45,496 nucleotides of DNA, taken from contig JAFAYP010000521.1 in assembly GCA_019240305.1 (NCBI GenBank), positions 64,818-110,313 of the forward strand. The letters run 5' to 3'. How positions within the stretch are numbered: the first letter of the stretch is position 1; each line of letters begins with the position of its first letter. The stretch comes from Solirubrobacterales bacterium (GTDB lineage: Bacteria > Actinomycetota > Thermoleophilia > Solirubrobacterales > Solirubrobacteraceae). The notes beneath the pieces are model-generated. The model was not told where the DNA came from and did no database searches. It was given only the letters and a program-made list of their open reading frames with translations. The position numbers were made by a program, and so were the translations under genes. Below are positions 1 through 45,496 of this stretch, piece after piece.

Positions 1-79
1 GATCGATCCCAAGTGCCTCTGCCCACCGCTGAACCTCCGCCGCGTCTTCGTCGGGCGCCCGAAAGCTCAACATCGTCAT
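1..79 (-). CDS. Ribbon-helix-helix (CopG-family-like) protein, N-terminal part only, runs off window start
   Basis: Reverse complement of 1-79 reads MTMLSFRAPDEDAAEVQRWAEALGID..., resembling the N-terminus of CopG/RHH antitoxin-like proteins; truncated by the window edge. Confidence 0.5.
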   Translation of the reverse strand, partial: MTMLSFRAPDEDAAEVQRWAEALGID

Positions 80-104
80 ACAAGTAAGAGTAGCACGTAT
101 GACG
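74..104. promoter_or_regulatory. Perfect 8-bp inverted repeat CGTCATAC-N15-GTATGACG in the divergent intergenic region; candidate operator
   Basis: Arms at 74-81 and 97-104 read directly; AT-richer spacer; lies at the start of the RHH-type gene. Confidence 0.4.
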
Positions 105-329
105 CACAACTGGAGCACAAGCGACGATCTGCCGGCCGGACGCGACCCGGCTGATCGAGCTGACGTGCGCGAAGATAGTCTGTGGCGGACCCGTTGGGCG
201 CTGGGAAATCCAGCGGCTATGGCCAAGGAGCCACGGCGTGAAAGCTTCGGCGACCACATCGAGATGTCGGAAGCAGGTTTCAGGGACGAACGTGGCCGAT
301 CTGCAGCGGATCGAGCTGAGTTCGGCCTC

Positions 330-365
330 GGCCCGCGTCCGCTTCGGGGCCCGCGTCCGCTTCGA
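330..365. repeat. 18-bp tandem repeat (ggcccgcgtccgcttcgg/a), two full copies plus a partial third
   Basis: Direct reading; encodes GPRPLRGPRPLRGPR in the putative leader of the amidohydrolase ORF. Confidence 0.7.
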
Positions 366-470
366 GGCCCGCGAGAACCTCAGACAGCCCCTGGGCCCCC
401 GTCACGGGGATGGCGGCTCAGCCGACGAGCGGGAGTGGTTCTGGCTGCGCCTGCCCGGGCTCGGACCAGC

Positions 471-1343
471 GTGAGCATCGACCTCGACCGCGTCGTCGCG
501 ATCGACGTCCACACGCACGCCGAGCGCAACGCCGGCGAACCTCAGGACGCGGTCACGACCGAGCTTCTCGAGGCGGCCGCCAGGTATTTCGGTGGCAGCC
601 CTCCCCAACCTACCGCTCAGGAAGTCGCCGACTACTACCGGGAGCGGAGCATGCTGGCCGTGGTGTTCACCGTCGATGACGAGGCCGGGATGGGACGCCG
701 GCGGATCGGCAACGACGAGGTGTTGCAGGCCGCGCGGGACAACCCGGATGTGCTGATCCCCTTCGGCAGCGTCGATCCGCACAAGGGCAAGCTCGGCGTC
801 CGGGAGGCTCAGGCACTCATTGAGGCCGGCGTCAGAGGTTTCAAGTTCCACCCGAACACGCAGGCCTTCTGGCCCAACGAGCGTGAACACTATCCGCTGT
901 ACGAGACAATCGCCGAAGCCGGCCTGATCGCCCTGTTCCACTCTGGGACAACCGGGATCGGCGCGGGGATGCCGGGGGGAGGGGGCGTACGCCTGAAGTA
1001 CTCAAACCCGATCTTCCTCGATGACGTCGCCGCCGATTTCCCGGGGCTGGACATCATCATCGCCCATCCCTCGTTTCCCTGGCAGGACGAGGCGCTGGCC
1101 ATCGCGGTCCACAAGCCGAACGTGTACATCGACCTCTCGGGATGGTCCCCGAAATACTTTCCGGACAACCTGATCCGCTACACCAACACCCTGCTGAAGG
1201 ACAAGATGCTGTTCGGCTCTGACTTCCCGTTGATCACGCCCGACCGCTGGCTGGCCGACTTCGAAACGCTGCCGATCAAGGACGAAGTCCGCCCACTGGT
1301 GCTCAAGCAGAACGCCGCCCGGCTGCTCCGGTTGCCATCCTGA
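471..1343 (+). CDS. Amidohydrolase family 2 (metal-dependent TIM-barrel hydrolase/decarboxylase)
   Basis: VVAIDVHTHAE, GVRGFKFHPNTQAF, LIALFHSGTTG, IIIAHPSFPWQDEAL, MLFGSDFPLITP. The track ORF begins at 99, but homology-like sequence starts at the GTG at 471. Confidence 0.8.
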   Translation: MSIDLDRVVAIDVHTHAERNAGEPQDAVTTELLEAAARYFGGSPPQPTAQEVADYYRERSMLAVVFTVDDEAGMGRRRIGNDEVLQAARDNPDVLIPFGSVDPHKGKLGVREAQALIEAGVRGFKFHPNTQAFWPNEREHYPLYETIAEAGLIALFHSGTTGIGAGMPGGGGVRLKYSNPIFLDDVAADFPGLDIIIAHPSFPWQDEALAIAVHKPNVYIDLSGWSPKYFPDNLIRYTNTLLKDKMLFGSDFPLITPDRWLADFETLPIKDEVRPLVLKQNAARLLRLPS

Positions 1344-3016
1344 TGGAGGTCGACGGAGCCATCGGCGACCGAGCGCACGGGACGGCGGTGCCCGCGACGG
1401 GCGAGCGCGACCATCCGGTGGCGGCGCGAAGGACCGTGCGCGACGCGGCCTTTGACGTGATGCGGCGGCTGGGGCTGACGACCATCTTCGGCAACCCCGG
1501 CTCGACCGAGGTCGCGTTCCTGGCTGGGCTTCCGCCTGACTTCCGGTTCGTGCTCGGCCTCCACGAGGGCTCGGTGGTCGGAATCGCGACCGGTTACGCG
1601 CTCGTCCGCGGCGAACCGGCACTGGTCAACCTGCATACGGCAGCCGGCCTGGGCAACGCGATCAACGCGATCGCCAACGCGCGCGACTGCCGCGTGCCGC
1701 TGGTCGTCCTCGTGGGCCAGCAGGACCGCCGGCAGCTCGCCTACGAGCCGTTCCTGACCGGCCGATCGCTGGAGCGGCTCGCCGGCGACTACCCCGTGTG
1801 GTCGAGTCTGCCGGTGCAGGCTCAGGACGTGCCGGGGGCTATCGCGCGGGCGTATCACGAGGCCCGGGCGGCATGCGGTCCGGCCATCGTCGTGGTCCCG
1901 ATGGGCGACTGGCTCCAGACGGCGGATGAGTTCGCCGCGGGGTGGCCCCAGCGGACCGTGTACGCCGGCTCGGTCTCGCCGGCTGACGTCAGAGCGCTGG
2001 CGGACATGATCGAACGCGCGGAGTCGCCGGCGCTCGTGGTCGGGCGGGGAAGCGATAGCCAGGAGGGCTGGGAGGCTCTGACCGCGCTCGCCGAACGCCT
2101 GCGCTGCCCGGTCTGGCAGGAGTCGTTCACGCGCCGAGCGGGCTTTCCGCAGGACCATCCGCAGTTTGCCGGCCACCTGCCGTGGCGCCGGAGTCTGATG
2201 CGAGAGGCGCTGGCGCCTCACGACCTCGTGGTGGCGGTCAGCACCAACGCCTTCCGGCTCTACCTGTTCGACGACCCGGGTCCGATGGCGCCCGACGGCA
2301 CCCGCGTCGCCGTGCTCACCGAGGAGCCCGCCGAGGCTCACCGCAGCCCGTGCGAGCTGGCGGTGGTCGCTCCCGTCACCGCCGCTTGCCGGCTCCTGAC
2401 CGAAGAGCTCTCGCCGCGCGACGGCGAGCCACCGCCACCGCTCGTGCGTCCGGCGGCGCCGTCGGCCCCCGCGGCCGGTGAGCCGCTTCGTGCCGGGCAT
2501 GTGCTCGCCGCGCTCGCCGAGCGCCTGCCGCCCGACGTGGTGCTGGTCGAGGAGACGCCGTCGAGCCAGCCGGAGCTCTATCAGCGGATCGCGGTCCGTT
2601 CGCCGGGCGGATTCATCGCCTGTGGCAACGGCGGACTCGGCTTCGGCGTCGCCGGCTCGATCGGACTGCGGATGGGCGACCCCAACCGGCCGGTCGTCGG
2701 TGTCATCGGCGACGGCTCCTCGATGTACGCGATCCAGGCGCTCTGGAGTGCGTCCCATTACGAAGTCGGGATTCTGCTGATCGTGATGGCCAACGGTCGC
2801 TATGCCGTGATGGACGGGCTCGCCCGGGCGGCCAACGCGCCCGGACCGTGGCCGGCTTTCGAGTCGATCGACATCGCCGGGATCGCCCGCTGCCTGGGGT
2901 GTGCGGCGGTCAACGTGACCACTCACGACCAGCTGATCGAAACGCTCGACGAGGTGCTCCCCGGCCTGGCGGGGCGGCGGGAGCCGCTGATCGTCGAGGT
3001 TGCGCTGGGGGGCTAG
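1343..3016 (+). CDS. mdlC: Thiamine-diphosphate-dependent decarboxylase, benzoylformate decarboxylase-like
   Basis: MRRLGLTTIFGNPGSTEVAFLAGLP, HEGSVVGIATGYAL, C-terminal ThDP motif GDGSSMYAIQALWSASHYEVGILLIVMANGRY. Confidence 0.75.
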   Translation: MEVDGAIGDRAHGTAVPATGERDHPVAARRTVRDAAFDVMRRLGLTTIFGNPGSTEVAFLAGLPPDFRFVLGLHEGSVVGIATGYALVRGEPALVNLHTAAGLGNAINAIANARDCRVPLVVLVGQQDRRQLAYEPFLTGRSLERLAGDYPVWSSLPVQAQDVPGAIARAYHEARAACGPAIVVVPMGDWLQTADEFAAGWPQRTVYAGSVSPADVRALADMIERAESPALVVGRGSDSQEGWEALTALAERLRCPVWQESFTRRAGFPQDHPQFAGHLPWRRSLMREALAPHDLVVAVSTNAFRLYLFDDPGPMAPDGTRVAVLTEEPAEAHRSPCELAVVAPVTAACRLLTEELSPRDGEPPPPLVRPAAPSAPAAGEPLRAGHVLAALAERLPPDVVLVEETPSSQPELYQRIAVRSPGGFIACGNGGLGFGVAGSIGLRMGDPNRPVVGVIGDGSSMYAIQALWSASHYEVGILLIVMANGRYAVMDGLARAANAPGPWPAFESIDIAGIARCLGCAAVNVTTHDQLIETLDEVLPGLAGRREPLIVEVALGG

Positions 3017-3026
3017 CGCTCCGCTC

Positions 3027-4319
3027 GTGCTCCCACGGGGCGGGGAATCGGCGCCGGCGGGCCCGCCCCGGCGGCCGACGGCCCGGCCCCGGCGGCCGAC
3101 GTCCCGGCCCCGGCGGCCGACGTCCCGGCAGCTGGCGATCCTCGGCGCGCTGTCGGCGTTCGGGCCGCTGTCGCTCGACATGTACCTGCCCGGACTGCCG
3201 TCGCTCACGCACGAGCTCGGCGGATCGGCGTCCAGCGGGCAGCTGACGATCACCGCGTGCATGCTCGGCCTCGGCCTCGGGCAGCTGGTCGCCGGCCCGC
3301 TCAGCGACAGCCAGGGGCGTCGCCGACCGCTGCTCATCGGGTTGGTGAGCTACAGCGCCGCCTCGATCGCCTGCGCTGCCGCGCCGACGATCCTGGTCCT
3401 GATCGTCGTGCGCTTGATCCAGGGAATGGCCGGGGGGGCGGGCATCGTGATCGCCCGGGCGATCGTCCGTGACCTCTCCGACGGCGCCACGGCGGCGAGG
3501 ATGTTCTCGATCCTGTTGGCGGTCACCGGCGTCGCCCCGGTCTGTGCTCCGCTGATCGGCGGCCAGGTCCTCGCCTTCACCTCGTGGCGCGGCGTGTTCG
3601 TCATCCTGGCGGCGATCGGGGGGCCCCTGTCGCTGGCCGCCGGCCTGGGGCTGCCCGAGTCGCTGCCGGTCAGCCGGCGCCACGGCGGCGGTCTGCGGGT
3701 CACGCTGCGAACCTTTGCCAGGCTGCTCTCCGATCGTCGCTTCACTCCGTACGCAGCATCGTTCTCGCTGTCGTTCGCGGCGATGTTCGCCTACATCTCC
3801 GGCTCGTCGTACGTGCTCGAGAACATCTACGGGATCTCTCCCCAGCTGTTCAGCATCGTGTTCGCGGCCAACTCGGCAGGTCTGATCGCCATGTCACAGC
3901 TCAGTGGGAGGGTGGTCGGTCGCCTGGGCTCGGTGCGGCTCCTCCGCCGAGGCCTGTTCGGCACCTTCGCCGCGTCGATCGCCACCGTGCTCGTCACGGT
4001 CACGCACCTTGGCCTGAGCGGCCTCCTCGTGTGCTTCTTCGTGCTGCTGTCGTCAAACGGCGTCGTCCTCCCCAACGGCACCGCCTGCGCGATGGCCGAG
4101 CAGGCGGGAGTGCTCGGCTCCGCCTCCGCGCTGCTCGGGCTGGGCCAGTTCGGCTCCGGCGCGATCGTGGCCCCGCTGGTCGGCGTCGGTGGCAGTCATG
4201 ACGCGTTGCCGATGGCGATCGTGATCGGCATCGCCGGTACCGCGGCGATCCTGATCTACGCGCTCTTCGCCCCGGGGGGATCAGGCCGCGGGCGGCCGGG
4301 CGCCGGACGGCTCGTGTGA
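3027..4319 (+). CDS. MFS multidrug transporter, Bcr/CflA-like
   Basis: LGALSAFGPLSLDMYLPGLPSLTHELGGSASSGQLTITACMLGLGLGQLVAGPLSDSQGRRRPLLIG; multiple TM segments. Track start is TTG at 3000; GTG at 3027 is an alternative. Confidence 0.8.
   Translation: MLPRGGESAPAGPPRRPTARPRRPTSRPRRPTSRQLAILGALSAFGPLSLDMYLPGLPSLTHELGGSASSGQLTITACMLGLGLGQLVAGPLSDSQGRRRPLLIGLVSYSAASIACAAAPTILVLIVVRLIQGMAGGAGIVIARAIVRDLSDGATAARMFSILLAVTGVAPVCAPLIGGQVLAFTSWRGVFVILAAIGGPLSLAAGLGLPESLPVSRRHGGGLRVTLRTFARLLSDRRFTPYAASFSLSFAAMFAYISGSSYVLENIYGISPQLFSIVFAANSAGLIAMSQLSGRVVGRLGSVRLLRRGLFGTFAASIATVLVTVTHLGLSGLLVCFFVLLSSNGVVLPNGTACAMAEQAGVLGSASALLGLGQFGSGAIVAPLVGVGGSHDALPMAIVIGIAGTAAILIYALFAPGGSGRGRPGAGRLV
3066..3128. repeat. 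Three tandem copies of a 21-bp unit (ccccggcggccgacg[g/t]cccgg) in the 5' end of the MFS gene
   Basis: Direct reading; encodes repeated RPRRPTS before the first TM helix. Confidence 0.85.
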
Positions 4320-4369
4320 CCGCAACGCGAGGCAGGCGGCAATCACGACTCTCACCGTGGATGCTCCGG

Positions 4370-5866
4370 TCAGGCGGCCGCCCGCGCGTCCCGGCTCTCG
4401 AAGTAGCCGTGCTCGCCGCCGGCCAGGTACGCGGCCAGCCGGCTGCCCAGCGCCATGATGGTCAGCGACGGGTTCACCGACAGCGTGCGCGGGACCACCG
4501 AACCGTCGCCGACGAACAGCCGGCGCACAGCGTGGCACTCGCCGTGCGCGTCGACCACCGAGCGGTCCGGATCGCTGCCCATCCGGCATCCGCCCTGCAC
4601 GTGGGTACTCAGCACGCCGGTCTGGAACACGCGCCTGGCGCCGGCCGCCAGCAGTACCTCGCGTGCGAACTGCAGCGAGCTGTCGATCTGCACCCGCTCG
4701 CGCTCATTCCACTGAAACGAATAGCGGTCGCGGCCCTCCTCGTCGACCCACGCCGTGCCGTGGTTCTGGTCGCTGACCATCGTCAGCAGCCCGGTGTAGT
4801 AGCGATAGCTGCGCAGCGCCCGGGACAGCTCCTCGCCCCACAGGGGCATCCCCCGCTCGTCCGACAGGGCGGTGGCGAAGCCGATCGGATCCTGGATCGT
4901 CGCCGCCTCGACCACGAAGCCGCCGTCCTCGTCGCGCTGGAAGTTCATGCAGTGCGCCGTGATCGGGTACACCATGTGGGCGTCCTGGACCTGGTCGAAC
5001 AGACCCTCGACCAGACGCGCAGGATGAAAGCCGACGTGGCGACCGATCAATTCGCCGCTCGGAGATCCGCCGCCCGCCTCGCGGACGCCCGATCGCAGCA
5101 GCAGTTGCGGGGTCGCCAACGTTCCGGCCGCGACGACGACGACGCCGGCGCCGACCCTGTGGAGCTCGCCGTCGGATCCGAGATATTCGACGCCGACAGC
5201 CTCTGAGCCCCCGCCCCGGTCCTCGATCATCACCCGCCGGACCGGGCAGCCGGCACGCAGCTCCAGGCGCCCGTCGACCCACGCCGGGTGGATGTAGGTA
5301 TTGAGCGTCGACTTGCCCGCGTTCGTCGGGCAGCCCTGAAGACAGGAGCCGCACCGCATGCAGTTGGAGTCGGTGTAGGACGTGACCGGCTCGAGCTCAG
5401 CTCCCAGCGCCGCAAAGCCGGGCATCACCGACTTCACGCACTGCTGCCAATCGGTGCGCTCGCGCACGCCGAGCCGCTGCTCCACGCGCTCGAGGTGGGC
5501 CAGCAGATCAGGTTCGCCGAACGGCTCGCCGCCTTCACCCTGCAGGCCGGCGGCCGCGTGCCACTTCTCGTAGTCCTGTGCGGAGGGACGCAGGGCGACC
5601 TTCGTGTTGATCGAGGTGGTGCCGCCGACGCAACGGCCGCGGAACATGATCAGCGGCGGCTCGTCGCCCGCGACGGGCTCGGCGAATGCCGGAGGCCACC
5701 AGATCTCGTGATTGGCGCGCGCCTCCCAGCGCACGAAGTCGGCCGCGGTCCGGTGAGGACCGGCCTCGAGCAGCAGGACGCTTGCTCCGGAGTCGGCCAG
5801 CTCGCCCGCGACGACGCCGCCACCGGCGCCTGAGCCGACCACGATGAGATCGAAGCGCTCGCCCAT
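4370..5866 (-). CDS. GMC-family FAD-dependent oxidoreductase (partner of Gluconate_2-dh3-like subunit)
   Basis: MGERFDLIVVGSGAGGGVVAGELADSGASVLLLEAG; FRGRCVGGTTSINTKVALR; C-terminal VVPRTLSVNPSLTIMALGSRLA. Track ORF extends upstream to 6148, but the Rossmann N-terminus starts at 5866. Confidence 0.85.
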   Translation of the reverse strand: MGERFDLIVVGSGAGGGVVAGELADSGASVLLLEAGPHRTAADFVRWEARANHEIWWPPAFAEPVAGDEPPLIMFRGRCVGGTTSINTKVALRPSAQDYEKWHAAAGLQGEGGEPFGEPDLLAHLERVEQRLGVRERTDWQQCVKSVMPGFAALGAELEPVTSYTDSNCMRCGSCLQGCPTNAGKSTLNTYIHPAWVDGRLELRAGCPVRRVMIEDRGGGSEAVGVEYLGSDGELHRVGAGVVVVAAGTLATPQLLLRSGVREAGGGSPSGELIGRHVGFHPARLVEGLFDQVQDAHMVYPITAHCMNFQRDEDGGFVVEAATIQDPIGFATALSDERGMPLWGEELSRALRSYRYYTGLLTMVSDQNHGTAWVDEEGRDRYSFQWNERERVQIDSSLQFAREVLLAAGARRVFQTGVLSTHVQGGCRMGSDPDRSVVDAHGECHAVRRLFVGDGSVVPRTLSVNPSLTIMALGSRLAAYLAGGEHGYFESRDARAAA

Positions 5867-5870
5867 TCCG

Positions 5871-6245
5871 TCACCCCCGTAGGTAGGACCAGTCCTTCTC
5901 CAGGCGCGCCGCGAGCGGCGGCGCGAAATCGATCTCCTCCCATGCGCCGGGACCGGGCGCTCCGGGGGCCACGAAGTCGCTGTAGAACGCCTCGCAAGCC
6001 AGCGCGCGGACGAGCTGGAACTCGGGCTCGAGGCTGTGCTCGCCGAGCGCTTGGGCGCCGGCGGCCGCCGGCTCCTGAAGCGAGTCGAAGGCCGCCAGCG
6101 CGGCCGCGCGCGCTTCGCCGGGCATGCGCGCGAGCAGCGCATCGACATAGACCTCCGCCCCGACGCGAGCGCATCCGGGCACGATCAGTTCGCAGACCGA
6201 CCGGACCAGCTCGGACCGGCGTTCATCGAGAACCAGCATCGGCAT
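5871..6245 (-). CDS. Gluconate 2-dehydrogenase subunit 3-like protein
   Basis: Small 124-aa protein immediately upstream of a GMC gene; LVRSVCELIVPGCARVGAEVYVDALLARMP ... EFQLVRALACEAFYSDF; no other supported product. Confidence 0.6.
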   Translation of the reverse strand: MPMLVLDERRSELVRSVCELIVPGCARVGAEVYVDALLARMPGEARAAALAAFDSLQEPAAAGAQALGEHSLEPEFQLVRALACEAFYSDFVAPGAPGPGAWEEIDFAPPLAARLEKDWSYLRG

Positions 6246-7851
6246 CCGCCTCGGAACCTACCGCCGTGGCCCCGCTCGGAGCGGCGAGGCCGCCAGGCCG
6301 TGAACCCCGGATCAGGTCTGCGGCTCGCTCGGCGATCATGATCGTTGGCGCATTAGTATTGCCACGCGTGATCTCCGGCATCACCGACGCGTCGACCACT
6401 CGCAGTCCCTCAAACCCATAGACGCGCAGCTCGGAGTCGACCACGGAGCCCATCGCGCAGGTGGAGGTGGGGTGATACACGCTCTGCCCGACGCGGCGAG
6501 CGAAGGCCAGCAGATCCGCATCGGAATCTGACTCCGGAACGCTGAACGGCTCGCGCGCCACCGCCCTCAGCGGGCCCTGCTCGGCGATCTCGAGCGCCAT
6601 GCGCAAACCGGCGAGCATGCTCTCCCGATCCTCCTCGGTGGTCAGGAAGTTGCACAGCACGCGCGGCTTGGAGTCCGGCAGCGGGGTGCGGAGCATGACC
6701 CGGCCCCGGCTGGTCGGCTTGATCACCACCGGGCCGAAGCAGTACCCGTGGTCGGCCGGTGCCGTGAGGCCCTCGTCGAAGAACAGCGACGGCGCAAAGT
6801 GGAACTCGACGTCGGGCGCATCGACTCCGGACCGGGCCCGGAAGAAACCCGCGGCCTCCGGGATGTTCGAGCTCAGCGGACCGCGCCCCTCAGCCTCGAG
6901 GAGGGCGAAGTTCTCGGGCGTGGTGGCCATGAACAGCGACGGCTCGTCGGTCAGGTAGTTGACCTGCGCCATGCAGTGGTCCTGGAGGCCGTGGCCGACC
7001 GGCAGCGGCTCGCGCATCTCGATGGCCAGCGGCGCCAGCTGATCCTCCGGGCCGATGCCCGACAGCATCAGCAGCACCGGTGACTGGTAGGTGCCGGCGG
7101 CGAGCAGCACCTCGCGCTCGGCGCGGACCTGCTCCACCTGGCCATCCCGCGCGATCTCGACCCCCACCGCGCGCTCGCCCTCGAGAAGGACTCGCCGCGC
7201 AAGCGCGCGCGTGATCACCTCGAGGTTGGGCCGGCCCGCGGCCGGGCGCAGGAACGCGTCGGCGGTGCTGCAGCGCAGCCCCTCTCGCTGCGTGAGCTGA
7301 AAGCGGCCGACGCCCTCCTGGCGCGCTCCGTTGAAGTCCGGGTTGGACTCGTGTCCGGCCTGCTGGGCGGCTTCGAGCATCGTGTCGACGAGCGGGTGCA
7401 TGGAGCGGCTCTCCGAGACGGCCATCGGCCCGTCAGCACCGTGGTAGGCGTCCTCGCCGCGCTCGTTGTCCTCCGAGCGCTTGAAGTACGGCAGCACCTC
7501 GTCATAGCTCCAACCCGAGCCGCCAATTCGCGCCCAGCCGTCATAGTCCGCGCGGTTGCCGCGGATGTAGATCATCGCATTGATCGAGCTGCAGCCGCCG
7601 AGCATCCGGCCTCGGGGGAGGTAGAGACGACGGTGGTCCAGGGCCGGCTCCCGCTCGCCGAGCAGATCCCAGTCGAGGCTCGACTTGAAGAGTGCCGGGA
7701 ACGCCGCCGGAACACGGATCTCCGGCTGGCTGTCCTCGCCGCCCGCCTCGAGGAGCGCCACACGCACGTCCGGGTCCTCGCTCAGCCGCGCCGCCAGCAC
7801 GCATCCGGCAGATCCGGCACCGACCACGACGTAGTCGAACCCATCACGCAT
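6223..7851 (-). CDS. GMC-family oxidoreductase, choline/alcohol dehydrogenase-like
   Basis: FDYVVVGAGSAGCVLAARLSEDPDVRVALLEAG; GRMLGGCSSINAMIYIRGNRADYDGWA; YHPTSTCAMG; ASVMPEITRGNTNAPTIMIAERAADLIR. Confidence 0.9.
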   Translation of the reverse strand: MRDGFDYVVVGAGSAGCVLAARLSEDPDVRVALLEAGGEDSQPEIRVPAAFPALFKSSLDWDLLGEREPALDHRRLYLPRGRMLGGCSSINAMIYIRGNRADYDGWARIGGSGWSYDEVLPYFKRSEDNERGEDAYHGADGPMAVSESRSMHPLVDTMLEAAQQAGHESNPDFNGARQEGVGRFQLTQREGLRCSTADAFLRPAAGRPNLEVITRALARRVLLEGERAVGVEIARDGQVEQVRAEREVLLAAGTYQSPVLLMLSGIGPEDQLAPLAIEMREPLPVGHGLQDHCMAQVNYLTDEPSLFMATTPENFALLEAEGRGPLSSNIPEAAGFFRARSGVDAPDVEFHFAPSLFFDEGLTAPADHGYCFGPVVIKPTSRGRVMLRTPLPDSKPRVLCNFLTTEEDRESMLAGLRMALEIAEQGPLRAVAREPFSVPESDSDADLLAFARRVGQSVYHPTSTCAMGSVVDSELRVYGFEGLRVVDASVMPEITRGNTNAPTIMIAERAADLIRGSRPGGLAAPSGATAVGSEADADAGSR

Positions 7852-8890
7852 TCCAGATCACCACCTTCATCACCTCGGTCGGGTTGCTCATCGCGAAGCG
7901 CAGAGCACCCGGCGCCTCGGCGAGTGAGAACTCATGGCTGACGAGGCGCCTGATCGCCGGGCCGTTGCGCTCCACCACGGCCACCGCCTCGGCGAAGTCA
8001 TCAGCGTCACAGCAGCTCACGCCGAGCAGATCGAGCTCCTTCTCGGTCAGGCTGCCGATCCGCAGCGCGACCTCGCTGGTCGACATGCCGACCTGGACGG
8101 CGCGCCCGGCCGAGGCGACCAAGTCGATCATCGCCCGGACCGCGGCCGGCGCCCCCGTCGCGTCGACGCCGACCGGCGGGCCGCCCGGCCCGCTCCACCG
8201 CCGGGCTTGCCTCACCACGTCCTCGGCGTTACTCCACACCAGGGTCTCGGCTCCGAACTCCCGGCTGCGTTGCAGCCGGCTCGGCTGCAGGTCGATCACG
8301 AGCACCTCGGCCTGCCGTTCCCGAGCCACGAGTGCCACGCATTGTCCGATCGGGCCGGCGCCGAGCACGACGATGCGCTCACCGGATTCGATCCGCGCCC
8401 GCCGCACCGCCCGGACCGCGACCGACACCGGCTCGGCCATCGCCGCGATGGCGCCGTCGGCGGCGCCGATCGGGAACACCTGGTCCTGGCCGGTGCACAG
8501 CAGGTCCTGCAGACCGCCGTCAACGTGGATCCCGATCAGCTCGAAGTTGTCACACGTGTTGGGGCGCCCGACGCTGCAGGGGTAACAGTGCCCGCAGGCG
8601 CGCAACGGCCACAGCGCCACCCGCTGGCCGAGCTCGAGCTCGGCCCGGCAATCGGCGCCCAGGGCGGTGATCGTCCCGGCGACCTCGTGGCCCTGGACGC
8701 GGGGGAACTGCGACCCCCCCGACCCCCCACCGGCGGTAGCCGACAGCTCGCCGGCGAAGAAGTGATAATCCGAGCCGCAGATGCCCACCGCCTCCGGGGC
8801 CACCAGCACCTCGCCCGGACCGGGGCGGGGCGGATCGGGACGGTCGACCACGTTCATCGAGCCGACCCGCTCGGTCACTGCGGCGCGCAT
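7844..8890 (-). CDS. Zinc-dependent medium-chain alcohol/polyol dehydrogenase
   Basis: GICGSDYHFF, GHEVAGTI, structural-zinc motif CGHCYPCSVGRPNTC, VVLGAGPIGQ. Confidence 0.88.
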   Translation of the reverse strand: MRAAVTERVGSMNVVDRPDPPRPGPGEVLVAPEAVGICGSDYHFFAGELSATAGGGSGGSQFPRVQGHEVAGTITALGADCRAELELGQRVALWPLRACGHCYPCSVGRPNTCDNFELIGIHVDGGLQDLLCTGQDQVFPIGAADGAIAAMAEPVSVAVRAVRRARIESGERIVVLGAGPIGQCVALVARERQAEVLVIDLQPSRLQRSREFGAETLVWSNAEDVVRQARRWSGPGGPPVGVDATGAPAAVRAMIDLVASAGRAVQVGMSTSEVALRIGSLTEKELDLLGVSCCDADDFAEAVAVVERNGPAIRRLVSHEFSLAEAPGALRFAMSNPTEVMKVVIWNA

Positions 8891-8891
8891 T

Positions 8892-10055
8892 TCAGCCCCA
8901 TACCTCCGTGGCCGTCTCGACGATCAACTGGAGCTTGGCCGCCTGCTGGTCTCGGGTCAGCGCATTGCCCTCGAACGTCGATGAGAAACCGCACTGAGGC
9001 GAGAGACAGAGCTGCTCGACGGGCACGAACTGGGACGCCTCCTCGATCCGGCGCTTGAGGTCGTCCTTGCTCTCCAGCGCGCCGCGCTTGCTCGTCACCA
9101 GGCCGAGCACCACCATCTTGCCCGGCGCCACGAACCGCAGCGGCTCGAATCCGCCTGACCGCGCGTCGTCGTACTCGAGGAAGAAGCCGTCGACGTCGAG
9201 GCCGCCGAACAGCGCCTCGGCGACGAAGTCATAGCCGCCCTCGGCCGCCCACGACGAGCGGAAGTTCCCTCGGCACAGGTGGGTGGTGATGGCGAGCCCC
9301 GGGGGCCGGCCGGCGAGCGCGTTGTTGATGTTGGCCACGTAGGTCTCGTGCAGGTGCGCGGAGTCCTCGCCACGGTCCTCCATGGCCTTGCGCTGGTCGG
9401 GATCGTTGAGGTAGGCCAGGCTGGTGTCATCGAACTGAAGGTACGTGCAGCCCAGCTCGGCGATCCCGCGCACCTGGTCGGCGTAGGCGCGCGAGAGATC
9501 GCTCCAGAACTCGTCAACGTCGGGGTAGGCCTTCGGGTCCAACGCGGCACGCCCGCCCCGGTAGTGGACCATGTTCGGTGACGGGACGGTGAGCTTGGGC
9601 GTCACGCCATCGTCGACGGTCCGCTTCAGGAACTGGAAATCCTCGGCGAAGATGGTGTGATCGAGGTGGACCTTGTCGGTGACCGCGATCGCCGCCGGCG
9701 TGAAGTCGACCGCACCGTCCGCGTTGCGGAACTTGACCTTGATATCGCCCGCCACCGTCTCGACGCCGCCGAGCTGGTAGATGAAATCCATGTGCCACGA
9801 CGCGCGGCGGAACTCCCCGTCGGTGGCGGACTGCAGGCCCACGTCGCGCTGCAGCTGCACGACGTCGCGGATCGCGTCGTCCTCAAGCGCGCGCAAGTCC
9901 TCGGCCGACAGCCGGCCGGCCGCGAACTCCTCCCGCGCCTGCAGCAGGCTCCGGGGCCGCAACAGGCTGCCGACGTGGTCGGCCCGGAACGGCGGCGTGG
10001 TCCGCCGTCCGCCGGCCGACGGAGTTTCCGCGCTGTGCGGTTCAGCCATCTCCAC
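8892..10055 (-). CDS. Stand-alone cobalamin-independent methionine synthase (MetE C-terminal)-like protein
   Basis: FRADHVGSLLRPRSLLQAREEF...; CTYLQFDDTSLAYL; HLCRGNFRSSWAAEGGYD; LCLSPQCGFSSTFEGNAL. Confidence 0.8.
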   Translation of the reverse strand: MEMAEPHSAETPSAGGRRTTPPFRADHVGSLLRPRSLLQAREEFAAGRLSAEDLRALEDDAIRDVVQLQRDVGLQSATDGEFRRASWHMDFIYQLGGVETVAGDIKVKFRNADGAVDFTPAAIAVTDKVHLDHTIFAEDFQFLKRTVDDGVTPKLTVPSPNMVHYRGGRAALDPKAYPDVDEFWSDLSRAYADQVRGIAELGCTYLQFDDTSLAYLNDPDQRKAMEDRGEDSAHLHETYVANINNALAGRPPGLAITTHLCRGNFRSSWAAEGGYDFVAEALFGGLDVDGFFLEYDDARSGGFEPLRFVAPGKMVVLGLVTSKRGALESKDDLKRRIEEASQFVPVEQLCLSPQCGFSSTFEGNALTRDQQAAKLQLIVETATEVWG

Positions 10056-10167
10056 CTGCTTTCGTCCTCGGAGGCATGACGTTGATCTCGGACCCGGACG
10101 CCGTCGGGGTCCTCGAAGAACAGCTGGCGCGGTACCCCGGGAACTCGAGCCGCGGCCGCTCGTTCAT
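10042..10167 (-). pseudogene. Remnant of a small VOC/glyoxalase-family gene (internal deletion plus frame disruption)
   Basis: Minus strand between livF and the MetE-like gene: 41-codon ORF MNERPRLEFPGYR...EINVMPPRTKAGGDG*. A neighbouring frame reads VPRQLFFEDPDGVRV, the typical VOC C-terminal motif, rejoining EINVMPP if one extra C is removed. Confidence 0.5.
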
Positions 10168-10931
10168 CCGCCGGCCGGCACGCGATCGGTCGGACCTGCA
10201 GAACCGCCGTCGCCAAGCCCCCGCAGCAGATACGCCGAGTGCAGCAGATCAGGGTTGTCCTGCAGCTCCTGGGCGCTGCCCGAGTACTGGACCCGCCCGC
10301 CCTCCATGACGTAGGCGCGGTTGGCCAACCCGAGCGCCACGGACGCGAATTGCTCGATCAGCAGCACGCCGACGCCGGACTCGGCGACGGTCCGGATGGT
10401 CGGGATGAGGCGTTGCACCACCACCGGAGCCAGCCCGAGGGACAGCTCGTCGATGATCACGAAGCGCGGCGCGGAGACCAGCGCCTGAGCCAGCACGACC
10501 ATCTGCTGCTCGCCGCCGGACAGGGCACGGGCCTGGGTGCCCAGGCGCTTGTCCAGTTCCGGGAACAGCTCCAGCGCGCGGGCGCGTCCAGCGGCCGCGT
10601 CCTGGTTGGACAACGCGTAGGTGGCGACCCGGAGGTTGTCCTCGACGGTCAGTCCGGGCAGCAGCCGACGCCCCTCCGGAACGATCGCCACACCGGCCCG
10701 GCGGATGTGTTCTGGACGCCGGCGCGCCAGCTCCCGCTCGCCGAGCATCACCGAGCCTCCCTTCAACGGCAGGACGCCGCCGACGGCGAGCACCATGCTT
10801 GACTTGCCGGCACCGTTGGGACCCAGCAGCGCGGTGACCTCGCCTGGCGCGATCTCGACCGACACGTTGCGCACGACGTCACGACCGCCACGCGAGACCA
10901 CCAGGTCTCGCAGAACGAGCGCTCCACTCAC
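10164..10931 (-). CDS. livF: Branched-chain amino acid-type ABC transporter ATPase (LivF-like)
   Basis: LLGPNGAGKSSMVLAVGG (Walker A), ALSGGEQQMVVLAQALVSAPRFVIIDELSLGLAPVVVQRLI. Confidence 0.9.
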   Translation of the reverse strand: MSGALVLRDLVVSRGGRDVVRNVSVEIAPGEVTALLGPNGAGKSSMVLAVGGVLPLKGGSVMLGERELARRRPEHIRRAGVAIVPEGRRLLPGLTVEDNLRVATYALSNQDAAAGRARALELFPELDKRLGTQARALSGGEQQMVVLAQALVSAPRFVIIDELSLGLAPVVVQRLIPTIRTVAESGVGVLLIEQFASVALGLANRAYVMEGGRVQYSGSAQELQDNPDLLHSAYLLRGLGDGGSAGPTDRVPAGG

Positions 10932-11644
10932 TGGAACTCCTCGGCGCCGAGGTAGGCCCTGACCACCTGTTCGTTGCGCAGGACGTCAGCCGTCGGGCCG
11001 GAGGCGATCATCTTCCCGAAGTCGAGCACCGCCGTGACCGGGCAACAGGACGAGACCAGGCTCATGTCGTGGTCAACGAGGATGGTCAGCGCCTCTGAGT
11101 GCTCCGGGATGCGCCGGATAAGCTCGCCGAGGTGTGCCGTCTCGGCGTCGGGCAGGCCGGCGGCGGGCTCGTCGAGCAGCACCAGCCGGGGCTTGCCAAC
11201 GACCGCGCGGGCGACCTCGACCAGCCGGCGACTGCCCACGCCGAGCGTGCCGACCTTGACGTAGGCGACGTCCCGGAGTCCCACGAACTCGATCGCATCG
11301 AGCACTTCGCCCCGGCGATTGGCACGCCCGAGCTTCGAGTGCTCGTGCACGAGCGCGACGTTGTCGTACACCGATAGGCTCTCGATCGCCTGCTCGGTCT
11401 GGAACGTCCGGCGCAACCCCCAGCGCGCGCGGCGGAAGTGGGCCATCGACAACAGGTCCTCGTCGAAGGCTCGCACGTGTCCCTCGGCCGGGCGCACGAA
11501 GCCCGACAGGACGTTGAAGAACGTCGTCTTGCCGGCGCCATTTGGGCCGATCAGCCCGCAGGTGCCGGCCTCAAACCTCACGCTCATGCCGTCGAGTGAC
11601 GTGACCCCGCCGAAACGCACGGTGAGCTCCGAGACCTCGATCAC
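10928..11644 (-). CDS. livG: Branched-chain amino acid-type ABC transporter ATPase (LivG-like)
   Basis: VSELTVRFGGVTSLDGMSVRFEAGTCGLIGPNGAGKTTFFNVLSGF; LVLLDEPAAGLPDAE; GTG start at 11644 inside the longer track ORF. Confidence 0.9.
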   Translation of the reverse strand: MIEVSELTVRFGGVTSLDGMSVRFEAGTCGLIGPNGAGKTTFFNVLSGFVRPAEGHVRAFDEDLLSMAHFRRARWGLRRTFQTEQAIESLSVYDNVALVHEHSKLGRANRRGEVLDAIEFVGLRDVAYVKVGTLGVGSRRLVEVARAVVGKPRLVLLDEPAAGLPDAETAHLGELIRRIPEHSEALTILVDHDMSLVSSCCPVTAVLDFGKMIASGPTADVLRNEQVVRAYLGAEEFQ

Positions 11645-12726
11645 GGGGCCTCCCCGTGGCTGGCGGCCGAGCGCCGCGTCAGGCCGCCCAGCCGTCTGCC
11701 CAGCCGCGAGATATCCCTGGGCAGCTGATCCACGATGCCCCTGGGCGCCGTGGTCAGCACCTGCAGGACGCCGATCCCGAACAGGATGATCAGCCAATCC
11801 GGTGAGACACCCGCGTTGTTCAGAATCGCCGGCAGCAGCTGGAGCAGGAGCCCGGCGACGATCGCGCCCCAGATGCTGTAGGCGCCGCCCATCAGAACCA
11901 CCGCCAGCAGGGTGATCGAGTCCTGGGTCTGGAAGTCGATCGAGTACAGGTACCGGACGGCGCCCGCCAGCACTCCACCGGCGACCCCGGTGATGAACGA
12001 GGCCAGCGCGAAGGCCCACAGCTTGTAGAGCGTGGTGTTGATCCCGGCGGCCAGCGCGGCGGGCTCGCTCTGGCGGATCGCCGCCCACGCTCGGCCGGGC
12101 CGGGTGCGCACGTGGGCCAGCACGAGCAGGAACATGAGCGCGGCGACGATCACCGAGTAGCGGAAGTAGGCGGGGTCGGTGGTGGCGATCCCGGGGCGGC
12201 GAAGCGACGGGATGTGGACGAACGTGCCGTTGTAGCCGCTGAACCCGTGGCCGCCGTTGGGGAAGTTGAGCGAGGCGAGCGCGACCGTGATCGCGCCGGC
12301 CAGCATCAGCGTGATCAGCGCCAGGTACAGCCCTCGCATGCGCAGCGCCGGGAGACCCACCAGCGTGCCCAGCACCATCGTGATCACACCGGAGGCGAGC
12401 AACACCACCTCGTACGGGAGCGAGGTCGCGAACAGCAGGCGGGCGGCAACCCAGGCGCCGATCGCCAGCACCGCCGCCTGGCCCAGAGAGATCAGCCCCA
12501 CACGTCCGACGAGCACGCCGAGCCCCAGCGCGACGACGGAGTAGATCGCGACCTGCGTCATCGAGTCGATGTAGTAGACGCTGAGCATCTGCGGCAGTCC
12601 GATCAGCACGAACACCAGCAGCACGGCGATGACCATCGTCCGCACCAGGTCAGCACGCTCGACGCGACGCGGCGCTGACGGAGGCGTGGCGAGAGGCGTG
12701 GCGCTCTGAAGCTCCGCGGTGCTCAT
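11641..12726 (-). CDS. livM: Branched-chain amino acid-type ABC transporter permease (LivM-like)
   Basis: YYIDSMTQVAIYSVVALGLGVLVGRVGLISLGQAAVLAIGAW; ARTRPGRAWAAIRQSEPAALAAGIN-type loop; ATG at 12726. Confidence 0.9.
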   Translation of the reverse strand: MSTAELQSATPLATPPSAPRRVERADLVRTMVIAVLLVFVLIGLPQMLSVYYIDSMTQVAIYSVVALGLGVLVGRVGLISLGQAAVLAIGAWVAARLLFATSLPYEVVLLASGVITMVLGTLVGLPALRMRGLYLALITLMLAGAITVALASLNFPNGGHGFSGYNGTFVHIPSLRRPGIATTDPAYFRYSVIVAALMFLLVLAHVRTRPGRAWAAIRQSEPAALAAGINTTLYKLWAFALASFITGVAGGVLAGAVRYLYSIDFQTQDSITLLAVVLMGGAYSIWGAIVAGLLLQLLPAILNNAGVSPDWLIILFGIGVLQVLTTAPRGIVDQLPRDISRLGRRLGGLTRRSAASHGEAP

Positions 12727-12728
12727 GG

Positions 12729-13655
12729 CTAGAACTCCTGTCGCGCCAGCGAGAGCACGCGCTTGCGGTTGAGCACCAGGAGGGCCGCTGCGGCGAGCAC
12801 GAACGGCGTCATGTCGCGGTAGTTGGTCAGCGACGTGATCGGCGTCAGCGTGGCGTCCACGACCCCCACGACGATCGCGGCCGCGAAGGTGATCCAGATC
12901 GAGCTCAGCCGCGCGATCAGCGCCGCCGCCAGGGATGAGATGACCAGGAACGTGAGCGTCGTCGCGTCGAGAGCCACGAGGTCGGCAAGCAGGATTCCGG
13001 CGATCCCGGCCACCACGCCGCAGCCGAACCACGCCGCCGCCTCGACTCGGCGCACCGGGACTCCGAGAGTGGCCGTGATCTCGCGATCGTTCGCCATCGC
13101 CCGCATCGCCGTGCCCAGCTTGCTGAAGCGCAGGAACGCCGTCGTGATGATCGTGATCGCGATCCCGACCGCCAGCGCGATCACGTCGGTGGTGGTGACC
13201 TGGACCTGGCCGATCATGAAGCCGTGGCTATCGGTCGGCAGGGTGATCGCGCGCGACGCGCCGCCGTTCGATGTCCACAGCAGGTCCATCGCCCCCAGGA
13301 GGATCAGGGTCAGGCCCAGGGTGGCGGTCGTCTTGACCACCGCGTCACGTCCCGCCAGCCGCCGCCCGAACACCATCCCATAGGCCAGCGTCACCACGCC
13401 GGCGAACAGGATGCAGACGAGATAGGCCAGCCACTGGTTCATTCCGGAGTGATTGATCAACTGCCAAGCGATCAGAGCACCGAACGCGCCCGCGGCACCG
13501 AACGACAGGTTCAGCACCCCGGTCGTCCGGTAGAGCACGATCATCCCCACGCCCGACAGGGCGTACACCCCCCCGAGCGCCAGCCCGGTGACCAGGAACG
13601 GTTGCTCGTCCTGCCAGCTGGGCAGCGACAGCGCCATGACGAGTAACGCGTGCAT
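12729..13655 (-). CDS. livH: Branched-chain amino acid-type ABC transporter permease (LivH-like)
   Basis: VTGLALGGVYALSGVGMIVLYRTTGVLNLSFGAAGAFGALIAW; FSKLGTAMRAMANDREITATLGV. Confidence 0.9.
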   Translation of the reverse strand: MHALLVMALSLPSWQDEQPFLVTGLALGGVYALSGVGMIVLYRTTGVLNLSFGAAGAFGALIAWQLINHSGMNQWLAYLVCILFAGVVTLAYGMVFGRRLAGRDAVVKTTATLGLTLILLGAMDLLWTSNGGASRAITLPTDSHGFMIGQVQVTTTDVIALAVGIAITIITTAFLRFSKLGTAMRAMANDREITATLGVPVRRVEAAAWFGCGVVAGIAGILLADLVALDATTLTFLVISSLAAALIARLSSIWITFAAAIVVGVVDATLTPITSLTNYRDMTPFVLAAAALLVLNRKRVLSLARQEF

Positions 13656-13704
13656 CGCCGCCGCCGCTCAGTGCCCTGATCGCATGGTCGCTTCGCCGCT
13701 CTCG

Positions 13705-15078
13705 CTAGCCCAGGTTCACCCCGTGCGCTTTCGCCACACTCCGGTATTGGGCGATCTGCGGGTCGGCCGCGGAGATCTGCGTGCAACCCTGGGCCGTGAT
13801 CATCTTCCCGTTATCAGGCGTAACCGTGTAGTCGGAGTTGTTGGGGATATGCAGAGCCAGCTTGCCGTACGTCCACGGGTCGCAGAGCTGCTCGGAATGG
13901 TAGCCCTTGATGCCGACGATCGCCGCGTTGACGCTCTTCATCGTGTACGGCCCCTTGACCGTGTCCAGCGCCTGAACGAGGAACTTGGCCAGGAGGAAGC
14001 CGAACTGGCTGAACGACCCGATGCCTCCGGCGACGCTGGAGCCGTACTTGGCCAGGATCGCCTTGTAGAGCTGGATCTCCGGCCCGTTGTGGTCATCGGC
14101 GTCGACCGCCTCCGCGTTGACGAACAGCTTGTGGTTCCACTTCGGGCCCAGCGCCTTGGCCAGGAAGTCGGTGTCGCACGGCGTCGAGCAACCCCAGGAC
14201 TTGACCCGGTCCTCGAGGCCGAGCTTCTGGACCGCCTGGAGGATCACCAGCGCCTCGGGTGGGGTGAAGTTGAGGACCACCGATCCGTTCGCGCCCGCGG
14301 CGTCGACGAGGTTGACCGCCACGGAGCTGGCGTCGGTGATGGGCACGTTCTCGGTCAGTTCGGTGATGGGCACGTGCGCCGCCTTGGCGAGCGCCGCCGG
14401 ACCACCGGCGATGTAGCCCGTCCCCGGCACGTTGGACTGCACGAAAACGATCTTCGAGGCGTGAACCGAGTTGAGCGCGTACTGCACGGCGCCGTCCGAG
14501 CTGTAGCGCGGGCCCATGTTGACGGGGGCGCTGTTCGGGGTCGACCAGCATTCGGGAGCGATCCCCGCATCCATCTCATAGATGCCCAGCTGCTTCCAGA
14601 ACGACTGATCGATCGTGCACTCGAGCAGGTCGAAGACGCCGTCGATGGCGACGACGTGGTCGGATTGGATCAGCTGCTTGGCGGCCGCCGCGACCTGCGA
14701 CGGCTGGGTCTGATCGAGCTGGACGAAGAGCTTGAGCGGATGGCCGTGGACGCCGCCGTTGGCGTTGACGCAGTTGAAGTACGCCGTGATCATGTTCGGA
14801 CCATCGGTGAAGTCGGTGCCCGGCTGATGGGTGTCGATCGTGCCGATGTTGATCGGAGAACCCGTGGCCGGGGCGCCCGCCTTGGAGCCGCAGGCTGCCG
14901 TGTTGGTCGAGGCCGCGCCCGAGCTGCTCGCGGACCCGGCCGCCGACGACGAGGCACTCGAACTGCTCTTGCTGCTGCTCTTGCTGCTGCTGCCGCATCC
15001 CGTGAGCGCAATCAGCGCAACGGCCGCCAGCAGTACGAATCCAGTTCGCATCCGCGGCACGACGTGGTAGGTGCTCAC
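13705..15078 (-). CDS. ABC transporter substrate-binding lipoprotein (LivK-like periplasmic-binding type I)
   Basis: Signal peptide and lipobox (LLAAVALIALTGCGSSS), Ser-rich linker, PINIGTIDTHQPGTDF... binding-protein fold; precedes livHMGF. Confidence 0.88.
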   Translation of the reverse strand: MSTYHVVPRMRTGFVLLAAVALIALTGCGSSSKSSSKSSSSASSSAAGSASSSGAASTNTAACGSKAGAPATGSPINIGTIDTHQPGTDFTDGPNMITAYFNCVNANGGVHGHPLKLFVQLDQTQPSQVAAAAKQLIQSDHVVAIDGVFDLLECTIDQSFWKQLGIYEMDAGIAPECWSTPNSAPVNMGPRYSSDGAVQYALNSVHASKIVFVQSNVPGTGYIAGGPAALAKAAHVPITELTENVPITDASSVAVNLVDAAGANGSVVLNFTPPEALVILQAVQKLGLEDRVKSWGCSTPCDTDFLAKALGPKWNHKLFVNAEAVDADDHNGPEIQLYKAILAKYGSSVAGGIGSFSQFGFLLAKFLVQALDTVKGPYTMKSVNAAIVGIKGYHSEQLCDPWTYGKLALHIPNNSDYTVTPDNGKMITAQGCTQISAADPQIAQYRSVAKAHGVNLG

Positions 15079-15138
15079 CGACTGTCTCCTCTCCTCAGTG
15101 TGTAAGCCGGCTCCGGGTGCTCCGGCGGCCGCCGGCGG

Positions 15139-15167
15139 ATACTAGTTGCGCCCAAGGCTGCATGCAA
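15139..15167 (-). promoter_or_regulatory. Candidate sigma70-like promoter of the transporter operon: TTGCAT-N17-TAGTAT (minus strand)
   Basis: Reverse complement reads TTGCATGCAGCCTTGGGCGCAACTAGTAT; -35 overlaps the palindrome TGCATGCA. Confidence 0.45.
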
Positions 15168-15230
15168 CTCAGTACTAACGTGGCCCCAATCTTTCGTTTC
15201 GCGGCTCGACCAGGCATCCTCTGCATGCAA
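15158..15230. promoter_or_regulatory. Two identical 10-mers CTGCATGCAA (15158-15167 and 15221-15230), candidate GntR/FCD operator pair
   Basis: Direct reading; 8-bp palindromic core TGCATGCA twice, 63 bp apart, in the intergenic region between the transporter operon and the divergent GntR gene. Confidence 0.5.
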
Positions 15231-15299
15231 GGAATCTCCGGGGAGTAGACTGCCCCGGCGCGCACGGGCGGCGAGCCGGATTCTCGGCCGCGGCGGCTG

Positions 15300-16082
15300 G
15301 TGCCTGGATCCGCGGCGATCGAATTGGCCAGTCCTGCGAATCGAACCCAGATCACGAGAGCGCTGCTGCGGCTGCGAGAGCTGATCCTGAGCGGCGAGTT
15401 CGCGCCGGGCGAGCGCCTGTCGGAGCTGCCGCTGGTCGAGCGCCTCGGCGTCTCGCGTACTCCGCTGCGGCTGGCCTTCACCGCGCTCGAGCACGAGGGA
15501 CTGCTGCGTGGACTCCCCGGCGGCGGCTACGTCGTGCGGGGGTTCACCGAGGCCGACCTTCGGGATGCGATCGAGCTGCGCGGTGTGCTCGAGGGCACGG
15601 CGGCCAGGTTCGCCGCCCAGCGCGGCTCGGGGCGTGACCAGCTGCGGACGCTGCGCACGATCAACGACGCGATCGAGGAACTCGTCCATCAGGCGGACTA
15701 TGAGTCGTTTGAGAACTACGTCGAGCTCAACGAGCGCTTCCACGCCCAGCTGCTGGCGCTCGCGCACAGCCCGATGCTCGACCGCGCGCTGGACGGGATC
15801 GTCTCGCTGCCGTTTGCCGGCCCGAGCGCCGCGTTCGTGTTCACCGAGGCCGAGCTCCCGGAATCGCGCGACGTGCTGATCGTGGCCCATTACCACCACC
15901 GCGCGATGATTGAGGCGATCGCGCGACGCGAGGGAGCGCGCGCCGAGGCGATCGCCCGGGAGCACGCTCTGCTCGCGCTGCGCAACCTCGAGATCGTCCT
16001 CAGCCACCGGGAGGTGCTCGAACAGCTGCCCGGAGCCCGGCTGATCGCGCTGCGTCCGAGCGCCACCGAGCCGCTGACGTGA
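15300..16082 (+). CDS. GntR-family transcriptional regulator with FCD domain
   Basis: LRELILSGEFAPGERLSELPLVERLGVSRTPLRLAFTALEHEGLLRGLPGGGYVVRGF; FCD-like helical C-terminus ELNERFHAQLLALAHSPML. Confidence 0.92.
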   Translation: MPGSAAIELASPANRTQITRALLRLRELILSGEFAPGERLSELPLVERLGVSRTPLRLAFTALEHEGLLRGLPGGGYVVRGFTEADLRDAIELRGVLEGTAARFAAQRGSGRDQLRTLRTINDAIEELVHQADYESFENYVELNERFHAQLLALAHSPMLDRALDGIVSLPFAGPSAAFVFTEAELPESRDVLIVAHYHHRAMIEAIARREGARAEAIAREHALLALRNLEIVLSHREVLEQLPGARLIALRPSATEPLT

Positions 16083-16087
16083 GCCGG

Positions 16088-17110
16088 TCATCCTCGGCGT
16101 GGCTGGCGGATCGCCAGTTCCTCGCGGCCGTCCCACTCCAGCGCGGCGTGCGCGGCCTGGTAGATCTCCTCGCTGCCTGGGCGATAGGCGTCTTCGAGCG
16201 CCGGGCTCAGCGGCACCGGCGTGAACGGCGCACCGACGCGCTGGATCGGCGCCTCCAGGTAATCGAACGCGGCGGCCTGCAGCCGGGCCGCGAGTTCGGC
16301 CCCGAACCCGCCCACGCGAACTGCCTCGTGGGCGATCACGGCCCGTCGCGTCTGCTGGACCGAGGCGACGATCGGCTCGAGATCAAGCGGGACGAGCGTG
16401 CGCGGGTCGATCACCTCGGCGGCGAAGCCTTCGTCGGCCAGGCGCTCGGCCGCCACCAGGGCCTCACCGACCATCCGTGAGAGCGCCACCATCGTCACGT
16501 CACGACCCGAGCGCAAGCGGTTGGCCCGGCCGAGCGCCAGCGGCTCGAGCGTCGTCAGTGCCGGCTCGCGCCGGAAGTACAGCGACTTGTTCTCCACGAA
16601 CACGACCGGATTCGGATCGGCGATCGCGCTCGCCAGCAGCCCGGCCGCGTCGGCGGCGCTGGAGGGCATGACCACCTTCAGCCCGGGCACGTGGGCCAAC
16701 CACGCTTCCAGGCTCTGCGAGTGCTGGGCTCCCGCCCGCCCACCGGCACCGCCCTGGGTACGCAGCACCAACGGGACTGACAGCTGCCCGCCGGACATGA
16801 AATGTGCCTTGGCCGCATGGTTGACGAGCTGGTCCAACGCCAGCGTGATGAAGTCGATGAACATGATCTCGACCACCGGCCGCAGGCCCGCCTGGGCCGC
16901 GCCGATCGCCACGCCGCAGACGGCGCCTTCGCTGATCGGCGTGTTGCGCACCCGTTCGGTTCCGAACTCCCCGGCCAGCCCGGCAGTCGCCTGATAGGGG
17001 CCGCCCTGCGCGACGTCCTCGCCGAGCACGATCACCCGCTCGTCGTCACGCATGGCCTGTGCCAGGGCGGCGTTGATCGCCTTCACGACCGTCGTCTCGA
17101 GGTCGGCCAT
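16088..17110 (-). CDS. 2-oxoacid dehydrogenase E1 component, beta subunit (pair A)
   Basis: VVKAINAALAQAMRDDERVIVLGEDVAQGGPYQATAGLAGEFGTERVRNTPISEGAVCGVAIGAAQAGLRPVVEIMF. Confidence 0.9.
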   Translation of the reverse strand: MADLETTVVKAINAALAQAMRDDERVIVLGEDVAQGGPYQATAGLAGEFGTERVRNTPISEGAVCGVAIGAAQAGLRPVVEIMFIDFITLALDQLVNHAAKAHFMSGGQLSVPLVLRTQGGAGGRAGAQHSQSLEAWLAHVPGLKVVMPSSAADAAGLLASAIADPNPVVFVENKSLYFRREPALTTLEPLALGRANRLRSGRDVTMVALSRMVGEALVAAERLADEGFAAEVIDPRTLVPLDLEPIVASVQQTRRAVIAHEAVRVGGFGAELAARLQAAAFDYLEAPIQRVGAPFTPVPLSPALEDAYRPGSEEIYQAAHAALEWDGREELAIRQPRRG

Positions 17111-17115
17111 GCGCG

Positions 17116-18153
17116 TCAGCTCTGCGTCCCGACCCGCGCGTACACCAGACCGGCGGTTGCATCCGGCTCGGCGGGCGGGCTCGCGCGCGCGAACCTGACC
17201 GCCGCCTCGACCTCGGCCCGCGCGGCCTCCTCAATGCTCCGGACCTCATCCTCGCCGAGCCAGCCGCGCCGCCGGGCATCGGTCTGCAGCCGCGCGAGCG
17301 GGTCCAGGCGCGCCCAGTCAGCCTCGGCCAGCGCTTCCCGGTAGGCCTGCGGGTCGCCCTCGTAATGACCCCGGAGGCGATGGGTGAGGCACTCGAGGAG
17401 ATACGGTCCCCGCCCGCCCCCCCGCCCGCTCCCGTCAGCCGCTCGGGCGCGGGCGAGGTATTCGCCGAACGCGCTCCACAGCGCCGGCACGTCACTTCCG
17501 TCGACGGTCCGGCGCTCGAAGTCGTAGGGCGCCACGACATCGCACACGCGCTCGACCTTGGTGTGAGCCGCGCGCGGAGTGAACTCGGCGAAGCCGTTGT
17601 TCTCGCACACGAAGATCAGCGGCAGCTCCCACAGGGCCGCGAGGTTCACCGTCTCGTGAAAGTATCCGCCCTGGACGGCGCCGTCGCCGAAGAACACAAC
17701 CGTCACCTGGTCCGTGCCGCGCAGCTTGGCCGCCAGCGCGTCGCCCGCCGCCAGCGGCAGGTTGCCGCCCACGACACCCGTTGCGCCCAGCAGCCCGTGC
17801 TCGCGATCGACCAGGTGCATCGAGCCGCCCAGGCCCCGGCACAGCCCATCCGAGCGACCCATCAGCTCGGACATCACACGGTCCATCGGCGCGCCCTTGG
17901 CCAGCGCGTGCCCGTGGGCCCGGTGGCCGCTGTAGACGGCGTCATCGTCGCGGAGCTGCCTGCAGACCGCGGCCGCCACCCCCTCGCCGCCGATGCTCAA
18001 GTGGATCAGACCGTGGACCAGAAGGCTCCGGGACAGCCTCGCCACCCGCTCCTCGAAGCAGCGGATGCGCCACATCGTGGCCAGCAGGGCCAGGGTGGTG
18101 GGGTGATCGAGCTCGGGCGACTTGGCCGGGCCGGTTCGCGTGGTTCGGGGCAC
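17116..18153 (-). CDS. 2-oxoacid dehydrogenase E1 component, alpha subunit (pair A)
   Basis: MWRIRCFEERVARL; GGSMHLVD; ThDP motif FFGDGAVQGGYFHETVNLAALWELPLIFVCENNGF; LRGHYEGDP loop. Confidence 0.9.
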   Translation of the reverse strand: MPRTTRTGPAKSPELDHPTTLALLATMWRIRCFEERVARLSRSLLVHGLIHLSIGGEGVAAAVCRQLRDDDAVYSGHRAHGHALAKGAPMDRVMSELMGRSDGLCRGLGGSMHLVDREHGLLGATGVVGGNLPLAAGDALAAKLRGTDQVTVVFFGDGAVQGGYFHETVNLAALWELPLIFVCENNGFAEFTPRAAHTKVERVCDVVAPYDFERRTVDGSDVPALWSAFGEYLARARAADGSGRGGGRGPYLLECLTHRLRGHYEGDPQAYREALAEADWARLDPLARLQTDARRRGWLGEDEVRSIEEAARAEVEAAVRFARASPPAEPDATAGLVYARVGTQS

Positions 18154-18157
18154 CGGG

Positions 18158-19138
18158 TCAGGCGGGCACCGGCGCGGTGCCCAGCACCTGGCGCACCGCG
18201 GCGGCGATCTTGGTGTCGTCAGGCAGCACGAACGCCTCCATCGGCTCGCTGTAGGGCACCGTGACGTCGAGTCCGGTCACCTGCCGGATCGGCGCCTTCA
18301 GCGTGGAGAAGCCATGTTCGGCGATCTCACCGGCGATCAGCGCCGAAGCCGCCGCATGCCGCGGCGCCTGGTCGACGAGGACCACGTGCCCGGTCTTCTG
18401 CACGGAGGTGAGGATCGTCGTCGTGTCGAGCGGCGCCAGCGTCCGCGGATCGATCACCTCGGCTTCGATCCCCTCGGCGGCCAGCGACGCTGCCGCGGCC
18501 AGGGCCTTGCCGACCATCCAGCCGGTCGCGACGATCGTCACGTCGCCACCTGCGCGACGGATCTGCGCCTGTCCGAACGGCACGAGGTACTCGCCGTCCG
18601 GCACCTCACCGGGCTCGAGCGTCAACAGGTAATGATGCAAGAAGCAGACCGGATTGTCGTCCCGGATCGCCGTGGCCATCAGTCCCTTGGCGTCGGCGGC
18701 GGTCGCTGGTAGCGCCACCTTGAGCCCGGGGATGCCGAGGAACATGCCGTAGATCGAGCCGGTGTGCTGCCCGGCCCAGCCGGCGGTGAACCCGTAGCCG
18801 GCCTTCAGGACCAGCGGCACCTTGACCCGCCCGCCGCTCATGTAGCGAAAGCGCGGGGCCTCGTTGACCACCTGGTTCATCGCCACCAGCATGAACTCGG
18901 CCATGTACAGCTCGACGACCGGGCGCAGGCCGGCCAGCGCCGCCCCGACGGCCATCCCTATCTCGGCGGTCTCGGCGATCGGCGTGACCCGCACCCGATC
19001 GTGGCCGAAGGCCCTGACGAATTCGTCGTTCTCGGTCGTGGCGAGGTTCTGACCGAAGTACAGAACGCTGTCGTCACGCGCCATCTCCAGCTGGATCGCC
19101 TCGTTGATCGCCGCTATGTAGGGAAGCTCGTGTGCCAC
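18158..19138 (-). CDS. 2-oxoacid dehydrogenase E1 component, beta subunit (pair B)
   Basis: INEAIQLEMARDDSVLYFGQNLATTENDEFVRAFGHDRVRVTPIAETAEIGMAVGAALAGLRPVVELYMAEFM. Confidence 0.9.
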   Translation of the reverse strand: MAHELPYIAAINEAIQLEMARDDSVLYFGQNLATTENDEFVRAFGHDRVRVTPIAETAEIGMAVGAALAGLRPVVELYMAEFMLVAMNQVVNEAPRFRYMSGGRVKVPLVLKAGYGFTAGWAGQHTGSIYGMFLGIPGLKVALPATAADAKGLMATAIRDDNPVCFLHHYLLTLEPGEVPDGEYLVPFGQAQIRRAGGDVTIVATGWMVGKALAAAASLAAEGIEAEVIDPRTLAPLDTTTILTSVQKTGHVVLVDQAPRHAAASALIAGEIAEHGFSTLKAPIRQVTGLDVTVPYSEPMEAFVLPDDTKIAAAVRQVLGTAPVPA

Positions 19139-19159
19139 TGTGTGGTCGTCTCCTGGATG

Positions 19160-20200
19160 CTAGGCGTAGACGTGGTTGACGGCGTCTGCGGGCTCGGGGA
19201 ACGGGCTGTCGAGCCCATACCGCACCGCCGCCTGCATCTCGTCGCGTACCTGCGCGGCAATGGCGTCGGCGCGCTCGGCGTCGAGCTTGCCGTCGGTGAC
19301 CAGACGAGCGCGGAAGCGAGGCACTGGATCCCCGCGCTTGGCGGCCTCGTACTCCTCGGCGGCGCCGAAGACCTCGACCGCCTCGTGCTCGGGGAAGTGC
19401 AGCGGCACCCCGGGCGGCGCGATGATGTTTCCGTGGGCGGAGAGGCGATAGAGCTTTGATTCCACCAGCGTGGGTCCGTGGCCCTCGCGCGCGCGTGCGA
19501 CAGCGGCCCAGACAGCTTCGTAGACCGCGATCGGGTCGCCGCCGTCGACGGTCACGCCCGGCATCGAGAAGGCCTTGGCCTTGACCGCCAGCGGCTCGCC
19601 GGCGGCTGCGTTGGCATCCTCCTGCTCCACGCGCGTGATCACGTTGTAGGAGTTGTTCTCCATCACGTAGACGACCGGGAGCTTCCACAGCGACGCGATG
19701 TTCAGCGATTCCGAGAACGCTCCCTGCTTGGACGCTCCGTCGCCGAAGAAGCACAGGACGACCTGATCCCGCTTTCGGATCTGCGCAGCGTAGGCGACGC
19801 CGGTGGCCTGGGGAATCCCCTGGCCGACGATGCCCGACGTGCCCATGAAGCCGCGCTCTGGATCCACCAGGTGCATCGAGCCGCCGTAACCGCCGCACAG
19901 GCCACCCGTGCGGCCGTAGATCTCGGCCATCATCGCCCGGGGATCGGTGCCGAGCACGAGCGGATAGCCATGGCAGCGGTAGGTGCACATGAGCTGATCG
20001 TTTTCTCGCAACGTGGCCAGGGCACCGACGATCGACGCCTCCGCACCGTCGGCCAGGTGGGTGTGGCCGCGGATCACGCCCGGATGCTCCTCGAAGGTGC
20101 GCTTGACCCGCTCCTCGAACTCGCGGATTCGCAGCATCTGGGTGAAGGCCCAGATCAGGCGCTCGTCATCGAGCTCGGCCGGGTTGTTGCTCGTGCTCAC
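19160..20200 (-). CDS. 2-oxoacid dehydrogenase E1 component, alpha subunit (pair B, divergent loop)
   Basis: MLRIREFEERVKRTF; GGSMHLVDPERGFMGTSGIVGQGIPQATG; CFFGDGASKQGAFSESLNIASLWKLPVVYVMENNSYN; start GTG at 20200. Confidence 0.88.
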   Translation of the reverse strand: MSTSNNPAELDDERLIWAFTQMLRIREFEERVKRTFEEHPGVIRGHTHLADGAEASIVGALATLRENDQLMCTYRCHGYPLVLGTDPRAMMAEIYGRTGGLCGGYGGSMHLVDPERGFMGTSGIVGQGIPQATGVAYAAQIRKRDQVVLCFFGDGASKQGAFSESLNIASLWKLPVVYVMENNSYNVITRVEQEDANAAAGEPLAVKAKAFSMPGVTVDGGDPIAVYEAVWAAVARAREGHGPTLVESKLYRLSAHGNIIAPPGVPLHFPEHEAVEVFGAAEEYEAAKRGDPVPRFRARLVTDGKLDAERADAIAAQVRDEMQAAVRYGLDSPFPEPADAVNHVYA

Positions 20201-20213
20201 TTCCGCTCCCCTC

Positions 20214-21083
20214 TCACGCGATCCCACGCGCAAACTGTGCGGCGGTCGCCTCGTATGCTCGCTCGAACTCCTGGTCGATCGGCAGGCTGCGCAGGTTCGC
20301 CGACAGCACCTCCACACCCCACGGCTGGTCGTATCCGGCCTGCAGGCATGCGTCGACATAGGCGGGGATGTCGAACTCGCCCTCGCCCGGCAGGCGCCGG
20401 TGGTTGACCGTCTCGTCGATGAGGTCCTCCATGTTCTGGTGCTGGCCGTCGGACAGCTCGACCCAGGACAGGTGCTCCGGCGGAATCCGGCCCAGATCCT
20501 CCGGGGTGATCCCCAGCTTGGCCATGTGCCAGGTGTCGATGGCCAGGCCGCCATTCGGGCGGCCCGCGCCCTCCACCAGTTCCAGGGCGGCGTCGAGCGT
20601 GTTGACGTTCACGTCAAACGGCATGAATTCGTACACGACCGCCGCATCAGTGTGCTCGGCGGCATCGTCGCAAAGCGCCCCGAACTCCTCGATCAGCCGG
20701 CCGAGCTCGCACGGCGTTCCCGGGATGTTGCCGACCTTGATGTGGTGCGCGTCGAACGTCGCGGCGGTGTCGAACAGCAGCGCGCGCCGGCGGTCGGAGC
20801 CGGCTCGCTCGGGGCGATCCGGCTCGACGAAGAAGTCGGCCAGAAACTCGACCTGAAGATGGGTCAGGCCGGCGTCGTCGAAGACCCGCTTCATCTCGTG
20901 CAGCGTGCTGGTCTCGAGCTGGTGCTCGATGTCCGCGTGCCACAGCCCCAGGCCGCGGAAGCCGACACGCGCGGCCTGGGCGCAGCGATCGACCCACGTG
21001 AACGTGCTCCACTCGCGCCCGACGTGCACGTCCGCCGGACCCGCGCTCGTCCAGTACAGGTCGAGCAACTCGATCTCGCCCAT
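20214..21083 (-). CDS. Sugar phosphate isomerase/epimerase-like TIM-barrel protein
   Basis: Overall AP-endonuclease-2-like fold motifs: HHIKVGNIPGTP, VVYEFMPFDVNVNTLDAALELVEGAG, GLAIDTWHMAK, WVELSDGQ, GEGEFDIPAYVDACLQAGYDQPWGVEVLS. Confidence 0.8.
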   Translation of the reverse strand: MGEIELLDLYWTSAGPADVHVGREWSTFTWVDRCAQAARVGFRGLGLWHADIEHQLETSTLHEMKRVFDDAGLTHLQVEFLADFFVEPDRPERAGSDRRRALLFDTAATFDAHHIKVGNIPGTPCELGRLIEEFGALCDDAAEHTDAAVVYEFMPFDVNVNTLDAALELVEGAGRPNGGLAIDTWHMAKLGITPEDLGRIPPEHLSWVELSDGQHQNMEDLIDETVNHRRLPGEGEFDIPAYVDACLQAGYDQPWGVEVLSANLRSLPIDQEFERAYEATAAQFARGIA

Positions 21084-21125
21084 CGACTCTCCTCTTCCTC
21101 ATTGCGGAGCCGCTGCCAAGCTAAC

Positions 21126-21148
21126 GCTGGCCTCGGGGTGGGGCCAGC
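21126..21148. terminator. Possible hairpin GCTGGCC-N9-GGCCAGC between the hydrolase and epimerase genes
   Basis: 7-bp perfect inverted repeat read directly; no clear U-tract, so terminator role is weak. Confidence 0.25.
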
Positions 21149-21173
21149 CAACCCGTGCAGGCGTTCTTGCCGA

Positions 21174-21914
21174 TCAGCGCGCCAGCTCGCCGGCGATCCG
21201 GTCCAGGGCCGTCACGAGCTCGTCGGTCCGTGACACCCAGGGCGAATGGTCGGTGTCGATCTCGATCACCGGATCACAGCCGGCGGCGCGATACATCCGC
21301 TGCTGCATCGCGGGCGGAATCGCACGGTCCTGGAGGCAGGTGACGTAGGCCCGGGGCAGCCTGGCGAACGCCTCGGGGTGATCGCCGGCGGCGAACGGCT
21401 GAGCGAACGCCGCCACGGGTTGAGGCCCGAGACGTTCGAGCCCCCACTCGACCTGCGCGTCGGTGGCGCAGCCCATGAGCGCCAGGGGTGCGGCCTCCCG
21501 CGGCATCCGGGCGATGGGCGGGTCGCCCATGACGACGATGTTGGCCTGGACCTGGTCATCGGCGGCCTCGGGGAGTGCCGTCAGGTCGAGCAGGCTCTGC
21601 CCGTCCTCGGGGATGAACGCCGCCACGTAGGCCAGCGCCGCGACCTGCTCGGGGCGGCGGGCGGCGGCCTGGGTGATCGCCATCCCGCCCATGCTGTGAC
21701 CGACCAGGAGCGCGGGGGGGCCTTCCCCGAGCGCCTCGCAGATCCGCTCCGCGTACGCCGTGAGCGTGACCTCGCCCAGCGGCGTCGGGTCCAGGCCGGC
21801 GCCGGGAAGGTCGATCGCCTCCACCTCGTGCCCGGCCGAGCGCAGGCCTGGCAGCACCGGCTCCCAGCACCAGGCGCCCGCGAACGCTCCATGTACCAGC
21901 AGGATTCTGGTCAC
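21174..21914 (-). CDS. Alpha/beta hydrolase (esterase/hydroxynitrile-lyase-type subfamily)
   Basis: ILLVHGAFAGAWCWEPVLPGLRSAGHEVEAIDLPGAG; nucleophile elbow GHSMGG; C-terminal DTDHSPW. Confidence 0.85.
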   Translation of the reverse strand: MTRILLVHGAFAGAWCWEPVLPGLRSAGHEVEAIDLPGAGLDPTPLGEVTLTAYAERICEALGEGPPALLVGHSMGGMAITQAAARRPEQVAALAYVAAFIPEDGQSLLDLTALPEAADDQVQANIVVMGDPPIARMPREAAPLALMGCATDAQVEWGLERLGPQPVAAFAQPFAAGDHPEAFARLPRAYVTCLQDRAIPPAMQQRMYRAAGCDPVIEIDTDHSPWVSRTDELVTALDRIAGELAR

Positions 21915-22000
21915 CGATCGGCGATCGTAACCGCGGCCGAGCCTCCCGGGCTCCGATCAGCGCTGGCGCTCATGCCGGACTGCGCTGAGGAGCAAGGCGG

Positions 22001-22030
22001 TTGACTTCCCCCGAAGCCTTCGCGTATAAG
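22001..22030 (+). promoter_or_regulatory. Candidate sigma70-type promoter TTGACT-N18-TATAAG for the 22085-31187 operon
   Basis: Direct reading; followed by SD-like AAGGGAGG at 22071-22078 and ATG at 22085. Confidence 0.6.
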
Positions 22031-22084
22031 AACCCAGGTCCCAGCCACGGCGCCAGGCGACCCCCATCGCAAGGGAGGTTTCAC

Positions 22085-23920
22085 ATGAGCACCACGGATC
22101 CTGCGCTCGGAGCGTTCCCGAGCCCGTACTCGGTGCCAACCCCGGCGGGGTGTGAGGGTTGGGAGGAGGGGTATCCGTACTACGCCGTGTTTGACGAGCG
22201 GCGGCGTGAAACCGACGAGAACCGCTTCTGGTTCTGGAACTCGATGCACTTCCCGGTCCCGATGCCGGCCTTCGACGTGATCTGCATCGATTCGCCGTAT
22301 CAGGCGGTGGGGTCGTGGCAGAACCGGGTGTTCGCCGTGCCGCCAGCGATGGGCATCGACTACCGAATCGTCAACGGCTACGTCTACATCTCGGGCAACC
22401 CGGTCACCGACCCGGAGAAGATCGCCGAACGAGCCGGCTTCTTCCAAGCGCGCGCCGGTCACTACTACGAGCACTGGACCGAGCTCTACGGCAAGTGGCG
22501 GGCGAAGATGGACGCTCTGATCGCCGAGCTGGGCGAGCTGCAGGTGCCCCACCTCCCCGAGTACGAGCCCGACGAGGTCGCCCTGGCCGACGACCGCAAC
22601 ACCGCGTTCTACGAGGTCCTCGACGCCTACGGGCGCTGCCTGCGGCTGCTCGATCTGATGTGGCAGCACCATTTCGAGTTCCTGCTCCTCGGCTACGGTG
22701 CCTACGCCACGTTCGTCGAGCTGTGCAAGAGCCATCTGCCCGACATTCCGGACCAGCACATCGCGCAGATGGTGGCGGGGATCGATGTGCTGCTGTTCAA
22801 GCCCGACGCCGAGCTGCGGCGGCTGGCCCGGCTGGCGATCGAGACGGGGGTCGACGGTGCCTTCGCGGAGGGCCGTACGCCTCAGGAGATCGACACCGAG
22901 CTCGCTCGCAGCGAAGCCGGGCGCAGCTGGCTGGCCGAGCTCGAGGAGGTCAAGGATCCGTGGTTCAACATGGCCACGGGAGACGGTCTGTACCACTACT
23001 ACCGCAGCTGGCTCGACGACCCGAGCATCCCGTATGCGGCCCTGATCGGACACATCGGTGCGCTCCGAGCGGGCCAGAAGATCGATCGGCCGACCGAGGA
23101 GATCGTGCGGGAGCGCGAGCGGCTGGCGGAGGGCTACGGCGCACTGCTCGATGAGGCGACGCGAGGCCCGTGGAATGACCTGCTGGCGCTGTCACGCACG
23201 GTGTTCCCCTATGTCGAGGAGCACAAGTTCTTCTGCGACTACTGGTTTCTGACCCGGTGGTGGAACAAGGTCCGCGAGTTCGGGGCGCTGCTGGCTGTGC
23301 ACGGGTTCATCGAGGACGGGGAGGACATCTTCCAGCTCTCCCGGCACGAGGTGGCCGTGGCACTGGACGAGCTGGTCCTCACCTGGGCCACCGGGGGCCG
23401 GCCGCTGGGCCCGCACCACTGGCCCGGAATCGTCGCCCGTCGCCGGGAGTTGCTCGAGCGGCTCGCGGCTTGGACGCCGCCGCCGGCGCTGGGCATCGCG
23501 CCGGAGGCGGTCACCGATCCGATGACGATCATGCTGTGGGGGGTGACCACCGAGCGAGTGCAGGACTGGGCCCGTCACCGGGACGGGGGCAACGAGCTGA
23601 ACGGGGCTGCGGCCTCACCCGGCGTGGTGGAAGGAGTCGCCCGGGTCGTCAGGTCGGTGACCGAGATCGCCGATGTACGCGACGGGGAGATACTCGTCTG
23701 CGGGAGCACGTCCCCGGCCTGGGCACCGATCTTCTCCAAGATCACCGCCACCGTCACCGACGTCGGCGGCGTGATGTCACATGCGGCGATCGTGTGCCGC
23801 GAATACGGGCTGCCCGCGGTCGTCGGCACCGGGCGCGCCACCTCGGAGATCCGCACCGGCCAGACGATCCGCGTCGACGGCTCAGGGGGGGTGGTGACAC
23901 TGCTCGACAGCGGTCGATGA
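22085..23920 (+). CDS. PEP-utilizing-enzyme mobile (phosphohistidine) domain protein; acceptor/His subunit of a split dikinase, phenylphosphate-synthase-like
   Basis: C-terminal TDVGGVMSHAAIVCREYGLPAVVGTGRATSEIRTGQTIRVDG; no PEP/pyruvate TIM-barrel after it; ~480-aa N-terminal region of unclear fold. Confidence 0.8.
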   Translation: MSTTDPALGAFPSPYSVPTPAGCEGWEEGYPYYAVFDERRRETDENRFWFWNSMHFPVPMPAFDVICIDSPYQAVGSWQNRVFAVPPAMGIDYRIVNGYVYISGNPVTDPEKIAERAGFFQARAGHYYEHWTELYGKWRAKMDALIAELGELQVPHLPEYEPDEVALADDRNTAFYEVLDAYGRCLRLLDLMWQHHFEFLLLGYGAYATFVELCKSHLPDIPDQHIAQMVAGIDVLLFKPDAELRRLARLAIETGVDGAFAEGRTPQEIDTELARSEAGRSWLAELEEVKDPWFNMATGDGLYHYYRSWLDDPSIPYAALIGHIGALRAGQKIDRPTEEIVRERERLAEGYGALLDEATRGPWNDLLALSRTVFPYVEEHKFFCDYWFLTRWWNKVREFGALLAVHGFIEDGEDIFQLSRHEVAVALDELVLTWATGGRPLGPHHWPGIVARRRELLERLAAWTPPPALGIAPEAVTDPMTIMLWGVTTERVQDWARHRDGGNELNGAAASPGVVEGVARVVRSVTEIADVRDGEILVCGSTSPAWAPIFSKITATVTDVGGVMSHAAIVCREYGLPAVVGTGRATSEIRTGQTIRVDGSGGVVTLLDSGR

Positions 23921-25008
23921 GCGCCGCCGCCGGCGGTCCCCACGGCCGGGCGCTGCACGGGCTGCGCCGTTCAGACGCGCCCGCGTTCGGGGGCAAGAGC
24001 ACCGGTCTCGGCGAGCTCCTCTCGGCGCAGATCCCGGTCCCACCGGGGTTCGCGCTCTCGACCACCGCCTTCGCCGCGTTCATGCGCGCATCAGACCTCG
24101 ATCACGTGGCTGACGAGGCGCTGGCGCCGGTCTTGACCGGGGACGTCGAGGCGACCCGGGAGGCATCACGCGAGATCGCCGCGGCCATGAGCTCGGCGCC
24201 GCTGCCGGGCGACGTCCGGGATGAACTCGCCGCGCGCTACGACGAGCTCGCCGCGAGCGCCGGGGTGCAGTCGCCGCCCGTGGCGGTACGTTCCAGCGCG
24301 GTGGGGGAGGACAGCGAGGACGCCACCTTCGCCGGCCAGCAGGAAACCCGCCTGTGGGTGCGCGGCGTCGAGGATGTCTGCGCGGCGGTGCGGGATTGCT
24401 GGACGAGCCTGTTCAGCCCGACGGCGATCAGCTACCGGGCCAGGCTGGGCGAGAGGTCACGGCCCGCCATGGGGGCCATCATCCAGCTGATGGTCGACGC
24501 CGCCGTCTCGGGCGTGATGTTCACCTGCAATCCGGTCAGCGGCGACCCGAGCATGGTCGCGATCAACGCCAGCTGGGGCCTCGGGCTGGCGGTGGTGGGC
24601 GGCGAGGTCACGCCGGACGATTACCTGGTGAGCAAGGTGACGGGTGAGATCGTCCGCGAGCAGCTGGGCGGCAAGCACGTGCAGTACGTCCCGAGCGTGG
24701 ACGGGCACGGAGCCGAGCTGGTGGAGGTTCCCGTGCCGCGGCGCGAGCTCGCATGCCTGGACGCCGAGATGCTGGCCGCGCTGATCGACCTCGGTCGCCG
24801 TGTCGAGCGCCACTTCGGCTCTCATCAGGACATCGAGTGGGCGATCGCCCGCGCCGGGGTGCCACCCGAGAACGTGTTCGTGGTCCAGTCGCGCCCGGTC
24901 ACCACGGTGCCCAGGCGGGTCAAGCCCACCGAGCCGCCGCCGTCGGCGCTCGCCCTGGTGATGGGCACCTTCGGCGCGGCCCAGACCCGGACCGAGGAGG
25001 AGCGGTAG
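23917..25008 (+). CDS. PEP synthase/PPDK N-terminal ATP-binding domain protein; ATP subunit of the split dikinase
   Basis: AFGGKSTGLGELLSAQIPVPPGFALSTTAF; VAVRSSAVGEDSEDATFAGQQET; GVMFTCNPVSGDPSMVAINASWGLG; DIEWAIARAG...VFVVQSRPVTT; ATGA overlap with the preceding gene. Confidence 0.88.
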   Translation: MSAAAGGPHGRALHGLRRSDAPAFGGKSTGLGELLSAQIPVPPGFALSTTAFAAFMRASDLDHVADEALAPVLTGDVEATREASREIAAAMSSAPLPGDVRDELAARYDELAASAGVQSPPVAVRSSAVGEDSEDATFAGQQETRLWVRGVEDVCAAVRDCWTSLFSPTAISYRARLGERSRPAMGAIIQLMVDAAVSGVMFTCNPVSGDPSMVAINASWGLGLAVVGGEVTPDDYLVSKVTGEIVREQLGGKHVQYVPSVDGHGAELVEVPVPRRELACLDAEMLAALIDLGRRVERHFGSHQDIEWAIARAGVPPENVFVVQSRPVTTVPRRVKPTEPPPSALALVMGTFGAAQTRTEEER

Positions 25009-25010
25009 GC

Positions 25011-25553
25011 GTGGGGCTGAGCCACGAGGATGTGCGCGAGATCCTGCGCATCATCGACGAGACACCGCTCGAGGAGCTGCGGATCGAGACCGACGGGTTC
25101 TCCCTGCACGTGCGAAAGGTCGGCGCCGCCGAGCCCGAGCCCGAGTCCGAGCTCGAGGTCGAGTCCGAGTCCGAGTCCGAGGCCGAGGTCGAGTCCGCGC
25201 CCTCGGCCGAGGCTGCGGCGCCGTCCGAGCGTGCCGCGAGAGCCGACCGCCCGCCGCCGGCGCCGCCCGCGCGGCCGGCCGAGGACCCCGAGGCTGACGA
25301 CGGGCTCGTGACCATCCCCTCGCCGATGCTCGGTACCTTCTACCGGGCCGAGTCCCCCGGCTCGCTGCCGTTCGTCGAGGTCGGAGCGCGGGTCGGACCC
25401 GAGACCACGGTCGGCATCATCGAGGTGATGAAGATGATGAACTCGGTTGCGGCCGGCGTGTCCGGAACCGTGGTCGAGGTGTGCTGTCAGAACGCCGCGC
25501 TGGTCGAGTACGGCGAGGCCCTGTTCAGGGTGCGCGCGGGTGAGGTGCAGTGA
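25011..25553 (+). CDS. accB: Biotin carboxyl carrier protein (BCCP)
   Basis: VTIPSPMLGTFYRAESPGSLPFVEVGARVGPETTVGIIEVMKMMNSVAAGVSG (biotinylation motif EVMKMMN); GTG start at 25011. Confidence 0.9.
   Translation: MGLSHEDVREILRIIDETPLEELRIETDGFSLHVRKVGAAEPEPESELEVESESESEAEVESAPSAEAAAPSERAARADRPPPAPPARPAEDPEADDGLVTIPSPMLGTFYRAESPGSLPFVEVGARVGPETTVGIIEVMKMMNSVAAGVSGTVVEVCCQNAALVEYGEALFRVRAGEVQ
25131..25196. repeat. Hexamer-like GAGNCC low-complexity run encoding an acidic Glu/Ser/Pro linker in BCCP
   Basis: gagcccgagcccgagtccgagctcgaggtcgagtccgagtccgagtcc...; protein EPEPESELEVESESESEAEVES. Confidence 0.8.
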
Positions 25554-26884
25554 AGCGCGTGTTCATCCCGAACCGGGGGGAGATCGCGGTGCGGATCGTT
25601 CGCGCCTGCCGTGAGCTCGACCTCGAGTGCGTCGTCGGCGCCTCCGAACCGGACCTCGACGGCCTGGCGGCGCGGCAGGCGGACCGGGTCGTGTGCCTTG
25701 GCCCCGGTCCTGCGGACGCGAGCTACCTGCGTGACGATATCGTCGTCCAGGCCGCGCTCGGCACCGGCTGTGACGCGATCCACCCCGGATACGGGTTCCT
25801 GTCCGAGAGCCCGCAGTTGGCGGCCCGCGCCCGCGAGCACGGCCTCGTGTTCGTCGGACCTCCGACCGAGGCGATCTCCCTCGCCGGGGACAAGCTGGCC
25901 GCGCGTGAGGAGGCGCGGGGCGCGGGGGTGCCGGTGCTCCCGGGTGGCGAGGCGCGGAGCGCTGAGCAGGCCCGAGAGCTCGCAGACCGGATTGGCTATC
26001 CCGTTCTGGTCAAGGCCGCCGGCGGGGGCGGGGGCCGCGGCATCAAGCGGGCGGCCGACGGCCAGGAGCTCGAGGCGGTGATCGGTCTGGCCCGCGGCGA
26101 AGCGGCGGCGGCGTTCGCCGACGACCGCGTGTACGTCGAGCGGTTGATCGAGTCCGCGCGTCACGTCGAGGTCCAGATCGCCGCGGACGATCATGACACG
26201 GTGATCGATCTGGGCGAGCGCGACTGTTCGGTGCAGCGCCGCTTCCAGAAGGTGATCGAGGAGGCTCCGGCCCCCGCGCTGTCCGAGGCGACACGAGGGC
26301 GGCTGCGGGAGGCGGCGGTGGCGTTTGCGCGGGCGATCGGCTACCGCAACCTGGGCACGGCCGAGTTCGTGGTCGACGCCGACAGCGGTGAGTTCTTCTT
26401 TCTCGAGGTCAACTGCCGGATCCAGGTCGAGCATCCGGTGACCGAGGCCGTCACCGGGAGAGACCTCGTCGGCCTTCAGCTGCGGATCGCCGCTGGTGAG
26501 CGGCTCGGCTTCGCGCAGGAAGACGTCGCCTTCGCCGGCCACGCGGTCGAATGCCGGCTCAATGCCGAGGACATCGCCCGGGGCTTCATGCCCTCGCCGG
26601 GCACGCTGTCGCTGTTCGCGATGCCGGGGCGCCCGGGGCTGCGGGTGGACACCCACTGCTTCGCGGGCGCGGCCGTCCCGCCCTACTACGACTCGCTGCT
26701 GGCCAAGCTGATTGCCCACGGTGATGACCGCGTTCAGGCAATCGATCTACTGCTCGACGCCCTCGAGGACGTGGACGTCGAGGGGGTGCAGACAAACCGC
26801 GCGCTCCTTCAGAGCGTGCTCGGTCTCCCCGACTTCCGCGCCGCCGCGGTGACCACCGACTGGCTCGAGCGCACGCTGCAATGA
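25550..26884 (+). CDS. accC: Biotin carboxylase
   Basis: KRVFIPNRGEIAVRIVRACREL; IHPGYGFLSE; KAAGGGGGRGIK; EVNCRIQVEHPVTE. Confidence 0.94.
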   Translation: MKRVFIPNRGEIAVRIVRACRELDLECVVGASEPDLDGLAARQADRVVCLGPGPADASYLRDDIVVQAALGTGCDAIHPGYGFLSESPQLAARAREHGLVFVGPPTEAISLAGDKLAAREEARGAGVPVLPGGEARSAEQARELADRIGYPVLVKAAGGGGGRGIKRAADGQELEAVIGLARGEAAAAFADDRVYVERLIESARHVEVQIAADDHDTVIDLGERDCSVQRRFQKVIEEAPAPALSEATRGRLREAAVAFARAIGYRNLGTAEFVVDADSGEFFFLEVNCRIQVEHPVTEAVTGRDLVGLQLRIAAGERLGFAQEDVAFAGHAVECRLNAEDIARGFMPSPGTLSLFAMPGRPGLRVDTHCFAGAAVPPYYDSLLAKLIAHGDDRVQAIDLLLDALEDVDVEGVQTNRALLQSVLGLPDFRAAAVTTDWLERTLQ

Positions 26885-28359
26885 GCACCCGGATCGAGTT
26901 CGTCGACACGACCATGCGGGACGGGAACCAGTGCATGTGGAGCGCGACCGGGCTGACCACGCCCGATGTGCTGGCCATCGCCCCCACGCTGAACCGGGTC
27001 GCCTACCACGCGCTCGACTTCACCTCGAGCACGCACATGGCGGTCTCGGTGCGCTTTCACCGCGAGGATCCCTGGGAGCGGATCCGGCTCGTGAGCGCCG
27101 CGATGCCCGATACGCCATTGGGGATCATCACCACCGGAATGCGGTTCATCTCCTGGGTCCCCGCCGAGGAGGAGGTGATGCGGCTCTCGTTTGCGCTCGT
27201 GGTCCGCAACGGAATCCGCCGCTTCCAGATCGCCGACCCGTCCAACGACCCAGCACGGATCAAGCGGCTGGCCGCGATGGCGCGGGCCGAGGGTGCCGAA
27301 GAGGTCGTCGTGGGGCTCACCTACTCGATCAGCGAGGTGCACACCCATCAGTACTACGCGGATCGCGCCACCGCTCTGGCCGACTGCGCCGACATGGATC
27401 GGCTGTACCTGAAGGATCCCGGCGGTCTGCTGACGCCCGACGCAGTACGTGAGCTCGCTCCGGCCCTGCTCGTCGCGGCCGGCGAGCGTCCGGTCGAGCT
27501 GCACAGCCACTGCACCATAGGCCTGGCGCCGCTGGTCTACATGGAGGGACTCAGGGCGGGCCTGCGCGTGCTGCACACGGCATCGGGTGCCCTGGCCCGG
27601 GGCACCTCGCAACCTGACGTGCTCAACACGGCGCGGAATGTCGAGGCGTCCGGATACGGACACGCGCTCGACCTCGACCAGCAGGCGATCGTCTCGGCGC
27701 ACTTCGACGAGCTCGCCCGCGCCAAGGGGCTTCCCAGCGGTGCCGCACAGGAGTTCGACGCCGCCTACTACCGCCACCAGCTGCCCGGCGGCATGGTCAC
27801 GACGACGCGGCGGATGCTCGAAGAGCTCCGCCGGCCCGAGCTGTTCGAGGCGGTGCTTGAGGAGGTGACACAGGTGCGGGCCGAGATGGGCTACCCGATC
27901 ATCGTCACCCCCGTCTCGCAGTTCATCGCCAGTCAGGCCGCTCGCAACGTGATCGACGGTGAGCGGTGGCACAACGTCTCGGATGAGACGGTGCGCTACT
28001 TCCTCGGTCACTACGGTGCCGCGCCCGCCCCGGTCGACCCCGAGATCGCCGACCGCGTCCTCTCGCGCCCGCAGGTCCGCGGTCTGGCCGATCTGAAGCC
28101 GCTCAGTCTCGACGGAGCGCGCGAGCGCTTCGGGGCCCGGATCTCCGAGGAGGAGCTGCTGCTGCGTCTGACGATGCCTGCGGAGCAGGTCGACGCGATG
28201 GTCGCGGCGCGCGACGGCGCCGCGGGACCACCGCTCCCGGCCGCGCGACCGGGGCGTTCGCCGGTGGTCAGCCTGCTGCAGGAGCTCGAGCGCCGCCCGT
28301 CGCTGACCAGGGTCGCGATCGCTGCGGGTGGCGATCGGGTGGTCTGGCGCCGTGCTTGA
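26881..28359 (+). CDS. Pyruvate carboxylase subunit B/transcarboxylase 5S-type carboxyltransferase, divergent substrate site
   Basis: FVDTTMRDGNQ; REDPWERIR; YLKDPGGLLTPDAV; ELHSHCTIGLAP; LPGGMVTTTRRML; YPIIVTPVSQFIASQAARNV. Confidence 0.88.
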   Translation: MSTRIEFVDTTMRDGNQCMWSATGLTTPDVLAIAPTLNRVAYHALDFTSSTHMAVSVRFHREDPWERIRLVSAAMPDTPLGIITTGMRFISWVPAEEEVMRLSFALVVRNGIRRFQIADPSNDPARIKRLAAMARAEGAEEVVVGLTYSISEVHTHQYYADRATALADCADMDRLYLKDPGGLLTPDAVRELAPALLVAAGERPVELHSHCTIGLAPLVYMEGLRAGLRVLHTASGALARGTSQPDVLNTARNVEASGYGHALDLDQQAIVSAHFDELARAKGLPSGAAQEFDAAYYRHQLPGGMVTTTRRMLEELRRPELFEAVLEEVTQVRAEMGYPIIVTPVSQFIASQAARNVIDGERWHNVSDETVRYFLGHYGAAPAPVDPEIADRVLSRPQVRGLADLKPLSLDGARERFGARISEEELLLRLTMPAEQVDAMVAARDGAAGPPLPAARPGRSPVVSLLQELERRPSLTRVAIAAGGDRVVWRRA

Positions 28360-29167
28360 CGGCGTGCGACTCGATGCTGTCCGCGGCTTCGTGTTCGATG
28401 TCGACGGAACGCTGCTTCACCGTGGCCCCGACGGCCGCGGCCGGCCGCAGCCCGGCGCCGTCGACGTGCTCGAGGCGATTCGAGCCAGCGGACGGCGGCT
28501 GGTGCTGTTCACCAACGCCAGCCACGTCCCCTCGGCGGCCATCGCGCGCGGTCTGCGTGAGGACGGCTTGCCGGTCTCGGGCGAGGAGCTGTTGACGCCG
28601 GTCGACAGTGCCACCGCCTTTCTGCGTCGATACCACGCTGACCGTCCGGCGCTGCTGTTCGCCTCGGGCTCGGTACGCGAGCACATGGCCCAGGCGGGGA
28701 TCCGCATCGCCGAGGGGGAGGAGGCCGGGGTGGTCTTCGTGGCTCATCTGGAGGAGGTGGAGATGGGGGAGCTGGAGCGCGCGGCGCGCGCAGTCACGAG
28801 GGGGGCGCCGCTGTTCACCGGCAGCTACGTGCGGGGCTACGCCGGCGCCAACGGCATCATCTACAGCCGCGGCGCGATGATCACGGCGGCGATCGCCAAG
28901 GTCACCGGCGCGCGCCCCCGGGTGCTCGGCAAGCCGTCGCGCGCGGCCGTGACCGAGCTCGGCGCTCGCCTCGGCGTCCCCACGCGCGAGGTCGCGGTGA
29001 TCGGCGACGATCTGGGCATGGACATCGCGCTGGGCCGGATGGGTGGCTGCAGGACCGTGCTCGTCCGCAGCGGGATCAGCGGCGCGATCGACCTCGAGAC
29101 GGTGCCCGAGCGCCGGCGGCCAGACGCCGTGATCGATGGCGTCGCGGACCTGCTCGAGCGGCTCTAG
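28352..29167 (+). CDS. HAD-superfamily (IIA/NagD-like) phosphatase
   Basis: GFVFDVDGTLLHRG; VLFTNASH; RVLGKPSRAAVTELGARLG; VAVIGDDLGMDIALGRMGGCRTVLVRSG; GTG at 28352 overlaps the upstream stop. Confidence 0.88.
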   Translation: MLDGVRLDAVRGFVFDVDGTLLHRGPDGRGRPQPGAVDVLEAIRASGRRLVLFTNASHVPSAAIARGLREDGLPVSGEELLTPVDSATAFLRRYHADRPALLFASGSVREHMAQAGIRIAEGEEAGVVFVAHLEEVEMGELERAARAVTRGAPLFTGSYVRGYAGANGIIYSRGAMITAAIAKVTGARPRVLGKPSRAAVTELGARLGVPTREVAVIGDDLGMDIALGRMGGCRTVLVRSGISGAIDLETVPERRRPDAVIDGVADLLERL

Positions 29168-29213
29168 CTTTCACGATGGCCGAGGGCAAGCGTTGCACCG
29201 AGGAGCTCGTTGA

Positions 29214-31187
29214 GTGATCGGGGACGTTCTCTGGACACCTCCCGGGGATGTGCGGCAGAGGACCGAGATCGGGCGGTTCATGAATTGGCTGCGCGATCAC
29301 CGCGGCCGTGACTTCGCCTCCTATGACGAGCTCTGGCGGTGGTCGGTCGATGACCTCGAGGGCTTCTGGGGATCGATCTGGGCCTTCTACGCGATCCGGG
29401 CTCGACGGCCCTACGAGCGCGTACTGGGTGCGAGCGCGATGCCGGGCGCCGAGTGGTTCCCGGGGGCGCGCCTCAACTACGCCGAGCATCTCGTCGGCCT
29501 GGACGAGGACCGCGACCGGACCGCGGTCCTGTCGCGGTCACAGACTCGGCCGCCGCTTGACCTGACGTTCGGCGAGCTGCGCGAGCTGGCCGCCCGGGCG
29601 AGAGTCGGATTGCAACGACTCGGCGTCGGCCCCGGTGACCGGGTCGTCGCCTACCTGCCCAACATTCCCGAAACGCTCGCGGCGTTCATCGCCACCGCCA
29701 GCCTCGGGGCGATCTGGGCCGCCTGCGCGCCCGAGTTCGGCGCGCGGAGCGTCGTCGATCGCTTCGCCCAGATCCAACCGCGGGTCATGCTGGCCGTGGG
29801 CGGCTACGGGTTCCGAGATCGCTATGTCGATCGCCGCGAGGACGTGGTGGCGATCCGGTCCCGGCTGCCGACCCTCGAGCACGTCGTCTGGGTGCCCTAC
29901 GGTGACGCCGTGGTGCCCGACGCCACCAGCTGGGACGACCTGCTGGCCGAGTCCGCGGCGCTTCAGTTCGAGCCGGTCGCGTTCGACCAGCCGCTGTACG
30001 TGCTGTTCTCATCCGGGAGCACCGGTCTGCCCAAGGCGATCGTCCACGGGCATGGCGGCCAGCTGATCGAGCACCACAAGAACCAGGGGCTCGGCTGGGA
30101 CCTGAAACCCGGCGGTCGCCTGCAGTGGTTCTCCACGACAGCCTGGATGATGTGGAACGCACTGGTCTCGGCGCTCCTGCTCCGCGCTTCGATCGTGATG
30201 CTTGACGGCGATCCCGCCTGGCCGGATCTGCTCGAGCAGTGGCGGCTGGCGGAACGCAACCGCCCGACGGTGATGGGCGTGGCGCCGCCGTATCTGATGG
30301 CGTGTCGGAAGGCCGGCCTCGAGCCGGGGCGCGAATGCGATCTGGGCTCGATCCGCGCTCTGTGCACGGCGGGCTCACCGCTACCGGCCGAGGGCTATAC
30401 CTACGTGTACGAGCAGCTCGCTCGCGATGTGGTGCTGATCAACGGGTCGGGCGGCACGGACGTGTGCACCGGGATCGTGTCCGGGTCGTTCGCCCAGCCG
30501 GTGTACGAGGGAGAGATCTCCGGTCCCTGCCTGGGGGTCGCCGCGCATGCCTTTGACCTCTCGGGAGCCGAGATCGTGGGCGAGCTGGGCGAGCTGGTGA
30601 TCACCAAGCCGATGCCCTCGATGCCGGTCGCGCTCTGGAACGATCCTGACGGCCAACGCTACCGCTCGTCGTATTTCGATCGCTACCCGGGCGTCTGGCG
30701 TCAAGGGGACTGGGTCAGGTTCACCGAGCGCGGCAGCTGCGTGCTGACCGGGCGCTCCGACGCCACGCTCAACCGCGGCGGCGTACGCCTGGGGACCGGC
30801 GAGTTCTACGCCACGGTCGAGGAGCTCCCGGAGATCACCGACGCGCTCGTCGTGCACCTCGAGGATGCCGGCGGCGGGCCGGGCGAGCTGCTGCTGTTCG
30901 TCGTCGCCGCCCCCGAAGCCGCCGTCGACGCGGCCGTGCACGAGCGAATCGCCGCGGCGCTCCGGCGCGAGCTCTCGCCGCGCCACGTTCCGGACGCGAT
31001 CGTCACGGTGCCCTCGATTCCGCGGACCCTCACGGGCAAGAAGCTCGAGGCGCCGGTCAAGCGGATCCTGTTGGGAGAGCCGGCCGATACGGTGGCCAGC
31101 CGTGACTCACTCGCCAACCCGGCCGCGCTTGACGCGTTCGTCGAGCTGGCGAGCGAGCGCTCGGCGCGCCAGGCTTCACTACCATAG
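29214..31187 (+). CDS. Acetoacetate-CoA ligase (acetoacetyl-CoA synthetase)
   Basis: FYAIRARRPYERVLGASAMPGAEWFPGARLNYAEHLV; LFSSGSTGLPKAIVHGHGGQLIEHHKNQGLGWDLKPGGRLQWFSTTAWMMWNALVSALL; SDATLNRGGVRLGTGEFY. Confidence 0.9.
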   Translation: MIGDVLWTPPGDVRQRTEIGRFMNWLRDHRGRDFASYDELWRWSVDDLEGFWGSIWAFYAIRARRPYERVLGASAMPGAEWFPGARLNYAEHLVGLDEDRDRTAVLSRSQTRPPLDLTFGELRELAARARVGLQRLGVGPGDRVVAYLPNIPETLAAFIATASLGAIWAACAPEFGARSVVDRFAQIQPRVMLAVGGYGFRDRYVDRREDVVAIRSRLPTLEHVVWVPYGDAVVPDATSWDDLLAESAALQFEPVAFDQPLYVLFSSGSTGLPKAIVHGHGGQLIEHHKNQGLGWDLKPGGRLQWFSTTAWMMWNALVSALLLRASIVMLDGDPAWPDLLEQWRLAERNRPTVMGVAPPYLMACRKAGLEPGRECDLGSIRALCTAGSPLPAEGYTYVYEQLARDVVLINGSGGTDVCTGIVSGSFAQPVYEGEISGPCLGVAAHAFDLSGAEIVGELGELVITKPMPSMPVALWNDPDGQRYRSSYFDRYPGVWRQGDWVRFTERGSCVLTGRSDATLNRGGVRLGTGEFYATVEELPEITDALVVHLEDAGGGPGELLLFVVAAPEAAVDAAVHERIAAALRRELSPRHVPDAIVTVPSIPRTLTGKKLEAPVKRILLGEPADTVASRDSLANPAALDAFVELASERSARQASLP

Positions 31188-31239
31188 GCACTAACCGAGC
31201 TCGGGCGGATGTGCCCGGTTGGGGGAGAGGGATCGACGG

Positions 31240-32268
31240 ATGGCTGTAGCCGAGGCGAGGTTTACCGGGCCGACGAGATGGCGGCAGCCAGAGCCGGAGT
31301 ATTGGCGAGTCCGCGACGGCGACGCGTCCGCGCGGCTGCGCTCCTGGGCCGAGATCCTCGCCACGACCCACTTGGCGTTCGACGTGCACCCGACGTTCCG
31401 AACCCCGACGAGGTTCCAGGGAGCAGTCACGCGCCGCGCGATCGGCGATCTGATGCTCGTCGACTGTGCCGCCTCGCCATTTCTCGGCCACCGTAGCCGC
31501 GCCGTGATGGACGGCCGACGTGAGGCCAGCCCCCGTGAGAACGTGCTCGGCCTCCAATTCGTGTGCAAGGGCGTCGAGCGTGTCCGCGAGGGCAACCGCG
31601 AGCTGACGCTGACGGCGGGCGACGTCGTTCTCTGGGACGGGATGCAGCCGACCGAGGTCGAGATCGTCGAGGCGTTCTACAAGCGCACGTTGCTGTTCCC
31701 GCGCGATCAGGTCGTAGCGCTGTGCCCGCGACTGGCCGATGTGAGCGCGCTGCCGTCGCTGGACGGAAGCGCCCCGGCCCGCCTCCTCGTTCGGTACATG
31801 AATGCGCTTGCGCTCGAGCTGCCGCAGCTCGAGCCCACGGCCGCCACCGCGGCGGCCAACGCCGCGTTCGAGCTGTTGCGAGCGGCGATCGAGCCCAATC
31901 TGCCCACCGACCGCTCGGCCATGCGCGCCGCGCTGCGGACCGAGATCGGCCGCTACGTGCGCACCCATCTGCAGGACCCGACGCTCGGGCCGGCCTCGAT
32001 CGCTCAGGCGAACGCGATGTCGGTCCGCGCGCTGCACGCGCTGTTCGAGGACGTCGACGCGTCGGTGGCTGCGCTCGTGCGCTCCGAGCGACTGGCCCGC
32101 TGCCTGGAGGACCTGCAGCGGCGCAACGGCGGGTCGGTGACCGAGATCGCGTTCCGCTGGGGATTCTGCGACGCCGCCCACTTCTCACGCGTATTCAAGC
32201 GCGAGTTCGGCGCCACGCCCAGCGAAGTCCGGCAGGCCGCCCTAGCCGCCGGCTCAGCCCGCGACTGA
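31240..32268 (+). CDS. AraC-family transcriptional regulator (AraC-binding-like-domain type)
   Basis: C-terminal HTH SVRALHALFEDVDASVAALVRSERLARCLEDLQRRNGGSVTEIAFRWGFCDAAHFSRVFKREFGATPSEVR. Confidence 0.92.
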   Translation: MAVAEARFTGPTRWRQPEPEYWRVRDGDASARLRSWAEILATTHLAFDVHPTFRTPTRFQGAVTRRAIGDLMLVDCAASPFLGHRSRAVMDGRREASPRENVLGLQFVCKGVERVREGNRELTLTAGDVVLWDGMQPTEVEIVEAFYKRTLLFPRDQVVALCPRLADVSALPSLDGSAPARLLVRYMNALALELPQLEPTAATAAANAAFELLRAAIEPNLPTDRSAMRAALRTEIGRYVRTHLQDPTLGPASIAQANAMSVRALHALFEDVDASVAALVRSERLARCLEDLQRRNGGSVTEIAFRWGFCDAAHFSRVFKREFGATPSEVRQAALAAGSARD

Positions 32269-33570
32269 GCGTCGGTCGAGCACCCGGACCGCTTTGCCCT
32301 CGCTGCGCGGCAGGCTCCCGGGATCGAGCACCGTCACCGCGATCCGCAAGCCGGTGTGCTCTTTCAGCTGCGCCTCGATCCGCTGGCGCAGGGGCTCGTG
32401 ATCATTGCCGCCGGCTGGCTCGCATTCGAGCGTGAGCTCGTCCATGGGACCCACCCGCTCGACGATCAGGCGGTAGTGCGGGGCCACGCCATCGACACCG
32501 AGCAGCGCGTGCTCGACCTGGGACGGATAGAGGTTCACCCCGCGCACGATCAGCATGTCGTCCCGGCGGCCGCGCAGGCCGGTGAGGCGGGCGGTCGTGC
32601 GCCCGCACCGGCACGGCGACTCGATCACGCCGCCGATGTCGCCGGTGCGGTAGCGGATCAGCGGCAGCGCCTCCTTGGTCAGCGTGGTGAACACGAGCTC
32701 GCCTTCCTCGCCGGGAGCCACCGCGCGACCGTCGTCGGGATTCACCACCTCGACCAGGAAGTGATCCTCCTGGACGTGCAACCCGGCGCGCGCGGCGAGG
32801 CACTCGCTGGCGACGCCGGGGCCACACATCTCCGATAGGCCGTAGAAGCTGATCGCCGCGATCCCCAGCGTTCGCTCGATCTGGACGCGCATGGCTTCGG
32901 TCCAGGCCTCGCCACCGAACAGGCCGAGCTGGAGCGGTAGTTGCGCCGGGTCGATTCCGGCCTCCTCGAGCGCCTGGGCGATGACCAGGGAATACGAGGG
33001 CGTGGAGACCAGCACCTCGGCCCCCAGGTCCTGGAGCAGCATGATCTGACGAGCGGTGCGCCCGCCGGATACTGGGACCACCGTCGCGCCGATCCGCTCG
33101 CCGCCCTGATGAAACCCCAGTCCGCCGGTGAACAGCCCATAGCCATTGGCGTTGTGGATCGTCATCCCAGGTTGGACCCCGGCCATCGTCATGCCGCGGG
33201 CCATCAGGTCGGTCCAGCGGTCGAGATCGCCACGGGTGTACGCCACCACGGTCGGCTTGCCATGCGTCCCGCTGGAGGCATGGACACGGACGAGCTCGTC
33301 GCGCGCGACCGCGAGCAGCCCGAACGGATATGAGGCCCGCAGGTCGGATTTGGTCATGAATGCGATCTGCTCGAGGTCGGCGAGCGAATGCAGATCGTCG
33401 GGGGCCGCGATCCCGGCCGAGGCCAGGCGCTCGGCGCCCAGCGCCTGGCCCCGCAGCACCCGCTCGACGGTGGTGCGCAACCGTTCCAGTTGGAGCCCGC
33501 GCAACTCCGCCCGTGGCAGCGTCTCGGCGGGGTCCCAGATCAGGGGTTCACTCGGCGCGCCGGGCGGCAT
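32254..33570 (-). CDS. paaK: Phenylacetate-CoA ligase (PaaK-like)
   Basis: FMTKSDLRASYPFGLLAVARDELVRVHASSGTHGKPTVVAYTRGDLDRWTDLMAR; YGLSEMCGPGVASEC; RYRTGDIGGVIESPCRCGRTTARLTGLRGRRDDMLIVRGVNLYPSQVEHALL. Confidence 0.9.
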   Translation of the reverse strand: MPPGAPSEPLIWDPAETLPRAELRGLQLERLRTTVERVLRGQALGAERLASAGIAAPDDLHSLADLEQIAFMTKSDLRASYPFGLLAVARDELVRVHASSGTHGKPTVVAYTRGDLDRWTDLMARGMTMAGVQPGMTIHNANGYGLFTGGLGFHQGGERIGATVVPVSGGRTARQIMLLQDLGAEVLVSTPSYSLVIAQALEEAGIDPAQLPLQLGLFGGEAWTEAMRVQIERTLGIAAISFYGLSEMCGPGVASECLAARAGLHVQEDHFLVEVVNPDDGRAVAPGEEGELVFTTLTKEALPLIRYRTGDIGGVIESPCRCGRTTARLTGLRGRRDDMLIVRGVNLYPSQVEHALLGVDGVAPHYRLIVERVGPMDELTLECEPAGGNDHEPLRQRIEAQLKEHTGLRIAVTVLDPGSLPRSEGKAVRVLDRRSVAG

Positions 33571-34927
33571 CCCAGTGCTGCTCGAGATTGCGGACGAGGG
33601 CCGGGCTGAGATGGCAGTAGGCCTGCTCGTGGGCGTAGGTCGCCATGTAGCGGCGGAACAGTTCCAGCGGCTCCTGCCCGACGCGCAGCGCCCGCCGGTT
33701 GGCCGCTGCGTTGACCAGGCCGGAGCTGGTCAGCTCCTCTACGCGTGAGGCGATCGCCGCGTCCATGTCGCCCGGCTCGGTCACCTCGTCGATGAGCAGG
33801 TCGGCGTCGGCCTCGCCGGCCGTCCACTCGCGGCCGGAGAGAATCGCCTGGCGCGCGGCGCGATCACCGACCGCGCGCGGGAGCCGGAGATTCGAAGCGC
33901 CGGGGATGATCCCCTCCCTTCGCGCCGGAAGGTAGAGCCGCGAGCCGCGCGTGGCGATGACGTGGTCGACGACGTGCAGCAGCTGGCACCCGCCGCCGAT
34001 CGCATAGCGCTCGACGGCGGCGATCCATAGCTTCTCCACCGGACCGTCCTGCGTGATCAGGCCACGGTAGATCTTGCTCACGTAGCCCAGGTCACGGACG
34101 AGGTAGAACAGGAAGTCGATCCGCCCCCGGTAGAGGTGGGTGAGGTTGATCCCCGATCCGAAAACCCGCTCGCCGGCGTACCGGGGGTGTTCGACGACGG
34201 CGCCGCGGAACACGCCGACCTCGGTCTCAGGGTCGAGCACGACCAGGTCGACCGCCGACTCCGTGGGCGCAAGCGTCGCTCCGTCCTCGGCGTTCAGGTG
34301 CCGTGGGTTGCGCAGCTCGAGCACGGCCGCCCGTCCCTGGCGGGTGACCCGCGCGGCGCCGAAGTCCCCGACGCCGGAGGCGAGGTAGCGAGGCAGCATC
34401 TCCAGTGCCTCGGGCGTCGGAGCGAGCATCGATTCGATCAGGTGCCGGCCGGCGCGCGGCAGCGCCAGCACCTGCTCGACGAGCAGGCCCTGAGCCAGCT
34501 CGAGGCCACGCTTGTCAGACAGGGGCAGCCTGCGCTCGGCCTCCATCTCGGCTGGGCTTGGGACCAGCCCGGGGACCAGCCCGGCCGCCTCGTCGAGGAG
34601 CCGCTCCAGTCGGATCGGCCGAGAGCAGCCCGCGGTGAGCCGGTCATAGAGCTCGGCGGCGTGAGCATCGAGAAAAGCGACGCGTGCGGCGGCCAGCGCC
34701 GCCCCCAGGGCTCCGGCCGCGGCCTGCTCGACATCCGAGCGGCCAGCGGCCGCGGGCAAGCGTTCGTCGAGCGCCGCACCACGGGCCAGGAAGCCCGACA
34801 GCGCCTGAGCCGCGGCCTCGAATGACTCGAGGCTCGGGGGGGTGGACAGCGACCAGTCGCGGATCTTCCCGGGCGACAGCCCGGCTTGCTCCAGCACCTC
34901 GGTGGTGAGCTCAGTGACCGAGCGCAT
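33548..34927 (-). CDS. dpgC: DpgC-like cofactor-independent (3,5-dihydroxyphenyl)acetyl-CoA 1,2-dioxygenase, crotonase fold
   Basis: LPLSDKRGLELAQGLLVEQVL; HPRYAGERVFGSGINLTHLYRGRIDFLFYLVRDLGYVSKIYRG; AVERYAIGGGCQLLHVVDHVIA; LPARREGIIPGASNLRLPRAVGDRAARQAIL; RALRVGQEPLELFRRYMATYAHEQAYCHLSPALVRNLEQHWDA, recalled as strongly DpgC-like. Confidence 0.78.
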   Translation of the reverse strand: MRSVTELTTEVLEQAGLSPGKIRDWSLSTPPSLESFEAAAQALSGFLARGAALDERLPAAAGRSDVEQAAAGALGAALAAARVAFLDAHAAELYDRLTAGCSRPIRLERLLDEAAGLVPGLVPSPAEMEAERRLPLSDKRGLELAQGLLVEQVLALPRAGRHLIESMLAPTPEALEMLPRYLASGVGDFGAARVTRQGRAAVLELRNPRHLNAEDGATLAPTESAVDLVVLDPETEVGVFRGAVVEHPRYAGERVFGSGINLTHLYRGRIDFLFYLVRDLGYVSKIYRGLITQDGPVEKLWIAAVERYAIGGGCQLLHVVDHVIATRGSRLYLPARREGIIPGASNLRLPRAVGDRAARQAILSGREWTAGEADADLLIDEVTEPGDMDAAIASRVEELTSSGLVNAAANRRALRVGQEPLELFRRYMATYAHEQAYCHLSPALVRNLEQHWDAARRAE

Positions 34928-34959
34928 CCGTCTCAGCCGTGGAGGATAGGGTTGCCGCC

Positions 34960-35742
34960 ATGGGCGGCCTCATGGAGGGCAGGGCAGGGCTGGTCACCGG
35001 GGCCGCCAGCGGCATTGGAAGAGCGTGCGCGCTGCGCTTCGCCCGCGAGGGCGCCGCGGTGATCGTCGCCGACCTGCCCAGCGCAGGTCGCGGCGCCGAG
35101 GAGACCGTCGCTCAGATCACAGCTGACGGGGGGCGGTCGGCGTATGTCCCCTGTGATGTCTCGAGCGCAGCTGACAACGAGGCGCTGGTGGCCCACGTGG
35201 TGCAGCGCTTCGGAAAGCTCGACTTCGCGCACAACAACGCCGGTATCGGCGTTCACCGCCGGCTCCACGAGACCTCCGACGAGGACTTCGACCGGGTTAT
35301 CGCGGTCAATCTCCGCGGCACCTTCCTGGGCCCCAAGCATCAGATTCGGCAGATGCTCGGAAACGACCCCCCCTTTCGCGGCGCGATCGTGAGCACCTCC
35401 TCGAACGCCGGGCTCCGCGCCGTGACGATGCTGAGCGCCTACGCGGCGAGCAAGCACGGGATCCTCGGATTGACCAAGAACGCGGCCGTTGAGTATGCCG
35501 AGGAGGGTATTCGCGTCAACGCCGTCTGCCCGGGCGCGATCATGACCCCGCTGATGTCCGACCAGCCACCCGAGCGCCAACGGGAGATCCTTGCGCCACA
35601 GGCGATGACCCGCTTCGGCGACCCGGCCGAGGTGGCGGCCGCGGTCGTCTGGCTGTGCTCCGCGGAGGCCTCGTTCGTGACCGGCGTGGCGCTGCCGGTC
35701 GATGCCGGCTCGGTGGCCTGGGTCTCCGCCCATCGCAGCTGA
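34960..35742 (+). CDS. Short-chain dehydrogenase/reductase (SDR)
   Basis: GLVTGAASGIGRACALRFAREGAAVIVADL; HNNAGIG; IVSTSSNAGLRAVTMLSAYAASKHGILGLTKNAAVEYAEEGIRVNAVCPGAI. Confidence 0.93.
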   Translation: MGGLMEGRAGLVTGAASGIGRACALRFAREGAAVIVADLPSAGRGAEETVAQITADGGRSAYVPCDVSSAADNEALVAHVVQRFGKLDFAHNNAGIGVHRRLHETSDEDFDRVIAVNLRGTFLGPKHQIRQMLGNDPPFRGAIVSTSSNAGLRAVTMLSAYAASKHGILGLTKNAAVEYAEEGIRVNAVCPGAIMTPLMSDQPPERQREILAPQAMTRFGDPAEVAAAVVWLCSAEASFVTGVALPVDAGSVAWVSAHRS

Positions 35743-35811
35743 GCGTTCCTGCGCCAGCCGAGACGCAGGCGGCGCTGACGCTCCCGCGACTCGGGTCTGC
35801 CGGCTCGAGGG

Positions 35812-36954
35812 TCAGCCGGCGAGTTCTCGGGATGCGATCGCGCAGCCGTGGGCCAGGCTCTCGAGCTTGGCCCATGCCACCTCCGGGTCGATGCCCCGCA
35901 TGCCGACATGAATCGAGAAGCCGCAGTCCACACCGGCCATCAATCGGTCGGGGCCGACCACGCGCGCCCAATTTCTCAGCCGCTGTGCGACCAGCTCCGG
36001 GTGCTCGATGTAGTTGGACTGCGGCTCGATCACCCCGGGGCAGATGACCTTGTCGTCTGGCACGCCGAGCTCCGCCAACACGGCCCATTCATGGGCATGG
36101 CGCGGGTTCGCGCCCTCGAAGAGCACGGTCTGGGGCTTGGCGGTCCAGACGATGTCGATGATGTCGGCCAGCGGCACGTCACGATGATGCGGCCCCGGGT
36201 AGTTCCCCCAGCACAGGTGCATGCGGACGCTCTCGGCGGGGATGTTGCGCACCGCGTGGTTGAGCGCCTCGATGTTGACGGCGATGGTGCGTCGGAAGGC
36301 TTCAAGGTCCAGGTCGGGATAGGACATGTGCCGTCCCATCGCCAGGTCAGGGCAGTCGAGCTGGAGGGTCGCGCCCGAAGCGACGATCGTTTCGTACTCG
36401 GGGCGTATGGCCTCGGCGATGGCGAACAGGTACTCCTCGCGACTGCCGTAGAACTCGTTGTTGAAGAAGATCGAGATGACCCCGGGCGAGGCGGCCGAGG
36501 AGAACGTGGCGAAGGCGTCGGCGGCCTTGGCTGCAGCCGCCAAGTGCTCCATGTCCCGGGCTGCGGCGTCGGGATCCTTGACGCCGATCGGGGCGATGCA
36601 GGCCGGAGCGGAGCGCTTGCGCCGGCCCGGGTTGGATTGCACCAGCTCCACGCTGCCCGGGAAGTCGTTCAGGTCTTCGAAGTTGTAGCTCTGCACGCTC
36701 TGGCCCTCGAAACCGGTCAGACGATCCTTGACGTAGGTGGCGTAGGAGGGTTTGGACATCTCGCCGTCGTTGACGATCGATACGCCGGCCGCCACCTGTC
36801 GCTTGACCACTTCGGTGACCGCCTCCTGCACCCGGGCCTCGAGGGCGTTGGCGTCGACGGGGATCCCATCCCCGACTGCCCACATGATCTGTACGAGGTC
36901 GTCGGGCCTGGGCAGGCTGCCGGTGTGGGTGCATCGGATGCGGTCAGCGCTCAT
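35812..36954 (-). CDS. Second stand-alone MetE C-terminal-like protein (methionine synthase II/epoxyalkane:CoM transferase-type superfamily)
   Basis: RIRCTHTGSLPRPDDLVQIMW; KRQVAAGVSIVNDGEMSKPSYATYVKDRL; LQLDCPDLAMGRH; MHLCWGNYPGPHH; VMAGVDCGFS-type zinc-site region (LMAGVDCGFSIHVG). Confidence 0.8.
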   Translation of the reverse strand: MSADRIRCTHTGSLPRPDDLVQIMWAVGDGIPVDANALEARVQEAVTEVVKRQVAAGVSIVNDGEMSKPSYATYVKDRLTGFEGQSVQSYNFEDLNDFPGSVELVQSNPGRRKRSAPACIAPIGVKDPDAAARDMEHLAAAAKAADAFATFSSAASPGVISIFFNNEFYGSREEYLFAIAEAIRPEYETIVASGATLQLDCPDLAMGRHMSYPDLDLEAFRRTIAVNIEALNHAVRNIPAESVRMHLCWGNYPGPHHRDVPLADIIDIVWTAKPQTVLFEGANPRHAHEWAVLAELGVPDDKVICPGVIEPQSNYIEHPELVAQRLRNWARVVGPDRLMAGVDCGFSIHVGMRGIDPEVAWAKLESLAHGCAIASRELAG

Positions 36955-37039
36955 CGATCCTCCCTGGCATGGTGTGCGGACGGCGCCGCCTGAGTGCGTC
37001 TGCGCCGAGTCCGAGCGAGTGGTGTCGTCCGGGCTGTGC

Positions 37040-37591
37040 TCAGAACTGATCTGCCGGGGCCATCCGGTAGAAGAACGACCCGAGCCCACCCTGGTTGATG
37101 GCGAACATCAGCGTCAGGAACTGCTCGCTGACGCCGGCGTTCTCGAGCCCGCCGGCGTAGATCGGGTCGTACCCCGCGTCGCGGATGAGCTGCTCGACGA
37201 CGTCGCGTGCCTCCTCGTCTCCGCACCAGAGGTTCCCGGGGCGCTCGGTGGTCGACGCGAGACGGTCAAACAGGGCGGCGAAGTTGAGGTTGAAGGACTT
37301 CGCCGTCGGTCCGCCGGTCTGCGACTTGATGAACTCCGCGTTTGACGCGAAGGCGGCGGGCGGCTCCGCGCCGATCAGGTTGGTCGCGTCGATCACGGTC
37401 TTGCCCTCGAGACCTCCGAGCCCCGCGAGCGCTGCCTCGACCGCTGCTCCGGGAACCGCGATCAAGACCGCCTCGGCGCTGGCGACGTCGCCGCCGTCGC
37501 GCCCGAGCGCCGTCACCTCGTGTCCCGCCGCGGCCCACAGCTTGCCCAGTCCACCGCCGATGTTGCCCCGACCCACCGTTGTGATCTTCAT
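37040..37591 (-). CDS. NADPH-dependent F420 reductase-like NAD(P)-binding protein
   Basis: MKITTVGRGNIGGGLGKLWAAAGHEVTALGRDGGD; AVLIAVPGAAVEAAL; KTVIDATNLIGAEPP. Confidence 0.78.
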   Translation of the reverse strand: MKITTVGRGNIGGGLGKLWAAAGHEVTALGRDGGDVASAEAVLIAVPGAAVEAALAGLGGLEGKTVIDATNLIGAEPPAAFASNAEFIKSQTGGPTAKSFNLNFAALFDRLASTTERPGNLWCGDEEARDVVEQLIRDAGYDPIYAGGLENAGVSEQFLTLMFAINQGGLGSFFYRMAPADQF

Positions 37592-37815
37592 CCCACGCAA
37601 CGATAGTCAATTCACCCGTGTCTCGGGCACGAGCCCGGAGGTACGCGACCGAGCGCACGCCGGTTGAGGCGTCGGCCGGCGCCGTCGAAGAGCTCGTCGG
37701 GGAAGCCGTCGAGCGGTGCGACACGCCGACCGCAGCTTCGGCGGACGATCTGTGGTTCGTCCTCTCATCGTTGTGGGCATGTATCCAGGCGGAGGCACGA
37801 CGAAAAGAGGAACGA

Positions 37816-39867
37816 ATGGCGACGCCCAGCAAGCCGGTCATCGCAGTCGACGTCGGGGGGACGTTCACCGATGTGTGCCTGCTCGATCCGGACTCGGGCC
37901 AGCTCGAGGTCGCCAAGGTGCCCTCGACCGCCGATCCCATCGACGGGGTGCTCGCGGGGGTGGGGCAGGCCAAGGTGGATCTGGCCGAGGTTGGCCTGTT
38001 CAGCCACGGGACGACGGTGGCGACCAACGCGCTGATCACCCGCCGCCTGCCCAGAGCGGCGATGGTGACGACGCGCGGATTTCGCGATGTCACCGAGATC
38101 GGGCGCGGAACGCGCGACGACCTGTGGGACGCCTACAAGGACAACGCCCAGCCCTACATCCGGCGGCGCGATCGCCTCGAGGTCACCGAGCGGGTGGACC
38201 ACCGCGGCCGGGTGCTCACCGAGCTCGACGCCGGCGAGCTTCGCGATGTCGCTCGCATCCTGGCCAAGCGCGAGGTGCAGACGGTCGCCGTGTGCTTCAT
38301 CAACGCCTACGCCAACGACGCCAACGAGCGCCGAGCGGCCGAGCTGCTCGCCGAGGAGCTGCCGGATGTGCGTATCTCCACCTCGGCCAGCGTCCTGCCG
38401 GAGCTGTTCGAGCACGAGCGCTTCTCGACCACGGTCGCCAACGCTGTGCTCAGCCCGCTCGTCGCCGGCTATGTCGAGGATCTCGCGCAGCGGCTGAGGA
38501 CCGAGGGCTACCGCGGCGACCTGCTCATCCTGCACTCCGGCGGCGGGGTCATGACCGCTGAGGCCGTCCAGCGCTACGCCGTCCGGCTCGCGGCATCCGG
38601 AATCGCGGCCGGCGCCGTCGCCGCGCGGCACACGGCGCGCGCAGCGGGCTACCAGCACGCCATCGGCCTCGACATGGGAGGGACGAGCACGGACATCTCG
38701 CTGATCCACGACGGGGAGCTGCGCACCACAAATGAGTGGTACGTCGAGTACGGGCACCCGATCGTCTTCCCCTCCATCGAGGTGCTGACCATCGGCGCCG
38801 GTGGGGGCTCGCTGGCCACGATCGACGCCGCGGGGTCGCTGCGCAACGGCCCGCAGTCAGCGGGCAGCGATCCCGGTCCGGCCGCGTACGGCAAGGGCGG
38901 CGCCGACCCGACCAACACGGACGCGAACCTCGTGCTCGGGCGGCTCGGCAGGCGTCTCGTCGGCGGTGGCATGGAGCTCGACCACGAGGCCGCCGAGCAC
39001 GCCATCCGGACCACGATCGCCGACCCGCTCGGGCTGGAGCTGCACGAGGCGGCCAGCGCGATCATCGAGGTCGCCAACGCGAACATGGCCAACGCCGTGC
39101 GGCTGATCAGCCTCCAGCGCGGCTATGACCCCCGCGAGTTCGCGCTCGTCGCCTTCGGCGGGGCCGGCCCGCTGCACGCGGCGGCGATCGCCGCCGATCT
39201 CGGGATTCCCACGGTGCTCGTTCCGCCTCGCCCCGGCGCGTGGTCGGCGCTGGGCTGCCTGATGGTCGACATCCGCCACGACCTCTCGGAAATGTTCCTG
39301 GCGGCCGCCGATGACGCCGACCCCGATGTCGTGGAGGCTGCCTTCACGCGCATGGAGGATCAGGGCCGGGCACTGCTGGAGGCCGAGGGCGTCGCGTCCG
39401 ACGCGGTTGCACTCGAGCGCTCGATCGCCATGCGCTATCTGGGGCAGTGGCGCTCGATGGAAGTCGCGGTGACCGAAGGCTCAGGCCTGGACGACGCCGT
39501 CGCCCAGTTCCACCGCGAGCACGAGCGCGAGTACTCCTACCGGCGCGACGACGCGCCGGTCGAGCTCTACCGGCTGCAGCTGACCGCCAGCGGGCCGGCG
39601 GCCGAGCTTGCGCTGCCCGAGTCCGAGCCCGATCCCCAGGCGGCGATGCCCGAGCCGACCGAGACCCGGCCGGTCTGGTTCGACGACCGTTCCGAGCCCG
39701 AGGACACCCCGGTCTACGCCCGCGACGATCTGCGCCCCGGGCTGGCCTTCACCGGCCCGGCCATCGTCGAACAGCTGGACACCACAACGCTCGTCCCGCC
39801 CGGTGTCGACGCCGCGGTCGACGGCACCGGCACGATCCACATGACGATCTCACAGCAGGAGCGCTGA
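37816..39867 (+). CDS. hyuA: Hydantoinase/oxoprolinase family protein, HyuA-like (acetone/acetophenone carboxylase superfamily)
   Basis: VIAVDVGGTFTDVCLLD; FSHGTTVATNALITRR; GLDMGGTSTDISLI; IGAGGGSLATID; SDPGPAAYGKGGADPTNTDANLVLGRL; ATG at 37816 inside the longer track ORF. Confidence 0.92.
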   Translation: MATPSKPVIAVDVGGTFTDVCLLDPDSGQLEVAKVPSTADPIDGVLAGVGQAKVDLAEVGLFSHGTTVATNALITRRLPRAAMVTTRGFRDVTEIGRGTRDDLWDAYKDNAQPYIRRRDRLEVTERVDHRGRVLTELDAGELRDVARILAKREVQTVAVCFINAYANDANERRAAELLAEELPDVRISTSASVLPELFEHERFSTTVANAVLSPLVAGYVEDLAQRLRTEGYRGDLLILHSGGGVMTAEAVQRYAVRLAASGIAAGAVAARHTARAAGYQHAIGLDMGGTSTDISLIHDGELRTTNEWYVEYGHPIVFPSIEVLTIGAGGGSLATIDAAGSLRNGPQSAGSDPGPAAYGKGGADPTNTDANLVLGRLGRRLVGGGMELDHEAAEHAIRTTIADPLGLELHEAASAIIEVANANMANAVRLISLQRGYDPREFALVAFGGAGPLHAAAIAADLGIPTVLVPPRPGAWSALGCLMVDIRHDLSEMFLAAADDADPDVVEAAFTRMEDQGRALLEAEGVASDAVALERSIAMRYLGQWRSMEVAVTEGSGLDDAVAQFHREHEREYSYRRDDAPVELYRLQLTASGPAAELALPESEPDPQAAMPEPTETRPVWFDDRSEPEDTPVYARDDLRPGLAFTGPAIVEQLDTTTLVPPGVDAAVDGTGTIHMTISQQER

Positions 39868-39870
39868 GCC

Positions 39871-41856
39871 ATGGCCAACCGAGAGCGCACCCTGGACCCG
39901 GTCACGTTCGAGGTCCTCAAGAACGCCTTTGTCACGGTTGTCGATGAGATGGCCGAGCAGATCCTCCGGACATGTCACTCGTTCGTCATCTACTCACGTG
40001 ACTTCTCCTGCGCGCTGTGTGATGCCAACGGCGACACCGTGATGCAGGGGTCGCAGGACATCGCCGTGCACGTCGGGACCCTGCACCTCAAGGCCAAGGC
40101 CGTGCTCGAGGACTTCGAGGGCGACATCCACGAGGGCGACGTGTTCGCGGTCAACGACCCGTATCGGGGCGGCACCCACTTCCCGGACGTCAGCCTCATC
40201 CGGCCGGTGTTCGCCGATGGGGAGATGATCGCGCTCGCCCAGGCCAACGGCCACTGGGCCGACGTGGGGGGATCGGTGCCCGGCTCGTTCGACGTCGGCG
40301 CTACGGATCACTTCGGCGAGGGGGTCCGGATTCCGCCGGTGCGCGTCGTCGACCGCGGCGACACCCGGAATGATGTGATCGCGATGATCGCCTCCAACTC
40401 GCGCTCCCCTGACGACATCATCGGCGACTGCCACGCGCAGATCGAGGCCACCCGGGTCGCCGAATCCGAGCTGTTCCGGCTGATCGACAAGTACGGCAAG
40501 GACAGCGTGGTGGCGGCCTTCGGCGAGGTGCAGGACTACGTCGAGCGGCTGACCCGCGCCCGGCTCGCCGAGCTCGCGGACGGCACCTGGGAGACCGTCG
40601 ACTACCTCGACTTCGACCCCGGGACCAGCGAAGGCCTGGTCGCGGTCCACCTCAAGCTCACCATCGACGGCGACGAGGTCCACTATGACCTGTCGGGCTC
40701 TGATCCGGCGATCGCCAGCTTCCTGAATGCGGGGGCCGGCACCGCGTTCTCGGGCGCGATCGCCTCGGCCAAGACGTTCCTGCCCGAGATCCCGCTCAAC
40801 TCCGGCTTCTACCGGGCGGTGATCGTCGACGTCGGCCCAGAGGGCACGGTCGTCAACGCCGGCTGGCCCGTCGCCGTCACCGGTTCGGTCTCCGGCGCCT
40901 ACGAGAAGATCATGAACGCCGGGTTCGAGCTGTGGTCGCAGATCATGCCCGAGCGGGCCATGGCCGGGTGCTTCAACCTCGAGTATCTGCTCGTCGGCGG
41001 GCGGGATGCCCGCACCGAGGGGCGGCCCTACTTCATGTGGTACGACTGGATGGCCGGGGGCTGGGGCGGGCGCCGGGGCCGCGACGGGCAGGACTGCACC
41101 TCACCCGTGTTCGGCGTGGGCCTCGCCGTCCAACCGCTCGAGGGCCAGGAGCGGCTCACGCCGGTCCTGACCTCCACGCATCAGATCATGCCCGACTCCG
41201 CCGGGCCCGGAAAGCATCGCGGCGGGGTGGGCGTTCGCAAGGGCGGCACCCTCACGCAGGTCGAGGGCGCGGTGATGTCCTACTGCTGTGACCGTGCCCG
41301 CAGCGTGACCTGGGGCATCGGCGGCGGCCTGCCGTCGATCCCGCACGGCGTCTGGCTGAACCCCGGGACCGACGAGGAGCGCTTCTTGGGCGCGAACTTC
41401 TCCGGTGTCCCGGTCGTGGAGGGTGATGCGTTCGAGCGTCCCAGCGCCGGGGGCGGCGGTCTGGGAGACCCGCTCGAGCGCGATCCGCAGGCGGTGCTCG
41501 CAGACGTCGAGGACGGCTACGTCACCGTCCGCCGGGCGGCACTCGACTACGGCGTCGTGGTCGAGGAGATCGACCGGGATCTCGCCGACTACCGGATCGA
41601 CGACGAGGCGACTCAGAAGCTGCGCACCGAGCAGCGCACGACCCGCGCCGGCAAGCTCGACGAGGACCCCGACGCGGTGGCCGAGCGCTTCCGCGCGGGC
41701 GAGCTGGACACCATGGACCTCGTCCGTCACTACGGGGTGATCCTCGACTGGGGCGCCGGCGAGCTGCTACCGCGCACCACACAGCAGTACCGCGAGATGC
41801 TGAAGCGCCGGGCGGCGGCTTCGTGGACGGACTCGTCTGCGGAACGGGGCGCCTGA
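39871..41856 (+). CDS. hyuB: Hydantoinase B/oxoprolinase family protein, HyuB-like
   Basis: DPVTFEVLKNAFVTVVDEMAEQILRTCHSFVIYSRDFSCAL; DIHEGDVFAVNDPYRGGTHFPDVSLIRPVF; GGGLGDPLERDPQAVLADVEDGYVT. Confidence 0.92.
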   Translation: MANRERTLDPVTFEVLKNAFVTVVDEMAEQILRTCHSFVIYSRDFSCALCDANGDTVMQGSQDIAVHVGTLHLKAKAVLEDFEGDIHEGDVFAVNDPYRGGTHFPDVSLIRPVFADGEMIALAQANGHWADVGGSVPGSFDVGATDHFGEGVRIPPVRVVDRGDTRNDVIAMIASNSRSPDDIIGDCHAQIEATRVAESELFRLIDKYGKDSVVAAFGEVQDYVERLTRARLAELADGTWETVDYLDFDPGTSEGLVAVHLKLTIDGDEVHYDLSGSDPAIASFLNAGAGTAFSGAIASAKTFLPEIPLNSGFYRAVIVDVGPEGTVVNAGWPVAVTGSVSGAYEKIMNAGFELWSQIMPERAMAGCFNLEYLLVGGRDARTEGRPYFMWYDWMAGGWGGRRGRDGQDCTSPVFGVGLAVQPLEGQERLTPVLTSTHQIMPDSAGPGKHRGGVGVRKGGTLTQVEGAVMSYCCDRARSVTWGIGGGLPSIPHGVWLNPGTDEERFLGANFSGVPVVEGDAFERPSAGGGGLGDPLERDPQAVLADVEDGYVTVRRAALDYGVVVEEIDRDLADYRIDDEATQKLRTEQRTTRAGKLDEDPDAVAERFRAGELDTMDLVRHYGVILDWGAGELLPRTTQQYREMLKRRAAASWTDSSAERGA

Positions 41857-41866
41857 TTCGGGAGGC

Positions 41867-41903
41867 GCTAGCGGTCGGCGAGCTGCCAGACGATCGCCTT
41901 CAT
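41867..41903 (-). other. 11-codon ORF MKAIVWQLADR* translationally coupled to the upstream permease; possible remnant of a medium-chain dehydrogenase start
   Basis: ATGA overlap with the permease stop at 41900; next in-frame codon after LADR is TAG. Confidence 0.3.
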
Positions 41904-42895
41904 GCCTCGCTTCGCCCGCGCCCGTACAGCAACAGAATGACGAGGATCACCACGCCGTATACGATGTCCCGGGCGTAGTTGGGGGCGTTCGTTGCGAGCA
42001 GGACGCTCACCAGCGTGGTCAGCACGATCGCCCCGGCCACCGTTCCCAGGTAGTGGCCGCGGCCACCGAGGATGTAGGTTCCGCCGATCACCACCGCGGC
42101 GATGGACTGGAACAGGTAGGGGTCGCCCATGCCGACCGTCGCACCGCCCCCGAATCCGGCCAGCGCGACACCTGCCATCGCGGCGAACACGCCGCTCAAT
42201 CCGTACAGGGCCACCGTCACCACCTTGACGTTCACGCCCGCCAGGTGCGACACGCGCTGTGAGTTGCCCACGGCGTAGACCCGGCGCCCGAACGTGGTGA
42301 ACGAGAGCACGAATGTGACCAGCGCGATCACCGCCAGCCAGATCAGGAGGCTGGTGTAGATGCCCCCCGTCTTGCCGGTCATGAGGTTGACGAGCGTCAT
42401 CGGCGGCGGCTTGGTGCAGCCGCTACAGGTGAGACCGTGGGTGACGCCCAGCGAGAGGCCCTGAGCGATGCCGTTCATGCCCAATGTCATCACGACCGCG
42501 GGCACGCCGAGCAGCGCGATCCCCAGCCCGTTGACCACCCCGAAGGCCAGTCCGATCGCCAAGGCCACGACGATTCCCAGCCACAGCTGCCCGTTGGAGC
42601 CCGATGCCTGGGCGATCATCACGATCGCGGCCGCGTTGAGAACCCAGGGAACCGACAGATCGATGCCGCCCACGAGGATCACGAACGTCTGACCGGCGGC
42701 CACCAGCCCCACGAACGACGACACCTGGAGGACCTGCTGGATCCCGCTCGCGGTGGCGAACCCCGGCTTGAGGATGTCGCCGAGGACGAACAGCGCCACG
42801 ACCGCGGCGAAGCCGTAGATGATCTTCCGCCGGTCGGGGTTGAGCGTGGTGCGCAACCTGCTCGGGGTTGGAGGGGTCTCGGCGGTGGAGCTCAT
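41900..42895 (-). CDS. Ribose-type sugar ABC transporter permease (RbsC-like), copy 2
   Basis: GLVAAGQTFVILVGGIDLSVPWVLNAAAIVMI; GIALLGVPAVVMTLGMNGIAQGLSLGVTHGLTCSGC; ATG at 42895. Confidence 0.9.
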   Translation of the reverse strand: MSSTAETPPTPSRLRTTLNPDRRKIIYGFAAVVALFVLGDILKPGFATASGIQQVLQVSSFVGLVAAGQTFVILVGGIDLSVPWVLNAAAIVMIAQASGSNGQLWLGIVVALAIGLAFGVVNGLGIALLGVPAVVMTLGMNGIAQGLSLGVTHGLTCSGCTKPPPMTLVNLMTGKTGGIYTSLLIWLAVIALVTFVLSFTTFGRRVYAVGNSQRVSHLAGVNVKVVTVALYGLSGVFAAMAGVALAGFGGGATVGMGDPYLFQSIAAVVIGGTYILGGRGHYLGTVAGAIVLTTLVSVLLATNAPNYARDIVYGVVILVILLLYGRGRSEA

Positions 42896-43914
42896 CGCCG
42901 CCTCATCAGATAGCGCCCCACCAGTGTGCTCGCACCCACGGCCAGCACGAGGAACAGTCCCTGAAAGAAGGGCTGGAACAGAGGGTCGACGTTGGCGAAG
43001 AAAAGGATGTCGATCAGGACCGTGAGCACGAAGGCGCCGCAAATCGCCCCGACCGCGCTGCCTCGCCCACCGAACAGGGACACGCCGCCGATGACCGCGG
43101 CGGCGATCGAGGACAGGGTGAAGACATCGCCGCCCGTGGCATCGCCGCCCGTGCTGGTGGTGGCCAGCGCGACGCCCGCGCCAGCCGCCAGCGTCCCGCC
43201 CAAGACGTAGACCAGCAGCCTGGTCCGGATCACGGGAACCGAGTTGGCCCGCGCCGACTGCTCGTCGTTACCGGTCGCGAAGATCTGCACGCCCAGGCGA
43301 GATCGCCGGAAGGCGACCCAGGCCAGGCCGAGCAGGATGACCCACAACAGCGCACTCGGGGCGTTGGGGTTGAGGAACAGGCTCGTGTAGCCGGTGGCCA
43401 CGTGGCCGCCGGGCGAGGGCAGCACCCACAGCGCGAGCCCCTGGAAGATCGACAGCGTCCCCAGCGTCACCAGGATCGGCTGGATCCGGCCGAAGGCCAC
43501 GAGCAGACCGTTCAGCAGTCCGCCGGCCGCTCCGATCAGCAGGATGATCACCGTCCACAGCGCCTCGGTGAGGAATCCACCTTGGATCTTGAGCGCGGCC
43601 AGCGCGTTGGTGAGGTCCATCATGCCGCCAACCGAGAGGTCGATGCCGCGGGTCAGGATGACCATCGTCTGGCCCACCGCCGCCAGCGACAGGGGTATGG
43701 CGTGGTCGGTGATCGAGGCGGCCTCGAACGTGCCGGGGAAAGCGCTCAGCGAGATCGCGTAGAGCACGATGTAGATGGCCAGCATCCCCACCACCAGGAC
43801 CACCGCCACGACCAACGGCGCGTTCTGCGCGACGAGCTGCCGGCGGCGTGCCAGCTGTCGTGGGCCCTGCTCTCCGCGGCCGCTGATGGGGCTGAGGAGT
43901 GCCCGCTCAAGCAT
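42892..43914 (-). CDS. Ribose-type sugar ABC transporter permease (RbsC-like), copy 1
   Basis: SLAAVGQTMVILTRGIDLSVGGMMDLTNALAA; FGRIQPILVTLGTLSIFQGLALWVLPSPGG; IAAAVIGGVSLFGGRGSAVGAICGAFVL. Confidence 0.9.
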   Translation of the reverse strand: MLERALLSPISGRGEQGPRQLARRRQLVAQNAPLVVAVVLVVGMLAIYIVLYAISLSAFPGTFEAASITDHAIPLSLAAVGQTMVILTRGIDLSVGGMMDLTNALAALKIQGGFLTEALWTVIILLIGAAGGLLNGLLVAFGRIQPILVTLGTLSIFQGLALWVLPSPGGHVATGYTSLFLNPNAPSALLWVILLGLAWVAFRRSRLGVQIFATGNDEQSARANSVPVIRTRLLVYVLGGTLAAGAGVALATTSTGGDATGGDVFTLSSIAAAVIGGVSLFGGRGSAVGAICGAFVLTVLIDILFFANVDPLFQPFFQGLFLVLAVGASTLVGRYLMRRR

Positions 43915-45409
43915 GGGTCTCCTCTTTGAACGCAGCGCCGATGATGTCTTCGGTGGGGATGCCGGGACCGTCGAGCTCCTGGGCGATCTGGCCCTCGCGG
44001 AGCACGAGCACCCGGTGGCAGAGGTGCGCGAGCTCGTCGGTGTCCGAGGAGTAGAACAGGATCCCTCGGCCCTCGCCGGCCAGCTCGATGATGAGCGAGT
44101 ACAGATCCTGCTTGGTGGCCACGTCCACGCCGCGGGTGACGTCGTAGAGCAGCAGGATCTGCGAGTCGGCCAACAGCCAGCGACCGAGCAGGACCTTCTG
44201 CTGGTTGCCGCCGCTGAGCGTGCCCACCGGCTGGCCCGGCCAGCGGGCGTCGATGTGCAGCTGCTCGATCATCCCTTCGGCGGTCGTGCGCTCAGTGGAG
44301 GGTCTGAGCACGCCGGCCGCGGCGACCTGCCCCAGGATCGGGAGCGTGAGGTTCTCTCGCACGGCCATCGACAGCAGCAGCCCCTCGGACTTGCGGTCCT
44401 GGGGGATGAAGGCGATCCCCGCCCGGATCGCGTCGCGGGGGCTGCGCAGGTGCTTGGCCTTGCCACGAACTTCGAGCTGTCCGGTGGTGGGCGTGAGGCC
44501 GAACAGCGCGTGGAACAGCTCTTGTTGCCCCTGACCCTCGAGGCCGCCGATCCCCAGTATCTCGCCGGCGTGCAGCGCCAGTGCCACGCCGTGTAGGCCT
44601 GGCGCTGCCAGATCCTCGGCCTGCAGCACCACGGCCCGCTCGGGACCCTGCTCCGGCTGCGAGTAGGCGGTCGACACCTCGCGTCTGGTCATCAGCGAGA
44701 CCGCGTCCTCCTCGCTCAGCTCGTCGTGGGTTCCGACGTCGGTCCCGTTGCGAAACACCGTGATCCGGTCCGCCAGGTCGGTGACCTCGCTCCAGCGGTG
44801 AGAGGTGAAGACCACGCAGGTGCCCTCGTCACGGAGGCGGCGGACGAGACCGAACAGCCACTCCACCTCCCGCCGCGCGAGCGCCGAGGTCGGCTCGTCC
44901 AGGATCAGCACCTTGGGCTGCTGGATCACCGCGCGGACGATCTCCACCAGCTGCTGCTGGTGCAGCGGCAGGTTCTCCACCAGCTCGCCGGGGTCGACGG
45001 AGTCCACGCCGTGCTCGGTCAGCACCTTCTCCGCCGCGGCGGGGAGATCTCGCCGGCGGATGAGCCGCCCCACCCCGCGCGGCTCGCGGCCGAACATCAG
45101 GTTCTCGGCCACCGTCATGCGGTCGAGCAGCGTCAGCTCCTGGAAGACGGTCGCCACGCCACGACGCAGCGCGTCCTGGGGCGAGCGGAGCCGCACCTCC
45201 TCACCACCGATCAGGACCCTGCCACGGTCGGGACGGATCACCCCCGCCAGGGACTTGATCATCGTGCTCTTGCCGGCGCCGTTCTCCCCCACCAGGGCAT
45301 GGACCTCGCCCGGAGCGGCGGAGAAAGTCGCGTCGTCCAGCGCCAGCACGCCGCCGTACGCCTTGTGCAGCTCAGCTCCCTTGACCGCTGTTCCGTCGCG
45401 TTCGCTCAT
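43907..45409 (-). CDS. Ribose-type sugar ABC transporter ATPase (RbsA-like, duplicated NBD)
   Basis: LVGENGAGKSTMIKSLAGVIRPDRG; LPLHQQQLVEIVRAVIQQPKVLILDEPTSALARREVEWLF; LSGGNQQKVLLGRWLLADSQILLLYDVTRGVDVATK. Confidence 0.93.
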   Translation of the reverse strand: MSERDGTAVKGAELHKAYGGVLALDDATFSAAPGEVHALVGENGAGKSTMIKSLAGVIRPDRGRVLIGGEEVRLRSPQDALRRGVATVFQELTLLDRMTVAENLMFGREPRGVGRLIRRRDLPAAAEKVLTEHGVDSVDPGELVENLPLHQQQLVEIVRAVIQQPKVLILDEPTSALARREVEWLFGLVRRLRDEGTCVVFTSHRWSEVTDLADRITVFRNGTDVGTHDELSEEDAVSLMTRREVSTAYSQPEQGPERAVVLQAEDLAAPGLHGVALALHAGEILGIGGLEGQGQQELFHALFGLTPTTGQLEVRGKAKHLRSPRDAIRAGIAFIPQDRKSEGLLLSMAVRENLTLPILGQVAAAGVLRPSTERTTAEGMIEQLHIDARWPGQPVGTLSGGNQQKVLLGRWLLADSQILLLYDVTRGVDVATKQDLYSLIIELAGEGRGILFYSSDTDELAHLCHRVLVLREGQIAQELDGPGIPTEDIIGAAFKEETHA

Positions 45410-45496
45410 GCTGCTGGGAGCCGGACGTTCATCGTGGACACCGACGTCTTACCCGTGACGACGTCGGACAGGGGGACGTCGACCAGACGGGCGGGG
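45406..45496 (-). CDS. C-terminus of an unidentified protein, truncated by the window end
   Basis: Minus strand reads ...PARLVDVPLSDVVTGKTSVSTMNVRLPAA* with ATGA overlap into the RbsA-like start codon. Confidence 0.45.
   Translation of the reverse strand, partial: PARLVDVPLSDVVTGKTSVSTMNVRLPAA

Follow-up and report, generated by a model that had tools for sequence, protein, structure and literature searches.

What is encoded by an operon in which a split dikinase, a three-part biotin-dependent carboxylase, a phosphatase and an acyl-CoA ligase follow one another, and is it a new kind of ketone carboxylation system? Such an operon, of seven co-directional plus-strand genes, lies at 22085-31187 of the window, meaning the whole 45,496-nucleotide stretch of Solirubrobacterales DNA analysed here (Table 1). 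The first-pass annotation had listed these seven genes, all of which are present and recur as a set in other phyla, and knew of no described system of such composition; that novelty falls away, as the Hpe (hydroxyphenylethanone) pathway was published in 2022 (PMC9618137). The acetone-carboxylase literature yielded no system of this composition, while the acetovanillone literature has one. The operon does exist, with all its parts, but the system is not of a new kind. With every step in the window assigned by homology, synteny and context, it is very probably a complete Hpe catabolic operon (hpeHI, BCCP/BC/CT, hpeD and hpeE, with an hpeF homologue ~21 kb upstream) acting on a lignin-derived 4-hydroxyphenyl methyl ketone.

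Table 1. Features of the window discussed in the text, in order of position.
Feature	Position	Strand	Details
HpeF-like beta-ketoacyl-CoA hydrolase (Amidohydro_2)	99..1343	+	homologous part 462-1334
Alpha/beta hydrolase, divergent from hpeH	21174..21914	-	Abhydrolase_6
Promoter-like TTGACT-N18-TATAAG, upstream of hpeH	22001..22030	+	sequence
HpeH-like dikinase subunit, RPH-type acceptor and phosphohistidine swivel domain (His566)	22085..23920	+	611 aa
HpeI-like ATP-grasp subunit of dikinase	23917..25008	+	363 aa; PF01326 4e-92
HpeC-like biotin carboxyl carrier protein (BCCP)	25011..25553	+	180 aa; TIGR00531 above cut-off, EVMKM biotinylation motif
Biotin carboxylase subunit (BC)	25550..26884	+	444 aa; Biotin_carb_N/CPSase/Biotin_carb_C
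Carboxyltransferase (CT), phosphophenylethanone-carboxylase type	26881..28359	+	492 aa; PYC_OADA
HpeD-like HAD-IIA phosphatase	28328..29167	+	279 aa; Hydrolase_6/Hydrolase_like
HpeE-like acyl-CoA ligase, acetoacetate-CoA ligase family	29214..31187	+	657 aa; TIGR01217, PRK03584
AraC/FeaR-type regulator	31219..32268	+	HTH_18, AraC_binding_2; FeaR model 147 bits, below cut-off
PaaK-like aryl-CoA ligase, recurrent neighbour	32254..33570	-	TIGR02155 511 bits, below cut-off 646
DpgC-like crotonase-fold protein, recurrent neighbour	33548..34927	-	NF042432 397 bits, below cut-off 530

The genes are tightly packed, with successive spacings of -4, +2, -4, -4, -32 and +46 bases, so that neighbours overlap by 4 bases at three junctions and by 32 at a fourth, and short gaps separate them at the other two. 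The catalytic motifs are all preserved: TDVGGVMSH carries the phospho-His (566), EVMKM the biotin Lys and LKD/HSH the metal and carboxy-Lys site, and GGGGRG and DVDGT are there as well. The first protein had been given one residue too many (612 aa). The strong-looking promoter proposed earlier gains support from TTGACT-N18-TATAAG, which recurs at the orthologous place in three other loci (L107, L002, L004); a consensus promoter scan found no qualifying site and did not call the motif. The AraC/FeaR-type regulator, whose gene adjoins the ligase gene in L106, L147 and L148, likely controls the operon. On the other side, the alpha/beta hydrolase beside hpeH is kept in the genus, with an orthologue of 55-68% identity at the same place in six loci (L003, L005, L006, L007, L018, L096).

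The Hpe pathway was described in Rhodococcus rhodochrous GD02 as hpeHICBADEF (PNAS 2022; PMC9618137; PMC12167813), and its kinase, carboxylase and phosphatase steps were demonstrated biochemically (PMC9618137; PMC12167813). The group that HpeHI phosphorylates is the phenolic OH of acetovanillone or 4-hydroxyacetophenone rather than an enol, and the phosphate is kept through carboxylation and removed afterwards by a HAD phosphatase (PMC9618137). Attempts to produce the GD02 carboxylase in E. coli failed (PMC9618137). A plasmid of Rhodococcus JS3073, whose HpeI is 97.5% identical to 9GOJ, the crystallised HpeI of GD02 (PMC12167813), served as proxy for the GD02 operon in sequence comparisons. 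It carries H-I-C-BC-CT-D-E in the order of the window, plus HpeF, and all eight genes are also present on a plasmid of Rhizobium BT01. GD02 has the same seven enzymes, and also the same gene order judged by the near-identical JS3073 operon. The window differs in that its proteins are only 34-55% identical to those of Rhodococcus, its hpeF homologue is unlinked, a regulator and a PaaK/DpgC-like pair lie downstream, and its genome has two operon copies.

The H subunit has PF00391 at 532-602, without the PEP-binding C-terminal domain, and scores 900 bits against NCBIfam PRK08296.1-5 (cut-off 578); its best Foldseek match is rifampin phosphotransferase, over ~490 columns, as against only ~115 for PPDK. 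The I subunit finds 9goj_A as its best PDB match (E 1.6e-76). In the HpeH tree the kinases of the window, Rhodococcus, Rhizobium, Acidobacteriota and Pseudomonadota operons form one clade (support 99/97) that includes neither phenol-type PpsA nor cresol-type CreH. There are two exceptions: the clade takes in a Thermomicrobium kinase that lacks the full operon, and leaves out a G464 operon kinase. By sequence, then, the window kinase is classed as a two-component dikinase of the HpeHI clade, of phenolic type, which bears out the proposal of a non-pyruvate, phenylphosphate-synthase-like split dikinase.

Two related kinase systems were considered and rejected. PpsAB/Ppc has a homologous split dikinase that phosphorylates phenol (46% to an Azoarcus KH32C PpsA-type protein), but it carboxylates the ring with a UbiD-type enzyme and its kinase forms a separate clade; beside the window kinase there is no UbiD-type carboxylase, in contrast to L031, and a biotin type instead. 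The CreHI 4-cresol kinase is also homologous (42-43% to Rhodococcus plasmid CreH-type proteins) and in a separate clade; its pathway has P450 oxidation in place of carboxylation, and the P450/ferredoxin/reductase and HD phosphohydrolase genes are absent from the operon, unlike in L034/L035.

The BCCP, BC and CT genes are adjacent, in the JS3073 order, and the window BC is 46-51% identical to its Rhodococcus and Rhizobium orthologues. These subunits hit models for acetyl-CoA carboxylase and for pyruvate carboxylase, and one might suppose that the operon encodes a carboxylase of pyruvate or of an acyl-CoA and that its dikinase is unrelated, a reading that we consider hardly credible. The window CT retains D/K/H/H, but its substrate-binding residues differ from those of pyruvate-type enzymes (Arg to Thr, Trp to Thr, Asn to Arg, Tyr to Trp), and with all four replaced we rejected pyruvate carboxylase and oxaloacetate decarboxylase. 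The pyruvate-binding Arg is missing from all operon-type CTs compared and present in all pyruvate-type ones, while the motif TTGMRFISW, in which the Thr that replaces this Arg lies, is common to the window and JS3073 CTs and absent from pyruvate-type enzymes. Subunits of PYC_OADA type are not known to act as acyl-CoA carboxyltransferases, and kinase and carboxylase genes are linked in several phyla.

Acetone and acetophenone carboxylases (Acx/Apc) likewise use ATP to carboxylate ketones, giving a beta-keto acid, with hydantoinase-type subunits, no biotin and no separate kinase. They too were rejected: the operon subunits are of biotin-enzyme type, and there are no hydantoinase A/B-type catalytic subunits in the operon. 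The hydantoinase pair at 37618-41856 forms a locus of its own, for which caprolactamase models are the nearest. Two further systems were compared by description. Acv of Sphingobium lignivorans SYK-6 combines a split kinase, a three-part biotin carboxylase and a phosphatase for acetovanillone/acetosyringone, but in a six-gene operon with the last two steps encoded elsewhere (PMC13101465). XccBCA of Aromatoleum aromaticum EbN1 is a homologous carboxylase clustered with hpeHI homologues for 4-hydroxyacetophenone catabolism (PMC9618137), in a pathway that is anaerobic.

The HAD-IIA phosphatase gene has the identical place in all full operons. The ligase that follows it is 41-43% identical to the same-place ligases of Rhodococcus and Rhizobium and passes the cut-offs of its acetoacetate-CoA ligase family (TIGR01217, 744 vs 521; PRK03584, 849 vs 639). 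This membership is what favours a dikinase that would convert an aliphatic ketone such as acetone or butanone into its enol phosphate, which carboxybiotin would turn into acetoacetate for activation by the ligase. The family name does not imply acetoacetate, however, because the closest characterised homologue of HpeE is also an acetoacetyl-CoA synthetase-type protein, acsA2 (PMC9618137). With a kinase among phenolic two-component dikinases and operon neighbours in relatives that belong to aromatic catabolism, we judge the aliphatic route very improbable, and the acetone/butanone-type substrate of the first-pass annotation finds no support. Its sequence of biotin carboxylation to a beta-keto acid and CoA ligation holds, but not its enol-phosphate step, as the known mechanism phosphorylates the phenolic OH (PMC9618137).

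The HpeF-like protein is 54-55% identical to the HpeF-position protein of JS3073, 62% to the Rhizobium counterpart and 64% to that of Rubrobacter taiwanensis (L014, 6078-6914). A complete Hpe route can be proposed for the window. HpeHI would phosphorylate the ring hydroxyl of a 4-hydroxyphenyl methyl ketone (candidates are acetovanillone, 4-hydroxyacetophenone or acetosyringone), converting ATP to AMP and Pi via its swivelling phosphohistidine; the biotin enzyme would use ATP (to ADP) and bicarbonate to carboxylate the phospho-ketone at its acetyl methyl group; next, the HAD phosphatase would take off the phosphate, and the ligase would form aryl-beta-ketopropionyl-CoA. This the HpeF-like hydrolase may split into acetyl-CoA and an aromatic acid, predicted to feed protocatechuate and the beta-ketoadipate pathway.

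The seven genes are found together again in Rubrobacter, Rhodococcus, Rhizobium, Pseudomonadota and Acidobacteriota, and so their grouping is not due to chance; the co-occurrence across genomes suggested as a check was found, with the same order kept in other phyla. One complete Rubrobacteraceae genome has in one stretch pobA, a LigM-type (vanillate) O-demethylase (633 vs cut-off 580), FolD, formate-THF ligase, the hpe operon, pcaD, pcaB, pcaGH and pcaF, and in R. taiwanensis the context is pcaD, hpeF, the hpe operon and an O-demethylase. The window's own genome, a 73%-complete MAG, has pcaH and a DesA-type syringate O-demethylase above cut-offs, and pobA only as a fragment at a contig start. 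The context in R. taiwanensis and in the complete Rubrobacteraceae genome points to acetovanillone or 4-hydroxyacetophenone as the predicted substrate. With only 34-55% identity, the preferred substrate could differ from that of the Rhodococcus enzyme, and the two operon copies, with H-CT-phosphatase modules lacking I, BCCP or BC in relatives, suggest several substrates. The same chemistry on another phenolic ketone, for example one of the longer lignin ketones (propiovanillone, hydroxypropiovanillone) or a hydroxyacetophenone of plant origin, therefore has a real if minor chance. Against it, the hpeF homologue and the O-demethylase/pca context are what one would expect for an acetyl side chain, with vanillate or 4-hydroxybenzoate as product.

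In the second operon copy and in G503 and G509 the DpgC-like gene directly follows the phosphatase gene, with the PaaK-like gene next. From this arrangement we propose, as a rather doubtful extension of the Hpe reading, that the pathway in this genus has an oxygen-dependent branch (a DpgC-like cofactor-free oxygenase type with a PaaK-like ligase), in which the product of the pathway, or an arylacetate related to it, would be oxidised as CoA ester and not hydrolysed by HpeF, and that the H-CT-phosphatase modules are substrate-specific cassettes using shared ATP-grasp and biotin subunits.

In published searches, no more than four other genomes, one of which was non-Rhodococcus, had a complete hpe cluster in synteny (PMC9618137), and kinase and carboxylase were clustered in 52/836 cases (PMC13101465). 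What is new here is the occurrence of Hpe-type CTs in 17 of 232 genomes of the window's order (several Rubrobacteraceae have them as well), the variants without BCCP/BC, and the recurrent DpgC/PaaK-like pair. The supposedly new ketone-carboxylation system thus turns out to be the known Hpe pathway; the survey alters the reported rarity of that pathway, and the Hpe-type loci of this order and of Rubrobacteraceae provide new sources of enzymes for converting lignin ketones.

The seven co-directional genes, which the first-pass annotation put forward as a candidate new ketone-carboxylation operon working through an enol-phosphate or similar intermediate, lie on the + strand as described there, with frames and catalytic motifs intact and spacings of -4, +2, -4, -4, -32 and +46 bases; an AraC/FeaR-type regulator gene follows 31 bases beyond the seventh. 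The promoter claimed for them gains support: its motif, TTGACT-N18-TATAAG, recurs at the orthologous place in three relatives (L107, L002, L004), whereas a consensus promoter scan of the window did not pick it up.

The best PDB match of the ATP-grasp subunit is 9GOJ, HpeI (PMC12167813), from the hydroxyphenylethanone (Hpe) pathway described previously (PMC9618137; PMC12167813; PMC13101465). In Rhodococcus rhodochrous GD02, HpeHI phosphorylates acetovanillone and 4-hydroxyacetophenone at the phenol group, with AMP as a product; the carboxylase HpeCBA accepts these ketones only in phosphorylated form, turning one ATP to ADP for each; HpeD takes the phosphate off the carboxylated product; and HpeE and HpeF are the proposed makers and splitters of the CoA ester (PMC9618137; PMC12167813). 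A plasmid operon of Rhodococcus JS3073 serves here as proxy for that of GD02, because its HpeI (the one protein matched to a characterised one) is 97.5% identical to 9GOJ. Its order, H-I-BCCP-BC-CT-HAD-ligase-HpeF (BC, biotin carboxylase; CT, carboxyltransferase), is that of the window apart from HpeF. An HpeF homolog is nonetheless encoded elsewhere in the window, which thus holds a full putative Hpe set; directly 3' of it is a gene for a benzoylformate-decarboxylase-like TPP enzyme (480 bits, cut-off 493). HpeA (57.4 kDa) was named biotin carboxylase and HpeB is 49.3 kDa (PMC9618137); because the JS3073 BC (48.3 kDa) and CT (57.5 kDa) fit HpeB and HpeA by mass, the A/B labels in Table 1 of that paper may be swapped.

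Three independent tests (kinase tree, CT active site and genomic context) assign the window operon to Hpe; the gene functions are all predicted, at 34-55% identity to characterised-type proteins. The window kinase falls with those of Rhodococcus (HpeH, on a long terminal branch), Rhizobium, Terriglobia and Pseudomonadota in a 31-row clade (support 99/97) free of PpsA-type proteins (genes beside phenylphosphate carboxylase) and CreH-type proteins (genes beside P450). A Thermomicrobium kinase lacking the full operon falls inside this clade, and a kinase from an operon of genome G464 outside it. As modelled by AlphaFold (mean pLDDT 76), the first subunit matches rifampin phosphotransferase over ~490 columns, while its match to pyruvate phosphate dikinase is confined to the ~115-residue swivel domain; HpeH gave the same picture in published work (PMC12167813). 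This subunit lacks a pyruvate-binding domain, which makes phosphorylation of pyruvate, the outcome named earlier as refuting the ketone proposal, unlikely.

In alignment, the window CT retains Asp, His and His of the metal site as well as the Lys. At four positions where all aligned pyruvate-type enzymes have Trp, Arg, Asn and Tyr, the window and Rhodococcus CTs instead share Thr, Thr, Arg and Trp, respectively; in pyruvate carboxylase, the Arg that is lost here binds the pyruvate carboxylate. CTs of at least 47% identity occur in 17 of 232 genomes of the order and in 7 of 397 evenly sampling the phylum, five of the seven from one family, which a shared contig identifies as Rubrobacteraceae; weaker matches, at 28-40%, belong to enzymes of pyruvate or other type whose active-site residues differ.

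Conserved co-occurrence, proposed earlier as a check, was found in named genomes and plasmids. Among relatives of the first protein, all seven genes occur in Solirubrobacterales, Rubrobacter taiwanensis and another Rubrobacteraceae, and the first six in one Pseudomonadota and one Terriglobia MAG; all seven are also present, together with an amidohydrolase gene, on plasmids of Rhizobium leguminosarum BT01 and JS3073. Within one stretch of the complete Rubrobacteraceae genome G011, one flank of the hpe operon carries pobA, a LigM-type vanillate O-demethylase scoring over its cut-off, FolD and formate-THF ligase, and the opposite flank carries pcaD, pcaB, pcaGH and pcaF; in R. taiwanensis the operon is flanked by pcaD, hpeF and an O-demethylase. 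These neighbors are the enzymes by which the Hpe products, vanillate and 4-hydroxybenzoate, are consumed. The window's own genome, a 73% complete MAG, encodes PcaH and a syringate O-demethylase, both above cut-offs.

Coordinates of features in the window and in relatives' loci
Feature	Location	Strand	Remark
Seven-gene operon	window 22085-31187	+
Promoter motif	window 22001-22030
HpeF-like	window 99-1343 (homologous part 462-1334)	+	54-55% to Rhodococcus, 62% to Rhizobium HpeF-position protein
TPP enzyme	window 1343-3016
BC and CT, JS3073	L030 15250-18451
pobA-to-pcaF stretch, G011	C1 ~830-852 kb (L143, L144)
PaaK/DpgC-like pair beside hpe operon, this genus	window 32254-34927; L096 7513-9907; L147 3645-6051; L148 2287-4827; L151 6619-8245
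H-I-CT-phosphatase, without BCCP and BC	L013 5643-10642; L102 8308-13666
H-CT-phosphatase only	L009 10001-14113; L019 7547-11659
Hydantoinase A/B-type pair	window 37618-41856		nearest models caprolactamase CapAB, scores far under cut-offs
HyuA gene, 3' of second hpe-like operon, G464	L103 12314-14341
Two tandem E1 alpha/beta pairs	window 16088-20554		2-oxo-acid dehydrogenase-type

Other window neighbors include the hydantoinase pair, to which a G464 HyuA is similar, and, upstream of the operon, the E1 pairs; an E1 gene beside the TIM-barrel and alpha/beta hydrolase genes has synteny in genome G507 (L106). A second operon in the window's own genome (contig C365, L096) reads H-I-C-A-B-D and is followed by DpgC-like and PaaK-like (aryl-CoA ligase) genes, whose identities to the window pair are 71% and 74%; the pair lies directly 3' of the phosphatase gene here and in G503 and G509. 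Together with the TPP enzyme, the window pair could form a route from arylacetate through arylglyoxylate to benzaldehyde. Both genomes with the H-CT-phosphatase variant also hold a fuller operon, and the reduced variants are possibly substrate-specific cassettes with shared subunits.
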